Part shown: positions 1 through 64,000 of the stretch, piece by piece | Numbering within the stretch: position 1 is the first letter of the stretch | Layout: the number at the start of each line of letters is the position of its first letter | Assembly: GCA_021776475.1 (NCBI GenBank) | Contig: JAJFFV010000005.1 | Location: 62,001 to 126,000 of the forward strand | DNA: 64,000 nt | Origin: Parvularculaceae bacterium | GTDB lineage: Bacteria; Pseudomonadota; Alphaproteobacteria; Caulobacterales; Parvularculaceae | Direction: 5' to 3' | The notes under the pieces: model-generated | The model's input: only the letters and a program-made list of their open reading frames with translations | Told to the model about the DNA's origin: nothing | Database searches by the model: none | Made by a program: the position numbers and the translations under genes

Positions 1-1213
1 AAAAGAAATTGATATTGTTTGTATAGTGATTCAAAGAACGAAATCTAGCGCGCTCATCTTCACCTGTCAGCCGTTTCAACAATATTGTTGCAATTGTATC
101 GCGGGTCTGCAGCCGGTTTGAATTAAACTCTGGAAAGTGCAGTCGAGAATTGTCAATCGCCTGCTGATACTGTTCTTCCTCCGCGAGAAAACGAATGGTC
201 ATCTGTTGGGCAACGTCGCTTTCTGACTCACCTCGATACTGGGTGGAGACCAGCTCAAGATCTTTTGCAAAGCTCGTATAGGGCGTGGTCTCGCTTGCCT
301 CACCCAGCGTAAAAAGAGCCTTGGGCTGCAGCGGTCCCTGCGTCTGGGCGACTTGCCTTAGCTGAGCCAGGCCAGCCTGATCACCGCGGCCCGTTCCGAT
401 CAGCGATTCAAGATACAATATTGCGGTATCTTCGGCCCGGCCCAGCTTTTGCGCTTTTTTCAGCAACTCCATGGCGAGATCAAAATCTTCCTGCTCCGCT
501 GCAAGAATGCCCAATTGCGTTGAGAAAAAGAACTGCAGATCGGCAGGTAACTGCCCGATTTCTGTAATATATTCTTTTGTAAACCCAATTGCCTGCACCG
601 GGTCGTGCTTTATCAACGATGCCGCAACCCATAGGCCCGCTTTATCCGTACAGGTTATATAAGCCGCAATTTCTGATGATGTTTTTATATCAGGACCGGA
701 TAGAACGCTCGCCATTTGTCCGGCAAGTTGAATGCGGTCTGTCGGCATCAGATCTGTCAGCACCGACGCTTCTTCGGGCATCGCTAAGGCCAGATATGAT
801 CTGGCCAGATCGAGCCCGATTTCGTTGATGTACTCGCCCCTTAAGCTGACGAGATCATTGCGTAGCTGGAAAATGTCATCATAGGTTGTGCCTTCCTTGA
901 AGGCGGTGAAATCGAACACTTCTGCAATTTCACAGTGGCTTGGTGCAACCTGTTCGACTTGTCCGGAATCGAAACGCAGGGATCGTGCAGTCACTTTAGA
1001 TCCGGCTGCAACAGTAGTTGCTCCCACCGCTGCATCTGGAGTTACTTGCTCGCCGCGCATCGACAGGTAACCGCTTTCGGCCGCGTTCTGTAACAATTCA
1101 CGCAGTCGTTCAGCGGCCTCATCGATACGTTCAGGGTTGTCGTCAGCCATCACCGGCTGCAAAGACAGGAAACCAATCACGGCAGCTGCAGCTATGCTGA
1201 CAATCTTGTTCAT
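1..1213 (-). CDS. Secreted helical-repeat protein of the flagellar locus, C-terminus cut by window edge
   Basis: Open from the ATG at 1213 to the left edge without a stop, so at least 404 residues are visible and the C-terminus is missing. The N-terminus (MNKIVSIAAAAVIGFLSL, then PVMADD) is a clear Sec signal peptide. The rest is helix-rich with TPR-like pairs, for example FFFSTQLGILAAEQEDFDLA followed by LLKKAQKLGRAEDTAILYLE. The start overlaps the motA stop by 4 bp (ATGA), so the two are translationally coupled. I recognise no family. By position and topology it could be a periplasmic stator or basal-body factor comparable to rhizobial MotC, but I see no alignment to MotC and infer this from context only. 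Confidence 0.8.
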   Translation of the reverse strand, partial: MNKIVSIAAAAVIGFLSLQPVMADDNPERIDEAAERLRELLQNAAESGYLSMRGEQVTPDAAVGATTVAAGSKVTARSLRFDSGQVEQVAPSHCEIAEVFDFTAFKEGTTYDDIFQLRNDLVSLRGEYINEIGLDLARSYLALAMPEEASVLTDLMPTDRIQLAGQMASVLSGPDIKTSSEIAAYITCTDKAGLWVAASLIKHDPVQAIGFTKEYITEIGQLPADLQFFFSTQLGILAAEQEDFDLAMELLKKAQKLGRAEDTAILYLESLIGTGRGDQAGLAQLRQVAQTQGPLQPKALFTLGEASETTPYTSFAKDLELVSTQYRGESESDVAQQMTIRFLAEEEQYQQAIDNSRLHFPEFNSNRLQTRDTIATILLKRLTGEDERARFRSLNHYTNNINFF

Positions 1214-2076
1214 GCCGCTTTCCGCAAATCCTTCAGGGCTTCTTCCATCTCGACAAAGCTTGGGCGATTCCGTCTTGGCGTGTTGCGCCGCGCAACTTCG
1301 ACGCAAATGTTTGTCGGGTTTTTGTGGAGGCTGGAGACCAGCATTTCCCTAATCAGAGAATAAAAGTAGTGCTCTTCCTCGCGAACGGCGGTCACTTTCG
1401 TCGCAAAAGGGCCAACGACCCCATAAGCGAGAAATACGCCCAAAAATGTTCCGACCAACGCGCCACCGATCATTTTCCCGAGCACTTCGGGTGGTTTGTC
1501 AATAGACGCCATGGTTTTGATCACACCCAGAACTGCCGCTACAATACCAAGAGCTGGCAGTGCGTCGGCCATGTTTTGAAGGGCGTGAGAACCATGAAGC
1601 GAGTCTTCCTGCATGCTCTCCAATTGCTTTTCCAGCAACTCTTCGACCTGATAGACATTATCGAAGTTCATAATCATTGAGCGGATCGTATCGCAGATCA
1701 ATTCAATAGCTGCCTTGTCGTTCTGGATTCTAGGGTATTTGGAGAAGAGTTCTGATTCAGCAGGATTCTCGATATGCGTTTCGATATCTACTGGGCTCTC
1801 GCGCAGTATACGTACCAGCTCGTGCATGAGGCACAATAGGTCGGTGTAATCTGATTTTTTCCATTTTGGCCCTTTGAAAACAGCCATAACATCGGAAATT
1901 GTGTGTTTTACGGTCGGCATATCGTTGGCCGCAAAAAAAGCACCAATCGCTGCCCCACCGATGATCATCATCTCGAATGGTAGGGATGCCATAATAATGC
2001 TCATTTTGCCGCCGGCCAGGATGTAGCCGCCGAATACCATCACCAGTGTTATGACAAGGCCAATGATTGCGTTCAT
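1210..2076 (-). CDS. motA: Flagellar motor stator protein MotA
   Basis: A 288-residue inner-membrane stator subunit that forms the proton channel with MotB. Seen: an N-terminal hydrophobic pair (IIGLVITLVMVFGGYILAGG and a second segment near residues 32-50), a long cytoplasmic loop rich in charges, and two C-terminal membrane helices including ADALPALGIVAAVLGVIKTM, which carries the conserved proline of the MotA family. The length is normal. It is transcribed leftward and overlaps the downstream secreted gene by 4 bp. It is separated from motB, which is read in the opposite direction from 3398, so the usual motAB operon is split, as in rhizobia. Confidence in the family is high. Confidence 0.95.
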   Translation of the reverse strand: MNAIIGLVITLVMVFGGYILAGGKMSIIMASLPFEMMIIGGAAIGAFFAANDMPTVKHTISDVMAVFKGPKWKKSDYTDLLCLMHELVRILRESPVDIETHIENPAESELFSKYPRIQNDKAAIELICDTIRSMIMNFDNVYQVEELLEKQLESMQEDSLHGSHALQNMADALPALGIVAAVLGVIKTMASIDKPPEVLGKMIGGALVGTFLGVFLAYGVVGPFATKVTAVREEEHYFYSLIREMLVSSLHKNPTNICVEVARRNTPRRNRPSFVEMEEALKDLRKAA

Positions 2077-2216
2077 GCCAACTGGCGTAATCTATTTTAG
2101 GTTTATAAATAGTAAACTATCTATCTGGGGTTGAGTATTTTTACTCTTTATTAACCCGGCGATTTCGCCGCGATATCAGGTACTTCCGAGAAATATTGAG
2201 AGGTGACCAAAACAGA

Positions 2217-3200
2217 TCAAGCGGTGATCAGATTTGGCAGATCCATGATGAAATCTCGGTCGAGGTCATCATGTAATTTGACCGCCTTGAATTGTTTGAA
2301 AATGCCAAGTTGGGAGCGCGCGATATTTACTTTTCCCGCCCTGGTCTCGGCTTTGACAACGAGGTCCGACAAGGACACGCCGGGCAATTGAATGACCTGG
2401 TTGACCTTAAAACGTGAGCATTCAGCAACAGACATAGAACAGCTTTCGAGCACGATACTGAGCGGCAACTTCGCTTGAAGTACAGCTGATCGCATGTGTC
2501 CGACCCAGGGATCGTTGGGATCCAACTCGGATGCTGCCATCCGGTTTTTGCTGACAAGGCTTATTTTTTCGAGCGCCGCATAGGGGAAACAAAGGCCAAT
2601 AAAATGATCGCCGCCGCCGTCTTCAGAAATATTCAGTGTGTACTGGAAAAGGTCATTGTCTTCTTCTATCCCCTTTAGGTCCTCCAGAGATAGAAACTGG
2701 TCCCTTAAGACCAACTCCGGTCTGTCTTCTGGACCCATCACTGCCTCAAAAGCGCGTCGCATCCCGTCAATTAGCTGTTGTGCGACGGGTTGCAGGAGAT
2801 AAAGATCAAGAAGGCCTGGCGTTGCCTCGTCTGGCTCTTCCTCACCATCTGCTGCCAGTTTTTTTTCTGTCATCATCGATGCCAGGGATGGCGAAAAATA
2901 TATTAAGGCTGCAAAGACCTCCATAGACGTACCGAGGTGGTAGAATGTTGTTTCGGTATCAAAACCCGTCCGGAATTTCTGTAATGATTGTTTGCCCATG
3001 GTGTGAGTGGCGGAAGTAATATCGCGGCCGAGTGCCTCGCCGACGGTTTTCAGTGTTTCCTTCTTTATCTCTCCCCATAAGGAAGACATATTCTTGACGC
3101 CGCTGGATGTTGTGCTTTTGCCGTCGAGCTTCTTGCGAAGGACAGATTTTTCACTGGAAATGACGACTTCTTCGTCATCAGATTTTTTGTCTGAGGGCAT
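2217..3200 (-). CDS. fliM: Divergent flagellar motor switch protein FliM
   Basis: A 327-residue C-ring protein. The CheC-like middle domain is visible (HFIGLCFPYAALEKI near residues 205-220), and the C-terminal 80 residues form a SpoA/FliN-like domain (LPLSIVLESCSMSVAE, then FKVNQVIQLPGVSLSDL). The N-terminus is acidic and lysine-rich (MPSDKKSDDEEVVISSEKS). It lacks the LSQxEIDALL-type CheY-P-binding peptide found at the start of typical FliM proteins. A 140-bp gap separates its stop from the motA start, so motA may have its own promoter. A TTAACCAT element lies 47 bp upstream of the ATG. The assignment rests on domain order, and the protein is clearly divergent. Confidence 0.85.
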   Translation of the reverse strand: MPSDKKSDDEEVVISSEKSVLRKKLDGKSTTSSGVKNMSSLWGEIKKETLKTVGEALGRDITSATHTMGKQSLQKFRTGFDTETTFYHLGTSMEVFAALIYFSPSLASMMTEKKLAADGEEEPDEATPGLLDLYLLQPVAQQLIDGMRRAFEAVMGPEDRPELVLRDQFLSLEDLKGIEEDNDLFQYTLNISEDGGGDHFIGLCFPYAALEKISLVSKNRMAASELDPNDPWVGHMRSAVLQAKLPLSIVLESCSMSVAECSRFKVNQVIQLPGVSLSDLVVKAETRAGKVNIARSQLGIFKQFKAVKLHDDLDRDFIMDLPNLITA

Positions 3201-3247
3201 AATACCAATCCGTTTGCCGTTCGAAAATCTTAGTAAGTGGTTTACGG

Positions 3248-3255
3248 ATGGTTAA
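3248..3255 (-). promoter_or_regulatory. CtrA-type half-site upstream of fliM
   Basis: The minus strand reads TTAACCAT here, 47 bp upstream of the fliM ATG. The same octamer stands at a similar distance before fliF (13648-13655) and before the histidine kinase at 17323. TTAACCAT is the known half-site of the alphaproteobacterial cell-cycle regulator CtrA, which controls early flagellar genes in Caulobacter. Binding here is inferred. Confidence 0.4.
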
Positions 3256-3397
3256 TTCCCATGCGCATATTTCAACTTTAGCGCGATTAATCACGTTTTT
3301 ACACTTATGGCTAATTATTCCTAAGTTCTCATTTTGTCACCTGGGTGTCAGAGCCGGGAACACACAGAGTAGAAAAAACAGGGCCGGGTGGTATAAA

Positions 3398-4210
3398 TTG
3401 GCTGAAGAACTTCAACCGATAATCAAACGTAAGAAGGTTATCGCTGGCGGCGGTCACCATGGCGGCGCATGGAAAGTCGCCTATGCTGACTTCGTAACGG
3501 CGATGATGGCGTTCTTCCTGCTGATGTGGTTGTTAAACGCGACCACCGAGGACCAGCGCAAAGGTATTGCTGACTATTTCAACCCAACCATTCCCCTCAG
3601 CCGCATTTCCGGCGGTGGCTCAATGGCGCTGAGCGGTGACACAATCCAAACGCAGGACACGCTGTCTCAATCGGGAACCGGCACCAAAACCAAGGACAGC
3701 TCAAGCAAAGTTGACGACAAGAGTGCTGAGAAAAATGCTGAAAAAGGCGAAGCGCTCACGGAACAGAAAGTCGCGCTCCTTCAGGAAGCCATAAACGACA
3801 GCGAAGCTGCCCTTGCCGATCATCTTCGCGTAAAAATGAGCCCTGAGGGCCTGGTGATTGAAATTGTTGAGTCAGATGGTGTTCCGCTGTTTTCGGTCGG
3901 TAATGCGCAGCCTTCAGCAATGCTGCGTCAGCTCCTTGAGATCGTCGCGACGTCGTTCAAGGATATGGAAAACAGTCTGAAAATCGTAGGGCATACAGAC
4001 GCCAGCGGATACGGTGAAAATGCCACTTACACGAACTGGGATTTATCAAGCGACCGTGCAAACACCGCCAGGCGGCTGATCGTTCAATCGGGGTTTCCAG
4101 CATCGCAAATTGTCGAAGTGTCGGGCAAGGCAGACAGCGATCCTTTGTCCAATGATATTTACGCCGCCGAGAACAGGCGCATCTCACTGACAATTTTGCG
4201 TAAAGACTAG
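3398..4210 (+). CDS. motB: Flagellar motor stator protein MotB
   Basis: A 270-residue peptidoglycan-anchoring stator subunit. From the TTG at 3398 the protein begins LAEELQPIIKRKK, the normal MotB-like cytoplasmic start. Then comes the single membrane helix with the proton-binding aspartate (AYADFVTAMMAFF, Asp31). The C-terminal half is an OmpA-like domain (KIVGHTDASGYGENATYTNW, then SGKADSDPLSN and NRRISL). An in-frame ATG at 3248 would add 50 residues with an unrelated hydrophobic stretch and seems too far upstream. The TTG is preceded by a weak purine-rich site. It is divergent from fliM and followed by flgE after 86 bp. Confidence 0.92.
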   Translation: MAEELQPIIKRKKVIAGGGHHGGAWKVAYADFVTAMMAFFLLMWLLNATTEDQRKGIADYFNPTIPLSRISGGGSMALSGDTIQTQDTLSQSGTGTKTKDSSSKVDDKSAEKNAEKGEALTEQKVALLQEAINDSEAALADHLRVKMSPEGLVIEIVESDGVPLFSVGNAQPSAMLRQLLEIVATSFKDMENSLKIVGHTDASGYGENATYTNWDLSSDRANTARRLIVQSGFPASQIVEVSGKADSDPLSNDIYAAENRRISLTILRKD

Positions 4211-4296
4211 ATTGCTGATTGTAAGAGACCCGTTATTCCTTTCTTAACGGTCGAAACTTACAACCTATAGTCGCAGTTTACAAAAGGGCTAAACTT

Positions 4297-5601
4297 ATGA
4301 GTATTTCATCCGCGCTGAATGCCAGCGTGGCGGGACTACGGGTAAATGCAACCCGCCTTGCCACGATTTCAGACAATATCGCGAACTCTGCCACCTTTGG
4401 CTACAAACGCTCAGCGATAGATTTTTCCTCCCAGGTAATCAAACAGCAACAAAACTCCTATTCAGCCGGCGGCGTCAGCGCGTCGGTTTTTCGCGATGTA
4501 CAAGCGCAAGGATCTTTGATCGGTACAGGGAGTTCGACCGATTTAGCGGTCGCTGGCCGCGGTCTCATTCCAGTGACAGATGAAGCGGGCACAACACAGC
4601 TCGCCTCAGCCCGGTCGTTATCACTAACGTCGACAGGTTCATTTTCAGCCGACCAGAACGGTTTTCTTAGAACATCTGGCGGTGCTTTCCTGCTTGGCTG
4701 GGAAGCTGACACGAATGGCAATATTATTAATGTGAGCCGCGACAGCGGCGCCGGCCTTGTGCCAATCAATGTCAACATCAACCAGTTTGTTGCAGCGCCA
4801 ACAACCACGATTGATCTCGGCGTCAACCTGCCAGCAGATGCGACAAACTCTGGGAGTACCGGCGATCCGTTTACATTGCCCATCGAGTATTTCGACAACC
4901 TTGGCCGGTCACAAACTTTAACACTGGATTTCACACCGCAAATTCCGGCAAGCGGATCAAGCAACCAATGGTCAGTTTCCGTACTCGACAGTGCGACGAT
5001 TCCGGCAGCACCGATTGCCAGTTTCGATATTGAATTCGACACCAGCGTCAGCAATGGTGGTTCAATTTTGAATATCACAAACACAACCGGCACAACCTAT
5101 GATCCGGTTACCGGAACACTTGTCGCAAACGCGGCGAGCGGCCCAATAGATCTTTTCGTCGGCCGGATTAATGACAGTGCCGGCCTGACACAACTCGCCG
5201 GACCGTTCTCCCCCAATGCAGTGACCAAGAACGGTGCCCCTATTGGCAATTTGAATGCAGTTGAAATTGATAATCGCGGTTTCTTGGAAGCGATCTACGA
5301 TACGGGTTTCCGACGCGTGCTGTATCAAATCCCGGTAGCAGATGTACCTAACCTGAACGGATTGACGCCATTGGCGGATCAGGGTTTCGCTGTTTCACAA
5401 TCCAGTGGCGACCTCTACTTCTGGGATTCCGGTACCGGCCCGGTTGGCGTCACCACCGGGTTCTCCTTGATGGAATCAACAACGGACGTTGCGGCGGAAT
5501 TGACTGACCTGATCGAAACTCAGCGAGCCTATTCTTCCAATGCAACTGTTGTTCAGACTGTAGATGAAATTCTGCAGGAAACATCGAATTTGGGACGTTA
5601 A
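4297..5601 (+). CDS. flgE: Flagellar hook protein FlgE
   Basis: A 434-residue hook subunit. The N-terminal rod/hook motif is clear (MSISSALNASVAGLRVNATR, then ISDNIANSATFGYKR). The C-terminal coiled segment ends DLIETQRAYSSNATVVQTVD plus a short tail, as in FlgE/FlgG proteins. The D1/D2 region between is rich in Gly, Ser and Thr. AAAGGG lies a few bases upstream of the ATG. It heads a rightward run flgE-flgK-flgL-flgI with short gaps. A possible promoter (TTAACG at 4244-4249, 16 bp, TATAGT at 4266-4271) precedes it, but the match is only fair. Confidence 0.93.
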   Translation: MSISSALNASVAGLRVNATRLATISDNIANSATFGYKRSAIDFSSQVIKQQQNSYSAGGVSASVFRDVQAQGSLIGTGSSTDLAVAGRGLIPVTDEAGTTQLASARSLSLTSTGSFSADQNGFLRTSGGAFLLGWEADTNGNIINVSRDSGAGLVPINVNINQFVAAPTTTIDLGVNLPADATNSGSTGDPFTLPIEYFDNLGRSQTLTLDFTPQIPASGSSNQWSVSVLDSATIPAAPIASFDIEFDTSVSNGGSILNITNTTGTTYDPVTGTLVANAASGPIDLFVGRINDSAGLTQLAGPFSPNAVTKNGAPIGNLNAVEIDNRGFLEAIYDTGFRRVLYQIPVADVPNLNGLTPLADQGFAVSQSSGDLYFWDSGTGPVGVTTGFSLMESTTDVAAELTDLIETQRAYSSNATVVQTVDEILQETSNLGR

Positions 5602-5645
5602 TTTAGTGGAGAGGGCGCAACTAGCGTGACAAGGAGACAACATCC

Positions 5646-7115
5646 ATGACACTTTCCCGCGCCCTCTCCAATGCCTATTCCGGCCTCGCAACAGCATCGT
5701 TCCGGGCTGATATTGCCTCCAACAACGTCGCCAACGCGAACACACCCGGATATGTCCGGCGCACCGCTTTGCTTGCTGAGAACACCGTTGGGGGCCTGGG
5801 TGCCGGTGTTCGGGCAATTGGGGTTGCACGATCTCAAGACGTTGCTCTTTCTGCGGAACGTCGCCAAGCAGAAGCCTCTGCCGGTCGCGCCGATGTTATT
5901 TCCCGGGCCTACACGGAACTTAATCGCGCGCTTGGCGAACCTGACGATGCAACCGGACTGTTCGCATCGTATCAAGGGTTCGAGACAGCGATGCGCGAAC
6001 TTTCCTTGACGCCTGAATCAGCAGCGCTGCAAAATGGTCTTTTCACATCCACGAACCAATTGGTCACACAGCTCAACGATTTATCATCCCTTGGACAACG
6101 CCAGCGCGTAGAGGCTGATACCGCCATCGCAAAAGCTGTCACGACGATTAACAGCAACCTGAATGAGATTGAACAAATCAATGGCGATATCGCCGGTCTC
6201 AATGAGCAGTCTGGAGAGGCAGCGGCGCTTGAAGATCGGCGCCAGCTGCTTGTCGACCAGATTTCACAATTTATTCCAGTAAAACAAATTCCCGGTAATC
6301 AGGGCACTATTAATCTGATTACCAATGAAGGGGTTTTTCTTTTGTCGGGTAGGGTTCGAGAAATCAGTTTCTCTCCCGCTGTGTCGATCCCTCCCGGTGC
6401 CACATACGACGATGGAGCTGGCAGCTTGTCAGGCCTGAGCGTTGGCAACCAGAATATTACCCCAGGCAGCTCAAGCACATTTGCTGGTCAATCAGGCCTG
6501 ATGGCAGGTTTCTTCTCCGTTCGCGACGCGTCAGCGCCGGAATTTCTGGATCAAATCGACGCGTTGGCAGCCGATCTCATCAGTCGTTTTTCCGACGACG
6601 CACTGGACCCAACCAAAACACCAGGCGATCCAGGCATCTTTACCGACAACGGCAATGCGCTTGACCCGTTGAATATTACCGGCCTCGCCAGCAGGCTCAA
6701 AATCAATGCAGCAGTTGATCCGGCCCAAGGCGGCCTCCTGTCACGGTTCCGTGATGGTCTTGGGGCGACAGTTGAAGGACCTAGCGGAGACGCCTCGATC
6801 ATCGGCAACTTCCTTGATGCCTTTACTGCACGACAAACCGCCCCTGCAGGATCCGGTCTCACTGGTTTCTTATCATCGATTGAATCGGTCGCGGGCGTTA
6901 CCTCTCTTGTCGGAGACAAACGCGTTCGTTCTGATGCGGTTCTTTCCTCAGCGATCGCGCGCGCTGAGATTCTCAGCGATGCTGAGCTCGCTAAAACCGG
7001 TGTCGATACTGACCAGGAACTACAATCTCTTCTGTTGATTGAACAAGCCTATGCAGCCAACGCACGTGTGGTTCAGACAGTCAGTGACATGATCAACAGA
7101 CTCTTACAGATCTGA
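5646..7115 (+). CDS. flgK: Flagellar hook-associated protein 1 FlgK
   Basis: A 489-residue hook-filament junction protein. The N-terminus has the flagellar rod motif (ALSNAYSGLATASFRADIAS, then NNVANANTPGYVRR). The C-terminus has the matching helix (DQELQSLLLIEQAYAANARV, then VQTVSDMINRLLQI). The middle contains the FlgK-type EINQINGDIAGLNEQ-like segment around residues 175-190. GGAGA lies upstream of the ATG. It is followed directly by flgL, whose ATG starts one base after the flgK stop. Confidence 0.95.
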   Translation: MTLSRALSNAYSGLATASFRADIASNNVANANTPGYVRRTALLAENTVGGLGAGVRAIGVARSQDVALSAERRQAEASAGRADVISRAYTELNRALGEPDDATGLFASYQGFETAMRELSLTPESAALQNGLFTSTNQLVTQLNDLSSLGQRQRVEADTAIAKAVTTINSNLNEIEQINGDIAGLNEQSGEAAALEDRRQLLVDQISQFIPVKQIPGNQGTINLITNEGVFLLSGRVREISFSPAVSIPPGATYDDGAGSLSGLSVGNQNITPGSSSTFAGQSGLMAGFFSVRDASAPEFLDQIDALAADLISRFSDDALDPTKTPGDPGIFTDNGNALDPLNITGLASRLKINAAVDPAQGGLLSRFRDGLGATVEGPSGDASIIGNFLDAFTARQTAPAGSGLTGFLSSIESVAGVTSLVGDKRVRSDAVLSSAIARAEILSDAELAKTGVDTDQELQSLLLIEQAYAANARVVQTVSDMINRLLQI

Positions 7116-7116
7116 T

Positions 7117-8127
7117 ATGTTTCTTTCATCCGTCCCAGACCTGCTTTCTTTCAACCGGTTCTCAAGAATAACCGCTGACTTGAAGAGCAAGATGAACCAG
7201 GCTTCGGTCGAGGCTGTTACTGGACGTCGGGAAGATCTGACTGCAGCAACAAAAGGCGCCGTTGGCGACGCCCATCTACTGAACAAGGCGCTGCAGGATA
7301 TTGAAAGCCGCAGCAATCTGTTTAATTTGACCGAGACAAGATTCAATTTGATGGGCCAGACCTTAAAAGGAGCCAGAATTACACTGGACAGTATAGGCAC
7401 GCGAGTTCTGAGCGTTCTTTCGAGCAACAGCAGCTCTGGGATTACAACAATTATCGATGAATCTGAGACAAACTTGCGAACAATATTCTCATCACTACAA
7501 GTCAATCAGGCCAATCGCAATTTGTTTTCTGGTGACGCGACTAATCTCCCACCCCTCGGAGATGTTGAACAATTGTTAAGCGACGTGCGCGGGATTGTGG
7601 CCGCGGGGCCGGATGTTGCAACGATCACCGCACAACTGGACACTTATTTTGATGATCCGACCGGGGGTTTTCAAACGAATATTTACCAGGGGGGCTCAGG
7701 CAACGCGACGCCCGTCCTTCTGGCGAATGATACCAGGATTGATTTTACGGTACGTGCGGATGATCCAGCGATCAAAGAAGTTTTGCGCGGTCTTGCGATC
7801 ATCGCCTCGGGCGATGTCGCGCCCTTCGCCCGTTTTTCCGCCGACTTTTCTGAGCTGTTTGATGCCGGCTCTTTTGCCATCAACAACGGAGAATCCGGTC
7901 TAGTTGAACTGGAAGCCACACTAGGCATTGGTTTGCAATTGATCGCCAACGCGGAAGATATCCAGGAAGCGGAAAAAATTACTCTGACTTCTGCCTACAA
8001 TAGTATGACGGCCCGAGATCAGTTTGAAGCTTCCACAGAATTGAAATTCCTCGAGACTCAACTCGAAACGTCGTACATCTTGACGAACCGCCTCTCAAAC
8101 CTGACCCTTTCCAATTTCTTACGGTAG
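7117..8127 (+). CDS. flgL: Flagellar hook-associated protein 3 FlgL
   Basis: A 336-residue flagellin-like junction protein, second in the hook-filament adaptor. Seen: an N-terminal flagellin-type helix with the QASVEAVTGRREDL segment, a middle with a short beta-rich insert, and a C-terminal helix (LTSAYNSMTARDQFEASTEL, then TSYILTNRLSNLTLSNFLR). The start is one base after the flgK stop, so translation is very likely coupled. Flagellin itself is not in the window. Confidence 0.88.
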   Translation: MFLSSVPDLLSFNRFSRITADLKSKMNQASVEAVTGRREDLTAATKGAVGDAHLLNKALQDIESRSNLFNLTETRFNLMGQTLKGARITLDSIGTRVLSVLSSNSSSGITTIIDESETNLRTIFSSLQVNQANRNLFSGDATNLPPLGDVEQLLSDVRGIVAAGPDVATITAQLDTYFDDPTGGFQTNIYQGGSGNATPVLLANDTRIDFTVRADDPAIKEVLRGLAIIASGDVAPFARFSADFSELFDAGSFAINNGESGLVELEATLGIGLQLIANAEDIQEAEKITLTSAYNSMTARDQFEASTELKFLETQLETSYILTNRLSNLTLSNFLR

Positions 8128-8134
8128 GATAAAA

Positions 8135-9244
8135 ATGAAAATACTCCAAACCCTCGCCTGCGCGATTCTCATGGCGACTTCAGTCATCGGGCAAGCTTTC
8201 GCTGATGTGAAGATCAAAGACATCGTTGATGTGGAAGGGGTACGCGACAACAGTTTGATGGGATTCGGCCTGGTCATAGGCCTTAACGGGAGCGGTGATA
8301 CACTGCGCAATTCACCTTATACCGAAGAAATCCTTTCCAGCGTGCTGGAAAGTCTCAATTTGAATGTGCAGGGTGAAGACTTTAGAGCCAACAATATTGC
8401 TGCCGTTATCGTTACGGCAAGTCTGCCGCCATTTTCCAGAGCTGGTTCAACCATCGATGTTACCGTATCCTCAATTGGTGACGCATCCAGCCTCTCAGGG
8501 GGTATGCTGATAATGACGCCGCTAAAAGGACCGGACGATCGGGTTTATGCGCTTGCGCAAGGCAGTGTTCTGGTCAGCGGATTTCAAGCCGAAGGGGCTG
8601 CAGCGCAGATCACCGAAGGTGTGCCAACCACTGGCACTATACCTGGAGGTGCCAGCATCGAGCGCGAACTGGATTTTGACTTTGGCTCTCTATCGCGCAT
8701 ACGCCTCGCCTTGCGTTCACCCGATTTTACGACGGCCTTGCGGATTGAAAACGCTGTAAACAACGGCACAGGCCGCATGTTGGCTCAGATGCTGGATGCC
8801 GGGACAATTGAACTGGACCTGCAAGGAGAAACGGGGTCACCGGCGCGGCTGATGAGCCAAATAGAGAACTTTACCCTCACGCCAGCCCAAAAAGCAAAAG
8901 TTGTCGTTGACCAGCGATCCGGCACGATTGTTCTCGGGGCTGATGTTAAAGTTTCGTCCGTTGCCGTAGCACAAGGCAACCTCTCCATCCGGATCGCGGA
9001 GACACCCGTTGCCGTTCAGCCAAATCCGTTTTCCGCGAATGGCGAATCAATCGTCCTGCCGCGCACGGCAATTGATGTCGTCGACGCTGAACCCGGTAAC
9101 ATCGGGATTGTTGAAAGCAATGTGACGCTTTCCCAACTGGTCGCCGGCCTCAACGCTCTCGGCGTGAGTCCTCGTGAGATGATTGATATTCTTAAATCAA
9201 TGAAAACAGCTGGTGCACTGCACGCTGAACTTATTCTTCAATAG
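8135..9244 (+). CDS. flgI: Flagellar P-ring protein FlgI
   Basis: A 369-residue periplasmic P-ring subunit. A Sec signal peptide ends near AFADVK, followed by the family opening VKIKDIVDVEGVRDNSLMGF and GLVIGLNGSGDTLRN. The C-terminus carries SNVTLSQLVAGLNALGVSPR followed by an ILKSMKTAGALHAEL end, typical of FlgI. GGAT precedes the ATG. The last 14 bp overlap the 3' end of the convergent fliG. No flgA or flgH is seen beside it. Confidence 0.96.
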   Translation: MKILQTLACAILMATSVIGQAFADVKIKDIVDVEGVRDNSLMGFGLVIGLNGSGDTLRNSPYTEEILSSVLESLNLNVQGEDFRANNIAAVIVTASLPPFSRAGSTIDVTVSSIGDASSLSGGMLIMTPLKGPDDRVYALAQGSVLVSGFQAEGAAAQITEGVPTTGTIPGGASIERELDFDFGSLSRIRLALRSPDFTTALRIENAVNNGTGRMLAQMLDAGTIELDLQGETGSPARLMSQIENFTLTPAQKAKVVVDQRSGTIVLGADVKVSSVAVAQGNLSIRIAETPVAVQPNPFSANGESIVLPRTAIDVVDAEPGNIGIVESNVTLSQLVAGLNALGVSPREMIDILKSMKTAGALHAELILQ

Positions 9245-10352
9245 TCTCTTCTGCCACTTCCTGAACCTTGATCAGGGTGATCGTGCGCTCTTTATCGAGT
9301 CGTGAGACAACACTCATAAACGCGGATTGGGCCGCCTCGCCGTCTTTTGTTGAGAGTACCGGAATGTCTTCGATCTGTTCCTTGTACTGGTCAGCCATGC
9401 GCTGCGAGATATTACTGTAGAGATATTCTACCGTACCCGGCATCGTCACATGCGCATGTTTCAAGGCCTTCAAGAGCATATCGGGATCAAGTTCACGAAA
9501 CACGATAGAGACCGCGTTTCTTGGTAAGCGATCTGGCAGGTCTTCGAAGGTGACGATACCTTTCCTTATCTTCTCTGCTATCAGTTCATCCTTGGAAATC
9601 AGAAACTCCATGAGGGATTCGCGTTTTTCTGTTGGTAAAACACTGAAGATTTCACTCACAGACCTGAGCGGATTGTTATCTTCTGCAGCAGCTGCATTCT
9701 TTGTCAGAAACTCGGCTTCAACTACCTTGCCAATGGTCGCCAGGGTTTTCGGATCAACCTTGGACGGTTTGGCCAGATGGCTAACAACCTTGCGGCTGAT
9801 TTCGTCTTCCATTTCCGCAAGAATTTCACCGGCGCGATCGGTGGTTAGCTGGGCCAGGACGATAGACACCATCTGCGGTCTCTGTTTTTCGAGATAAGCA
9901 GCACTTTCGTCCGGTTTACGCTGAGCAAGAGTGCTCCATATGGTACTGGTATCCTCTACCTGCTCTTCAATAATTTGTGCACTGCCGAAAATCTTTTCGG
10001 CCCGCTCATCATCCAGTAATTCTTCGGCCAGTTGGCGAGCTTCTTTCTGACCACACTTTAAACTATTCGACGTAATCTGGAGTTTAGTGATGAAGTCTTC
10101 CACCGCAGTTACCAGAACCTCGCGCGGGATCATCTTCATGTTTTCGAAAGCGCGGATGAAGGCTTTGAGATGCTGATCACCGATTTTTTCAATGACCGGA
10201 CCGGCACTATCTGGACCCAGCATTGCAATGACAATCGCTGCCTTTTGCGGTCCGTTCAGGCTCGGCATTTCCTGCCTGCCTGGATCCATCAATTCTGTTC
10301 CAGGTTCGAACCCCGAGAGGGATTCGAGAGGCCCCGGCATCATCATGCTCAT
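9231..10352 (-). CDS. fliG: Flagellar motor switch protein FliG
   Basis: A 373-residue switch/torque protein of the C-ring. It has the FliG opening (LNGPQKAAIVIAMLGPDSAG), the middle domain with FSVLPTEKRESLMEFLIS, and the C-terminal torque domain with IVTFEDLPDRL, FRELDPDMLLKALKHAH and a trailing NISQRMADQYKEQIED. I start it at the ATG at 10352, which overlaps the fliP stop as ATGA. An ATG at 10394 would run 46 bp into fliP and is less likely. It is last in the leftward fliF-fliH-fliN-fliP-fliG run, an order that differs from the common fliF-fliG-fliH. The tail is acidic (VAEETIEE). Confidence 0.93.
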   Translation of the reverse strand: MSMMMPGPLESLSGFEPGTELMDPGRQEMPSLNGPQKAAIVIAMLGPDSAGPVIEKIGDQHLKAFIRAFENMKMIPREVLVTAVEDFITKLQITSNSLKCGQKEARQLAEELLDDERAEKIFGSAQIIEEQVEDTSTIWSTLAQRKPDESAAYLEKQRPQMVSIVLAQLTTDRAGEILAEMEDEISRKVVSHLAKPSKVDPKTLATIGKVVEAEFLTKNAAAAEDNNPLRSVSEIFSVLPTEKRESLMEFLISKDELIAEKIRKGIVTFEDLPDRLPRNAVSIVFRELDPDMLLKALKHAHVTMPGTVEYLYSNISQRMADQYKEQIEDIPVLSTKDGEAAQSAFMSVVSRLDKERTITLIKVQEVAEETIEE

Positions 10353-11098
10353 CCTGTATACCCTTTCAGCAATGCTTCGGTAATTTTGATCCAACCGTCT
10401 GCCATAACAAAAAATGCAAGCTTGAACGGCAGGGAGACAATCGCAGGCGGCACCATCATCATCCCCATTGCCATCAGAATGGACGCAACGATCAGATCAA
10501 TAATCAGGAACGGGAGAAAAATCACAAAGCCAATTTGAAACGCCCGTTTTATTTCAGACAACATGAAGCTCGTGACAAGTAAGGAGAGAGGTTTTTCGCC
10601 TTCAAGATTGAATTCCCGGTTCGGCAGCGCAGCTGCCAGACGGCTTATTGTCTCTGGCTCAACGCGATTTTCCATGAAGGAACGAAACGGTGTCAGTGTA
10701 CGATCAAAGGCCATCGATTCAGTGATATCACCATCCATGAGGGGTTTGATGCCTTCGTCCCAGGATTTGACAAAAACTGGCTCCATCACAAAAAAAGTAA
10801 GAAACATGGCAAGACTCATCACCATCATGTTTGGCGGTGCCTGCTGTAGCCCGATCGCCTGCCTCAAAAACGAGAACACAATGACCATGAATGGCAAACA
10901 GGTGATCATCATCGCAATGCCGGGCGCGAGGCTTAGAACGGTGACGACAAGGAAAAGCTGGATGATACGGCCACTAAGGCCGCCATCCTGATCACTCTCA
11001 AGCGCCAAGCCTTGTGCAGCAACGCCGCCTGCGGACAAAATCTGCAGGAGGCAAAACAGAGAAACCAGAAGCAGGCAATTTAGGCCAAACTTCTTCAT
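10349..11098 (-). CDS. fliP: Flagellar type III export gate protein FliP
   Basis: A 249-residue core component of the export gate in the inner membrane. Seen: a cleavable N-terminal signal (KKFGLNCLLLVSLFCLL, then SAGGVAAQG), the hydrophobic block APGIAMMITCLPFMVIVFSF, RQAIGLQQAPPNMMVMSLAM and the C-terminal pair FQIGFVIFLPFLIIDLIVAS and MGMMMVPPAIVSLPFKLAFF, all hallmarks of FliP. It overlaps fliN upstream and fliG downstream by 4 bp each (ATGA). fliQ, fliR, flhA and flhB are not in the window. Confidence 0.97.
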   Translation of the reverse strand: MKKFGLNCLLLVSLFCLLQILSAGGVAAQGLALESDQDGGLSGRIIQLFLVVTVLSLAPGIAMMITCLPFMVIVFSFLRQAIGLQQAPPNMMVMSLAMFLTFFVMEPVFVKSWDEGIKPLMDGDITESMAFDRTLTPFRSFMENRVEPETISRLAAALPNREFNLEGEKPLSLLVTSFMLSEIKRAFQIGFVIFLPFLIIDLIVASILMAMGMMMVPPAIVSLPFKLAFFVMADGWIKITEALLKGYTG

Positions 11099-11460
11099 TT
11101 CAGCGTGTCTTCGGACATATCAACAATTTCTGTCAGCCGAACACCGATCGTTCCGGCACCACCGTCTGCTTCGATGAGTTCGCCGCGAGCGATGACCCTA
11201 TTTCCCACATAGAGCTCGACCGGATCGTCGATCTTGCTGCTCAGCTGAATAAGAGAATCGCGTTTCATCTGTAATAGCTCGGCAATTGTCGGTCGCGCGG
11301 TCCCGATGGTGACGTGGACTTCAACCGGAATGCTGAAAATAGACCTCTTATAGGCATTTTCCGGATTGGCCTCGCGGCGATCTTCACCAGATCTTTCTTC
11401 TCCATCAGCGCTGGCGCTCAAGATCGCTTCCGGCCCGGCATCCAATTCCTGATTTTCCAT
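11095..11460 (-). CDS. fliN: Flagellar motor switch protein FliN
   Basis: A C-ring protein of about 121 residues. The C-terminal SpoA domain is clear (SIPVEVHVTIGTARPTIAEL, then DPVELYVGNRVIARGELIEA and GVRLTEIVD). The first 40 residues are acidic and low in complexity. Two starts are possible: ATG at 11460, or TTG at 11466, which lies closer to a GGAGG site on the minus strand; the difference is two residues. It is overlapped by 4 bp by fliP. Confidence 0.93.
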   Translation of the reverse strand: MENQELDAGPEAILSASADGEERSGEDRREANPENAYKRSIFSIPVEVHVTIGTARPTIAELLQMKRDSLIQLSSKIDDPVELYVGNRVIARGELIEADGGAGTIGVRLTEIVDMSEDTLK

Positions 11461-11481
11461 TTCCAAAGTGACCTCCGTGAT

Positions 11482-12048
11482 CTAAATTTCGTCCGATACC
11501 TGCAATGCAGCAAGGCACTGATCGACGGTATCCTGTAAATCGATTTCCGCCTGTCCACCTTCCCAAATCAGATCCACTGAAAACCCTTCTCGCTCTTCTT
11601 CACGAACGAGCGCCAGATTTTGTGTGGTATCAATATTCTCAAGTCGGGGGGCCAGTTCCTCAGCAAATTCAATCCCTGATTTAATTTTTGTTGTCCCTAC
11701 CAGCTGACCCTTGGCGGTCTGCTCTATGATGTTGACGATCTCATCAGCGGCTCGGCTTCGTGCCAACGCCGGCAAGACTGCTTTCAGGATTTCCGTGATA
11801 GCGTGTCGATGGCTTCGCTCAATTGCGCTGCTTACGGTATCGATTTGTTCGATCATCTGTGTACAGGTCTTTTCAATTTGACTTTCTTTAGCTGAAATGG
11901 CTTCCTCTGCTTCCTGTCGTCCGGCAGCATACCCTTCCTGATAGGCCTCAGCCCTCATTGCGTCTTCGATAGCCTCTACTTCGGCGCTACCAAGTTCTCT
12001 GCCAGGGACAGGAAAAACAGACAGGCTATCGCGCAATGTCTGTTCCAT
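11482..12048 (-). CDS. fliH: FliH-like flagellar export regulator
   Basis: About 188 residues. The N-terminal half is a charged helix with YQEGYAAGRQEAEEAISAKE, the Gly-spaced AxxxG(x)nE pattern of FliH and other ATPase-stator proteins, followed by a long coiled coil and a small alpha/beta C-terminal domain (REEEREGFSVDLIWEGGQAE, then CLAAL). The location between fliF and fliN supports FliH, the peripheral stalk that binds the export ATPase FliI. The ATG overlaps the fliF stop by one base (TGATG). Sequence identity to characterised FliH is weak, as is usual for this family. Confidence 0.75.
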   Translation of the reverse strand: MEQTLRDSLSVFPVPGRELGSAEVEAIEDAMRAEAYQEGYAAGRQEAEEAISAKESQIEKTCTQMIEQIDTVSSAIERSHRHAITEILKAVLPALARSRAADEIVNIIEQTAKGQLVGTTKIKSGIEFAEELAPRLENIDTTQNLALVREEEREGFSVDLIWEGGQAEIDLQDTVDQCLAALQVSDEI

Positions 12049-13595
12049 CACGGCGCTACCTTTCCTTCCTCTTCAAGCCAGGACATGAGGAGCGTTGCAG
12101 CGTCATCCGGTTTCTCGGCCGTCAGGCCCCGCATGACATCGACCGGGTCTTCTTCAACTTGCACCTGTGCCATTTCAAACCCACCTGGATCAAAGCCCAG
12201 GTCATCATCAGCGGCGATCTGCAGCGGTAATTCGGCTGGCCCTTCCTGCCGGCTCAGAAGTGGTTTGATGACGAATAATGCGAGAACGAGTACGACGGCA
12301 GCCAAGATCAGAGCTTGAAGCGTGCTCCAGAGATAATTGTCTACAAATTGCTGCCATAAGCCTGGTGCGGATACGGTGCCGACTTCAGGCAAAGCGTTGA
12401 AGGCAAGGCTTTTGATCGTCAGTACGTCACCACGATCCTCGGTGATCCCCGCAGCTGCAGCGATGAGTTCTCTAAGAGTTGCGAGTTCCGCTTCACTTCG
12501 TGGCGCGGTGGTTGTAGTCCCATCGGCGTTGGTCGTTACGATATCATTGAGCAACACTGCGATGGTTTGACGCGTAAGCGTACCCGGCATCGTTTCAGAA
12601 TCGCGGCGTATCTCGGATATCTCGTATTCGGTCTGTTCACTGGTTTCTGTGTCATCGGAAGTTAAAGAGGAACCTTGCCCAGCGTCACCTTCAGGCAGAT
12701 TGCTGGCCACCGTCACGGCTGCTCCTCCGCTGCCATTGCTCGACCGCGAGGATTCTGAATTAGATCGCTTTTTGATCACCCGCGAGTCAGGATCGAAAAC
12801 AACTTCCGAGGTGACTTGACGCTGTCGATCAACTTCCATGAACACCGTCACGCGCGCATTGCCCATTCCAACGCGCGCCTCGAGCATGGATAGCAGGCTT
12901 TTTTCAAGACGCGTGGCGCGGTCCGGCGTATTCATGCCACCGCCCATCACCTCGTTGTCGAGACCGGGGCCAGCGACCAACCCGTAAGAGCTATCAATGA
13001 CGGCGACATCATTCGGCGCCAGGCCCGAAACAGCGAGCGCGGTCAAGTACTGAACGGCCTTGGCTTGTTTTGGATCGAAACGATTAACTGCTGTGATTGT
13101 AACAGAGGCCGATTTTGCTACCGGCGTTCGTGAAAACGAAGACTGCTTCGCTGTGCCGATATGCACTCTTACCACTTTTACTGATGGCAACGACAGGATT
13201 GTTCGTGTCAACTCCCCCTCTTTTGCACGCCAATAGGCGGTGTTGAACATTTCGGACGTCATGGCGAAGCTGTTCAGATTATCGAGCAACTCGTACCCTG
13301 CAACACTTTGTCGGGGCAGATCTTGCGCGGCCAGCTCAAGACGCAACATGTCCCGTCGTCTGGCGTCCGTGTAAATTGTTTCGCCGCGCACTTGGTACAC
13401 TACACCAAGGCTTTCGAGTTCAGAAATCACTTCTCCGGCACTCGCAGCGTCAATACCCGAATAGAGCAATGCCATTTGAGGCTTAGTTGTCTGTCGAAAC
13501 AGAAAAACGAACATGAGAATGGTCGCACAGACGGCGAGGGCAGAAATGATTTTTTTCTGCAATGACAAGGACTGCCAGGTCGCCAACAAACTCAT
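12048..13595 (-). CDS. fliF: Flagellar MS-ring protein FliF
   Basis: A 515-residue MS-ring subunit. A first membrane helix lies at residues 15-34. The YscJ-like domain follows (LLYSGIDAASAGEVISELES, then RRDMLRLELAAQDLPR and AYWRAKEGELTRTILSLPSV). The second ring-building domain carries GLVAGPGLDNE and VTVFMEVDRQRQ. A Ser/Gly-rich linker and NDIVTTNADG precede a second membrane helix (LILAAVVLVLALFVIKPLL) and an acidic C-terminus that contacts FliG. It heads the leftward fliF-fliH-fliN-fliP-fliG operon. A TTAACCAT site lies 52 bp upstream. Confidence 0.96.
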   Translation of the reverse strand: MSLLATWQSLSLQKKIISALAVCATILMFVFLFRQTTKPQMALLYSGIDAASAGEVISELESLGVVYQVRGETIYTDARRRDMLRLELAAQDLPRQSVAGYELLDNLNSFAMTSEMFNTAYWRAKEGELTRTILSLPSVKVVRVHIGTAKQSSFSRTPVAKSASVTITAVNRFDPKQAKAVQYLTALAVSGLAPNDVAVIDSSYGLVAGPGLDNEVMGGGMNTPDRATRLEKSLLSMLEARVGMGNARVTVFMEVDRQRQVTSEVVFDPDSRVIKKRSNSESSRSSNGSGGAAVTVASNLPEGDAGQGSSLTSDDTETSEQTEYEISEIRRDSETMPGTLTRQTIAVLLNDIVTTNADGTTTTAPRSEAELATLRELIAAAAGITEDRGDVLTIKSLAFNALPEVGTVSAPGLWQQFVDNYLWSTLQALILAAVVLVLALFVIKPLLSRQEGPAELPLQIAADDDLGFDPGGFEMAQVQVEEDPVDVMRGLTAEKPDDAATLLMSWLEEEGKVAP

Positions 13596-13763
13596 CCTAA
13601 TTTTGCCCGCTAATACTTTTCTGATGACCCAAATTCCGATGGATCTGATGGTTAACGATTAGGCAGAAAGCGTTAACAGATAGTTTACCTATGGATGCAA
13701 TAAATCTTAACGACAACTTATGGTTTCGAACGCGTAAAAATTCATTTACTTTGGTTAAAGAGT
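13596..13763. promoter_or_regulatory. Divergent fliF/fliL control region with repeated TTAAC motifs
   Basis: A 168-bp AT-rich gap between divergent flagellar operons. It holds TTAACCAT on the minus strand (13648-13655), a GTTAAC at 13672, and TTAA-N7-TTAT on the plus strand near 13708, one base from the CtrA consensus TTAA-N7-TTAA. Caulobacter fliF is a known CtrA target, so shared control of both operons is plausible. The promoters themselves are not resolved. Confidence 0.4.
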
Positions 13764-14279
13764 ATGGCGGACGACATACAGGGTGATAATCCTGAGCGCA
13801 CGGATGAAAAGCCAAAAAAATCTTCAGGGTTAATTGGGCAAATAGTGCTTGCGACTGTGTTAGGCACCGTCGCCTTCGGCACTGTTTTTTTATTGCCAGA
13901 ACCCGCTGTCGAAATGCCGGTGTGTCCGAGCGTTGTGATGCAAACTAAGGAACCGGAGATTGAAACACCTTCAATAGATGAGATCTCATTTGTTGAGCTT
14001 GACCCGCTTTTGGTGTCGCTTGGCAAAGATCTACAGGGTAGTCATCTGAAAATCGGAATCACACTGGAAGCTGGCCTTGGCTATGACGGCGATGTCACAA
14101 AAGCCCAACCGAAACTGAGGGATGCGTTCACTGCTTATTTGAGAGCCGTTGACATCAGTGAACTGGAAGATCCTGCCGCAATAATACGGCTCCGATCACA
14201 ACTCTTGAGGCGCGCCGAAGTTGTTTTAGGTCCCGAAGTTGTACATGGTGTACTGATAACTGACTTTATCGTGAGATAG
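13764..14279 (+). CDS. fliL: Flagellar basal-body protein FliL
   Basis: 171 residues: a short charged cytoplasmic N-terminus, one membrane helix (GLIGQIVLATVLGTVAFGTV), then a periplasmic domain with FVELDPLLVSLGKDLQGSHL and a C-terminal LRRRAEVV-type segment ending GVLITDFIVR, the FliL pattern. FliL surrounds and supports the stator. It starts the rightward group fliL, small coiled-coil gene, motE-like, with a 4-bp gap to the next ATG. Confidence 0.88.
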   Translation: MADDIQGDNPERTDEKPKKSSGLIGQIVLATVLGTVAFGTVFLLPEPAVEMPVCPSVVMQTKEPEIETPSIDEISFVELDPLLVSLGKDLQGSHLKIGITLEAGLGYDGDVTKAQPKLRDAFTAYLRAVDISELEDPAAIIRLRSQLLRRAEVVLGPEVVHGVLITDFIVR

Positions 14280-14283
14280 GCCC

Positions 14284-14802
14284 ATGCAAGAATATTTCTT
14301 TGATATCATTCTCATTCTCGTATCAGGCTCAGCGTGTCTTTATTGCTGGCTTTTGAACCAGAAACTGAAAGCGTTGCAGAATATGAAAAAGGGTCTCGGA
14401 GCTTCGATCATGACTTTGTCTGCAACGATCTCCAAAACAAGCATAGCGGCGCAGGAAGCAAAGTTGTCGGCAGCGGAATCCGTTGCGCATTTGCGCAAAC
14501 TGCTAGTCGATGTTGAGACCAGTATTCCGAAGATAGATGTCATGCTAGAAAATCTGGAGCAAGGTTCGCAACGGACAATCAGCGAAACAAAAGCAATGCA
14601 GGAAGAACTTGTTGCAACCCTGCGTCCATTACTCGAGGAAGCTCATGACAGCGCAGGTGTTTTGTCCAAAATTATCACGGAAGTTGATCAGTATACCGGG
14701 CGGACGGTGAGCCCAGCGGCGAACGAAGGACATGACGAGCCCAGAAAAACAGACCTCGATGAAATCCTTCGGTCAAAAGCAGTAGGTCTCCTCAGGCAAT
14801 GA
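14284..14802 (+). CDS. Flagellar-operon membrane coiled-coil protein (DUF6468-like)
   Basis: 172 residues: one N-terminal membrane helix (FFDIILILVSGSACLYCWLL), then a long charged helical stretch with several heptads (LSATISKTSIAAQEAKLSAA, IPKIDVMLENLEQGSQRTIS) and a short basic end. It matches the layout of the DUF6468 proteins that sit between fliL and motE in alphaproteobacterial flagellar clusters. The function of that family is unknown; a scaffold role near the basal body is a guess. It overlaps the next gene by 4 bp (ATGA). Confidence 0.75.
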   Translation: MQEYFFDIILILVSGSACLYCWLLNQKLKALQNMKKGLGASIMTLSATISKTSIAAQEAKLSAAESVAHLRKLLVDVETSIPKIDVMLENLEQGSQRTISETKAMQEELVATLRPLLEEAHDSAGVLSKIITEVDQYTGRTVSPAANEGHDEPRKTDLDEILRSKAVGLLRQ

Positions 14803-15383
14803 AATCGAATATTCTGATCATACTCGGCTGTATTTTCGCCTTATCCATGGTCGGCCGGTCATTCGCCCTAAATAGTGCTGGCTTGAATGATACCACTCAG
14901 GCTACAAAACCTGCTGCCGAACAACAGGCACGCGATGATCCTGGTGCCACCGGCGATACCGATGACATGCTGATCACCGGTGCAATGCTGGAAAGTTTCA
15001 AGGAGCGCCGCCAAACCATCGAGAAGCGGGAACAAGAGCTGGCCGAACGCGAACGGACTTTGCAGGCGGTTGAAAAAAGAATTGAAGAGCGTATGTCGGC
15101 GCTTGACGCATCCAACCAGCAACTTGCCGATAAAATGGCACTGCTGCAAAAAACCGCAAATGAGGACATCACTCATCTGACAAGCATGTATCAAAGCATG
15201 AAACCGCAGCAGGCGAGTGAAATCTTCAACCAAATGGACTCTGTTTTTGCGGCCGGATTCCTAAGAGAGATGAAGAGCGACCAGGCCGGGCTGATATTAG
15301 CCAATATGAACCCAGACAAAGCCTATGAGATCAGTATCATCATCGCCAGCAAGAACTCTGATCTAAGGCCGAAAATTCAATAG
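14799..15383 (+). CDS. motE: MotE-like flagellar periplasmic protein
   Basis: 194 residues with an N-terminal signal or membrane helix (NILIILGCIFALSMVGRSFA), a central coiled coil (IEKREQELAERERTLQAVEK), and a C-terminal MgtE-N-like domain (YQSMKPQQASEIFNQMDSVF, then MNPDKAYEISIIIASKN). Rhizobial MotE has this order and is a periplasmic chaperone for the MotB partner MotC; MgtE-N domains also occur in FliG relatives. Position after fliL and the DUF6468-like gene supports the call. Confidence 0.8.
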   Translation: MKSNILIILGCIFALSMVGRSFALNSAGLNDTTQATKPAAEQQARDDPGATGDTDDMLITGAMLESFKERRQTIEKREQELAERERTLQAVEKRIEERMSALDASNQQLADKMALLQKTANEDITHLTSMYQSMKPQQASEIFNQMDSVFAAGFLREMKSDQAGLILANMNPDKAYEISIIIASKNSDLRPKIQ

Positions 15384-15441
15384 CGCTTGATTCAGCAGAT
15401 ATCTGCGGCGCCATCCATCAACACCTCTCATCTGGAGCTCA

Positions 15442-17148
15442 TTGAACCTGACAATGGTGTTATTGTATGAGGATTGGTACCTAAAAGAGAGATTCAACAA
15501 ATTGGGTGCAAGAGCAAAAACTCAATGTGAATGGTGGCGCGGAGCGGTCATCTACCAGATCTATCCAAGGAGCTTTCTGGATACAAATGGTGACGGCGTC
15601 GGCGACCTACGGGGGTGCATCAGGAAACTGGAGTACATCGCGTCACTGGGTGTCGATGCAATCTGGCTCTCGCCTTTCTTCAAATCACCGATGTGTGACT
15701 TTGGCTATGATGTATCGGATTATTATAACGTAGACCCACTGTTTGGTGTATTGGATGATTTCGACGAGTTGGTTGAGCAGTCCCACTCAAAAAATATCAA
15801 GATCGTCATCGACCAGGTCTACTCGCATACATCCGACCAACACGAATGGTTTACGAAGAGCCGATCAAATCGGACGAATGCCAAATCGGACTGGTATGTT
15901 TGGGCTGACCCCAAACCTGATGGATCTCCGCCGAATAACTGGCAATCTGTATTCGGTGGAGGCGCGTGGGAATGGGACAATACAAGGCGTCAATATTACC
16001 TCCACAATTTCCTCGCCTGTCAGCCGGATCTCAATGTCCACAAACCGGAAGTTCAAGATGCACTTCTCGCAGTTGCAAAATTTTGGCTCGATCGAGGCGT
16101 TGATGGCTTCCGCCTAGATGCAATTAATTTTGCGATGCACGACCCCGGGTTGAGAGACAATCCTCCCGCTCAGCTTTTGAAGAGCCCACCGACAAGGCCA
16201 TTTGATTTCCAGGAGCATGTCCATAACCAGTCGCATCCAGGCATAGTAAAGTTTCTAGAAAAGCTCAGGCGACTGACGACAGCCTATCCTGGAGATCGAT
16301 TCACAGTCGCCGAAGTGGTCGGTCCAACACCGCTGCGGGAAATGAAAGACTTTATTTCGGGGTCCACGCGTCTTTGTTCCGCATATAATTTTGACTATCT
16401 ATATGCAGATGAGATCACGCCTTCATTTGTAGAAGAAGCGACAACCGAGTGGGCGACCAACGATGACGATGGCTGGCCATCATGGGCGTTTTCCAACCAC
16501 GACGCTCCAAGAGCGGTGAGCCGGTGGAGCAACGCTGATACCGGTTCACAGCAACCAAAACTGTTTGCCATGTTATTGATGTCTCTGCGCGGCACCATTT
16601 TTTTGTATCAGGGAGAGGAGCTTGGTCTACCACAAGCTAAAATTCCTTTTGAGCGGCTGCAGGACCCCGAAGCGATCGCCAATTGGCCCGAGACACTCGG
16701 CCGCGACGGCGCTCGCTCCCCAATGCCATGGAGTCCCACCGAGCCATTTGCCGGGTTTTCTACTCATGCCCCTTGGCTGCCGATTGACGAAAGGCATCTA
16801 GACCTCGCAGCGGACCTGCAGAGTAGTGTTGTAGGATCCACATTGAATTTTGTCCGCGATCTGATCCAGCTACGCCGGGACAATCCCTCGTTGCGGACCG
16901 GTGACATCGAGTTTCTGAACGGTCCGGAAGGTCTGCTCGCCTTTACACGATCCGACGCTGAGGATGTGACCTTGTGTGTCTTCAATTTGACCGAACGTGC
17001 GATCACATGGGCCCCTCCCCATGTGGCGACCTGGGAAGTTGAGATTTTTTCCACGCCCGGCAGAGAACCGCAAAAACCAGGCAAAAGCAAATTAAAGGAG
17101 AGCGTTGTTGAACCTTTTAGTGGTTTTATCGCGAGCCGAGTTTGTTAG
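15442..17148 (+). CDS. GH13 alpha-glucosidase
   Basis: About 568 residues, cytoplasmic, no signal peptide. It hydrolyses alpha-glucosidic bonds of maltose- or isomaltose-type sugars. Seen: WWRGAVIYQIYPRSF, GVDAIWLSPFFKSPMCDFGY, the nucleophile motif GFRLDA, the general acid in FTVAEVVG and the transition-state motif FSNHDAPRA. Region I reads DQVYSHTSDQH with Ser where many GH13 enzymes have Asn, a variant common in alphaproteobacterial alpha-glucosidases. The start is uncertain: TTG 15442, ATG 15454 or TTG 15502 are possible, and the last would remove an unconserved lead and follows a GAGAG site. It stands alone between motility and signalling genes. Confidence 0.92.
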   Translation: MNLTMVLLYEDWYLKERFNKLGARAKTQCEWWRGAVIYQIYPRSFLDTNGDGVGDLRGCIRKLEYIASLGVDAIWLSPFFKSPMCDFGYDVSDYYNVDPLFGVLDDFDELVEQSHSKNIKIVIDQVYSHTSDQHEWFTKSRSNRTNAKSDWYVWADPKPDGSPPNNWQSVFGGGAWEWDNTRRQYYLHNFLACQPDLNVHKPEVQDALLAVAKFWLDRGVDGFRLDAINFAMHDPGLRDNPPAQLLKSPPTRPFDFQEHVHNQSHPGIVKFLEKLRRLTTAYPGDRFTVAEVVGPTPLREMKDFISGSTRLCSAYNFDYLYADEITPSFVEEATTEWATNDDDGWPSWAFSNHDAPRAVSRWSNADTGSQQPKLFAMLLMSLRGTIFLYQGEELGLPQAKIPFERLQDPEAIANWPETLGRDGARSPMPWSPTEPFAGFSTHAPWLPIDERHLDLAADLQSSVVGSTLNFVRDLIQLRRDNPSLRTGDIEFLNGPEGLLAFTRSDAEDVTLCVFNLTERAITWAPPHVATWEVEIFSTPGREPQKPGKSKLKESVVEPFSGFIASRVC

Positions 17149-17245
17149 AAAGCTCTCGCCCATCATCTATCGTCTCTTCCTCGACAATTTAACATACTGT
17201 ATCAAGACTTTCTTAGGTACTGTTACTTAATTCTGTATACATTTC

Positions 17246-17263
17246 TTAACTTGCATTAACCAT
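17246..17263 (+). promoter_or_regulatory. CtrA-type site before the histidine kinase
   Basis: TTAA-N6-TTAACCAT, ending 59 bp before the kinase ATG. The spacing between half-sites is one base short of the CtrA consensus, but the right half is an exact TTAACCAT. Found in a 174-bp AT-rich gap. Confidence 0.35.
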
Positions 17264-17322
17264 GTGCGATTACATTTTATCAAAGTAATTGTGTCACCCT
17301 ACCGGCAGAAATCGGCCGGGGT

Positions 17323-19218
17323 ATGCAGGAAAATTATTCACCATACTATGACGCTCTGAGTGAGTTGATTATGATTTGCGATCACAATGGCTTGTGTGTG
17401 TACGTGAATCCGGCCTTTTGCACAATTTTTGGCGGGCAAATATGTGAATGGGTCAGCAAACCCGTTGACCTGTTGAACATGCCAGATTGTGAACTGGCTG
17501 AAATGCCCGGTCCACAAACAAGCAATCCGTCGACCTTTATAACAAACTATAAAGGAGAGCAGGCGTTTTCGCTTGAATGGTTCCGATCCACTCTGAACGA
17601 CAAGCATATAGCTTATACTGGGCGCAATATTTCTGACCATGTCAGGGCCGAGCTTTTTTTGCAGGAAACGGCACAACACATTCAGGATGCAAGCGACGCT
17701 AAAATGCGGTTTCTCGCGACAATGAGTCACGAAATAAGAACACCTCTCAACGGTATTTTGGGTATGGCCGGGCTCTTGCTCGACAGCGATCTGGCAGACA
17801 ATCAACGCTCATATACCGACGCCATTCAGGAATCTGGTACTGCGCTCCTTGGTTTGGTTAATGACATTCTCGACTATTCAAAAATTGAGGCCGGCAAACT
17901 CGAACTCGAAGATGTCTCCGTAGAACCACATCGTCTGATCTCGGGAATATTTGAACTTTTGTCTCCACGGGCAGCTCAAAAGGGTCTTGAACTCGCAACT
18001 TATATTGACCCGTCTGTGCCTGAAAAGCTTCTTGTTGATGAGGTCCGGCTACGTCAGGTTTTGATGAATCTCGTTGGTAATGGTATCAAATTTACCGAAG
18101 AAGGCGGCGTTACGATTGAGCTGTATGCTGCTCCAGGGGATAGGCCTGAGACGTCTCTGGTGACATTTCATATTCGCGACACGGGCATTGGCATACCGGA
18201 AACAGAACAGAAAAAGATATTTGACGAATTTGCGCAGGCCGATGGCACCAATGCCCGCAAATACGAGGGCACAGGACTTGGTCTGGCGATCGCCCGACGC
18301 ATCGTCAGTCTGATGAACGGCGTTATCTCTATTGAGAGCGTGCCTGACCAAGGCAGTACGTTTTCATTTACGGTCGAAATGAAAGTGGAAGATGAACCAT
18401 TTGAGAAGGCATTTGAGGCAGCCCCCGATATCCCGGTCGTTGTCTTGACCAGCTCTCCAATTCTCCGGAATATATTAACCCTTCAACTGAAATCCATTGG
18501 TATAAAGAGAAGTTTTTTCACAAACAATGCAGACGACTGCATCGCACTCCTTGAGAAATACTATGATGCAAAACTCTTATGCGATCTACCATTCGCGACG
18601 ATGCACGGGTACAAACTAACACAAAAAGCGTCGAGCTCGCTGGTGTTGTTGTCCCAGGCGGCGCGCGGCCGACTGGACGCATTTGTTAAAGTCGGCTTCA
18701 CCGGCTATCTGATTAAGCCAATTCGTCAGACCAGCCTGCGGGAAAGAGTTGTGGGTCAGGGCCGATCTGGCACAGATTGCACCGACACGGGGACGGTAAA
18801 CAACCAGCCGTCAGACACAAATGAATGTCATCGAGTACTGCTGGCTGAAGACAACAATATAAACGCCATTCTTGCCAAGGCGATCCTACACAAACTCGGC
18901 TACGTTGTGGATCATGTTGAAAATGGCAAACAGGCGATCGAAATGGTTCAAACCGCTGACTACACTCTGGTTCTCATGGATATGCGCATGCCGGAGATGG
19001 ATGGACTCGAAGCGACACAGAAAATCAGAACCCTTGGGGGCGAATACAAATCCATCCCTATCATCGCCCTGACCGCGAACCATTCTTTAGCCGACAAAGA
19101 AGCTTGTCATGCTGCTGGCATGGACGATTTCCTGACCAAACCGTTCGACCCAGAGGACCTCGAATCCAAACTCCTGCACTGGAGCGATGAGGCGTCACCG
19201 GTACGAACCGCTCTATAA
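17323..19218 (+). CDS. PAS-domain hybrid histidine kinase with a degenerate and an intact receiver
   Basis: 631 residues, no membrane segment. Order: PAS-like domain (about 5-105, with ICDHNGLCVYVNPAFCTIFG), HisKA with phospho-acceptor His136 in MSHEIRTPLNGILG, HATPase ([35 protein letters not shown]), a middle receiver-like region (about 375-475) and a canonical C-terminal receiver (VLLAEDNNINAILA, VLMDMRMPEMDG, LTKPF). The middle region keeps the final lysine loop (GYLIKPIRQ) but has lost the usual acidic pocket. No response regulator or effector is adjacent. Possible CtrA control from the upstream site suggests a cell-cycle or motility link, which is inference. Confidence 0.92.
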   Translation: MQENYSPYYDALSELIMICDHNGLCVYVNPAFCTIFGGQICEWVSKPVDLLNMPDCELAEMPGPQTSNPSTFITNYKGEQAFSLEWFRSTLNDKHIAYTGRNISDHVRAELFLQETAQHIQDASDAKMRFLATMSHEIRTPLNGILGMAGLLLDSDLADNQRSYTDAIQESGTALLGLVNDILDYSKIEAGKLELEDVSVEPHRLISGIFELLSPRAAQKGLELATYIDPSVPEKLLVDEVRLRQVLMNLVGNGIKFTEEGGVTIELYAAPGDRPETSLVTFHIRDTGIGIPETEQKKIFDEFAQADGTNARKYEGTGLGLAIARRIVSLMNGVISIESVPDQGSTFSFTVEMKVEDEPFEKAFEAAPDIPVVVLTSSPILRNILTLQLKSIGIKRSFFTNNADDCIALLEKYYDAKLLCDLPFATMHGYKLTQKASSSLVLLSQAARGRLDAFVKVGFTGYLIKPIRQTSLRERVVGQGRSGTDCTDTGTVNNQPSDTNECHRVLLAEDNNINAILAKAILHKLGYVVDHVENGKQAIEMVQTADYTLVLMDMRMPEMDGLEATQKIRTLGGEYKSIPIIALTANHSLADKEACHAAGMDDFLTKPFDPEDLESKLLHWSDEASPVRTAL

Positions 19219-19346
19219 CGCTGGCTTATCCTGCGAACCTTTCCAATACCTTAACAGAGCAAGCATACTTTTTCACCTACTGGGTAAGGATTAGTAAAGG
19301 ATAAATTATTCCCTGCTAACAATAATCACCTTTGGCAGAGGATGGT

Positions 19347-20477
19347 ATGCAGAAAATTGCCTTGCGCATGTTGTGGGCTGACACGGGCAAATCGCTCGCG
19401 ATGGTGCTTGGAATTGCATTCTCTACGTTACTGATGGCGCAACAAGCTGCGATTTTCTTCTGCCTCATGAACAATACTGCTTCTCACATTACCGCAGCAC
19501 AGGATGTTGATGTCTGGGTATCCGATCCCCGGTCCGATTATTTTGACGACCCCGGTAGCCTGCCACAGGGTTTGCTCAATTCGGTTCGCAGCGTCGAAGG
19601 TGTTGAGTATGCTGTGCCTTTTATCAGAGGGCAGGTAACGGTCGATTCCCCCAACTTTGTCGAACAGGCGATCCTCATTGGCATTGACCCGATAACAAAG
19701 CTCGGCGCCCCACAAAAAATGATCGAAGGCTCGCTGGACGCGCTGAAAGCAAGTAACGTTTTTGCAGTCGACAAACGTGGATACAGCGACATCTGGCCGA
19801 ACGAGGATATCGTCCTTGGCCGGTTTCTTGAGGTGAATAACCATAGATTGAAACTAGTCGCAGTCGTTGATCCACCCTCCCCGTTTATTTCCATGCCGCT
19901 TATTTATACCGGTTTTACAACCGCTTACGGCGTTACCGGAAACCAGCGTCCATCATTCATCCTGGTACGCATAACAGATGGCCAAAACGCTGTTGGCCTG
20001 AGTGCTGCAATCGCTGAAAGAACGGGGTATGTTGCCCAACCCAGTGATGATTTCGCAAAGTCGACCGTCGCCTACTATATGAAAAACACGGGTATTCCGA
20101 TAAATTTCTTTATCACAATCGTTCTCGGGTTTGTGGTTGGCCTCGCTGTCGTTGCGCAGACTTTTTACCTTTTCATCACTGAAAATATCAAGAATCTTGG
20201 CGTGATGAAAGCGATGGGTGCAACAGGTTGGCAACTCACCCAGATGACGTTACTACAATGCGCCCTTGTTGCCGGTATCGGCTTTAGCATTGGCATAGCA
20301 GGTGCCGCATGGTTTTTTGAAACCGTGCCGAATAGCGTCACCGCCTTCAAGGGGTTCTACTTACCATGGGAAGTTTACTTGAACACCGCGATTGCAATTC
20401 TCGGGATTTCATTATTCGCCGGCCTGATTAGTATACAGCGCGCCATCCGATATGCGCCCGCAGAAGTCCTGAGGTAG
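19347..20477 (+). CDS. DevC-like ABC exporter permease (FtsX/MacB type)
   Basis: 376 residues with an N-terminal membrane helix, a large extracytoplasmic domain (about residues 40-245) and three C-terminal helices (FFITIVLGFVVGLAVVAQTF, a second around LLQCALVAGIGFSIGIAG and a third near AIAILGISLFAGLIS), the FtsX permease layout. The early segment DVWVSDPRSDYFDDP resembles cyanobacterial DevC. I start at ATG 19347 behind GAGG rather than at TTG 19332. It forms an operon with an ATPase (5-bp gap) and a membrane-fusion protein, together a DevBCA-like exporter that moves substrates from the inner membrane or periplasm outward. No dedicated outer-membrane factor is adjacent. Confidence 0.88.
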   Translation: MQKIALRMLWADTGKSLAMVLGIAFSTLLMAQQAAIFFCLMNNTASHITAAQDVDVWVSDPRSDYFDDPGSLPQGLLNSVRSVEGVEYAVPFIRGQVTVDSPNFVEQAILIGIDPITKLGAPQKMIEGSLDALKASNVFAVDKRGYSDIWPNEDIVLGRFLEVNNHRLKLVAVVDPPSPFISMPLIYTGFTTAYGVTGNQRPSFILVRITDGQNAVGLSAAIAERTGYVAQPSDDFAKSTVAYYMKNTGIPINFFITIVLGFVVGLAVVAQTFYLFITENIKNLGVMKAMGATGWQLTQMTLLQCALVAGIGFSIGIAGAAWFFETVPNSVTAFKGFYLPWEVYLNTAIAILGISLFAGLISIQRAIRYAPAEVLR

Positions 20478-20482
20478 GCCCG

Positions 20483-21190
20483 ATGGAAGCCGCAATAAGT
20501 TGCAATAATCTGGTCAAAAGTTTTGGTAAGGGATCCAGTTCACAGACCGTTCTCAACGGTATAAATCTCGATCTTTCGGCCGGCGAATTGACTATCATCG
20601 CGGGACCAAGCGGTTCTGGAAAGACAACGTTGCTCTCGATTCTTGCCTGCACCCTGCGGCCCACTTCCGGTTTTGCAGAAGTCTTCGGTCAAAACATCGC
20701 GCAGCTGACGAACGCTCAAATGGCAAGGCTCCGGCGTCACGACGTTGGGTTCATTTTCCAACAGTACAATTTGATCCCTGCTCTTACAGCCGCCGAAAAT
20801 GCAGCGATTCCGCTTATCATTGCGGGCGCGCCCTACGACAAGGCAGTCGAGGCCGGCCGCCGGGTCCTCGGCAAATTTGACCTCACAGAACACAGCCATA
20901 AATATCCGCGACAAATGTCAGGTGGACAACAGCAACGCGTTGCCGTTGCGAGGGCGCTTATACACAAACCGCGCCTTGTCATCTGTGACGAGCCAACAGC
21001 GGCACTTGATGCCAAGTCGGGCGAAACAGTCATGCAAATATTGAGCGACATCGCCGCGTCAAAAAATCGCCTGGTCATCGTCGTGACGCATGATCACAGA
21101 ATTTTTCACCATGCGGACCGGCTGGTCGAAATGAATGACGGCAATATCGTCTCAAATCCAGATCAACACAACTATGCGAGGATAGCATGA
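20483..21190 (+). CDS. DevA/LolD-like ABC transporter ATPase
   Basis: 235 residues. Walker A GPSGSGKTTLL, Q-loop FIFQQYNLIPALTAAENAAI, signature MSGGQQQRVAVARAL, Walker B LVICDEPTAALD and switch VVTHDHRI are all intact. It belongs to the MacB/LolD/DevA subgroup that pairs with FtsX-type permeases. It overlaps the membrane-fusion gene by 4 bp (ATGA) and follows the permease by 5 bp. Confidence 0.95.
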   Translation: MEAAISCNNLVKSFGKGSSSQTVLNGINLDLSAGELTIIAGPSGSGKTTLLSILACTLRPTSGFAEVFGQNIAQLTNAQMARLRRHDVGFIFQQYNLIPALTAAENAAIPLIIAGAPYDKAVEAGRRVLGKFDLTEHSHKYPRQMSGGQQQRVAVARALIHKPRLVICDEPTAALDAKSGETVMQILSDIAASKNRLVIVVTHDHRIFHHADRLVEMNDGNIVSNPDQHNYARIA

Positions 21191-22341
21191 GCCCACTCAT
21201 CTTCAGAAAAGAGGTGCTTCTTTACGGTATTGCCGGTGCTTGTCTTGGTTTTGCGACGATATCGATCGCACAGTCTCAACCCGCCAGTTCACGGACCGAA
21301 CCACGTGGCCCGGTCAATGCGCCACCCGTTGCCTCGATGATAGCTGCAACCGGCATTCTGGAACCGTCGTCTGAAACTATTCTCATTGTACCAGAAATTG
21401 AAGGACGTGTTTCTTCAGTTCTGGTCAAGGCCGGTGATTTCGTTCGCAAAGGACAGATACTGTACACGCTTGACGATAATGTCCTGATGGCTGCTGTGGA
21501 CGAAGCAAGAGCCCGTGTTGAACTCGCCAGATCTGAAGTTGCACTGCACAGGGCAAACATTCAATCGGTTAAGACCACCACTGATGGGTTGCGTTTTAAA
21601 TTCAACCAGCTGAGCAACCGGGTCGAGCGATACCGCCCTCTTCAGCCAGATGCTATCAGTCCCGATGAATTTGAAAAATTAGTTACAGAAGCGAATGACG
21701 CTTTTTACAATATGCGCAATGCCGAGAATCAACTTGAAGCATCGCGTCACATACTCAACGTCGCGGAAAAAGAACTGGCCCTCGCGACTAAAAAATTATC
21801 CGTTGCCGGCGCCCAACACGAGCGAACAAAGCTACGCGCTTCGATTGATGGGCAAGTGCTCAGTGTGAACTTGCGCGAAGGTGACGTTTTTACTGCACCA
21901 AGAGATCCTGATTTGTATGTCAACATCGGCAATATCCAACAATTGCACGTCCGTGCTGAAATCAACGACACGGAAGTTTCCAGATTTTACCCTGGAAATG
22001 CAGCTACCGCTTACCTTCGCGATGTTCAATCATCAACAATCGCATTGCGATTCCTTACGTCTGATCAAATCCTGACGACCAAAAGCCAGGTCAACAATCA
22101 AGCTGCCGAACTAACAGACATGCGGATTTTGAACGTGGTGTATCGGGTCGAGGGAACAACAGTTCCTCTTTATGCCGGTCAATTGGTGGATGTTTATATT
22201 GAAACAGGATCGAGCGATGCGTTCGCCGACGTCAAGCCTGTTGCATCCATCCAACCTCCAACCACAACTAACCTTCCGACAACACTAGAAAATACGGCTT
22301 ACTGGGAGACCCGGTCCGGCGATCAGAAACTAAGATTCTAG
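21187..22341 (+). CDS. HlyD/DevB-like periplasmic adaptor
   Basis: 384 residues. A weak N-terminal signal anchor (LYGIAGACLGFATISIA) is followed by a lipoyl-like half (PEIEGRVSSVLVKAGDFVRK and GQILYTLDD), a long helical hairpin (about 105-220), the second lipoyl half (TKLRASIDGQVLSVNLREGD) and a beta-barrel domain. This is the adaptor of the DevBCA-like exporter. Its 3' end faces the acyltransferase operon across a hairpin. The exporter could move a lipid or acylated metabolite, but nothing in the sequence names the cargo. Confidence 0.9.
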   Translation: MSPLIFRKEVLLYGIAGACLGFATISIAQSQPASSRTEPRGPVNAPPVASMIAATGILEPSSETILIVPEIEGRVSSVLVKAGDFVRKGQILYTLDDNVLMAAVDEARARVELARSEVALHRANIQSVKTTTDGLRFKFNQLSNRVERYRPLQPDAISPDEFEKLVTEANDAFYNMRNAENQLEASRHILNVAEKELALATKKLSVAGAQHERTKLRASIDGQVLSVNLREGDVFTAPRDPDLYVNIGNIQQLHVRAEINDTEVSRFYPGNAATAYLRDVQSSTIALRFLTSDQILTTKSQVNNQAAELTDMRILNVVYRVEGTTVPLYAGQLVDVYIETGSSDAFADVKPVASIQPPTTTNLPTTLENTAYWETRSGDQKLRF

Positions 22342-22395
22342 CGACAAATTCACAACCCGTAGACACCGCCGTGTCAACAGGTAGGGTATAAGTCT

Positions 22396-22430
22396 AACCG
22401 GGATAGATGGAAGCGCTCCTTATCCCGGTT
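22396..22430. terminator. Hairpin between convergent genes
   Basis: AACCGGGATA at 22396-22405 pairs exactly with TATCCCGGTT at 22421-22430 around a 15-base loop. It lies between the convergent adaptor gene and acyltransferase gene. There is no T-run, so it may act as a bidirectional 3'-end stabiliser or a weak terminator. Confidence 0.55.
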
Positions 22431-22439
22431 GAGAGCTGA

Positions 22440-23132
22440 TCAACCAAATATCAACGGATGTTTCTCCGGGCGCAAACGCTTCATATCTTCTTCGACAACC
22501 TCGAGATCACAATAACATGGCTGGCGCAAACCGTGGTATTCTCGCGGCTCACCAAGCGGATCAAACCGCACCCCTATTCTCGCAAGAAGCATCAATAGAG
22601 CAGGTTCCATCGTGGCACAAAGATACCGGATGTTATTCTCCCGTGCCATTACGACCACACCGTGCATCAGATGGATGGAAAGAGCTGACAAACCACCGCT
22701 TATTGGGCTTCCTTTTTCGTCCTTATGTGCAGCATCGGTAGTTCGGCGATTGTAGTCCTGCGTCACTGAAAACCGTGAAACTTCGGCGATCCGTGTCATA
22801 TCAACATCATCACCCAGTAGTTCAAATGGGGACGGCTTCATTTCCTGAATCGGAAGGGCAGGATTTTTTACATCACCCGAAGGAAGTATAAGTCTGACCA
22901 CACCGATGCTGTCACCATTGTCTCCTCTCGTCAGGAGAGCGTGTCCAGCTCGTTCATCATACTCGTCGTATTCACGACCCTTGTTGATGTTCACTTCGTT
23001 ATACCAACCACGCTCTACACAATATACTTTGTAGCGCAATCGCTGACATTTGACGACGTGCTCTTCTTCACGCGATACGGTAAGTTCCAATGGAACCTGG
23101 GATTCGGGAGTGCGGCGTTTTGCTGACAGCAT
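22440..23132 (-). CDS. Exosortase-associated/FeeM/LuxI-type acyltransferase (possible N-acyl amino acid or autoinducer synthase)
   Basis: 230 residues, soluble. The GNAT-like fold of the LuxI/FeeM superfamily is visible: RLRYKVYCVERGWYNEV near residue 30, acidic EYDEYDERAGHALL, then SIGVVRLILPSG and IAEVSRFSVTQDYNRR, followed by a helical region and RYLCATMEPALLMLLARIGV. This is the pattern of the putative PEP-CTERM/exosortase-system acyltransferases. These are related to N-acyl amino acid synthases that take acyl chains from acyl-ACP. No luxR-type gene or exosortase is adjacent. The start overlaps the yfiR-like stop by one base (TAATG), so it is the last gene of the receptor operon. A role in making an acylated signal is inference. 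Confidence 0.8.
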   Translation of the reverse strand: MLSAKRRTPESQVPLELTVSREEEHVVKCQRLRYKVYCVERGWYNEVNINKGREYDEYDERAGHALLTRGDNGDSIGVVRLILPSGDVKNPALPIQEMKPSPFELLGDDVDMTRIAEVSRFSVTQDYNRRTTDAAHKDEKGSPISGGLSALSIHLMHGVVVMARENNIRYLCATMEPALLMLLARIGVRFDPLGEPREYHGLRQPCYCDLEVVEEDMKRLRPEKHPLIFG

Positions 23133-23731
23133 TACCTAACCCCCCCTGTTTTGACGATCTCTGCAAGTCGCAATACGCCCGCTCCCAGGGAGATCTTTGC
23201 ATCGTTTACGGAATCCAGGTTGACCTTGAAACGGAGCTTGCGGTCAGCAAGGTACAACTCTATTTGCCCGCCCTGTATCGTAAAACCTGATTTGTCCGAG
23301 ACCAGGAGGATCGCACTTTCTTGCGCCAGATCGAAGTATTTCTCGAAGTCCGCAGGCTCAGTTACTTCACCGACAAACATTATTGAACATGATGAAAGCT
23401 GGTACTGATCGAAGGTATCGAAAAATGTGACCCTGACCGGTCTCTTTTGAACCTGTTTTCGCCCCCAACCATCAAACGCGGCAGCATTTAGTGTGTCGCG
23501 TTGGATACAAAACTGAACAGTTATGTCGAGGTCATCAACCTCTGGCCAGGACGTAAACTTCGCAAAGTTAAACAAATACGCGGCTTTAAGCGCGTCCGCA
23601 GAATTTTTGCTTGGCGCCTGTGCATACGCACCCGAGCCAATGCTCAGACACAAAGGCAGGCAACAAAAGCCGACGAGCATTTGTCGAGCCCTTCGTAGCC
23701 ATCTGGCCTTGGGTTGAAACAACTTCCACAT
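23132..23731 (-). CDS. YfiR-family periplasmic protein (DUF4154)
   Basis: 199 residues. A Sec signal peptide (LVGFCCLPLCLSIGSGAYAQ) is followed by the family core: LKAAYLFNFAKFTSWPE, VQFCIQRDTLNAAAFDGWGR, IMFVGEVTE, ESAILLVSDKSGFTIQGG and IELYLADRKLRFKVNLDSVN. In Pseudomonas, YfiR is a periplasmic inhibitor of YfiN through its CHASE8 sensor domain. The hybrid kinase at 27543-29870 carries a CHASE8-type domain, so the same contact is plausible here. It lies 11 bp after the TonB receptor and overlaps the acyltransferase by one base. Confidence 0.9.
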   Translation of the reverse strand: MWKLFQPKARWLRRARQMLVGFCCLPLCLSIGSGAYAQAPSKNSADALKAAYLFNFAKFTSWPEVDDLDITVQFCIQRDTLNAAAFDGWGRKQVQKRPVRVTFFDTFDQYQLSSCSIMFVGEVTEPADFEKYFDLAQESAILLVSDKSGFTIQGGQIELYLADRKLRFKVNLDSVNDAKISLGAGVLRLAEIVKTGGVR

Positions 23732-23742
23732 AACGACGATCC

Positions 23743-25782
23743 CTAATATTTCTTCGTTATCGAGACATGGAAGCTTCGTTCTACCCCAGTTGGGATTGTC
23801 GCAAATGACGGGTCAACGCCGAACTCGAAGTTACTGTTGTCCGTCAGGTTCCGGCCCGTCACAGCCAAGCTGGTTTGACTGGTAAGACGATATTCAACGC
23901 GGGCATCCACCGCTGTATATCCTCCTATGCCGAACCCATCGAGGTCGTCCGAATGCCGTACCGCTGTATCGAACCTGAGTGAATCCGTTACATCGTACAG
24001 GGAGCGCAACGTCATCGTATGAGCTGCATCTCCCCCGCCTGGTTCACTGACCAGAACATTCGGTGCGGTCGGCAAATCGCCGTCAATTTCGAGATAAGAC
24101 ATCGTCCCTTGCAGGCGCCATCTATCCTGCACCTGCCAGTCCACAACAACTTCAACGCCATGCGTGTCCGCATTGACTAGTTCGTCTACAGTCAATGGCA
24201 GGACTGCCACTGGCACTACAGTTGTATCGATAGTCGGTGCGCCGATCACAGATCCCCTGAGGTCTTCATATTGATTCAAGAACGCTGCCACATCAATGGA
24301 GAAATTCTCTCGCAGCCGCAGTCTTGTACCTATTTCATAAGCGACCAGAGTTTCCGATTCAATCGTTGGGTCTCCGGTAAACCTGAATACCAGAGGGAGT
24401 GGTCCCGGATTAACGCCGGGGACACCCGGTGGAACGACCTGGCTGTTTACACGAACATTATCTTCAGCCCGCGAAGGTGTGCGCACCGCTCTGGAAATCG
24501 CTCCCCAGATGGTTTTTCCTTCAGCCACCAACCACGTAAAGCGTATAGACGGCTGGACTTCGAAGCCAGTGTAGTCGTTGTGCGAAAACTTTGATCCAAT
24601 TGTGACGGCGACGTCTTCTGTTAGTTCAATCGTATCTTGAACGAACGCATTAAAAATCTCATCTGTGCGGCTTGTCGGATCGAACTGAACAAACTCGCTG
24701 TTCGTGATGTCATCGTTGATATACCGATAACCGGCGCCCCATAACAGATGGTGCATTTCACCAACAGGCATCGAGTGCTGTACTTGCAGATCAACGGTAG
24801 TACGTTCTTCTGTGCCTTGTGGAATTTCAATATCGCTATAGTCGACATATGCCTGTACTGACACCTCTGACTCGTTCCCAAGATCACGTGCCCAGTGAGT
24901 CAGAATATGCGCGTTTGTACGTTCGATTTCTGCATCACGCCGCTCAAGAAACGGTGGTACCAGCAAGGGTACATCGAGCGTTTCGCCGGCATCGACCATC
25001 GTGAAATCGCCCGAAAACATAAACTTGTCAGTTTCACTCGGTTTATGGTCTGTGCGAAAGCCGGCCGTGAAAATACTCCAACCGTCATTTGCATTGACGC
25101 CGCTCGCAATTTCCCGGTCATCATATTTTTCATATTTTGCATGCACGCGATAAGTCGCGGTTTCGTTCAAGTCGCCGCCATGACGGAGGATCAACTGCCC
25201 TGCCAGATCATCGCCTGCGCTCGCCTTGATCAATGTACCTTGGGTGTCGTCGCTAGATCTGGTAATGATGTTAATAACACCATTAACAGCGTTAGCACCC
25301 CACAGAGTACCACCGGGGCCGCGAACCACTTCAATGCGCTCAATGTCTTCAAGAATTAAATTTTGCTTATCCCAATTCACACCGGAGAACAGCGGAGTGA
25401 AAACTGTACGGCCATCAATCATTACCAAGAGCTTGTTAGCAAAGCGGCTGTTAAAACCGCGTACTGTGACTGCCCAGGAGTTTGCATTGATTTGCGCCAC
25501 ATTAACACCCGGCACCAATCTTAATGCGTCGGGGACCGTGGTTGCGCCAGAGCGCTCGATGTCGGTCCGTGTCAACACGAAAACAGCTGCCGCCGCTTCG
25601 GACGCCGCTTCTTTCCGCTTTGAAACAGTCGTGACTTCTACATTCATGAGGTCTTCGAGAGACATCGATGTAAAATCGTCACCAACTGTGTCATCTGCCC
25701 ATGCACTAACTGCCAGAGCAGAGATACTGACGGACGCCATAACCAATGCCTTGTTGCACCGTCTGATCACTTGTCCAGACAT
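23743..25782 (-). CDS. TonB-dependent outer-membrane receptor
   Basis: 679 residues: signal peptide ending AVSAWADD, then a characteristic lead SMSLEDLMNVEVTTVSKRKE, the plug domain (IERSGATTVPDALRLVPGVN, FNSRFANKLLVMIDGRTVFT, IERIEVVRGPGGTLWGANAV) and a beta-barrel ending in an aromatic-type terminus (HVSITKKY). The plug lead is typical of receptors paired with YfiR-like genes. The ligand is not evident. It is transcribed with yfiR and the acyltransferase; an 86-bp gap separates it from the kinase gene upstream, where a separate promoter may lie. Confidence 0.93.
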   Translation of the reverse strand: MSGQVIRRCNKALVMASVSISALAVSAWADDTVGDDFTSMSLEDLMNVEVTTVSKRKEAASEAAAAVFVLTRTDIERSGATTVPDALRLVPGVNVAQINANSWAVTVRGFNSRFANKLLVMIDGRTVFTPLFSGVNWDKQNLILEDIERIEVVRGPGGTLWGANAVNGVINIITRSSDDTQGTLIKASAGDDLAGQLILRHGGDLNETATYRVHAKYEKYDDREIASGVNANDGWSIFTAGFRTDHKPSETDKFMFSGDFTMVDAGETLDVPLLVPPFLERRDAEIERTNAHILTHWARDLGNESEVSVQAYVDYSDIEIPQGTEERTTVDLQVQHSMPVGEMHHLLWGAGYRYINDDITNSEFVQFDPTSRTDEIFNAFVQDTIELTEDVAVTIGSKFSHNDYTGFEVQPSIRFTWLVAEGKTIWGAISRAVRTPSRAEDNVRVNSQVVPPGVPGVNPGPLPLVFRFTGDPTIESETLVAYEIGTRLRLRENFSIDVAAFLNQYEDLRGSVIGAPTIDTTVVPVAVLPLTVDELVNADTHGVEVVVDWQVQDRWRLQGTMSYLEIDGDLPTAPNVLVSEPGGGDAAHTMTLRSLYDVTDSLRFDTAVRHSDDLDGFGIGGYTAVDARVEYRLTSQTSLAVTGRNLTDNSNFEFGVDPSFATIPTGVERSFHVSITKKY

Positions 25783-25868
25783 AAATATTCTCCAAGATTT
25801 TTGTTAAGTTGCCTCAAATAGATGAAAATTCTTCTAATTCCGCGGTTATTTGGGTGTGGAAACATCGG

Positions 25869-27140
25869 TTAAGCGATCTTTTGGACGGAAGTAAGTGATT
25901 GAATCAGTGTACGGTCTGGCGGAAATGTCACAAAGACCGTTGTCCCTTTCTCAGGTACGCTGTCAATTCCCATTGATGCTCCGTGCAAATCCAGAATTGC
26001 CCGAGCTACAGGAAGGCCGAGACCAAGACCCTCATGCGTTCTGTTCAACCCAGCGGAATTTTGCTGGTAGGGCTGCATAATCTGTTCAATGCTGTGAGGA
26101 CTGACCCCGACACCCTGATCGGAGACACTGATTCTGATTTCCATGTTATCCAGAATTTCTGCTTTAACCTGGCAGGATGTTTCTGCCGGTGAAAACTTTA
26201 CAGCATTTGACAAAATATTTACGAGCGCCCGCTGGATCTTCTTCTGATCACAGATCAATGCAATCTCGTCTGGGCAGTCTATCGCGATATCGATATTTTT
26301 TTCGCTTGGACACGGCTTGGTTCGCCCTAACGCGGCCCTGATCACAGATCCAATATTCACTTCGCTTTCTTTAAGCTCGAGTTTTCCAATATCGTATGAG
26401 GACATCGTCAGAATATCTTCAACGATATTCAATAGCTGATTGGCGCTTGTGGAAATATACGTTCCGTATTCGCGGCATTGTTCAAGACCAATCTGCTTTT
26501 CTTCGTTATTGGCAATCAAATCCGCAAATCCGATGGCGATATTCAGTGGCGTTTTGAGTTCGTGGGTCAGAACTGTAAAAAACTCCGATTTCGCCTTATT
26601 TTCTTTTTCTGCTGCCAGCTTTTGTTCGAGCAAGACTTCTTCCGCCGCCATTCGTAATTTTACTTCGCGCGCTAGTTCCTCATTTTGCCGCTGCAGATCA
26701 ATTGTACATTGAGCAACGAGGCGTTCGGCACCCTCAGCAAACTGCTTGATTTGTTTGCTCGCGTCACTCAGCTGAAAATGAGTTCCTATCCGCGAGCGAA
26801 GCGTCTTTGAATTGATGGGTTTGGTCACATAATCGTTTGCACCGAGCTCAAATGCTTTAACGACAGCATCCGGATCAGAATCCGCCGTGATCATGAGGAT
26901 TGGCAATTCAGATTTGTCACTGACCCGGCGTAGGCGTTTTAAAACTTCAAGGCCATTCATTGCGGGCATGTGGATATCCAAGAGGATCAGATCCGGATTA
27001 TAATTATCCAAATCGTCAAGGATTTCCTGACCCGAGCTAAACTCAACTGACTTGTGGCCCATCTTTTTAACCAGACGTGCAGCGATGTCCCGGTTAAAGG
27101 ATTCATCATCAACAATCAGTATCAATTTCTCGTCTGTCAT
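25869..27140 (-). CDS. Receiver-histidine kinase (REC-HisKA-HATPase)
   Basis: 423 residues, soluble. N-terminal receiver (LILIVDDESFNRDIAARLVK, PDLILLDIHMPAMNGLEVL, NDYVTKPIN), a linker coiled coil (QRQNEELAREVKLRMAAEEV), HisKA (FTVLTHELKTPLNIAIGFAD) and HATPase (VNILSNAVKFSPAE, VSDQGVGVSPH, LGLGLPVARAIL). The ATG at 27140 is preferred over one at 27173 that would overlap the upstream gene by 20 bp. The receiver-first architecture suits a relay step after the hybrid kinase and the single receiver upstream. Confidence 0.92.
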   Translation of the reverse strand: MTDEKLILIVDDESFNRDIAARLVKKMGHKSVEFSSGQEILDDLDNYNPDLILLDIHMPAMNGLEVLKRLRRVSDKSELPILMITADSDPDAVVKAFELGANDYVTKPINSKTLRSRIGTHFQLSDASKQIKQFAEGAERLVAQCTIDLQRQNEELAREVKLRMAAEEVLLEQKLAAEKENKAKSEFFTVLTHELKTPLNIAIGFADLIANNEEKQIGLEQCREYGTYISTSANQLLNIVEDILTMSSYDIGKLELKESEVNIGSVIRAALGRTKPCPSEKNIDIAIDCPDEIALICDQKKIQRALVNILSNAVKFSPAETSCQVKAEILDNMEIRISVSDQGVGVSPHSIEQIMQPYQQNSAGLNRTHEGLGLGLPVARAILDLHGASMGIDSVPEKGTTVFVTFPPDRTLIQSLTSVQKIA

Positions 27141-27153
27141 TGCTGGCTTTCTT

Positions 27154-27546
27154 TCAATGCCCCGAGGTCGCATAGGAATTCTCCGCGTTGTGCAAAGTTT
27201 CGATTTGCGCTACGAGATTCTTAAAGTTCACAGGCTTAGTCGCAAATTCCGAACATCCCGCGTTCATACATTTTTCGCGATCACCCTCCATGGCGTGAGC
27301 CGTCAGTGCGATGATTGGCAATCTCTTAAATTGATCAAGTTTTCGTATGGCGACGGTCGCTTCGATGCCGGACATCACAGGCATACTGATATCCATAAGG
27401 ATCATATCCGGATGTTCGCGCACAGTCATTTCAACCGCCACTTTCCCATCACATGCTTCAATCACGTTGTACCCTCGGCGCTCAAGTCTGCGGCGAAGGA
27501 TTTCACGGTTGTCGATGTTATCTTCAGCAACGAGAATGCGCATCAT
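27154..27546 (-). CDS. Single-domain response regulator
   Basis: 130 residues, one CheY-like receiver and no output domain: RILVAEDNIDNREILRRRLE, MILMDISMPVMSG with the phospho-acceptor Asp, ALTAHAMEGD and FATKPVN. It lies between two kinases: the ATG overlaps the stop of the upstream hybrid kinase (ATGA), and the next gene starts 13 bp later. Probably a diffusible phosphotransfer element linking the two. Confidence 0.93.
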   Translation of the reverse strand: MMRILVAEDNIDNREILRRRLERRGYNVIEACDGKVAVEMTVREHPDMILMDISMPVMSGIEATVAIRKLDQFKRLPIIALTAHAMEGDREKCMNAGCSEFATKPVNFKNLVAQIETLHNAENSYATSGH

Positions 27547-29870
27547 CCGGCTTCCCTCTTCTCGCGCTCTTGCGGGCTCGCGGCAGCCGACTGATTCATC
27601 AGATCGGAAACGACAGACCTCGGAGAAGCAGCCCCTTTTACATGGTAGCCCTGCGCATCCTCACGTAGTTGAGCAAGATGGTCATTTGTCAGTTCCTGTG
27701 CAGAAAAAACAATCACGGGAATGTCCTGCCACAATACGTTTCCACGCAGGCGCTGCAAAAATTCAAATCCGTCCATACCAGGCAGGCCAAGATCCAGGAT
27801 GACTCCAACAATCGCCGAATCCTGTTCGAGGCAGGCGAGCCCCTCTTCCGCGCTGCCAGTGACAGTGACGGTGTATCCAACATTGGTGCCTGCCCGCTTA
27901 ACAAGATCGGCGGCGTCATCATTGTCTTCAACGACAAGAATTTTCCCGCCGGCAAGTTTTGTGTATGATAGCAGCGCGCGCTCCAGCTCGATGCGATTCA
28001 CGGGCTTGGTGAAGTAATCCTCAGCACCCAGGCGGTAACATTCACGCTGATCATCGTCGACGCTAATGACAATTGTGGGTATCGATGCCAGCGTTTCGTC
28101 TGCCCGAAGCTGTTCAAGTAAAGTCCAGCCATCCATTACTGGCATATGCAGATCAAGCAATATTACGGATGGTCTGTGTTCTCCGGCATATTGCAGCGCT
28201 GTTTTTCCATCGCTGGCTGTAACAGTTTCATAACCGAGCCTGTCCGCAATACGCTGCATCAACTCAAGAGCGGCTGGGTCGTCATCGACGATCAGCGCTT
28301 TGCGCACATCGGAGGCAGCGCTTTTTTCGGGTTCTGCGATCAGCTGAATGGTCTTATCAGTTTTTGCTTCGTCGTCACTGATGTGTGACGGGTGTACACG
28401 TGGCACATGGATTGTAAACGTACTGCCCAGACCTTCCTGGCTATCCACATCCATCCGCCCGCCCATTAGCTCAACAAGGCGTTTTGTAATCGCCAGGCCA
28501 AGACCAGTGCCGCCATATTGTCGCGTTGTCGAAGCATCTGCCTGAACAAACGCCTCAAAAAGTTTCGATACCTGGGACTGATCCATCCCAATACCGGTAT
28601 CTTGTATCTGGATTTTTATCCAATCGACGCCGTCCAACTGCACAACATCAACTGTGTTACGCACCACACCATTGCTTGTGAACTTGCAGGCGTTGCTTAG
28701 AAGGTTGAGGATACATTGATTGAGTTTCATAGAGTCGGTGATTGCATCTTTGACGTTTTCTTTGACTTCGATAACCAGCTGGTTGCCATTGCGATCAGCA
28801 GCCGGGCGAACGGTGTCTGACGCTTCACGGATCATGGTCTTGATGTCAAATTGATGTATCTCGACATCCATTTTACCAGCTTCGATCTTCGACAGATCAA
28901 GAATGCCGTTAATCAGATTGAGCAGATGCAGGCCGGCGCTTTGAATTTTCTTGACGTCAGAGACAAGCTCTTTTGATTCCTCCACATCGCCATCTTCAAG
29001 ATCCTCTGCCACCATTTCCGAGTAGTTGATAATCGCATTCAACGGCGTGCGAAGCTCGTGGCTCATGTTGGCGAGAAATTGTGACTTGGCCGTGTTCGAG
29101 GACTGGGCGTCGTCTCGCGCTTTCATTAAATCGCCAACGAGTTTCTCAAGACGCTCATCTCTACTCTCGATCTCTTCCAGCATGGCATTGAAGTTATCAA
29201 TGAGGCGGCCAAAATCCTTATCAGGAGACGTTTTCACACGGGCTGAGTAGTCGCGTGTTTCCCGGATGGACTGGATGGTGTTGCGCAGATGCAGCATCGG
29301 ACTGTACATTGCCGCCGCTTCCCACCGTGCCAGAACAATTGCAAAAAGAATTGATCCCACGAAGACGATTGCGGCGATCAGTGCATAACTTGAAATTGTT
29401 CGCTGCAACTCGTCCAGATTAGTCAATAGCACCAGTTCGCCGATAACATCTTCCTCGACGACGATTTCACTGGTGAACGCAGGGCCCTGGTGGCTGTTGA
29501 TGAAATCCCGTTGAACGCTGGACAACCCGACTGGTATGCCGGGCTTAGCGTAGAAAGAGAAAATCTCACCGTCAGGCGTTTGCACATACGCGGCATCAAC
29601 TTGCGGCGTCAACCTTGTGGCGCTCAGCACTTCCTTGGCGGATATGTCGTCATTGAACAGCACTGCTGCGGAGGTGTTAGCGGCGAGAACTTCCGAAAGA
29701 CTTTGTTGTTCTTGATCAAAGCCGATGCGATATGTCGCAAGCTCATGAACAGTGAACGCGATACAGGCAATTGCAACCGTCGCCGCACATGCAGCGATTG
29801 TGGCCAGTCCCATTTTGCTGCGAAATGACAGCCGTTCTATATACCCGGGTATTGTTGAAAACACAGCCAT
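27543..29870 (-). CDS. CHASE8-type membrane hybrid histidine kinase with two receivers
   Basis: About 775 residues from ATG 29870 (TTG 29876 also possible). Order: membrane helix 20-42, CHASE8-like periplasmic domain about 45-155 ([40 protein letters not shown]), membrane helix 161-183, HAMP, HisKA with His271 in [16 protein letters not shown], HATPase ([23 protein letters not shown]), receiver 1 ([14 protein letters not shown]) and receiver 2 ([13 protein letters not shown]). CHASE8 is the sensor of YfiN, which YfiR binds; the YfiR-like gene in this locus makes it the likely ligand-binding partner. First gene of the leftward signalling cluster. Confidence 0.93.
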
Positions 29871-30069
29871 GCCCAATCCAGTTCACTATCGGATCAGGGG
29901 TTATTTGGTATTGTTATCTCCCCTGAAAACGACACATGTTTGGCATGGAATTCCTGATATTTTGTTAAGCATATTTTTTGAACAAATATCCTTATACCGA
30001 ATTAACTTCGGCTTCATTGTTACTTCCAAAATATTAACGTCATTCACAATTAGGCTTTTATTAATCCGT

Positions 30070-32769
30070 CTAAAGAGATTGCAACCGGTCCAGAGCCTCT
30101 TGAAGTTTCTTACGCTTGTCCTCGGCTTGAACTTTTTGTTTCCTTTGACCAGCGACTACTTCGGCTGGCGCTCTTTCAACAAATTTTTTGTTGGCCAGCT
30201 TTTGATCAATGCCGCCAATTACGGCTGTGAGCTTCGAGGCTTCCTTTTCCAGCCGAGCCATTTCGGCCGAAATGTCGATCACATCTGAAATCGGCAGGGC
30301 GAAGGTTGCGCCGCTGCTGACAAGTTGAACGGCCCCCTTGGGTAGCTCGGCGGAGGAACTTATGGTCTCCACTCGCGCCAACCGCATGATAAGGTCTTTA
30401 TGATTTTCAACGAGAATTGCCGCAGTTGCTGCTGCCCCAACAACAACCAGCGGTACTTTCGCACCCGCCGGGACATTCATTTCCGTGCGCACGGAGCGGA
30501 TACGTGTAATCAGATCGACAAGAGAAGCCAATTCCAGTGCCGCCTCTTCGTAAGAAACATCATGGGTTGGCCAGGCTGCTTTGATCAAATAGTCAGAGCG
30601 TTTGTTCAGAGCACCCCACAGTTCTTCGGTTACGAATGGCATGACAGGATGCAGCATGACGAGTATCTGGTCGAGTATCCAGGCGGCCGTTGCACGTGTT
30701 TCCACCTTCGCTGCTTCGTCGTCCCCTGTAAAAACAGGCTTCGCAAATTCGAGAAACCAGTCACAAAATTTATGCCAGGTAAAGCTGTAAATCGCCGCCG
30801 CCGCATCATTAAAACGGTAAGCTTCAAGCGCCGTCGTCATGTCTTTGGCACACACAGATGCGTCGTGAACGATCCATCGATTCAATGAAGACGTAACGCT
30901 CGCCGGGTCAAATTCCTCACCATAGGCGCATTCATTCATCTGGGTGAAGCGGGCGGCATTCCACAGCTTCGTACCAAAGTTGCGGTATCCTTCAACGCGT
31001 GACTCAGCGAGTTTCACATCACGCCCCTGTGCGGCCATCGCTGTAAGCGTGAAGCGCAACGCGTCGGTGCCGTATTTGTCGCAAAAATCGAGAGGGTCGA
31101 TAACGTTTCCCTTAGATTTGGACATTTTTTGACCATGCGCGTCACGCACCAGCGCATGAATGTACACCGTATGGAACGGCACTTCGTTCCTGAAATGCAA
31201 TCCCATCATCATCATTCTGGCGACCCAGAAAAAGATAATGTCAAAGGCGGTCGAAAGCACCGTCGTCGGATAAAACGTCTCCAGTTCAGGCGTTTCATCC
31301 GGCCAGCCAAGGGTTGAGAATGGCCACAGCGCGGACGAAAACCATGTGTCGAGAACGTCTTCTTCCTGAGTGAGATCAGTTGCCTTGCCATAGTGAATAT
31401 CCGCAAGCACCTTGGCTTCATCCTGGCTCTCTGCAACAAAAATCTCGCCATCCGGCCCATACCAGACAGGGATCTGGTGTCCCCACCATAGCTGCCGGGA
31501 AATACACCAGGGCTGGATATTTTCCATCCACTGAAAATAAGTCTTGTCCCAATTGGCCGGAACAAAATTGGTCTTACCGGCCTTGACGGCTTCAATCGCC
31601 GGCTTCGCCAACTTTTCGGCATTAACATACCATTGATCTGTCAACATCGGTTCAATTACGACGCCGGAGCGATCTCCGAACGGCTGGACAACTTTCTTGT
31701 CTTCAACTTTAATCAGCAACCCCAGTGCGTCGATGTCTGCAACGATGGCTTTCCTCGCCTCGAAGCGATCCATGCGGATATATTTGTTTGGTATCTCTCC
31801 CGTCATTCGTCCGTGTTCATCCATAATGATGTATAACGGTAGGTCATGGCGCCGAGCGACGTCATAGTCATTAAAGTCATGTGCGCCCGTAATTTTGACG
31901 GCACCAGAGCCAAAATCAGGATCCGGGTGTTCATCAGTTATCACTGGAATATACCGATCGGCCAGCGGCAACAGAACCCGTTTGCCAACGATCGGTGCAT
32001 AACGCTCGTCATCGGGATGAACGGCAACCGCACCATCGCCCAGCATGGTTTCAGGCCTCGTCGTCGCGATGGAAATATAGTCTCGCTTTTCCCATTCAGT
32101 TGGATCGCCTGCATCATCAAAGGCTGTCGGGAATTCATATGTTTCGCCATTTTCCAACGGATACTTGAAATGCCAGAAGTGGCCGTCGACCTCTGTGTTT
32201 TCGACTTCCAGGTCTGAAATTGCGGTGCGAAATTTCGGATCCCAGTTGACCAGCCGTTTGTCGCGATAAATGAGACCGTCCTTGTACAGCTGAACAAAAA
32301 CTTTACGAACAGCGCTGGACAGGCCTTCATCCATAGTGAACCGCTCGCGCGACCAATCACATGAAGCACCAAGACGGCGCAACTGGCGCGTTATCGTGCC
32401 GCCGCTCTCTTCTTTCCAGGCCCAAACTTTTTCAAGAAACTTGTCCCGCCCGATTGTTCTGCGATCCGGTTCCTGACGCTCGGCCATCTGCCGCTCGACC
32501 ACCATCTGTGTCGCAATTCCGGCATGGTCGGTGCCAACTTGCCACAGCACGTTTTTGCCGCGCATCCGTTCAAACCGGCACAAAACATCCTGCAACGTGT
32601 TGTTGAGGGCGTGCCCCATATGCAGCGATCCGGTCACGTTGGGCGGCGGAATCACGATGCAGTAATTCTCTGCCCCGTCCTTGCCAGTGGGCTTGAAACA
32701 TCCATCCGCTTCCCATCGGCCATAAAGGCGAGGCTCAGCTTCTGCATAGTTAAAATGCTTGTCGATCAT
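30070..32769 (-). CDS. valS: Valine-tRNA ligase
   Basis: 899 residues, full length for ValRS. It joins valine to tRNA-Val. Seen: the class I signature PPPNVTGSLHMGHALNN, GTDHAGIATQMVVERQ, editing-domain motifs (TTRPETMLGDGAVAVHP), the KMSKSKGNVIDPLDF loop and a C-terminal coiled coil (AEMARLEKEASKLTAVIGGI) ending LDRLQSL. It lies downstream of popZ with a terminator between them, the conserved alphaproteobacterial arrangement. The 193-bp gap to its left, in front of the kinase operon, is AT-rich and shows no gene. Confidence 0.98.
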   Translation of the reverse strand: MIDKHFNYAEAEPRLYGRWEADGCFKPTGKDGAENYCIVIPPPNVTGSLHMGHALNNTLQDVLCRFERMRGKNVLWQVGTDHAGIATQMVVERQMAERQEPDRRTIGRDKFLEKVWAWKEESGGTITRQLRRLGASCDWSRERFTMDEGLSSAVRKVFVQLYKDGLIYRDKRLVNWDPKFRTAISDLEVENTEVDGHFWHFKYPLENGETYEFPTAFDDAGDPTEWEKRDYISIATTRPETMLGDGAVAVHPDDERYAPIVGKRVLLPLADRYIPVITDEHPDPDFGSGAVKITGAHDFNDYDVARRHDLPLYIIMDEHGRMTGEIPNKYIRMDRFEARKAIVADIDALGLLIKVEDKKVVQPFGDRSGVVIEPMLTDQWYVNAEKLAKPAIEAVKAGKTNFVPANWDKTYFQWMENIQPWCISRQLWWGHQIPVWYGPDGEIFVAESQDEAKVLADIHYGKATDLTQEEDVLDTWFSSALWPFSTLGWPDETPELETFYPTTVLSTAFDIIFFWVARMMMMGLHFRNEVPFHTVYIHALVRDAHGQKMSKSKGNVIDPLDFCDKYGTDALRFTLTAMAAQGRDVKLAESRVEGYRNFGTKLWNAARFTQMNECAYGEEFDPASVTSSLNRWIVHDASVCAKDMTTALEAYRFNDAAAAIYSFTWHKFCDWFLEFAKPVFTGDDEAAKVETRATAAWILDQILVMLHPVMPFVTEELWGALNKRSDYLIKAAWPTHDVSYEEAALELASLVDLITRIRSVRTEMNVPAGAKVPLVVVGAAATAAILVENHKDLIMRLARVETISSSAELPKGAVQLVSSGATFALPISDVIDISAEMARLEKEASKLTAVIGGIDQKLANKKFVERAPAEVVAGQRKQKVQAEDKRKKLQEALDRLQSL

Positions 32770-32836
32770 CTGATTTTACCGGTAAGTCGAAACCTCAGTT
32801 AGAATTGCGCTTATAAGACAGGTATCTCGCCATAGG

Positions 32837-32868
32837 CAAAAAAGAAAACCGGCCGCAAGGGCCGGTCT
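32837..32868 (-). terminator. Rho-independent terminator after popZ
   Basis: ACCGGCC at 32848-32854 and GGCCGGT at 32860-32866 form a 7-bp GC-rich stem with a 5-base loop. On the minus strand it is followed by TTTTCTTTTTT-like sequence, about 30 bp after the popZ stop. It separates popZ from valS. Confidence 0.8.
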
Positions 32869-32895
32869 TGTGTTTTTGATAGAAAGTTCAGCGCT

Positions 32896-33504
32896 TTACC
32901 GGCGACGCGCAATCCTTCGTACTTCTTCCTCGACCTTTTCTTCTACAATCCGCGTGAGGTTTTGATCGAGCCACTGTTTCAACAGTGGTTGCAGCATCCG
33001 CTCAACAACATCTTCGAGGGTCTTACCGTTTGTGTCAGTAATCCTGATATTTTCTTGCAAGGCCTCAAATGCTGTAGATGTGGCGGCAACTGTTGTATCG
33101 TTCAACATGGTATTCCTGCCCTCTTGTCTGCCAATATTACCAAAGGCTGATCTGACATCGGCTTCAAGCGTATCAACCGGTCGGGAAAGCTCCACAACTT
33201 CGGGTTCTTCAATCTCTTGTTCAACTTCTTGCGTCACAATTTCCACCGCCTCAATAACGCTTTCAACTTCGTCTTGGCCTTCCGCCTCCATTTGATCGAA
33301 GACGGTGTCAAAATCTTCGTCAGTTTGCGGGGCTTCGACCTCAGCTGTCTCTTCAGGCGCAGCCGTTTCTCCAGCCAGATCACCAGCTTCAAGCTGTTGC
33401 CGTACCGGTTGTGACGCGCCCTGTGGCTCGTCTTCTTCCGCAATTATCCTTCGAATTGAAGCAAGGATCTCGTCCATGCTGGGTTCAGCCTGCGGGTTTG
33501 CCAT
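32896..33504 (-). CDS. popZ: Polar organizing protein PopZ
   Basis: About 202 residues from the ATG at 33504; an earlier ATG at 33561 adds an unconserved basic leader. N-terminal PopZ box EPSMDEILASIRRIIAEEDE, then a long acidic Pro/Glu/Val-rich disordered middle, and the conserved C-terminal assembly region (LQENIRITDTNGKTLEDVVE, then PLLKQWLDQNLTRIVEEKVE and RIARRR). PopZ forms a polar microdomain that anchors centromere complexes and cell-fate kinases. Lies between pcm and valS; in many relatives a tolC gene sits between pcm and popZ but is absent here. Confidence 0.93.
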   Translation of the reverse strand: MANPQAEPSMDEILASIRRIIAEEDEPQGASQPVRQQLEAGDLAGETAAPEETAEVEAPQTDEDFDTVFDQMEAEGQDEVESVIEAVEIVTQEVEQEIEEPEVVELSRPVDTLEADVRSAFGNIGRQEGRNTMLNDTTVAATSTAFEALQENIRITDTNGKTLEDVVERMLQPLLKQWLDQNLTRIVEEKVEEEVRRIARRR

Positions 33505-33647
33505 AATCGTCTTCCTGAAACTACGCTTGTAATGTTTCTGGCGGTTCGCCGGAACGATCAACCCATTTTTTCGACATGTTGTCCCGGTATGTCAAAAATA
33601 ACACAATATGTTGGAATTTGTTGGAATTCCGGTCGGTCAAAAACGCT

Positions 33648-34304
33648 CTAAAACACGAATGCCTTTTCTGCGGCAAAGCCCGGCAACAGGCCTTTGGGGG
33701 AAGCCTCAAACACGGCGCGTTCACCAATGTGATCACCGGACTTTGTATAGACCATCGCGTGGCCAAGACCGTCGCGCATAACTACACACACAAGCCGACC
33801 ACCGTCCTTTAGCTGGTCGAGCAACCCTTTTGGTACCTTGTCAACAGCGCCACCGGCGATGACGATCGCATCGAATGGCCCTTGTTGCGGTAGCCCCGCT
33901 ATCAGCGAGCCACGCACCACAACCACGTTATCGAGGGACATATCGCCAAGTTTCTGTTCGGCAGCAGCGACAATTTCGTCTTCCTCCTCCACCGCCATGA
34001 CCATACTGGCAAGACGCGCCAGGATTGCCGACGAATATCCATATCCACAACCAACATCGAGAACCAGTTCATCTTCGGTAATCCTTGCAGCGTGAACAAG
34101 TTTGGAAAAATCTCGCGCTCTCAACATATATCGGTCCGAGAAAATCTCGACATCAATCTCGGCATAGGCCATTGCTTGAGCGCCCATCGGCACAAAAGAT
34201 TCACGCGGCACTTCTTCCATCGCCTGTTGCAGAGTGAGATTGGTCACATTGTTTGGGCGAACCTGGCTATCGACCATATGTTTTCTTGCTGCAGCGTAAT
34301 TCAT
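33648..34304 (-). CDS. pcm: Protein-L-isoaspartate O-methyltransferase
   Basis: 218 residues. SAM-dependent repair of isoaspartyl residues. Seen: RKHMVDSQVRPNNVTN at the N-terminus, VPRESFVP, SAM motif I VLDVGCGYGYSSAILA, the acidic VMAVEEEDE, and FDAIVIAGGAVDKVPKGLLD followed by LKDGGRLVCVV. Divergent from tRNA-Cys. The next gene leftward is popZ after about 140 bp. Confidence 0.95.
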   Translation of the reverse strand: MNYAAARKHMVDSQVRPNNVTNLTLQQAMEEVPRESFVPMGAQAMAYAEIDVEIFSDRYMLRARDFSKLVHAARITEDELVLDVGCGYGYSSAILARLASMVMAVEEEDEIVAAAEQKLGDMSLDNVVVVRGSLIAGLPQQGPFDAIVIAGGAVDKVPKGLLDQLKDGGRLVCVVMRDGLGHAMVYTKSGDHIGERAVFEASPKGLLPGFAAEKAFVF

Positions 34305-34466
34305 TCCGCTTTCATTCCGTTTCAGCCTGAAAACCTGCTCTTAAGGGTATCTGCGGACCGACGCAATCTGCGTTTTTTGACAGATTATGGCGTGCTGCAT
34401 TCTTCATCATTCTGCTTTACTGCACCAGAAGTGATAGCTAGAACGGCGCCTCACCATACTGGATTT

Positions 34467-34540
34467 GGCCACGTGGCGGAGTGGTGACGCAGCGGATTGC
34501 AAATCCGTCTACCCCGGTTCGATTCCGGGCGTGGCCTCCA
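34467..34540 (+). tRNA. tRNA-Cys (GCA)
   Basis: A 74-nt cloverleaf with encoded CCA. The acceptor GGCCACG (34467-34473) pairs with CGTGGCC (34530-34536). The anticodon stem GCGGA/TCCGT encloses the loop TTGCAAA, giving anticodon GCA. The T arm is CCCCGGTTCGATTCCGGG. Its 3' half is repeated at 36556-36596, marking it as the attachment site of an island. Confidence 0.97.
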
Positions 34541-34567
34541 GCATCAATCCTTAAACGTAAGCAATTG

Positions 34568-34596
34568 AAGCCCCTTAGTTGCGGGGTTTCTTCTAA
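34568..34596 (+). terminator. Terminator after tRNA-Cys
   Basis: AAGCCCC (34568-34574) and GGGGTTT (34583-34589) form a stem with one G-T pair and an 8-base loop, followed by CTTCT. It lies 27 bp after the tRNA. The next 370 bp, to about 34970, carry no recognisable gene apart from the possible leader of the following one. Confidence 0.6.
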
Positions 34597-34970
34597 AATA
34601 ATACTTCCCCAAAAGGAAGTAACTGCCGATTGAGGTAGATGGAAGACCGTGAGAACGGTGCCACTGCTTCCCAAAAAACAAAAAATTTGGAACCGCTCCA
34701 TTAAGCACTACGAAAGCCTTTTCCCTTTGAAGCCGAACACTCTCGAAGGACAAAAGATGAGCAAAATGATCTGTCAGTTTCCCGTGTGGACCGTCAGTGT
34801 CAAATGGCTAAGAATCGCGGTGACACGGATAACTCCAAGTCAGTTTGGCACAATGAACTAGGGTAACACAGCCTACCCATATCAATGGGCATTCTGGTTG
34901 TACCTTGCATGAAGGAGGGTGTTATTTCTTAGCTATCGTGTTTGCGCACTCTTGTGTATACAATTCAATC

Positions 34971-35642
34971 ATGGCTACCGCCCTTGCTTTTCTGCTTTTG
35001 TTTTTCTTCCAGGACCCAGAGACGAACATTGTGGGTGATTTTGCGCTTCCGTATCAGGATTGCCCGGACTGCGAACAGCCGCCTGAATTAGGAGACACTT
35101 ATTTCGTCGCTTGGGCGAAGTTCCATGAACAGTGGCCCATAGTGCAAGTATTGGCCAATGACGAGATCATCCAAACGGTGACCATTAATACGTCTGGCTT
35201 TGTTAGAAAAAAGCATCCGTTTTTTATCCCGGATAAGCTGCGACCGTTGAAGCGTTTGGAATTTCGGTACATCAACGAATACATCGAAACTGATCCAAAT
35301 TGGATTCCCTTCCGCAAGCGCGAGGTAACAATTTGGGAAGTGTACGTTGACGGAGAATTGCTCACCCTCGCGGGCTCAATTACGATTCCTGAAGCCAATG
35401 ATGGTCCACGTTTATATGTTAATGGATCAATCTCTTGGGACATAAAAAACCCACCTCGAATTGTACGCATGGATCCGATTGAATTCCACGGTCTTGAAGA
35501 TTTGGAAAAACCGAGAATAGTCAGTTTGCCACCAATAGAATTTCATGGGCTCGAAGATTTGGAAAAACCGAGAATAGTTAGCTTACCGCCGATAGAATTT
35601 CACGGCACGGCAGAAGCTCTGACAAGCAAGCCAAGCCCGTAA
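34971..35642 (+). CDS. Unknown secreted island protein with C-terminal 19-residue repeats
   Basis: 223 residues from ATG 34971. An in-frame TTG at 34905 and a GTG at 34938 could extend it, and a strong GAAGGAGGG at 34911-34919 hints that an earlier start may be used. The hydrophobic start ATALAFLLLFFF is signal-like. The body is rich in aromatic and charged residues with the segments EVYVDGELLTLAGSITIPEA and GPRLYVNGSISWDI, faintly like a beta-sandwich binding module. The end holds 2.6 near-identical repeats (RIVSLPPIEFHGLEDLEKP). I do not recognise a family. An 8-bp gap leads to the next gene. Confidence 0.65.
   Translation: MATALAFLLLFFFQDPETNIVGDFALPYQDCPDCEQPPELGDTYFVAWAKFHEQWPIVQVLANDEIIQTVTINTSGFVRKKHPFFIPDKLRPLKRLEFRYINEYIETDPNWIPFRKREVTIWEVYVDGELLTLAGSITIPEANDGPRLYVNGSISWDIKNPPRIVRMDPIEFHGLEDLEKPRIVSLPPIEFHGLEDLEKPRIVSLPPIEFHGTAEALTSKPSP
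35457..35606 (+). repeat. 57-bp in-frame tandem repeat
   Basis: Two full 57-bp units (35457-35513, 35514-35570) and a 36-bp partial third, each encoding RIV(S/R)(L/M)(P/D)PIEFHG and, in the full units, LEDLEKP. Units 2 and 3 are nearly identical at DNA level, while unit 1 has diverged in its first half, so the expansion is recent. Confidence 0.9.
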
Positions 35643-35668
35643 CACGCTAGTTGAAAAAAGGAACCGCC

Positions 35669-36271
35669 ATGACTCTGAACAAATGTATTGCCTCTTTCAG
35701 TATTGGCATCTGCGTACTAGCAACTGCTGCAATTGCTCAAGAAGAGGATGGTGAAAACAGTCCCCCAGGATTTGTCGTTCCTGCAGTTGATACGGAATAT
35801 GGTACAGAATTCATTGAAGACGGAACTCTGGTTCTTGAGATCCCGGTCGTGCTAGAAAACATCCATCCGCTAGTGGAGAGCGTAGGTCTTATTTGTTTCG
35901 TGTACGACGATTCTGATTCAGTGATATTTTACCCATACGAAAGATATTTTACAAAAGCTGAAATGAAAAATGGATTTGACGAAACCGTCACTTTCGTCAT
36001 CAAGCCATCCATTAATACACTTGCGTCTGATGCATCAATGGCAACTTGTGACCTAAAAATCGACGGTTACTTTATGGTGCAGTCTGACCAAAAAAAGGCC
36101 TGTGCCACCGCTTCGGGCGTTCAGAAGAGTTTCCCACCAGAAAGGCTTAAGGGTGCTGTGAGTTCATCCAGTACAGAAACGATCGTAGATAATAATATGG
36201 TTTGCGGTAAAAAATCGGAAGTGTTTCGTCCGTTCGTTTCCGGCACTCCTGAGATTCTGCAAGAAGGTTAG
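35669..36271 (+). CDS. Unknown secreted island protein
   Basis: 200 residues from ATG 35669, 9 bp after AAAGGA; a TTG at 35651 would add six residues. Clear Sec signal peptide (CIASFSIGICVLATAAIAQE). The mature part is acidic with four cysteines that could pair (LICFVYDDSD, ATCDLKIDG, KKACATASG, MVCGKKSEV) and a beta-rich pattern. No known domain recognised. Probably co-transcribed with the repeat protein 26 bp upstream, and probably acts with it outside the cytoplasm. Confidence 0.7.
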   Translation: MTLNKCIASFSIGICVLATAAIAQEEDGENSPPGFVVPAVDTEYGTEFIEDGTLVLEIPVVLENIHPLVESVGLICFVYDDSDSVIFYPYERYFTKAEMKNGFDETVTFVIKPSINTLASDASMATCDLKIDGYFMVQSDQKKACATASGVQKSFPPERLKGAVSSSSTETIVDNNMVCGKKSEVFRPFVSGTPEILQEG

Positions 36272-36356
36272 GAGCGACAACGTTACATCATGGTCTGCCT
36301 GAAAGTGCCCCTCCTGAGAGTCACAGCGCCCCTTAGATTAGCGCCTATCATTTGGT

Positions 36357-36650
36357 ATGAGAAGGGATAAGCAGTACATCCCTTACGCCTGTCGCCATAC
36401 CCGCGCTTCTCGGCTGGTCCAGCGTGGCGTAGACATCAGAACAGTAAAGGATTTTCTCGAACACGCCTCGATCACTACCACAATGATTTCTGCTCACCTC
36501 GCTCCAAAAGATCTGGATCACTCCTCAGAACCCCGCCATTTTCCTCCAATTCTATGGATTGCAAATCGTCTACCCGGTTCGATTCCGGGCGTGGCCACAA
36601 GATCCGCCCATAATGAGAACCAGCAGATGACAGACATGTCTGTCTATTAA
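36357..36650 (+). pseudogene. Tyrosine recombinase C-terminal fragment
   Basis: Only the end of an integrase remains: YACRHTRASRLVQRGVDIRT, then VKDFLEHASITTTM and SAHLAPKDL. This keeps the HxxR box and the LEHASITTT helix of phage-type integrases. The catalytic tyrosine, expected in the segment before AHLAP (usually RYAHLAP), is Ser here (MISAHLAP). An in-frame stop lies just upstream, so the N-terminal two thirds are gone. The reading frame then runs through the tRNA-derived repeat. Confidence 0.8.
36556..36596 (+). repeat. attR-like copy of the tRNA-Cys 3' half
   Basis: 41 bases matching 34494-34536 of tRNA-Cys with two single-base deletions. It covers the anticodon arm to the end of the acceptor stem (GGATTGCAAATC ... 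GTGGCC). Without the 5' half it cannot fold as a tRNA. This is the expected right boundary of an integrated element. Confidence 0.9.
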
Positions 36651-36737
36651 GGACCAGCTCATTTTATTGCTCTTTCCACAGCGACTTTGCTGGACTAAGC
36701 TTTCGATTAGTATCAGGGCGTGTCGTGTGGGGTCTGA

Positions 36738-37019
36738 ATGATAAGCTTCGAAAATTCGTTGCAGTTCTGGTCAGTGGCCGTTTTACTGAGCATTTTGCTG
36801 TTTATTTTTATCGGCGGCCTGTGGGTCTCTATCCAGTCGAGAATGGCAGGCAACAAATACAATATCGACGACGCCTCGCTGTCCAATGACTGCCCAACCC
36901 TGTCATGTGCGGACACGGATCCGAGCGCGACTGAAGATCTACAGGTGCGCGAAGAAGATATGCCAGACAACCAGATCCGCTACCTCCGGCGCACGGCACC
37001 GCGCCGACTACCAGACTAA
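36738..37019 (+). CDS. Small single-pass membrane protein, unknown
   Basis: 93 residues with one strong membrane helix (WSVAVLLSILLFIFIGGLWV, about 11-32) and a polar acidic C-terminus holding two Cys (DCPTLSCAD), ending in a basic tail (RRTAPRRLPD). No clear ribosome site and no recognised family. It sits in the gap between the island and the efflux operon, so it may be a chance frame. The region 36600-36737 shows nothing else. Confidence 0.35.
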   Translation: MISFENSLQFWSVAVLLSILLFIFIGGLWVSIQSRMAGNKYNIDDASLSNDCPTLSCADTDPSATEDLQVREEDMPDNQIRYLRRTAPRRLPD

Positions 37020-37430
37020 CGGCGAAACCGCCTGCGGGATCATTCATGAGTGATTTTTTGGCAACGCCGTGAGGAATAATATTTCCGCTTGATCCGTATC
37101 CTTCCGGGGACACTTCCCTCGGCTATTGCCGACAACGAGCGGCCGACCGCCTGCACACGCCCGACTAACCTAACCATAACTCTTTGTTATTTATGAAAAA
37201 AGTATGCTCTCAGCCCGACAACGCTGGCGTATAAAAAATGCCGGGACTAGGAGCTTATGCTACCCACAAGGCGAACAGTTTCTGCTTCGTTAACCATAAA
37301 AGGTTAAGAGCATTTTAGTTGACCAGAAATGAGATATGGCGTCGCTAGATTGTGTTACTATATAGCAAATTAGGGCGTACATGAATGAGAGGGAAATGTC
37401 GCCGGGTACCCCCCGGGGCATAAGTACATT
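37020..37430. promoter_or_regulatory. Upstream region of the RND operon with TTAACC/GGTTAA palindrome
   Basis: A 411-bp non-coding stretch. TTAACCAT at 37290-37297 is the left half of an inverted repeat TTAACC-N6-GGTTAA (37290-37307). It could be a CtrA-type half-site or the operator of a local regulator. A GGTACCCCCCGGGG-like GC run lies close to the start codon and no good Shine-Dalgarno is seen there. The rest shows no gene. Confidence 0.35.
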
Positions 37431-38990
37431 ATGAAAAAAAAGTTCAACAGCGCGTCAGTTTTCGCTGTTTGTCTCGCCCTGACCGCCTGTGCCACTGCAG
37501 ATCCGGAAAAAGCGCTGGAGCCACTTGATGCACCTGCCAGCTGGACATCCTTGAATGACGTTAAGTCGGCCGGTGGCAATCTTCCCTTACCTCTCAACTG
37601 GGTAACCACCCTTGATGATCAAGCGCTCAACGCGCTCGTCCTCGAAGCTATGCGCTATAACACTGATCTTGGTGCTGCAGCAGCGCGGGTCCAGATCGCG
37701 AAACAAACAGCCGTTTCTGCCAGAGGTGGTCTCTTACCTGCTATTCAAGGCAATCTTCGGGGAAATCAGGACGACTCCGCAACACAGGGCAGTATCGACC
37801 CGACTTCTCAAACTTTTGTCGGCTCGCGCGACTCTTATACGCTGAGCGTTAATGCGAGTTGGGAAGCTGATATTTGGTTGCGGGCAACCGACCGAACGCG
37901 CGCATCCTACCGGGACGCAGCCGCATCGCGCGCCGATTATGATGCAACCCGGCTATCAATAGCCGGCGCCGTCGCGCAAAGCTGGTACAGCCTTATTTCA
38001 GCGCGCCTGCAACGAGAACTCGCTGAACGCGATGTTGCAACCGGTGAAGCAAACCTGCGGATAACGGAGCGCCGATATGAGCGCGGCGTCTCTTCAAGCC
38101 TTGATGTCCGGCTTGCCCGGTCCTCCCTGGCAACAAGTCAGGCAAGCCTGATCGCCAGGCAACAAACCGAGTATGAATCAGCAAGGGCGCTGGAAGTTTT
38201 GCTGGGCCGATACCCGAGTGCAGAAATCAACACGGCTGAAAACCTGCCGGATTTGAAGTCCCTATCTCAGCCTGATGGGACCGTGATCGGCCTTGGCAGC
38301 CCTGACTCGCTGCTCGACAAACGCCCCGACATCCTCGCCGCAGAAAATAGGCTAATGGCCGAGGGTTTGCGCAACAGGCAGGCGCGCAAAAACTTTTTGC
38401 CGTCTTTTCGGTTGTCGAGCAGCGCCATCACCGGCGCCAGTTTCTTCGACAGCATTCTTGACGGCAACAGCATCGCCGTCAACGTCGCCGGCACTTTGAC
38501 CCAAACACTTTTTGCTGGCGGGCAGGTGACCGCTGCACGCAAGCAGCAGAAAGCTGTCCTTGAACAATCCGTATATAGTTATGTTGGTACAGTGCTTGCC
38601 GCTTTCGCAGAGGTTGAAAACGCAATCGCAGCGGAGACTTTTCTCGCAGCACGAGAAGAAGCGTTAAAACTTGCCTTTGAAGAAGCAAGCGCGAGTGAAG
38701 ATTTGACCGAGCGCCAATACATCAACGGCACACGGAACATCTTCAATCTTATTCAGGCGCAGCAGCGGCGTATCTCGAATGAATCTCAATATATCGCCGC
38801 GCGCCAGCAACGGCTGAATAACCGGATTGGCCTTTATATGGCCCTCGGCGGCACATTTGACGTGGGCAACGAAGAATTGGAAATCAACAGGTACACCGGG
38901 GAAAGTAACGTGCCCCTGTTTGCCAGATGGTGGACTCAGGCGCAGGGAACCGCACCTGAAATTAAAACTGATGGGGTGGGGTCGGACTGA
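37431..38990 (+). CDS. NodT/TolC-family outer-membrane lipoprotein of RND efflux
   Basis: 519 residues. Lipoprotein signal with lipobox LTAC (KKKFNSASVFAVCLALTAC, Cys20). Two outer-membrane efflux repeats are visible: one around LVLEAMRYNTDLGAAAARVQ and AAASRADYDATRLSIAGAVA, one around LDKRPDILAAENRLMAEGLR and FAEVENAIAAETFLAAREEA. It forms the exit duct of the tripartite pump. Its stop overlaps the adaptor start (TGATG). Confidence 0.94.
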   Translation: MKKKFNSASVFAVCLALTACATADPEKALEPLDAPASWTSLNDVKSAGGNLPLPLNWVTTLDDQALNALVLEAMRYNTDLGAAAARVQIAKQTAVSARGGLLPAIQGNLRGNQDDSATQGSIDPTSQTFVGSRDSYTLSVNASWEADIWLRATDRTRASYRDAAASRADYDATRLSIAGAVAQSWYSLISARLQRELAERDVATGEANLRITERRYERGVSSSLDVRLARSSLATSQASLIARQQTEYESARALEVLLGRYPSAEINTAENLPDLKSLSQPDGTVIGLGSPDSLLDKRPDILAAENRLMAEGLRNRQARKNFLPSFRLSSSAITGASFFDSILDGNSIAVNVAGTLTQTLFAGGQVTAARKQQKAVLEQSVYSYVGTVLAAFAEVENAIAAETFLAAREEALKLAFEEASASEDLTERQYINGTRNIFNLIQAQQRRISNESQYIAARQQRLNNRIGLYMALGGTFDVGNEELEINRYTGESNVPLFARWWTQAQGTAPEIKTDGVGSD

Positions 38991-40216
38991 TGATACGCAA
39001 AATTTTGGTCGTTCTGGGGACGATCGGCGGTACTTTGGCGATTGTGATCGGCGGGGTGGCAGTCATCTCCATTATGGCACAGCTGGCACCGAAAGCGCCG
39101 GAGGTGACCCCCGAAATTCAGGCTCCGGCGGTGTTTTATGTGGAGGCTAAATCCGAAACGGTAAGTCTCAACGTTGTGGCGCAAGGGGAAGTCAAACCCA
39201 AAACAGATATTACCCTAACCACACAGGTTGCTGGCAAAGTTCAATCTGTCTCTGATAGTTTCGCCGATGGCGGTGCTTTTGACAAAGGCGACGTCCTGAT
39301 CCAGATCGAACCTGACGATTACAGAAACGCCGTGACCAGGTCGGAAGCCAGCCTAGCTCAAGCAGAGCAGGCATTGCGACTGGAAGAAGCAGAAGCTGAA
39401 CTCGCCCAGCGGGACTATGACGAACTTAACGGCGACCGGGACAGCGATGGCGGGCCGTCTTCTCTAACGTTGAGGGTGCCACAACTGAATCAGGCGAAAG
39501 CCAATTACGATGCCGCAAAGGCTGATCTCAACAGCGCAAGGCTTGGTCTCGCGCGCACGACCATACGGGCACCATTCAATGGACGAGTTCGGCAAAAAAA
39601 CGCTGATGTCGGACAATATGTTGGACCGGGCACTGTCATGGGGCAAATATTCTCGACGGATGTCGCCGTGATCCGCCTGCCGATGACCGATGACGATCTC
39701 GCCAGGATCGCCCTCCCCTTGGCCTTTATCGGTAACGGGCCGAAGGTAAATTTCTCGGCAACGGTGGCCGGCCGGTTACGGAACTGGAACGGTCATATCG
39801 TTCGAACCGATGCCGCGGTTGACGCGACGACGCGACAAATATCAGTGATCGCCGAAGTTCAAGATCCGTATGGCGCCGGCGCCGACAACGGCTTTCCATT
39901 GGCCGTTGGTCTTTTTGTCACTGCCTCGATTGTGGGTCCGAGCATTAAGAACGCCATGATCCTTCCTGCAATAGCCGTCCAGAACGACAATACCGTGTAC
40001 GTTGTGAATGACGATGACGAAGTTGAGCAACATGCTGTTACGGTTGCCTCGAGCACGCCACGCGGCGTCATTGTCACGGGTGGACTGACGGAAGGCATGA
40101 AAGTCATTGTCTCACGGCTCGGGACCGCCCGCGTCGGTGATAAAGTTCGGCCACTGCCGCAAGCAGGCGGAGATAAACCATCCAATAAATCAGTAAGCAC
40201 CACAGGGTCAAACTGA
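38990..40216 (+). CDS. RND efflux periplasmic adaptor
   Basis: 408 residues. An N-terminal anchor helix (ILVVLGTIGGTLAIVIGGVA) precedes a lipoyl domain split by a hairpin (ITLTTQVAGKVQSVSDSFAD ... RTTIRAPFNGRVRQKNADVG) and a beta-barrel plus membrane-proximal domain (MILPAIAVQNDNTVYVVNDD). Start and stop overlap the neighbouring genes by one base each (TGATG), so the three pump genes are tightly coupled. Confidence 0.95.
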   Translation: MIRKILVVLGTIGGTLAIVIGGVAVISIMAQLAPKAPEVTPEIQAPAVFYVEAKSETVSLNVVAQGEVKPKTDITLTTQVAGKVQSVSDSFADGGAFDKGDVLIQIEPDDYRNAVTRSEASLAQAEQALRLEEAEAELAQRDYDELNGDRDSDGGPSSLTLRVPQLNQAKANYDAAKADLNSARLGLARTTIRAPFNGRVRQKNADVGQYVGPGTVMGQIFSTDVAVIRLPMTDDDLARIALPLAFIGNGPKVNFSATVAGRLRNWNGHIVRTDAAVDATTRQISVIAEVQDPYGAGADNGFPLAVGLFVTASIVGPSIKNAMILPAIAVQNDNTVYVVNDDDEVEQHAVTVASSTPRGVIVTGGLTEGMKVIVSRLGTARVGDKVRPLPQAGGDKPSNKSVSTTGSN

Positions 40217-43200
40217 TGAGCGGTATGATCAACTGGTGGGCGCGTAACAGCATCGCGGCCAATCTGCTGATGATAGCTATCTTTATCGGAGGTTTTTTCA
40301 CATTTCTGGGACTTGACCGGGAAGTCTTTCCGAGCCCCAAAATCAATGCGGTAACCGTGACTGTCGTTTGGCAAGGCGCATCACCGATTGAAATTGAAGA
40401 ACAGATCATTCTTCGCATTGAGGAAGCGGTCTCCGGAATTGACAATCTCGATGACATTAATTCTACCGCCCGAGAAGGAAGCGCACGCGTCACCATATCC
40501 ATGATAGAGCGTGCCAATTTTACTGAATTCCTGAATGAGGTAAAAAGCCAGGTAGACGGAATAAGTACCCTGCCGCGCGATGCCTTCCCTCCCATCGTCA
40601 AACGGTTCAGTTTCAACAATCAGATTTTCTCAATCTCACTTGCAGGTGACATCGAAGAGCGCGAGCTTTACAGACTTGCCCGTCAATACCGGGATGAACT
40701 TGCCGCGCTGCCCGACGGCTCACCGCTTGTCTCAGTCAATGGGGCGCGATCAGAAGAAGTTTCAATCGAAGTATCGGAAGAAGCGCTGCGCCGGTACGGG
40801 CTGACTTTTGACGACATCGCCCGTGCGATCCGTGGCAGTTCATTTGATGGATCTTCGGGGACAGTGCGAACTGAAACGGGCAGTATCAACCTCAGTGTCC
40901 GAAACCTTGCCGATACGCAAGATGAGTTTGAACGAATTATCGTCACGCAAAACCAGGACGGCTCGTTTGTCACTGTCGGTGACGTCGCCACCGTTATTGA
41001 CGGATTTGTCGATGCAAAATTCAAGACTGAATTAAACGGAGAGCGATCAATTTCGCTCGACATCAACGCCCCAGAAAATTTCAACGTCGTACAATTATCT
41101 AAGGCCATCAACAATTGGGTTGAAGAAAAACGCAAAGAGCTGCCACCGACCGTGGACCTGGACATCCAGTTCGACTTTTCTGAGGCATACACTGAGCGGA
41201 TGGAGCTTGTCAGCTCGAACGCGCTAACCGGTCTCGTTCTGGTGATGATCGTGCTGGTGTTGTTTTTGCGACCGGTTGTTGCTTTCTGGGTCGTTATCGG
41301 AATTGCTACGGCCTTTACCGGGGCGTTTATTCTTATGCCATTTGGCGGCGTCACCTTGAACATGCTGTCGCTGTTCGGCTTGTTGTTGGTAATTGGCATC
41401 GTTGTTGATGACGCGCTTATTGTTGGCGAAAGTATTCACCGACAGACAGAACGGGGAAAAACCGGCCTGGATGCCGCAATGATCGGCACCCAGCTTGTCG
41501 CCAAACCGGTCTTCTTCGCTGTGATGACAACCATGATAGCGTTCCTGCCCTGGGTGTTGATTGGCGGGCCGGTTTCCCAGCAAACTTTGTACATCACCTA
41601 CACGGTGATCTTTGCTCTGACTTTTTCTCTGATTGAATCATTCCTGATTTTGCCCGCTCACTTGTCACACATGAAGCCGGTCAACCAGACAAACTCATTC
41701 AATCGTTTTCAGCAAAAAGTTGCTGACAGCATGGTCTGGTTTGCCCAAACCTTCTACCGACCGCTGATTTCGTTGAGCATCAAATTCCGCTGGATGACAC
41801 TTGCGTCGTTCACAATGTTGTTTGCGCTTGCGCTTGCATTGCCTGCCCAGGGCTGGATCAGACTTGCCTTCATCCCTGACGTCGAAGCACCTTTTATCAG
41901 CGTGAACGTCACGCCGCGTGAGGGCACACCCTATGCGCGCAATCTGGAAGTATATGATATTCTTGAAGCGGCCTCCGATGAGCTGCAAGCAGAACTCAAG
42001 GCTGAACAGGATGGCAACGAGCTTATTCAGAGCATATTTGTTTTCGCCAGTGAAGGTGGTGCGGGATCGTTCATGACCCTCAATGACGGTGACTGGCGCA
42101 CAATCAGCGCGCGGGAAATCGCGGACCGTTTGCGAAAAAAAATCGGCGATATCCCTGATGCGGAATCCATCGATATTGGTTTTACCCTGAGCAATGGTGG
42201 CAATGATCTTAATTTCGGTATCGAGACCGATGATCTTGACGAGCTGAGGCGTGCATCTGCTGACATCATTGCGTATATAAGTGGTATCAATGGCGTTTAT
42301 GACGTCCGAAACCAGTTACAGTCTGTGACCGATGAAATTCAGGTGAGCTTCAAACCCGGTGCTGAACGGTTCGGCATGTCATTGGTCGAGGTTTCCCGGC
42401 AGGTACGGCAGGCATATTTTGGAGAAGAGGTTCAACGCCTGCCGCGGGAAGGCGAAGATGTCCGCGTCATGGTCAGGTATCCCAAGGAAACGCGCGAAAG
42501 CATTGAAAGCTTGCAAAGTTTCCGTATCCGGACTCCAGATGGGCGGGAGATACCGTTATCCGCCGTCGTCAGCATAAGTTACGAGCCGAGCTATAGTCAG
42601 ATCAGACGATTTGGCAGGAAACGGTCAACAACCATCACCGCGGATGTCCGAGAAGGTATCGATTCCAACGCGATCACAGCTGAATTCTACAAGACATACT
42701 TCCCCGAATTCAAAAAACGTTTCCCAGACGTATCAATAGCGCAACGCGGTCAGACACAAGCACAGGCCGAGTTCTTCCAGGAGTTGGGCGCACTGCTGCT
42801 TTTGGCAATCCTCGCAATGTACATGCTCGTCGCGATCGGTTTTTCTTCTTACTTCCAACCGATCCTGATTATGTCCGCCATCCCGTTCGCTCTGATGGGT
42901 GCGATCTTCGGGCATATATTCTGGGGTGAGAGTTTTGGTGTTTTCTCAATCTTCGGCGTGTGCGCCGCAGCCGGAGTTGTCGTCAATGACAACTTGGTGC
43001 TTGTCGACTATGTAAACCGGTTACGAAGAGAAGGGGCAGGCGCAGTGACGGCCCTGGTCGAAGCGGGGGTGGCTCGTTTTCGACCGATTGTGCTCACTTC
43101 CATTACAACCTTTATCGGCCTGGTTCCGATCATGCTCGAACAATCTATCAACGCAGACTTCCTGCGGCCAATGATTGTATCCTTGGCTTATGGGGTCCTG

Positions 43201-43410
43201 TTCGCGTTGTTCGTCACCCTCTTGTTCGTGCCCGCGCTTTACGCCGCGGGTGCTGACATAGCCCGGATTTTCCGGGGTCTGTGGACCGGTGAACGACAAC
43301 CAAGTTTGGGTCAGGGCGACTCTCTTTCGGGTCTTGTCCCCGATGTCGACTCGATGTTGGAAGACGAGGATGGCGATGGTCCCGACCGACATCCCGCGCC
43401 GACCGAATAA
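40216..43410 (+). CDS. RND efflux transporter permease
   Basis: 1064 residues, typical for AcrB-type pumps. N-terminal membrane helix after SGMINWWARNSIAANLLMIA, porter domains, and the proton-relay helix VIGIVVDDALIVGESIHRQT with the Asp-Asp pair. A second copy follows (helices near YMLVAIGFSSYFQPILIMSA and VCAAAGVVVNDNLVLVDYVN), and RPIVLTSITTFIGLVPIMLE. The charged tail ends GDGPDRHPAPTE. Substrate cannot be told from sequence. Last gene of the operon, ended by the terminator at 43527. Confidence 0.96.
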   Translation: MSGMINWWARNSIAANLLMIAIFIGGFFTFLGLDREVFPSPKINAVTVTVVWQGASPIEIEEQIILRIEEAVSGIDNLDDINSTAREGSARVTISMIERANFTEFLNEVKSQVDGISTLPRDAFPPIVKRFSFNNQIFSISLAGDIEERELYRLARQYRDELAALPDGSPLVSVNGARSEEVSIEVSEEALRRYGLTFDDIARAIRGSSFDGSSGTVRTETGSINLSVRNLADTQDEFERIIVTQNQDGSFVTVGDVATVIDGFVDAKFKTELNGERSISLDINAPENFNVVQLSKAINNWVEEKRKELPPTVDLDIQFDFSEAYTERMELVSSNALTGLVLVMIVLVLFLRPVVAFWVVIGIATAFTGAFILMPFGGVTLNMLSLFGLLLVIGIVVDDALIVGESIHRQTERGKTGLDAAMIGTQLVAKPVFFAVMTTMIAFLPWVLIGGPVSQQTLYITYTVIFALTFSLIESFLILPAHLSHMKPVNQTNSFNRFQQKVADSMVWFAQTFYRPLISLSIKFRWMTLASFTMLFALALALPAQGWIRLAFIPDVEAPFISVNVTPREGTPYARNLEVYDILEAASDELQAELKAEQDGNELIQSIFVFASEGGAGSFMTLNDGDWRTISAREIADRLRKKIGDIPDAESIDIGFTLSNGGNDLNFGIETDDLDELRRASADIIAYISGINGVYDVRNQLQSVTDEIQVSFKPGAERFGMSLVEVSRQVRQAYFGEEVQRLPREGEDVRVMVRYPKETRESIESLQSFRIRTPDGREIPLSAVVSISYEPSYSQIRRFGRKRSTTITADVREGIDSNAITAEFYKTYFPEFKKRFPDVSIAQRGQTQAQAEFFQELGALLLLAILAMYMLVAIGFSSYFQPILIMSAIPFALMGAIFGHIFWGESFGVFSIFGVCAAAGVVVNDNLVLVDYVNRLRREGAGAVTALVEAGVARFRPIVLTSITTFIGLVPIMLEQSINADFLRPMIVSLAYGVLFALFVTLLFVPALYAAGADIARIFRGLWTGERQPSLGQGDSLSGLVPDVDSMLEDEDGDGPDRHPAPTE

Positions 43411-43441
43411 TTTTAAGGTTTCAGCAAGAAACTTTCACTTG

Positions 43442-43456
43442 TTAAGACGTTGTTAA
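43442..43456 (+). promoter_or_regulatory. Perfect CtrA-type box TTAA-N7-TTAA
   Basis: TTAA at 43442-43445 and TTAA at 43453-43456 with exactly 7 bases between, the full CtrA consensus. A TATATC follows at 43477-43482, 18 bp after TTAACT, so the box may overlap a -35 element as in Caulobacter CtrA promoters. Any transcript would run into the hairpin at 43527 after about 70 nt. Confidence 0.4.
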
Positions 43457-43526
43457 CTTTTTCAGCGCATCCTGTTTATATCTTCTCCCAAGAAGATACC
43501 CCACCATACCCCACGACAGTGAGTAG

Positions 43527-43557
43527 CGGCTCTGCCTCCCCAAGCAGAGCCGTTTTT
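43527..43557 (+). terminator. Strong rho-independent terminator, possible end of a small RNA
   Basis: CGGCTCTGC (43527-43535) pairs perfectly with GCAGAGCCG (43544-43552) around the loop CTCCCCAA, followed by TTTTT. An 8-bp hairpin (TATCTTCT/AGAAGATA, loop CCCA) lies just upstream at 43479-43498. It surely serves the RND operon. With the CtrA box and TATATC upstream it could also end a short independent RNA with C-rich loops. Confidence 0.85.
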
Positions 43558-43641
43558 CATGAAACAAGTTTCTGCATCTAGGTCCAAAATAACCGTAGAT
43601 TTGGCCAAAAGCCTTTGCTATAGCGCTGGTTCCACGGCTTA

Positions 43642-43717
<76 letters not shown>

Positions 43718-43856
43718 CTTAAAACACTGAAAACATTGGATGTTATTTAGGTGGCCGGTCAATGAAGAACAAATACGCACCACCGCTTATGTATTGGCGA
43801 AATGTGGCAGTTTCCACAACCTATCATGTACTTTTGTAACAGATCCTTAGCACACC

Positions 43857-44861
43857 CTAAAATTCGTCAAACGCTTCTGCCACGAGGGATTCAATCTGGG
43901 TGACTTCGTCGTCTGTGAGCTTTTTAAACTCTCCTGATCGCCTCTTGATGCCAAGTTTGCCTTCGTTTTGCCGAATGAAGATAATCAGGTTCTGGGCCAA
44001 GCGATCAGGCATTTCGACGAAGTCATGATCCCGTTAAGAGCGGCGTCATTGCGTTTCAGATAGTCTATCTCGCGCGGCAGGTCCTCCTCCACGGTTCGTT
44101 TGACGCAGGCATAGAGGAACTCAGCTTGCTCTGTGCAATCGTAAAAACGGTATAGGTCAGCCGTATCGTTGGACACCTCAACATTCTTTTTAGGCGAGGC
44201 GTGCCACTCTATATAGTCCATCAACGGCGCCGAGTGCGACTGGAGCACTTTTTTGTAGTCATCTATTCGATCAACCATGACGGATGAAATCGGGAATACC
44301 ATTCCGGGCAGCGTAAATCCCCGTTCCGCAAGGACATGATGAACGAGACACCGATGAAGCCGTCCATTGCCATCCTCCAGCAGGTGGATGTTGACAAATC
44401 CAAAAGCGATAACCGCCGCCTGCAGACAGGATCAATATCAGAAAGGCGTAACCGGTTGTTGCAGACATTTTGTCCTGTCATCAGGTTGAACACATGCTCG
44501 GGCCGTGCCCCAATAAATTCAGGCAACGGATCACCATTGTGGTCCCTTTCGCCCAGGAATACTCCCTCTTCCCGATAGCCAATTGTTGTAAATCGGTCAT
44601 CACCGATAAGTATCCGATGCAAGCGATAAATCTCGGTTTGATTGAGCGGCCTTCTGCCAGCTTCGAGAACGGCGCGTCCCCACCGTTCAATCTTGTTACG
44701 CGGCGGTCTTTCGCCTTCTTTTTCAAAGAATTGGTCGCGGAGACGTGAGCATGCAACGGCAGTATAAAGATCAAGTCAGCCTGCTCATCCGGACCATTCC
44801 TCACACCGCTGAAGAGGAGGTCTTTGCCCTCAAGGACGGAACTGCCTTTAATCTGTTTCAT
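43857..44861 (-). pseudogene. Fic-family protein, three frameshifts
   Basis: A complete Fic coding sequence can be read only by changing frame near 44778, 44425 and 44025. Pieces in order: SSVLEGKDLLFSGVRNGPDE; LDLYTAVACSRLRDQFFEKE, then NKIERWGRAVLEAGRRPLNQ and FIGARPEHVFNLM; AFGFVNIHLLEDGNGRLHRC, then LPGMVFPISSVMVDRIDDYK and FYDCTEQAEFLYACVKRTVE; finally VEMPDRLAQNLIIFIRQNEG, to the TAG at 43857. The active-site motif HxxxEDGNGRxxR is intact, so decay or sequencing errors hit only the reading frame. Fic proteins transfer AMP or related groups to target proteins. Start taken at the ATG at 44861 and uncertain. It lies head to head with hipBA. Confidence 0.82.
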
Positions 44862-44940
44862 CGCGAAAATATCGCTAGAGGAAATTATCGGCAATTCTCA
44901 ATTTTGCCGGTAAATATCAGTGAGCGACGACATTTACTAT

Positions 44941-44969
44941 TTGTCAGCGTTCGCCGACATATATATAAT
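44941..44969 (+). promoter_or_regulatory. hipBA promoter with operator palindrome
   Basis: TTGTCA at 44941-44946, a 17-bp spacer and a perfect TATAAT at 44964-44969. The imperfect palindrome TGTCAGCG-TT-CGCCGACA (44942-44959, 7 of 8 pairs) covers the -35 and spacer. This is the expected site for HipB autorepression. The start of transcription would fall near 44976, which rules out GTG 44920 and ATG 44968 as the main hipB start. Confidence 0.7.
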
Positions 44970-44988
44970 GTCAACAAACGGTGACTTT

Positions 44989-45285
44989 ATGGCTGTATTC
45001 ACAATCAAAAACGCAAAAGACCTGGGACTTGCGATCCGTGACCGCCGGCGGGCGCTCAGGCTTAATCAGGCAACACTGGCGAAGCAGGCCGGTGTCAGCC
45101 GACAATGGATTGTCGACATTGAAAAAGGCAAGCCCAGGGCGGCTGTCGGCCTGGTTCTTAAGACCCTGCACGCAGTCGGGATCAGTTTTACGACGAACGA
45201 TCCATCCGACCAGAAATCCGGTGTGTTAGTGCCCGTGGCCGACATCGACGATGTCCTCAGCCGAACCAGCGGGAGCCGCAAGTGA
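44989..45285 (+). CDS. hipB: HipB-type antitoxin and repressor
   Basis: 98 residues. Xre-type helix-turn-helix: KDLGLAIRDRRRALRLNQAT, then LAKQAGVSRQWIVDIEKGKP. The C-terminus is a short flexible tail (VADIDDVLSRTSGSRK). It neutralises HipA and represses its own promoter in the known family. The ATG at 44989 is chosen because the promoter places the transcript start near 44976. It overlaps hipA by 4 bp (GTGA). Confidence 0.88.
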   Translation: MAVFTIKNAKDLGLAIRDRRRALRLNQATLAKQAGVSRQWIVDIEKGKPRAAVGLVLKTLHAVGISFTTNDPSDQKSGVLVPVADIDDVLSRTSGSRK

Positions 45286-46553
45286 CCGCAGACCTGCTTG
45301 TCCTTGCCAATGGTCAGGAAATGGGCCGGGTAACCTGCGGCGCCACCATAAAACTGGCGTTTGTTTATTCGGATACCTGGCGCAACGCCGCCAATGCCTT
45401 TCCGTTGTCGCTCTCCATGCCGCTGGCTGCGGCCCGTCATGACCACAAGGTTGTCGATCCATTCCTGTGGGGATTGCTGCCGGACAATGAATATGTGCTC
45501 AAAAAATGGGCCGCGAAATATCATGTATCGCCACGAAACGTCTTCGCGCTGGTGTCGCATGTCGGAGAGGATTGTGCGGGCGCGGTACAGTTCGTCACGC
45601 CGGAGCGTCTCGAACAGTTCAGTATTACCGGTAATGTCGAATGGCTCGATGACGCCGAGATTGAAGCGCGGCTCACTGCGTTGCGCGAAGACCATGCCAC
45701 GGGACGGCAGCCGCGGGACAAAGGACAATTCTCGCTGGCGGGCGCGCAGCCGAAAACTGCGCTGATTTTTCAAAATGGCAAATGGGGTATCCCGTCGGGC
45801 ATTATTCCGACCACGCATATTCTGAAACCGCCCACAGGCGATTTCGACGGATTTGCCGAGAACGAATATTTCTGCATGGAACTCGCACGCGCTGCAGGAC
45901 TGAACACAGCTAATGTCGGAGTACGGACTTTCGGTAATGAAGTTGCGTTTGTCACCGAGCGTTATGACAGGGCTTATCAGGATGACACATTGATCCGGGT
46001 GCATCAGGAGGATTTGTGCCAAGCACTGGCTGTCTCTCCGTTCACCAAATATCAAAATGAAGGCGGTCCCGATGTCGGTAACATCGTACAGCTTCTGCGC
46101 GACAGTTCCGATGATGCAGTTGCCGACATTGGAAACTTCCTCAAAACCATCGCCTTTAACTGGATTATCGCCGGTACTGATGCGCATGCCAAGAACTTCT
46201 CTATGCTGCTGGGTGCCGGTGGGCGGGCACGGCTGGCGCCGCTATACGACCTTTCAAGTGCACTGCCCTATGACGACATGCAGTTTCAAAAACTGACCCT
46301 CGCCATGAAGATTGGTGGGAAGTACCGGCTTCGCGATATCGGTCTGCGACAATGGCAAACACTCGAAACGGAGATGGCGCTCGATGAGGGCACTCTCATT
46401 GAACAGGTGAAGTCCATGGCAGCGCCGCTTGCAGATCTCGCTGCAAATACTGCAAACAACGCCCACAAATGCGGTATAACCCATCCAATGATAGAGCGTA
46501 TCAGAGAGCGTATTGCAGAACGTGCGGCTTTGTGTGCCAAGGCACTCACGTGA
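45282..46553 (+). CDS. hipA: HipA-type toxin kinase
   Basis: 423 residues, full length, GTG start. The HipA-N domain lies at about residues 1-110. The kinase domain shows QFSLAGAQPKTALIF, ATP-binding HILKPP, AENEYFCMELARAAGL, ERYDR, RVHQEDLCQALAV, catalytic NWIIAGTDAHAKNFSML and APLYDLSSALPY. In E. coli, HipA phosphorylates glutamyl-tRNA synthetase and induces dormancy; targets vary among relatives. The catalytic residues look intact, unlike the neighbouring Fic gene. Confidence 0.92.
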   Translation: MTADLLVLANGQEMGRVTCGATIKLAFVYSDTWRNAANAFPLSLSMPLAAARHDHKVVDPFLWGLLPDNEYVLKKWAAKYHVSPRNVFALVSHVGEDCAGAVQFVTPERLEQFSITGNVEWLDDAEIEARLTALREDHATGRQPRDKGQFSLAGAQPKTALIFQNGKWGIPSGIIPTTHILKPPTGDFDGFAENEYFCMELARAAGLNTANVGVRTFGNEVAFVTERYDRAYQDDTLIRVHQEDLCQALAVSPFTKYQNEGGPDVGNIVQLLRDSSDDAVADIGNFLKTIAFNWIIAGTDAHAKNFSMLLGAGGRARLAPLYDLSSALPYDDMQFQKLTLAMKIGGKYRLRDIGLRQWQTLETEMALDEGTLIEQVKSMAAPLADLAANTANNAHKCGITHPMIERIRERIAERAALCAKALT

Positions 46554-46760
46554 TGGCGCCAGGACTGGTGTGAACGATTGGCTTGACGATATTCGCACTC
46601 CAGCCACCGCTCTTCCAGGAAGAGTGCCAATACATAAAGGGCACCCAAATAGCCAACAGAACAGACACCATCCAAGCGTTCGCAATCAGGCCCCAGCCAC
46701 CCCAACCAGGTCACCACATAAATCGGATTTCGGCTCCACGCAAACCAGCCTGTTGTCCGA
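46554..46760 (-). pseudogene. Remnant of a PEMT/ICMT-type membrane methyltransferase
   Basis: On the minus strand the segment reads WFAWSRNPIYVVTWLGWLG, then, after a frame change near 46690, LIANAWMVSVLLAIWVPFMY, then back to FLEERWLECEYRQANRSHQS. The RNPIY box and the EERxLExxxGxxY-like end are those of isoprenylcysteine or phospholipid methyltransferases. Two frameshifts and no N-terminal half, so it is broken. The remaining bases to 46905 hold nothing recognisable. Confidence 0.55.
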
Positions 46761-46905
46761 AGTCCAAGTTTTATTTGTCAAAGAGATGCAAATAAACCTA
46801 GGTTTCCTTGAGGCAGAATCACTTTCCGTACAAAAGCATTTTTAGACACTTCCCCTCGCTTGCAGCATTCTTTGTTTTAAATCAGTTTAAGCGCGGTTTG
46901 CACGA

Positions 46906-47802
46906 TCAGATGCCAGGCGGAAATTCTTTCAAGCAAGCTTCAAAGGCACGCACGGCCGGGGTGGGCAACCATCGCTTGCGCACGGCGAAGCCGATTGTCA
47001 GTGGTTTGAAATAACTGACATTGAGTAGAGCAAACCGGCGCATGAACGTTTTTGATGTCGAATATTCCGTACTGATGACGCCGATTGCATCACTGCCCGC
47101 GACAATATCCGCAACCAGCGGAAAGTATTCGACAATATGCATGCGCCGTGCGCTATCGCCGCCAAGCGCCGAAAACAGCGCGCGCAACCGGTCCGTATGC
47201 CAACTCAAACGATCAGGCGCGACGACTGGGTAAGCTGCAATGTCATCACGTGTGACAATATTATTCATCGCAAGCGGATGATTTTTTCGCGTAAACAGGT
47301 TTGTTGCGAGATCACCGAGACGCTCGAACGAAAACCCTTGTTCGCCGCGCATTACGTTTTCTGGACCGACCAGGAGATCGAGGTCGCCGCGGCGCAAGGC
47401 GCGAACGCCGCCGCTGACGGACACGGCTTCGAGGTGAACACGCAACTCAGTCCGGCGAAAAACAAGCTCCTTAATGGCATTATTGACAAGTCCCTGCATC
47501 GACGGCGGACTGACGCCAACCCGAATGAGCGTATCGCCGGTTTCGCGAGATTGCTTTGCATCCTCCGAGAACTGGTCCAGATCAGAAATGATCCGTGCGG
47601 CGCGATTGATAAATTGCCGACCCCGCTCTGTCGCCACTACATCGCGGGCGCGCCGGTCAAACAGGGCATAGCCGATTTGCTGCTCAATAACGGCAACGCT
47701 GCGGCTCACCGTGGATTGGGTCAAATTCAGCGCTTTTGCAGCCGCACTGATTGACTCACATCGGTCCACCTCGACTATGTGTTTGAGTTTGGCGGCGTTC
47801 AT
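46906..47802 (-). CDS. LysR-family transcriptional regulator
   Basis: 298 residues from ATG 47802. N-terminal winged helix (LKHIVEVDRCESISAAAKAL, NLTQSTVSRSVAVIEQQIGY, LFDRRARDVVATERG) and a LysR substrate-binding domain (GDTLIRVGVSPPSMQGLV, GDLDLLVGPENVM). Divergent from the acyl-CoA dehydrogenase-icmF operon with a palindrome just upstream of its own start, so it probably controls both. The effector is unknown but could be an acyl-CoA. Confidence 0.92.
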   Translation of the reverse strand: MNAAKLKHIVEVDRCESISAAAKALNLTQSTVSRSVAVIEQQIGYALFDRRARDVVATERGRQFINRAARIISDLDQFSEDAKQSRETGDTLIRVGVSPPSMQGLVNNAIKELVFRRTELRVHLEAVSVSGGVRALRRGDLDLLVGPENVMRGEQGFSFERLGDLATNLFTRKNHPLAMNNIVTRDDIAAYPVVAPDRLSWHTDRLRALFSALGGDSARRMHIVEYFPLVADIVAGSDAIGVISTEYSTSKTFMRRFALLNVSYFKPLTIGFAVRKRWLPTPAVRAFEACLKEFPPGI

Positions 47803-47818
47803 GATGCATGCCTTTTTC

Positions 47819-47840
47819 GCATAATACATTCATATTATGC
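47819..47840. promoter_or_regulatory. Palindrome in the LysR/acyl-CoA dehydrogenase gap
   Basis: GCATAATA-N6-TATTATGC, a perfect 8-bp inverted repeat starting 17 bp upstream of the LysR ATG, in a 247-bp divergent gap. It contains the T-N11-A element expected of LysR operators. A TTGACA at 47844-47849 lies next to it in the direction of the dehydrogenase. Confidence 0.55.
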
Positions 47841-48049
47841 ATTTGACAAATTACCCAGGAAAGCCGAGTTATCAGCAAGTGGATCGAGCGGCGCATCCTG
47901 GTTTGGGTCGGCCTATGCCGCTTTCGGGTGCGCTGGATCAGGGCATTTTTGTTATTTCAAAAAGTTGCTGAATGCCGCAGCTGCCCATGCGAATAAACCG
48001 CTGGGTTATCGAATTCTAATGAGCCGCACTGACCGAAAGGCACTCCAAA

Positions 48050-49840
48050 ATGACACACTACGTTCCACCGCTCGCCGATATGCAGTTTGCCGCGACCAGA
48101 CTCGCCGGTTTTGGCGACATCGCCGCGTTACCGGGCGGCGAGGATCTGAGCGAAGACTTGCTTGCGGCAATTTTTGAAGAGGGAGGCAAATTTGCCGCCG
48201 GCGTCCTGGCGCCGCTATACCGGGTTGGCGACACGCAGGGATCGTGCCTTGAAAATGGGGCCGTGCGAACACCCGATGGATGGAAAGATGCCTATGCGCA
48301 GTTTGTAGCGGGCGGATGGAATGCTGTCCCGTTTGATCAGGATTTTGGCGGTCAAGGGCTACCCTGGTTGGTTGCTACCGGCCTGTTCGATTTGTGGCAT
48401 TCCTCCAATATGGCCTTCGCGCTATGTCCGATGTTGACACAAGCCGCCGTCGAAGCCGTGAGCCGTTATGGGTCACCACAACAAAAAACAACGTACCTCG
48501 CAAACATGATATCCGGAGAATGGGCCGGCACAATGCAGCTGACGGAAGCGCAGGCCGGATCCGATCTTGCGCAGATACGGTCGAAGGCGGTCAGGGATGG
48601 CGATCATTTCCGTCTTTCCGGCCAGAAGATCTTCATCACTTACGGCGACCACGAGCTTGCTGACAATATCGTTCATATGGTGCTGGCCCGGATCCCCGAT
48701 GCACCGCCGGGCGTCAAAGGCATTTCCCTCTTCATCGTGCCCAAATTCCTGGTGAATGATGACGGCTCGCTAGGCGCGCGCAATGATGTGCGCTGCGTAT
48801 CGCTCGAAGAAAAAATGGGCATTCACGCAAGTCCGACCGCCGTTATGTCTTTTGGCGAAAACGATGGCGCTATCGGCTACCTTGTCGGGGAGGAAAACAA
48901 AGGGCTCGTTTATATGTTCACGATGATGAACAATGCGCGGCTCTCGGTCGGGTTGGAAGGCGTCGCTATTTCTGAGCGCGCTTATCAAAAAGCCGCGGCG
49001 TTCGCCCGTGAACGGGTGCAGGGTCGCGACATTACCGGTGAAAGCCCTGAGTCTGTAGCCATCATTCGCCATCCGGATGTGCGCCGTATGCTGATGACCA
49101 TGCGCGCTTTGACAGAGGCCTCGCGAGCGCTTGCATATTATACGGCTGGCAAGCTCGACATCGCTTTGCGTCACGCTGACGACAACGCGCGGGCTGAGGC
49201 GCTCAGCCGTGTCGAATTGCTGATCCCTGTCGTGAAAGCATGGGGCTCTGAAGTAGGCTCAGAATCCGCCTGGAACGGCGTCCAGGTTCATGGCGGTATG
49301 GGCTTCATTGAAGAAACAGGCGCCGCGCAATTCATGCGCGACGCAAAGATCGCGGAAATTTATGAAGGCTCCAACGGTATTCAAGCCATGGATCTTGTCG
49401 GCCGCAAACTTGCCCGTGACGGCGGCCAAGAGGCGATAAAGTTTATTCAAGAAATGCGAGACCTGGACGGGGCACTCGCTGATGCAGGTATCGATTTTGA
49501 GGGCCTTCGCAACGCGCTAAAAACAGCAATTCAATCGCTTGAGAACGCGACTGACTGGCTACTGGAAAGACAATCAGATGATGTCCATGACGCGGCGGCA
49601 GGCGCCATGCCTTATCTGAGGTTATGGGGCACAGTTGCAGGCGGTTGGCTGATGGCGCGCGCCGCATTGCTAGCTAAAACCGAGCTCGAAAAAAACACGG
49701 GTGATGCATCGTTTCTGGAGGCCAAGATCACCACTGCGAAATTTTACAGCGAACGCATTTTGCCGCGCGCGCTTTCGTTGGAGGTTGAGACATCCGCTGG
49801 CGCGGCCTCTCTAATGGCACTCGCCGACGAAAAATTTTAG
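48050..49840 (+). CDS. Acyl-CoA dehydrogenase (DmdC/FadE-like long form)
   Basis: 596 residues, the long form with an extra C-terminal domain. FAD enzyme that desaturates acyl-CoA at the 2,3 position. Seen: GGWNAVPFDQDFGGQGLPWL, GEWAGTMQLTEAQAGSDLAQ, LSGQKIFITYGDHELADNIV, EEKMGIHASPTAVMSFGEND, MMNNARLSVGLEGVAISERA and the C-terminal VQVHGGMGFIEETGAAQFMR followed by DAKIAEIYEGSNGIQAMDLV. The group includes 3-methylmercaptopropionyl-CoA dehydrogenase, but the neighbouring icmF suggests a short branched or straight acyl-CoA. A 28-bp gap leads to icmF. Confidence 0.92.
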   Translation: MTHYVPPLADMQFAATRLAGFGDIAALPGGEDLSEDLLAAIFEEGGKFAAGVLAPLYRVGDTQGSCLENGAVRTPDGWKDAYAQFVAGGWNAVPFDQDFGGQGLPWLVATGLFDLWHSSNMAFALCPMLTQAAVEAVSRYGSPQQKTTYLANMISGEWAGTMQLTEAQAGSDLAQIRSKAVRDGDHFRLSGQKIFITYGDHELADNIVHMVLARIPDAPPGVKGISLFIVPKFLVNDDGSLGARNDVRCVSLEEKMGIHASPTAVMSFGENDGAIGYLVGEENKGLVYMFTMMNNARLSVGLEGVAISERAYQKAAAFARERVQGRDITGESPESVAIIRHPDVRRMLMTMRALTEASRALAYYTAGKLDIALRHADDNARAEALSRVELLIPVVKAWGSEVGSESAWNGVQVHGGMGFIEETGAAQFMRDAKIAEIYEGSNGIQAMDLVGRKLARDGGQEAIKFIQEMRDLDGALADAGIDFEGLRNALKTAIQSLENATDWLLERQSDDVHDAAAGAMPYLRLWGTVAGGWLMARAALLAKTELEKNTGDASFLEAKITTAKFYSERILPRALSLEVETSAGAASLMALADEKF

Positions 49841-49868
49841 TCCGTATAAGCTGGATTAGGAGACTGAT

Positions 49869-52800
49869 ATGCCTGATGACGTGAAACTTGCCGACAAACC
49901 GGGGACGAAAACCAAAATCCCTGAAAAGAAGTCGAGGCGAAACAAGGTACGCTTCGTTACCGCGACCAGCCTGTTCGACGGACATGATGCCGCTATCAAT
50001 ATCATGCGACGAATATTGCAAGCGTCCGGCGTCGAAGTCATTCATCTTGGCCACAATCGTTCAGTGGACGAGATTGTCACCGCCGCTATTCAGGAAGATG
50101 TGCAAGGGATCGCCATCAGCTCCTATCAGGGCGGTCATGTTGAGTATTTCAAATATATGGTGGACCTTTTGCGCGAGCGCGGCGCCGGGCACATCAAAGT
50201 ATTTGGCGGCGGCGGCGGTGTTATTGTCGATGCAGAAATCAAAGATCTGCAGGACTACGGTGTCGAACGCATCTATTCACCCGCCGATGGCCAAAAAATG
50301 GGTCTGCAGGGGATGATCGACAATATGATTGCGCGTGCCGATTTCGACCCGGTCGAAACCGGCGCGGCGAAGGTTTGCGACCTTACCGGCGAAGGGTGGC
50401 GCGCATTGGCGCGCTTTATGACCACACTCGAACAGGGGCGCGTTGACGAGCAAAGCTTGGTCGACCTTGAAAAAGCCACTGCCGCAAAGCCGAGCACGCC
50501 CGTTATCGGTATTACAGGCACTGGTGGCTCAGGAAAATCGTCTCTATGCGATGAATTGATAACGCGTTTTCGAATGGACTCGGCGGAATTTAAGATCGCC
50601 GTATTGGCGATTGATCCATCAAGGCGCAAAAGCGGCGGTGCGCTGCTTGGCGACCGGATAAGAATGAACTCGATCAACGCGCCACAAATCTTTTTTCGAT
50701 CTATTGCGACGCGGGATTCTGATTCCGAAGTTCCTGCATTCGTATTTCAGGCGGTCAATGCCTGCCGGGCCGCAGGATTTGACCTGATTATTGTAGAAAC
50801 GCCCGGTATCGGACAGGGCAACGCCGCAATTGCTGATATTTCAGACGTATCGCTCTATGTCATGACGCCCGAATTTGGCGCTGCTTCGCAACTTGAGAAA
50901 ATCGACATGCTCGATTTCGCGGATATCGTGGCGATTAATAAATTCGACCGCAAAGGCGCAGAAGACGCGCTCCGCGACGTGCGCAAGCAAGTGCAGCGCA
51001 ATCGGGAGGAGTTCGCCAAGCCGATTGAAGAAATGCCTGTCTATGGGGCGATCGCGGCACGCTATCAGGATGATGGTGTTTCAACACTTTATGTCGGCCT
51101 TCTAGAAAAAATCGAAAAGAACGGATTTTCGCTGCCCAAAACGCGCTTTGAAGCGAACGAAACGCGCATGCCGTCTGCACGTGATGCCATTGTGCCTCCA
51201 TCCCGACAACGTTATCTCGCCGAGATTGCAGCGGAAGTTCGCAGCTATCACCAAGGCGCGCAGAAACAATCCGCGCTTGCCCGCGAAATTCAGCAATTGA
51301 AGTGTTCAAAGGAGATGCTCGAACAAGCTGCGATCGATAGTATCGCGCTCGATCAGCTTATCACCGAGCGGCAGGAGCGTCAGGATACCCGAGCGCGCAA
51401 CCTGCTCGACAATTGGCCGAAGGTGAAACAAAGCTATTCCGGCGACGAATACGTCGTAAAAATTCGCGACAAGGAAATTCGTACGAGACTTACGCGAAAA
51501 ACCCTTTCCGGCACGGAAATCCGGAAAGTTGTATTGCCGCGATATGAAGATCATGGCGAGCTCTTGAACTGGATGTTGCGGGAGAACTTACCAGGGTCAT
51601 TCCCCTATACGGCCGGGGTTTTCGCGTTCAAGCGCGAAGGCGAAGATCCGACCCGGATGTTTGCTGGAGAGGGCGATCCTTTTCTGACGAATAAACGCTT
51701 CAAATATCTGTCGAAAGACTCTGATGCAAAGCGCCTTTCGACGGCGTTCGATTCTGTAACACTTTACGGATTCGATCCAAATGAACGGCCCGATATCTAC
51801 GGCAAAGTCGGTAATTCCGGGGTTTCCGTTGCAACCCTGGACGACATGAAGGTACTTTTTGATGGGTTTGATCTTTGCGCGCCGTCAACATCAGTTTCGA
51901 TGACCATCAATGGCCCAGCGCCAATGATCCTCGCGATGTTTTTGACTACCGCCATTGAGCAGCAACTCGACAAGTTTGAAACAGAAAATAACCGCAAACC
52001 GACCGAAGACGAGGCCAACAAGATCCGCGCCTGGGCCCTCGAAACCGTGCGCGGCACGGTACAGGCAGATATCCTGAAAGAAGATCAGGGGCAAAACACG
52101 TGCATATTCTCAACCGAATTTGCGCTCAAGATGATGGGCGACATTCAACAATACTTTGTTGAAAACCGGGTCAGAAATTTTTACTCCGTATCGATTTCCG
52201 GCTATCATATCGCTGAGGCTGGTGCGAACCCGATTTCGCAATTGGCCTTTACGCTGTCAAATGGATTCACATTTGTTGAATCCTACCTCGCCCGCGGCAT
52301 GACGGTCGATGATTTCGCACCAAATCTTTCCTATTTCTTCTCAAACGGCATGGATCCGGAATACTCTGTGATCGGTCGAGTGGCGCGGCGTATTTGGGCG
52401 GTCGCCATGCGCAATAGATACGGCGCCAATGAGCGGTCTCAGAAACTGAAGTATCACGTACAGACCTCTGGGCGCTCGCTTCATGCCCAGGAAATGGATT
52501 TCAATGACATCCGCACCACCTTGCAGGCGCTGATTGCGATCTATGACAATTGCAATTCGCTGCACACTAACGCTTTTGACGAAGCTTATACGACGCCAAC
52601 GGAACACTCCGTACGCCGAGCTATGGCAATCCAAATGATTATCAACAAGGAGTGGGGATTAGCACAAAATGAAAATCCCAATCAGGGCGCCTTTATCATC
52701 GATGAACTTACGGATCTTGTAGAAGAGGCCGTCTTGAAAGAGTTTGAACGTATCGCCGATCGCGGCGGTGTACTGGGCGCGATGGAAACTGGCTATCAGC

Positions 52801-53147
52801 GCGGGAAAATTCAGGAAGAAAGCCTCTATTACGAACACAAGAAACATGACGGATCGCTTCCTATCGTCGGCGTCAACACGTTCCTTAATCCCAATGCGGA
52901 CGATGCAGCTGAGCCGGAACTCCAACGATCAACCACTGATGAAAAAGACAATCAGATCAAACGACTGCGTGAATTCCAGGGACGCGATACGGAAAACTCT
53001 GAACGCGTCCGCCAAGCTTTGCGCGATGCGGTCGTAAATGATGAGAATGTCTTCGCCGTCCTGATGGAGGCGGTGCATTTTTGCTCGCTCGGTCAGATCT
53101 CCGACACCTTGTTCGAGGTCGGTGGCAAGTATCGGCGGAATATGTGA
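49869..53147 (+). CDS. icmF: Fused isobutyryl-CoA mutase IcmF
   Basis: 1092 residues. Order: B12-binding domain (about 25-160; [43 protein letters not shown]), MeaB-type GTPase chaperone (about 205-410; [45 protein letters not shown]) and TIM-barrel mutase (about 545-1060; [45 protein letters not shown]). It interconverts isobutyryl-CoA and butyryl-CoA using adenosylcobalamin; close relatives act on pivalyl-CoA. TAGGAG precedes the ATG. It overlaps the ferredoxin-like gene by 4 bp. Confidence 0.96.
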
Positions 53148-53806
53148 CGCTCGACGGTGTAAAAGCAGCGGTTGAGGCGGCGGGACTTTCGTTCCGCGGC
53201 GCTTTTCATCTTGAAGCAGATGACTTGCCGATGGGCGAGACCGCAAAAACGCTTGTTATGCTTGGCCTTATCGGCAGTAAAAATTGGTCCGGTTTCACCG
53301 GATCGCCGGAATATCGGGATGGCAAACCCCATCCGCTTGATCGCTGGTCCCATCGCGTCATTTCAGCGCTTGCGAGAGAAATGGAAGCACGCGCCTATTT
53401 CCCGTTCACCGCACCGTTAATGCCGTTTATCAAATGGGCACACAAAGCCGAGCCGGTGCATCAATCGGCCATGGGCATGATGATCCATCCGGATTTCGGG
53501 CTGTGGCACGCTTGGCGCGGAGCGCTCGCGTTCGAAGCACTCTTCGACCTGCCAGCGCGCGATGAGCGGCCTTCCCCTTGTGATTTCTGTACAGACAAAC
53601 CGTGCCTGTCCGCCTGCCCGGTCGACGCTTTTGACGGAACCGGCGCGTTCAACGTCCGCGCTTGCGGCTCTCACATCCGTTCACAGTTGGGCGAGCCTTG
53701 CGTTTCGCGTGGGTGCCTCGCTCGCCGCGCTTGCCCCATCGGCAAAAAGCATCAGTACACTTCAGAACAAGCGATGTTTCACATGCGCTCGTTTCGAGGT
53801 GGTTGA
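53144..53806 (+). CDS. Ferredoxin-like iron-sulfur protein related to the QueG C-terminus
   Basis: 220 residues from a GTG that overlaps the icmF stop (GTGA). The N-terminal 160 residues are a soluble domain ([40 protein letters not shown]). The C-terminus carries a 4Fe-4S site ([20 protein letters not shown]) and further cysteines ([25 protein letters not shown]). The fold pattern resembles the ferredoxin domain of epoxyqueuosine reductase. Coupling to icmF suggests a redox role for cobalamin or for the dehydrogenase; that is inference. Confidence 0.85.
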
Positions 53807-53809
53807 AGA

Positions 53810-54589
53810 TCAGTTATTTTCCGAAATAATCTTCTGAAGTAGTTCGAGCCCATCAGTCAGCGCAGCAGGCCCAGGCTGTAGGATTATTGCGGATCTTATT
53901 TCATACAATGCGCCGTTCTTTATCGCTGGAATTGCATCAAAACCAGGCCGGCCGACAACGGTATCTTGCTTGAAGCCCTTTCCACACCAAGAACCGATGA
54001 TGATGTCGGGCTTTGCTCTGATCACGTCTTCGGCGAAAACAATGCGATCTTTCGCGCCGTGCGCCAAGGCAAGGGATGCAAATACATTCTCGCCTCCGGC
54101 GATCTCGATGAGATCCGAGACCCAGCCGATGGCGGAGATCATTGGCTCGTCCCATTCTTCAAAGTAAATACGCGGGCGGCGTCTGAGTTTTTTTGCCTTC
54201 TCCTTGGCGGCCTCGATTTTTTTCTGCATTTTTTCGCAAAGCGTCGCTCCCTTTTCCGCCTCGCCAACCAGTGCGCCGACTGTTTGGATCATATCTAATA
54301 TACCGTTCACCGTTCTGTGGTTGAACGCGTGCACTTGAAGTCCTTCACGTATCAAATTCGCCGTGATTTCCGCCTGTATGTCCGAAAAAGTGAAGACCAG
54401 GTCGGGTTTCAGCGCGAGAATTTCGTCCGTTTTCGCATCTGTAAATGTTGAGACTTTGGGCTTTCGCCGCGCCTCGGGCGGGCGCACAACAAAGCCAGAG
54501 ACGCCAACGATCCGATCTTGCTCGCCCAAAAGATAAAGGGTCTCTACGGTCTCTTCTGTTAAGCAGATGATTCGTTTTGGCGGAAACAT
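53810..54589 (-). CDS. BtuF-like cobalamin-binding protein without signal peptide
   Basis: 259 residues from ATG 54589 behind AAGGAG. Periplasmic-binding-protein fold: RIICLTEETVETLYLLGEQD and RIVGVSGFVVRPPEA, LALKPDLVFTFSDIQAEITA, a long linking helix (CEKMQKKIEAAKEKAKKLRR), then IYFEEWDEPMISAIGWVSDL and a second lobe. This resembles BtuF and cobalamin-binding relatives. No signal peptide is present at any start, so it may be cytosolic or exported in another way. It is convergent with the ferredoxin-like gene, 3 bp apart. No transporter genes are beside it. Confidence 0.8.
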   Translation of the reverse strand: MFPPKRIICLTEETVETLYLLGEQDRIVGVSGFVVRPPEARRKPKVSTFTDAKTDEILALKPDLVFTFSDIQAEITANLIREGLQVHAFNHRTVNGILDMIQTVGALVGEAEKGATLCEKMQKKIEAAKEKAKKLRRRPRIYFEEWDEPMISAIGWVSDLIEIAGGENVFASLALAHGAKDRIVFAEDVIRAKPDIIIGSWCGKGFKQDTVVGRPGFDAIPAIKNGALYEIRSAIILQPGPAALTDGLELLQKIISENN

Positions 54590-55086
54590 AGGCACTCCTT
54601 GTTCAGCGTGTTCTAACGAAGTAATTTGTGGTTTACCCGTTCAGATTGGGTCGACAATCAAGTGTTGTCGAATAAGCGAAGGTAATGTGAAATTTGGCGC
54701 GTTGGACGACCCGTTTTGCACCCAATAAAACGCAACACTTGCTCACCCTCCGGCGCTAGTTGCTCTGACGCTGCTCGAAATGCGGTCATCTCACCAGCTC
54801 AGCGCTGCCATTTTTTGCGCAAATGCCCGGAATTTCTCAATTTCTATCAGACGTACCGATATGATATTTAACATCATTTAGTAGTTTATTGGTGGATATG
54901 GATGGTAACCAATGCATTTCAACCGCAGATTCTTGTATACAGGACGAGACGGCCAATTTTTGCCCCTGACCAGCTATTGCGCGGCGTTCAGCAGGTGTCT
55001 GTTAACGGTTTCGTAGGCCACTCCAGAAATACTTTTTGATTGACCACGGCACGCTTTATACGAGCGAACGAGCAAGGAAAATCAGA
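54590..55086. other. Intergenic region with a small inverted repeat
   Basis: About 500 bp between divergent genes. A 7-bp inverted repeat TCGACAA/TTGTCGA lies at 54651-54671. No cobalamin riboswitch features, tRNA or coding sequence are visible. The AT-rich stretch around 54855-54960 probably holds the flippase promoter. Confidence 0.4.
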
Positions 55087-56604
55087 TTGAGCACCAAGGA
55101 AGACTCCTCTTCTGAAAACACCAATCCGTTGGGGAAGCGCATCGCTCTCGGCACGGTATGGATTATTGCTGCCAGGTTTCTTGTCCGGGCGATGGGGCTG
55201 ATCAGCACTCTCATTCTAGCACGCCTCCTTGTGCCAGCGGATTTTGGGCTCGTGGCGATCGGCATCACTATGATGCAGCTGCTGCAGAACCTCTCTGACA
55301 TTGGGGTGTCGCAAACAATGGTGAAATTCCGCAATGCCGGGCGCAGCGTTATCGATACATTGTTTACGCTGTCAGTCCTGCGCGGACTGATTGTCATGGT
55401 CCTTCTTCTTGGCCTTTCTCCTTTTGCCAAAGCCATGTTCGGTGATCCGCGCGCCGCGTCAGTCCTCATGGGCATCAGCATCGTTCCATTACTGCTCGGC
55501 TTGAAGAACCCAAAATTTCATGAATTTGAAAGAAACCTCGATTTTTCTAAAACATTCGTGCTGGACGCGCTCGCCAAGTCCGTCAGCGTTGCTGTCGCCG
55601 TCAGTGTCGCCCTGTCTTTTCAGACCTACTGGGCCATCGTTCTTGGCGTTTGCGCTGGCGCCTTTACGGAGACCGTCATTTCTTATGTTTTGCGCCCCTA
55701 TCGGCCGCGCCTTTCTTTTGCGGCATTCAATGAATTGATCGGATTTACCGGATGGCTGGCTGGCGTCAGCTTTGTCGCGGCGTTGAATAACAAGCTCGAC
55801 ACCTTGTTGCTCCCCAAACTGGCTGGCACATCTGCTACTGGCGCATTCTATATTGGTCATCAGCTTGCAGATATGCCAACCGAGGAGGTGGCCGGGCCCA
55901 TTGCCCGAGCCATTTATCCCGGCCTCTCTGAACTTCAGTCTGAAACCGGCAAGATGAAACAGACCTTTCTTCAGGGGGTCGAAGTGCTGGGCGCGATTGC
56001 CATGCCGGCGGCCCTTGGCTGCGCATTTGTTGCAGACGACCTCGTGGCCGTCCTGCTCGGGGAAAACTGGGATGCTGTTGTGCCGGTGATACAAATATAC
56101 GGACCGACAGCGGGACTGCTGATCATTTTTATGGCCGTGCAAGCATATGCTGTCGCGTTGGGGATGACAAAGTTCATACTTTATCGAGAAATCGCCTATT
56201 TTTTAATGCGTACACCCCTGTTTATTTGGGCTGCCGCGACATTCGGCCTGATTGGTGCGGTAAGCGTAACGGCGGGTGCTAACATATTCAAAACGCTGCT
56301 CAATCTGTTGGTCTATCAGCGGGTCAGCGGTGACGTTTTCTGGCAACCACTCTGGCAGGTCCGTCGAAGCCTTGTTGCGTGCGCCGCCATGGCATTCTAC
56401 TTTCTGCTGCAACCGCTAGCTCCAGCGATGGTCGACATGTTACCAGCGATCCGACTTTTGTTGAACATCGTGATTGGCGGCGGCATCTATTGCGCCGCAC
56501 ATTATCTTGCCTGGACTTTGGAGGGGCGCCCCCCTGGTGCCGAAAGCATGGTCCGCAGTACATTGCGCTGGGTACGCAACGGGCGAGCTGTTACCGAAAA
56601 CTAG
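55087..56604 (+). CDS. Polysaccharide flippase (Wzx/MOP superfamily)
   Basis: About 505 residues from TTG 55087, which follows AAGGAA by 7 bases; a TTG at 55036 is the alternative. Polytopic, about 12-14 membrane helices: IALGTVWIIAARFLVRAMGL, LVPADFGLVAIGITMMQLLQ, then FHEFERNLDFSKTFVLDALA and GWLAGVSFVAALNNKLDTLL. The family flips lipid-linked glycans across the inner membrane. Placed beside a nonribosomal peptide locus, it may export a lipid-linked product. Its last 14 bp overlap the convergent hydrolase gene. Confidence 0.9.
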   Translation: MSTKEDSSSENTNPLGKRIALGTVWIIAARFLVRAMGLISTLILARLLVPADFGLVAIGITMMQLLQNLSDIGVSQTMVKFRNAGRSVIDTLFTLSVLRGLIVMVLLLGLSPFAKAMFGDPRAASVLMGISIVPLLLGLKNPKFHEFERNLDFSKTFVLDALAKSVSVAVAVSVALSFQTYWAIVLGVCAGAFTETVISYVLRPYRPRLSFAAFNELIGFTGWLAGVSFVAALNNKLDTLLLPKLAGTSATGAFYIGHQLADMPTEEVAGPIARAIYPGLSELQSETGKMKQTFLQGVEVLGAIAMPAALGCAFVADDLVAVLLGENWDAVVPVIQIYGPTAGLLIIFMAVQAYAVALGMTKFILYREIAYFLMRTPLFIWAAATFGLIGAVSVTAGANIFKTLLNLLVYQRVSGDVFWQPLWQVRRSLVACAAMAFYFLLQPLAPAMVDMLPAIRLLLNIVIGGGIYCAAHYLAWTLEGRPPGAESMVRSTLRWVRNGRAVTEN

Positions 56605-57415
56605 TAGTTTTGAGCCAGCCCCTTATCCGGTCAGCCAGTTCTGACTGAGCCGAGAGCTCGGTGTAAATGTGATCGACGTGTGAGAGCACATCCACTGACA
56701 ATGCACTGCCAAAATCAAACTTCCCGAAGGTCTTACCGAACTGTACCTTGTCATTGATCAGGTGGCTGACGGAGGAGGTGTAAAGCAAACAGATCTGCAC
56801 ATTTCTTGTCGCGAGCGTCTCCAGATCGGCGCCAAACTCTTCTTTGGGTGGTGCAACACGGTCATTGTCATCTTCAAAGAATTCTTCCTCGGCCTGCTTG
56901 TGTTGGGTACCAGAGGTGAGTTTCCCAGCCAACCGTCTCCACCGGGCCGGGTCCTGCGCCCGTTTGGCCAGATCAGAGATCTGCGCCGTTGTATTTTGAT
57001 AGGCATAGGGATCAAGAAGAATAAGTCCCCTGATCCGCTCATCTAGCAGAGCCACACGATAGCCGTTGTCAGCACCTGAACAAATCCCCGCCAGTATAAC
57101 TGGCCGCTCGCCAAGACGGCCCATCACAAAATCAACAGCAGCGGTAACGTCAACAACAGACTGTTGCTCATACCCCAGTCCGGGTGCGGCAGCCGGACTC
57201 TCGCCAAGACCGCTCAAATCGAAGCGTAGACAGGGAAAGCCTTGTGCCGAAAAAGCGCGGGCAAGTTTTACATGCAGTCGGTTCGGGCCTATGCGATGAA
57301 CAATCCCCGCATTCAAAAAAACAAGGACGGGTGTGTTTTGTTCGTCATTTTGTGCCGGTGAAAGAATGCCGGCCAGCCTGCCGTCTTCTCCAAACTGAAC
57401 AAGTTGTTCTCTCAT
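56591..57415 (-). CDS. Alpha/beta hydrolase, exosortase-system hydrolase 1-like
   Basis: 274 residues. Alpha/beta hydrolase core: TPVLVFLNAGIVHRIGPNRL, FPCLRFDLSGLGESPAA and a nucleophile elbow ILAGICSGADNGYRVA, in which the residue at the usual Ser position is Cys (GICSG). It resembles the exosortase A system-associated hydrolase 1 family, whose elbow also reads GxC. The start overlaps the upstream hydrolase stop by 4 bp (ATGA). Substrate unknown. Confidence 0.75.
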   Translation of the reverse strand: MREQLVQFGEDGRLAGILSPAQNDEQNTPVLVFLNAGIVHRIGPNRLHVKLARAFSAQGFPCLRFDLSGLGESPAAAPGLGYEQQSVVDVTAAVDFVMGRLGERPVILAGICSGADNGYRVALLDERIRGLILLDPYAYQNTTAQISDLAKRAQDPARWRRLAGKLTSGTQHKQAEEEFFEDDNDRVAPPKEEFGADLETLATRNVQICLLYTSSVSHLINDKVQFGKTFGKFDFGSALSVDVLSHVDHIYTELSAQSELADRIRGWLKTTSFR

Positions 57416-58215
57416 CGCATCTTTCCAACCGCTGTGCTCACTAAGTCAAGTGAGCCAACCGGAACAACAAAGGCGTTCATTGCCGCGTCGGCATTCCAGG
57501 ACTGTGTTTTTTCTTCTTCGTAAAGAGTTATATCCGTGGAAACCGATTCCAGATGTGAGACCAGCTCATGCTGCTCTTCGCCCGTTATTATCGCGACTGA
57601 GCGCGCTGGCCTCGATGCAATCTGCGAGAGATCGAAATCGAGCATCTGGTCGCGAAATTCTTTACCGAGCAAAAAGCCCGATGCTTCACTGGCAAAGTTA
57701 GCATCCTTTCGTTTCGACAGAATAACCCCTTCTGACTGATCGAAGACCTGGGCCAGACCGGCAACATGCGCCGTTTTCAAATCCCGCAAATAGTCAGCCC
57801 CTAAGACAACCGGATCCCAAAGCGCAAGACCGGCAAGACCTTTTGGCCGGGCTTGGGACGCAAGCAGCGCAAATAGCGCCCCGAGCCGCAAGCCAACCCA
57901 CACGACCCTGTTGGCACCGCTGATATCAATCAATTCCTGATGCGCGGTGAGAATATTTTCCGTCGCCCCGGCAACAGACATCTGCGCGCAATCGCCAGCT
58001 GAATCTCCCGTTCCGTAGTAATCAAATCGCAATGCGGGCGACCCGGCTTGCGCAAATTTTTCCGCCAAGATCCGAAAAATGCGAAAGGCGCGGATCGCTT
58101 CGACACCAAAAGGGTTACACAGAAGAATAGCTGGCGCACGCGCCGCCCTGACATGCGCCGGATGGAACACGCCATATAGCGGCTTTTCTGTTGGCCCGAA
58201 ATAAATTGGTGTCAC
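57412..58215 (-). CDS. Alpha/beta hydrolase, exosortase-system hydrolase 2-like
   Basis: 267 residues from a GTG. Core motifs: PIYFGPTEKPLYGVFHPAHV, AILLCNPFGVEAIRAFRIFR, SPALRFDYYGTGDSAGD and VVWVGLRLGALFALLASQAR. The elbow GLRLG has Arg-Leu where hydrolases have the nucleophilic Ser; this matches the exosortase A system-associated hydrolase 2 family. It forms a coupled pair with the next hydrolase. Divergent from the thioesterase across 124 bp. Whether it is catalytic is unclear. Confidence 0.75.
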   Translation of the reverse strand: MTPIYFGPTEKPLYGVFHPAHVRAARAPAILLCNPFGVEAIRAFRIFRILAEKFAQAGSPALRFDYYGTGDSAGDCAQMSVAGATENILTAHQELIDISGANRVVWVGLRLGALFALLASQARPKGLAGLALWDPVVLGADYLRDLKTAHVAGLAQVFDQSEGVILSKRKDANFASEASGFLLGKEFRDQMLDFDLSQIASRPARSVAIITGEEQHELVSHLESVSTDITLYEEEKTQSWNADAAMNAFVVPVGSLDLVSTAVGKMR

Positions 58216-58339
58216 GCCAGATTACCCGTCATCGTTAGAGGCCCTTGCTCGTAATTTTCCGCTGGCGGCGTTAATGTGGTATTAATGCCAGCAAACAGTA
58301 GTAATAGTCTTTCGTTTCCAGCTCAACGATACGTACCTT

Positions 58340-59119
58340 GTGACAAAGATTGACCAACTTCCTACAAAACCGGCACAGGCAATACTTAAATGTCTGGTCG
58401 CCAGGCCGATGGCAACGAGCCGGCTCGTGTGCATGCCGCATGCCGGCGCGGGTGCCTCAACCTACCAAGCCTGGCCCGCCCTGGTTCCCTTGTCCGTAGA
58501 AGTTTTTGCACTGCAGTTACCCGGGCGCGAAGAGCGTCTGAAAGAGGCGCCGTTTACGGAGTGGAACGCGATGATCGAGAGCGTGAAGATGGCCATCGAT
58601 ACGCTACCCCGAACGCCGATCATTTTTTTCGGACACAGCCTCGGGGCGATAATTGCGCTCGAAGCGGCACGGTATGTTGCGCTGGCCACCCCTGCAAGGC
58701 TTCGCCAGGTATTTTGCGCCGGCCGGCCCTGGCCCGGCGATGGCGACGAGTGGCGGACAGATATTGCCGATATGGCGGATGGTGTGTTCCTGGAGATGAT
58801 GGCCGACAGATATGGCAGTACCGGCGCTGCGCTGGAAAGCGACACAATTCGCGATATAGCCCTGCCGATTCTGCGCGCAGATGTGGCTCTCCTTATGTCC
58901 TACCAATGGCGTCCCATGACACCACTTCCCTGCCCCATCACCGTATTCACCGGTACAAGTGATCCAAGTACGGACGGTAGAGACATTTCGTTATGGCAAA
59001 AAGAAACAAAAAGTAATTTCACCCATAGTGAAATCGAGGGCGATCATCTGTTTCACACGACCCGGAAAGAAGAATTGATCAAGCAGATTTGCCGTCACTT
59101 AGATATCAGCTCTCCATAA
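58340..59119 (+). CDS. Type II thioesterase
   Basis: 259 residues from a GTG. RLVCMPHAGAGASTYQAWPA, VEVFALQLPGREERLKEAPF, the Ser nucleophile in FFGHSLGAIIALEAARY, an acidic residue near VFTGTSDPSTDG and the catalytic His in IEGDHLFH. Such enzymes remove wrong acyl groups from carrier domains of peptide or polyketide synthetases. Convergent with the NRPS, 9 bp between the stops. No good ribosome site is seen, so the start is tentative. Confidence 0.92.
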   Translation: MTKIDQLPTKPAQAILKCLVARPMATSRLVCMPHAGAGASTYQAWPALVPLSVEVFALQLPGREERLKEAPFTEWNAMIESVKMAIDTLPRTPIIFFGHSLGAIIALEAARYVALATPARLRQVFCAGRPWPGDGDEWRTDIADMADGVFLEMMADRYGSTGAALESDTIRDIALPILRADVALLMSYQWRPMTPLPCPITVFTGTSDPSTDGRDISLWQKETKSNFTHSEIEGDHLFHTTRKEELIKQICRHLDISSP

Positions 59120-59128
59120 GACAAAATC

Positions 59129-62100
59129 CTAGGAAGCTTCCTTATCCACCGAGGCTGCCAATTGCTCCAGCGTTTCAAAAATGACCGCCCGTGGTGAAAT
59201 CCGGTAGCCGTGCATTTTGCGCAACACGGCCGCCATTTTTGCAACCTGCAGAGACTGGCCGCCAAGTTCGAAAAAATTATCGGTGACAGATATATCCTGT
59301 ATTTCGAGAATTTCTTCCCACAGGGTGGCGATTTGCTGCTCTCTTTCGGTGCGTGGCGCAATACGGCTCTGGATGAGCCGGAGCGAAACAGGATCCGGCA
59401 AGGCGTTGCGGTCGATTTTGTTGTTGCCGGTGAGTGGCAGCTTATCCATTTCAGTAAATACCTGCGGGATCATGTAATCCGGCAACGACTGACGTAGCCA
59501 CTGACGTAAATCACTATGCGTTATAATTGCATTGTCGTTGAATACGACATAGGCGGCCAACATGGGCTCACCGGTATGGTCTTCATGAACAACAACCACG
59601 GCTTCTCTTAGCGCTTCATTTCTTGAAAGGACGGATTCAATTTCACCCAGTTCAATCCGGTGACCACGCACTTTCACCTGATTGTCCCGTCGGCCGCGCA
59701 TTTCTATGGCTCCATCGGCGCGAAGGATGGCCCGATCACCGGTGCGATACATTGTTCCGGTTTTTCCCAAGACAAAGGGATCTTCGATAAACCTCTCGCC
59801 GGTCAAATCCGGTTGACCTATATAACCAAGCGCGACGCCGTCGCCGCCGATCCATAACTCTCCAGGCACGCCTGTCGGGACCGGTCTCTTATGCTCATCA
59901 AGGACGTACACAACCGTGTTCCTGACCGGTCGTCCGACCGTAATATCGCTTGCATCGGTGATGCGGGTACAGGTTGACCAGACAGTCGTTTCAGTCGGCC
60001 CGTACATATTCCAAAGCTCGGCAACTTGTAGCTGCAATTGTTCAGCCAGCGCTGGTGTCATCGGTTCGCCGCCACAGAGCGCCTTCAACCCCTTTGTGCC
60101 TTGCCAGTCACAATCCAGCATCAGCCGCCAGGTGGGAGGCGTCGCCTGCATCAAGGTGATTTTGTGCCCCTTGAGGAGATCGCAAAGATCAAAACCATCA
60201 AGCGCCTGATTCTGTGTCGCTATGACAACTTCCGCGCCGACAGAAAGCGGCAACATCAGTTCAAGGAGCGAAATATCAAACGATAGGGTTGTCACGGCGA
60301 GCACCTTGTCGTCGGCGGAGATGCCTGGTTCATCTTTCATCGCCGCAAGGAAGTTGACCAGCGCGCCGTGGGAATTCTCAACCCCTTTCGGTTGGCCGGT
60401 TGAGCCGGAGGTGTAAATGACATAGGCGCGGGATGACGCGACCACCGGTTTCGGATCGGCGATTTCGTTTGCCTGCCGCATAATGGCTGAGATTTCGGCC
60501 TTCAGATCAAGGACAGGCGCTGAAACATTTTTTGTCTGTTGCTCAAGGTCTTCGGTCGAGATCACCAGTTTTGTACCGGCATGGGTGATCATGTAGGTCA
60601 GGCGTTCAGCCGGATATTCTGGATCAAGCGGCAGCCAGGCGGCGCCGGTTTTCCAGACCGCCAGCATACTCGCAACCATATCAATTGACCGATTGAGCAT
60701 GATGCCGACGATATCGCCTTCGCCAATTTCCTTCTTGGCCAGCCAATTTGCGAGCTGGTTGGAATATGTTCGAAGGCCGCCATAGGAAATGCTTTTTCCG
60801 TCACAGGTTACAGCCGTCGCTTCCGGCGTCGCCGCCGCTGCTTTTTCGAAGGCGTCAAATGCAACTGCAGTTTCAGACAGTTCAGCCATCGGCCCTTGAA
60901 CTGACCATGCATCCTTGTCAGGGGCAGTTAACGAGAGAGCACCAATAGTTGTTTGCGGATCTTGAACAATGCTCTGCAATACCGCCGCATAGTGATCAAT
61001 CCATCGGCCGATCGTTTCTTCATCGAACAGCGCTGTTGCATAGTCAAAGTCGATCGACAATTTACCCTGCGATTCTCCGATATTAAAAAACAGGTCATAG
61101 TAAACTGCGCGTCGCTTGTTTTCACGTGCCGACACTTTGCACCCGGTCAGAGTCAAATCTGAAAAATATCCACTGTAGTTAAAAACTGTTTCTGTCAGCG
61201 CTAACCGGCCCGTGTGTCTTGGCACCTGCACATCATTCAGAAGATCACTGAACGACAGGTCCTGATGGTCAAATGCATTCATCACCGTGTTTTGTGTTTC
61301 CTTCACAAACTTCGCGAAGGATTGACCGTAGGCAGGTTTTGAGCGCAGCGGCAGCATATTCACGCAATAGCCAACCGTCTCAATCTCATGATAGGCCTGA
61401 CCGGCCGCTGGCAGGCCAATGACAAAATCTTCCTGTGCAGCCAGCCGTGACAAGAGAGCCGAAAAAGCGGCAAGCAGAAATCCGTTCTGACTAACACCAA
61501 GTGATCTGGCCAGTGCTTTAACCGAAACGGACAGGTCCTCACTCAGTTCACGATGCACGGTCGAGCCGGTATATTGTCGCTCTGCCTGGCGGGCACGATC
61601 CGTTGGCAAATCAAGCAGCGCCGGGACTTCATCCGCAAAAATATCACTCCAGTATTTGCGCGTTTCCTGTTGCGCAGGATCGTTAGGGTTGCTGGCAGTA
61701 ACAAGAGCGAAGTTGCTGTAAGGGGCAGTTTCCGCCGGTTGATACTTTGCCCCGGCAATTGCCGCATTGTAACGATCCATGATCTCACCGATTACGAGCT
61801 GTGCTGAATACCCGTCAAAGACAATATGATGGCAGTAGATTGTAAAAACATACCTGTTATGACCAATTGAAATCAGATGCGCGCGAGCGAGCGAGCCTCG
61901 CTCAAAATCAAACGGCGTTTGCGCTTCGCTAGCAAAGAATTTCTCAAGCTCGCCTGCTTTTTTCTCTGACGTACCAGTCAGATCGATCTCGGTCAGATCA
62001 AAAGAGATATCATCGTCCGCCCATTGATACTCACCATCCGGATCAAAGCGTATCTTGAACGCTTCGTGATGGTTCAGTGTATCGAGTACGGCCATGCGAA

Positions 62101-64000
62101 TCACCTGCTTGTCCAGCTCCCCGGCGATTAAGACGGAATCAGACTCGTTGAACGCGCAGGACGCCTCATCTCCCATCTGGCAGGCGAGCCAGACATGGCG
62201 CTGCGCGTCCGTCAGCTCAAACTGGCGCCGGAAGGTAACTGTTTTGCCAGCTGGAGTGGCGAGAATTCCGTCTACCTGCATTTCAAATATACTGTCTTTG
62301 GCGGCTGCAATAACCGCATCAACATCTTCATCCGTATGCGCGGCTGTCATGTAAGTCGGGAAGCCCTCAAGCAGATGAATGCCGCGATCGCGCATATGAT
62401 AGAAAAACAGCGTTGAAAGCTCGTTGTCTTCTTTATTACGTATAAACATCTGCGAGGCAAAATGCGGCACTTCGATTTTGACGCCCTGGTCCTTGAAAAA
62501 ATCTGTAAGGGTTGTCGCAAGACGCGTTGCTTTTCGGTTGATCCCGTCTTGCAGCGCCGGACCTGCGTTTTTCAGATAGCTGAGGGAAGCGTGCGCCGCC
62601 GCCATCGCGAGCGGGTGCCGGACAAATGTGCCGGCGAAGAAGGTAACGCCGGCGGTCGGTTTACTATTGTCACCATACTGCCACATGCCGCCATCGAATG
62701 TGTCCATAAACCTTGCCCGGCCAGCAACGACGCCGATGGGCATGCCGCCGCCAATAATCTTGCCGTAGGTTGCCAGATCGGCTTCAACGCCGAAATACTC
62801 CTGCGCGCCACCTGGACAAGTTCGGAAGCCGGTTATCACTTCGTCAAAAATCAGGACAATCTCTTCATCGCTTGTCAGTTTACGAAGCGCCTGCAAAAAC
62901 TCTTTTGGTTGCAATTCCGGACAGCGACTTTGTATCGGCTCAACCAGAACCGCAGCGATTTCATCCGCACACGCTTTTATTTCATCGAGTGCGCCCATGT
63001 CACCATAGTCAAGCACCAAGACATTGCTGACGGCATCGAACGGGATACCGGGCGCTAGCGGGTAAGTACGCCTACCCTTGGCGGACTTTGTGCCACGCAC
63101 CAGGACTTCGTCAAAATTGCCGTGATAATCACCGGAAAAGACAACGATTTTGTCACGACCTGTCACCGTACGCGAGATGCGGATCGCCGCTTGCACGGCT
63201 TCGGAGCCTGTATTTACCCAGCTGACCCGATCCATCCCGGTTAATTCACACAACAGCTTAGCTGCCTCTCCTGCGCGCGGCGTTTGCGGTCCAACTTCAT
63301 AACCGTTTTCGAGTTGCCCTTTCAGGGCTTCGGTGACGAACGGCGCATTGTGACCGAAAAAATTCGGTCCAAAACCGTTCAACATATCGATATACTGATT
63401 ACCGTCTGCGTCCCAAAGGTGACAACCGCGCGACCGCTCCACGACGATCGGATAGACCATTTCCTTCCACAACGGATTAAACCCGGCAGCCGTGCGCGGG
63501 TCGGCATGATGCACCCTGTCTGCTTGTGTGCGCTGTTTTGAAATCGCGGTCTTCGCATTGTAGCGCGCAACCAGCCGGTCGATATGGGCCCTTTGGCTCG
63601 GCGTCAGCGTCTCGTTGGTCAACGCCGTCGACTGCGGCGGCCCAAACCCTTTTGGCAGTTGCGGGGTTGGTTTTTCCTCGGACCTTGTTGTTTCTATTGA
63701 TGCGGTGGGCGCATCCGATTTGACGGGACCTGGCGCTACTTTTCCGGCCCGAGCAGCGTTCAGCATCTGCAACTGCTGGGTCATCAAATTGATCTGCTCG
63801 GCAAAGATCCCGGCCAACCCCTCGGCTGAAGTATCTCCTGGTACAATAGGTAATTCGAGCAACGATGGCATCGGAAAGACCGCGGTGTTGGTGCCTGAAG
63901 TTTTGGCACCAGCAACAGGTTTGGCGGTTGGCGCCGGTGCCTCAACCGGTGCTGCTTCTACCGGCAGTTTGGCATCAATATAATCGGACAGGGAGGCGAG
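59129..64000 (-). CDS. NRPS: carrier end, aminotransferase, condensation, adenylation, carrier (N-terminus beyond edge)
   Basis: Open to the right edge, 1623 residues visible. Residue numbers count from the internal Met at 63871. The first 43 residues (LASLSDYIDAKLPVEAAP) look like the end of an upstream carrier domain plus linker. Then: class III aminotransferase about 130-545 (TGSEAVQAAIRISRTVTGRD, IFDEVITGFR, PLP Lys371 in YGKIIGGGMPIG); condensation about 550-1000 with intact HHIVFDG (681-687); adenylation about 1030-1500 (YTSGSTGQPKGVENS, NMYGPTETTVW, YRTGDRAILRADG); carrier with Ser1540 in LGGQSLQ. The adenylation pocket reads D-I-L-A-L-G-M-V-W, close to the known glycine code DILQLGLIW. 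It ends without a release domain. The embedded aminotransferase recalls the iturin/mycosubtilin layout. Confidence 0.93.
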   Translation of the reverse strand, partial: LASLSDYIDAKLPVEAAPVEAPAPTAKPVAGAKTSGTNTAVFPMPSLLELPIVPGDTSAEGLAGIFAEQINLMTQQLQMLNAARAGKVAPGPVKSDAPTASIETTRSEEKPTPQLPKGFGPPQSTALTNETLTPSQRAHIDRLVARYNAKTAISKQRTQADRVHHADPRTAAGFNPLWKEMVYPIVVERSRGCHLWDADGNQYIDMLNGFGPNFFGHNAPFVTEALKGQLENGYEVGPQTPRAGEAAKLLCELTGMDRVSWVNTGSEAVQAAIRISRTVTGRDKIVVFSGDYHGNFDEVLVRGTKSAKGRRTYPLAPGIPFDAVSNVLVLDYGDMGALDEIKACADEIAAVLVEPIQSRCPELQPKEFLQALRKLTSDEEIVLIFDEVITGFRTCPGGAQEYFGVEADLATYGKIIGGGMPIGVVAGRARFMDTFDGGMWQYGDNSKPTAGVTFFAGTFVRHPLAMAAAHASLSYLKNAGPALQDGINRKATRLATTLTDFFKDQGVKIEVPHFASQMFIRNKEDNELSTLFFYHMRDRGIHLLEGFPTYMTAAHTDEDVDAVIAAAKDSIFEMQVDGILATPAGKTVTFRRQFELTDAQRHVWLACQMGDEASCAFNESDSVLIAGELDKQVIRMAVLDTLNHHEAFKIRFDPDGEYQWADDDISFDLTEIDLTGTSEKKAGELEKFFASEAQTPFDFERGSLARAHLISIGHNRYVFTIYCHHIVFDGYSAQLVIGEIMDRYNAAIAGAKYQPAETAPYSNFALVTASNPNDPAQQETRKYWSDIFADEVPALLDLPTDRARQAERQYTGSTVHRELSEDLSVSVKALARSLGVSQNGFLLAAFSALLSRLAAQEDFVIGLPAAGQAYHEIETVGYCVNMLPLRSKPAYGQSFAKFVKETQNTVMNAFDHQDLSFSDLLNDVQVPRHTGRLALTETVFNYSGYFSDLTLTGCKVSARENKRRAVYYDLFFNIGESQGKLSIDFDYATALFDEETIGRWIDHYAAVLQSIVQDPQTTIGALSLTAPDKDAWSVQGPMAELSETAVAFDAFEKAAAATPEATAVTCDGKSISYGGLRTYSNQLANWLAKKEIGEGDIVGIMLNRSIDMVASMLAVWKTGAAWLPLDPEYPAERLTYMITHAGTKLVISTEDLEQQTKNVSAPVLDLKAEISAIMRQANEIADPKPVVASSRAYVIYTSGSTGQPKGVENSHGALVNFLAAMKDEPGISADDKVLAVTTLSFDISLLELMLPLSVGAEVVIATQNQALDGFDLCDLLKGHKITLMQATPPTWRLMLDCDWQGTKGLKALCGGEPMTPALAEQLQLQVAELWNMYGPTETTVWSTCTRITDASDITVGRPVRNTVVYVLDEHKRPVPTGVPGELWIGGDGVALGYIGQPDLTGERFIEDPFVLGKTGTMYRTGDRAILRADGAIEMRGRRDNQVKVRGHRIELGEIESVLSRNEALREAVVVVHEDHTGEPMLAAYVVFNDNAIITHSDLRQWLRQSLPDYMIPQVFTEMDKLPLTGNNKIDRNALPDPVSLRLIQSRIAPRTEREQQIATLWEEILEIQDISVTDNFFELGGQSLQVAKMAAVLRKMHGYRISPRAVIFETLEQLAASVDKEAS

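Follow-up and report, generated by a model that had tools for sequence, protein, structure and literature searches.

Acyltransferase genes inside TonB receptor-YfiR-CHASE8 kinase operons of Parvularculaceae: a plausible make-export-sense unit

We report that a TIGR03694-type acyltransferase (AcylT) is encoded in one operon with a TonB-dependent receptor, a YfiR-family protein and a CHASE8 hybrid kinase in a Parvularculaceae genome, and that in all five carriers among 62 genomes of this family the acyltransferase gene directly follows the YfiR gene, with a stop/start overlap of 1 or 4 bases. Judging from its sequence, AcylT probably couples fatty acids to amino acids, and the operon faces a convergent unit of a second hybrid kinase and an exporter. 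Together they constitute a plausible make-export-sense unit, and there is somewhat less than an even chance that this ten-gene cassette responds to an acylated small molecule which it produces and secretes itself.

Layout of the two convergent units

The window (the whole stretch of DNA analysed, 64,000 nucleotides) had been described in an earlier note, from the letters and their open reading frames, as holding six leftward genes of one signalling locus. Open reading frame and domain searches recovered all six at the positions given there, with the expected domains (CHASE8, PF13689, plug and barrel, and Acetyltransf_5/FeeM/Autoind_synth). The conserved locus reaches further than the note had placed it, to position 17323, and includes an exporter and a second hybrid kinase that it had missed. 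The features are as follows.

27543..29876, minus strand: hybrid histidine kinase with CHASE8 and two receivers (ATG at 29870 is the likelier start)
27154..27546, minus strand: stand-alone receiver (motif ILMDISMPVMSG)
25869..27173, minus strand: receiver-histidine kinase (possible start 27140)
23743..25782, minus strand: TonB-dependent receptor (closest in NCBIfam to the TOL_0244 model, NF053590)
23132..23731, minus strand: YfiR/HmsC-like periplasmic protein (signal peptide by eye)
22440..23132, minus strand: TIGR03694 acyltransferase, AcylT (N-acyl amino acid synthase/LuxI-like)
22396..22430, no strand: perfect 10-bp inverted repeat lying where the two units converge, perhaps serving as terminator for both (absent from the terminator-scan matches)
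21187..22341, plus strand: HlyD/DevB-like membrane fusion protein
20483..21190, plus strand: ABC ATPase, DevA/MacB-like
19332..20477, plus strand: FtsX/DevC-like permease
17323..19218, plus strand: a further hybrid histidine kinase, HHKb, which opens the exporter unit

Overlaps had been claimed at several joints of the leftward genes and were confirmed: the CHASE8 kinase and the receiver meet at ATGA, the frames of the receiver and the receiver-kinase overlap, and YfiR and the acyltransferase meet at TAATG, while the TonB receptor gene is separated by 86 bases from the gene before it and by 11 from the one after it. The same six genes stand in identical order in three further loci (L007, L008 and L066) and the last three of them in a fourth (L065), so the arrangement is more than chance; the six genes form one operon, as had been proposed. 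Neither promoter nor terminator scanning turned up clearly more sites than in shuffled sequence.

The convergent unit (17323-22341) adjoins the six-gene operon in three genomes; in a fourth (G441) the unit, permease gene included, is on another contig and the convergent arrangement is absent. Its adaptor, FtsX-like permease and ATPase are the same three genes as in tripartite exporters of the DevBCA/MacB type, but the unit here begins with a hybrid kinase and has no TolC gene. DevC is the best NCBIfam match of the permease and DevA that of the ATPase, and DevB is the third-best match of the adaptor; all three scores fall far short of the Dev cut-offs (DevA 225.9 against 295.8, DevB 67.6 against 129, DevC 37.5 against 290.35).

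Sensory module and acyltransferase

The sensory half of the operon is of a kind already known. The TonB receptor (plug and barrel domains) falls below the cut-off of NF053590 (634 bits, cut-off 645), YfiR falls below that of NF053591 (77.8 bits, cut-off 125), and the first-gene kinase falls below that of NF053592 (138.4 bits, cut-off 194), a match that covers its sensor part, residues 17-237. Going by their names and consecutive numbers, these three models appear to belong together. In NCBIfam the receptor is closest to NF053590 and YfiR to NF053591, and from these sequence matches the sensory half is the same kind of module as the TOL_0243/TOL_0244 type, lying outside the strict models. Since NCBIfam thus has models named for each of the three parts (TonB receptor, YfiR-like protein, YfiR-associated kinase), and Malone 2012 (PMC3375315) reports YfiN-type sensors with kinase or hybrid kinase outputs, the combination of TonB receptor, YfiR and CHASE8 hybrid kinase is of a known kind, and a kinase output from such a sensor is not new. 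The model names of the TOL_0243/TOL_0244 type make no mention of an acyltransferase or an exporter, both of which are present here. No ligand was named for TonB receptor-YfiR modules in the literature searched.

YfiR matched PF13689 (YfiR/HmsC-like) at 110.3 bits (cut-off 24.9), and its AlphaFold model, of moderate confidence (pLDDT 66), had YfiR 4yn7 as its best PDB match (E 7.2e-05, TM-score 0.41/0.50). A PDB search with a YfiR profile built from 11 sequences found matches, and one with a profile from four close relatives found none. The first-gene kinase carries CHASE8 (53.9 bits, cut-off 27), HisKA, HATPase and two receiver domains, with HAMP below its cut-off (20.2 against 25). The proposed pairing of the two proteins was assessed by comparison of contact residues: F168 and L189 of YfiR align with the Pseudomonas contact residues F162 and L183, and AAVLF at residues 68-72 of the kinase (counted from the ATG at 29870) corresponds to the YfiN 'AAVVF'-type contact motif, so that at the level of sequence these residues of the YfiR-YfiN contact are kept on both partners. 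Of the two disulfides of Pseudomonas YfiR, one is matched by C75/C115 and the other, Cys145/Cys152, has no equivalent. The locus shares with YfiBNR of Pseudomonas aeruginosa, and with divergent YfiR-YfiN relatives that have kinase outputs, a YfiR and a CHASE8/PAS-type inner-membrane sensor. In contrast to YfiBNR, none of the ten genes encodes YfiB, a TonB receptor stands in the operon instead, and a receiver, a receiver-kinase and an acyltransferase are added.

Placement of AcylT in a LuxI/FeeM/exosortase superfamily was borne out by Acetyltransf_5, FeeM and Autoind_synth domains over their cut-offs, and can be sharpened to TIGR03694 (exosort_acyl; 160.9 bits, curated cut-off 111.95); the FeeM match (PF21926, 40.1 bits, cut-off 27) covers only profile positions 2-95 of 158. 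R33, E54, D56, D59, R80, E117 and R120, which align with the LuxI catalytic set, are invariant across the five family AcylTs; all 37 other TIGR03694 proteins share them, except that E117 is found in 36. The FeeM-type N-acyl amino acid synthases that other papers attribute to Craig 2011 are presumably members of TIGR03694 as well. PDB searches with an AcylT profile gave weak matches, the best being homoserine lactone synthases (6wn0, E 1.4e-04). Modelled with AlphaFold from four sequences, AcylT gave a poor structure (pLDDT 42.9), which was discarded.

AcylT differs from other TIGR03694 acyltransferases in forming a separate clade and in lying beside YfiR rather than exosortase genes. Its neighbours in close relatives, for which the earlier note had raised the prospect of unrelated genes, include YfiR in every carrier, and the AcylT, TonB receptor and YfiR of the five loci each form one group in trees (100/99, 100/99 and 100/100, respectively), that is, the three were inherited together within a single clade. 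The AcylT-YfiR linkage was absent from the 9 other class-sample and 30 other phylum-sample genomes with TIGR03694 (one genome being common to both), and in the samples searched it is thus confined to one family. A scan of viral contigs found no relative of AcylT, and plasmid searches returned only distant acyltransferases (four records at 24-29.5% identity: two from Alteromonas, one each from Rhizobium and Halomonas). One of the Alteromonas plasmid genes overlaps a 171-aa gene that is a possible YfiR by layout and matches no Pfam family; the Rhizobium record carries no annotation.

Self-sensing and its alternatives

LuxI/LuxR systems combine a synthase with a paired receptor. The AcylT locus likewise has LuxI-type residues and keeps synthase and receptor genes together, but its receptor would be an outer-membrane TonB protein acting through YfiR and a phosphorelay, not LuxR. 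A synthase-receptor pair fits because the two genes share an operon with overlapping frames. In such a scheme AcylT would acylate an amino acid or a similar amine with a fatty chain; the product would leave through the MacB/DevBCA-like pump and a TolC-type channel whose gene lies elsewhere; the TonB-dependent receptor would bind or import it; YfiR would alternate between a partner at the outer membrane and the CHASE8 domain; and phosphate would travel through the hybrid kinase, the lone receiver and the receiver-kinase to an output outside the locus, while the second hybrid kinase would work with the exporter unit. The product's identity, its export by this pump, the TolC-type channel and the direction of signalling are what we infer. 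That the acyl product is the receptor's ligand we propose tentatively, at a little short of evens. The make-export-sense reading is weakened by sensory modules and a permease (in G442) that occur without AcylT, by a single-contig carrier without the exporter (G033), by the widely missed Dev cut-offs, by the poorly modelled AcylT fold, by the lack in YfiR of a counterpart to the Pseudomonas Cys145-Cys152 pair (residue alignment), and by the small number of carriers, five genomes of one family.

It is also quite possible, though well short of an even chance, that control runs one way: the relay would sense another cue (a nutrient, envelope stress or redox state) and tune synthesis and export of the acyl product, which would be an output, e.g. 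a surfactant, envelope lipid or biofilm factor, and not a ligand. Indeed, the receptor occurs without AcylT in four of nine receptor-bearing genomes, and the whole receptor-YfiR-CHASE8 kinase set does so in G004, in G008 and, alongside the AcylT-bearing set, in the window's own genome, so such modules can sense other things; C75/C115, the equivalent of the Pseudomonas YfiR redox pair, is present in all 11 aligned YfiRs. Yet all five carriers have the synthase gene in the sensor operon itself, its frame overlapping, and not in a separate regulated unit, and the AcylT-linked receptor copies form a group of their own, although both observations are compatible with one-way control.

The exporter might instead be a chance neighbour, a pump for drugs or lipids with no tie to the rest and with a kinase of its own, leaving AcylT and the relay as the unit. 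G033, a single contig at 99% completeness, has AcylT and the second kinase and no permease match at E<=1e-20; moreover, an Asticcacaulis plasmid carries a permease of 39% identity beside TetR- and TolC-type genes, with no acyltransferase annotated within 9 kb in an incomplete gene table. Nevertheless, we consider this unlikely: the permease is found in 5 of the 62 family genomes and in four of the five AcylT carriers, and four of its five genomes carry AcylT (hypergeometric 4.4e-5, ignoring shared ancestry and assembly gaps), while in the fifth, G442, the contig ends just past the permease gene. Slightly less probable still is that AcylT serves the exosortase/PEP-CTERM pathway for which TIGR03694 is named and that its position here is incidental: exosortase genes occur in all five carriers, and an acyltransferase lies within 10 kb of an exosortase in three of nine other class-sample genomes, but 11 of 13 family genomes checked have an exosortase and only 2 of those 13 a TIGR03694 match over cut-off, G033 has its closest exosortase some 61 kb from AcylT while G011, G441 and G458 have theirs on another contig, the only match in the window's own genome is 599 kb from AcylT, and AcylT follows YfiR in all five carriers.

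In the titles and selected passages surveyed of the open-licence full-text literature, such an acyltransferase was linked to neither YfiR nor a TonB receptor, and the physiological function of N-acyl amino acid synthases 'is still not clear' in the words of one passage (PMC4897644). A locus that locks an N-acyl amino acid synthase-like gene to a TonB receptor-YfiR module offers a direct test of both. With AcylT in one operon with the receptor and relay, and often beside the exporter, the genes suggest that Parvularculaceae carriers may produce a fatty molecule, release it and sense it themselves. If true, this closed loop would add outer-membrane, TonB-type sensing of a self-made lipid signal.

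The operon and its convergent neighbour

The six leftward genes at 22440-29876 lie in the window gene table where the earlier note had placed them, and Pfam and NCBIfam bore out the domains claimed for each: a CHASE8 hybrid kinase, a lone receiver, a receiver-kinase, a TonB-dependent receptor, YfiR and a TIGR03694 acyltransferase. The overlaps it described are also present, ATGA at the CHASE8 kinase/receiver joint and TAATG at the YfiR/acyltransferase joint; the receiver and receiver-kinase frames overlap as well, as read in the window sequence. By pattern search, the CHASE8 kinase has a histidine box and two receiver motifs, the lone receiver one receiver motif, and the receiver-kinase and the second hybrid kinase (below) one histidine box and one receiver motif each. 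A Pfam scan of the six operon genes found no DNA-binding or GGDEF domain, and the final output step of the relay is probably outside the locus.

The conserved locus exceeds six genes, with a kinase-exporter unit adjoining the operon:

17323-19218, + strand: second hybrid kinase, convergent with the six-gene operon
19332-22341, + strand: three exporter genes, convergent with the six-gene operon
22396-22430: perfect 10-bp inverted repeat between the operon and the kinase-exporter unit

Domains of these four genes are best matches from NCBIfam only. The exporter subunits resemble DevC, DevA and DevB, each below its cut-off; according to PMC5985334, pumps related to MacB export diverse products, glycolipids in the case of DevBCA.

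All ten genes are present in the window's order in two further loci. One is that of G011, which has the same sequence as L064 (CADEDN010000046.1, a metagenome-assembled genome of an alphaproteobacterium); the other is L066, from Marinicaulis IP29b_bin.134, identical over the compared part to the G458 locus (L121). The permease occurs in 5/62 family genomes (E<=1e-20), four of which also carry the acyltransferase; at least four shared genomes would arise by chance with a probability of 4.4e-5, assuming independence and ignoring shared ancestry. G033 has the six operon genes and the second kinase without the exporter, and since its permease is absent at the same threshold, the pump there would be dispensable or replaced. 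In G441, one contig (L120, identical to L065 from Parvularcula UBA11161) begins within the receptor gene, continues through YfiR to the acyltransferase and has, by eye, a clpP-like gene at the place expected for the exporter; the kinase-exporter unit is on a separate contig (L119), adjoining apparent histidine biosynthesis genes (by eye). As both contigs are cut, the two units may be linked in another way. In G442 the contig ends directly past the permease gene. The family assignment (Parvularculaceae) follows the genus names given for L065 and L066, together with the taxonomy record of Marinicaulis. Elsewhere in the window, 44920-46553 holds a pair resembling HipB (XRE) and HipA by eye.

Acyltransferase linkage and exosortase setting

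A profile built from three acyltransferases detected the enzyme in 5 of the 62 family genomes (20 of the 62 are <90% complete or >5% contaminated). The refuting case set in the earlier note, an acyltransferase beside unrelated genes in close relatives, did not turn up: the gene directly follows YfiR in all five carriers, overlapping it by one base in the window and four in the others. Among 385 class-sample genomes, ten exceeded the TIGR03694 cut-off, including the window's own genome; YfiR-family genes were found in just one of the nine others (G405), ~2 Mb from the acyltransferase. The phylum sample, which shares G388 with the class sample, gave 31/398 genomes above this cut-off, 94/398 with a YfiR-family gene (E<=1e-6) and 13, including the window's own, with both; the 12 others have 55 kb or more between the two genes, or carry them on separate contigs. 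The five YfiR-linked enzymes form one group (100/99) in a tree of 42, the other 37 coming from returned over-cut-off class and phylum loci, one per genome, without G501 and second copies, for which no locus was returned. Receptors of these loci also form one group (100/99, 13 family copies), as do their YfiRs (100/100, tree of 14 with several long YfiR branches).

Some N-acyl amino acid synthases, according to passages in papers citing Craig 2011, show genetic linkage to PEP-CTERM/exosortase genes; their equation with TIGR03694 is ours, as those passages do not use that name. Among the nine other class-sample genomes, the acyltransferase lies <=10 kb from an exosortase gene in G061, G392 and G405, on a different contig in G269, G289 and G424, and ~2.6 Mb away in G388; no exosortase was found in G440 and G376. 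Of 13 family genomes searched, 11 have an exosortase and 2 an acyltransferase above the TIGR03694 cut-off. Each of the five carriers has its closest exosortase 61 kb or more from the acyltransferase, or on another contig. With exosortase common and distant and the acyltransferase rare, it appears that the YfiR operon recruited the latter from an exosortase setting.

In another alphaproteobacterium, the gene that comes after the TIGR03694 acyltransferase at L052 (G392:C19, 2403-5651) matches the second hybrid kinase. Window positions 55036-63871, ~0.56 Mb from the genome's sole exosortase match, hold a MOP flippase-like gene, an NRPS with an aminotransferase domain, two hydrolases that resemble, below cut-off, exosortase A-associated hydrolases 1 and 2, and a gene that looks thioesterase-like by eye and has no match in NCBIfam.

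Residues of the sensor and the enzyme

Acyltransferase residues R33, E54, D56, D59, R80, E117 and R120, which align with the LuxI catalytic set, are invariant in the five linked enzymes and present in 37/37 other TIGR03694 proteins, save E117 (36/37). W43 is not general, occurring in 5/37. Among solved structures, homoserine lactone synthases come closest in sequence, as weak matches.

Excerpts of Malone 2012 (PMC3375315) propose that YfiR binds an AAVVF stretch of YfiN via residues around F162 and L183, and already report outputs of the kinase and hybrid-kinase type. In the present loci the stretch reads AAVLF (residues 68-72) without variation in four CHASE8 kinases, the fifth locus being cut before its kinase, and the alignment counterparts F168 and L189 (190-residue chain numbering) are invariant in 11 YfiRs. 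In Pseudomonas YfiR, the pocket L166/I169/V176/P178/L181 takes YfiB F57 and also, but weakly, with Kd in the tens of mM, both tryptophan and vitamin B6 (PMC4887326); by the same alignment offset its counterparts are L172, V175, L182, A184 and L187, still hydrophobic, and we speculate that an aromatic amino acid with an N-acyl chain could fit there. Since CHASE8 is present in 7/8 other kinases adjoining family YfiR genes (one per scanned locus), the YfiR-CHASE8 kinase pairing is ordinary in the family, and the unusual part of the locus is the acyltransferase.

The window's own genome has two further YfiR-CHASE8 kinase sets (G000:C3:1-17000, 2075-7358; G000:C6, 7689-10238), one of which, on a 60-kb contig, has a TonB receptor too. 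In L016 (G031:C27, 10873-16546), YfiR is divergent from two hybrid kinases, one of them a CHASE8 kinase with 41% identity to that of the window; blastp over the 20-kb stretch found no receptor or acyltransferase homologue.

Role of the acyl product

The most likely wiring, which we favour tentatively, is a self-sensing loop in which the acyl product is made, exported and sensed. The earlier interpretation is partly supported: a synthase gene that shares an operon and overlapping frames with the sensor genes favours the loop, as does the distinct, co-inherited receptor group. The same kind of sensory module in relatives lacking the enzyme counts against it, and one-way control, with the product as output rather than ligand, is a close second. 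The locus is worth a test because it joins enzymes of a family whose role is unclear with a receptor module for which we found no ligand named in the literature searched.
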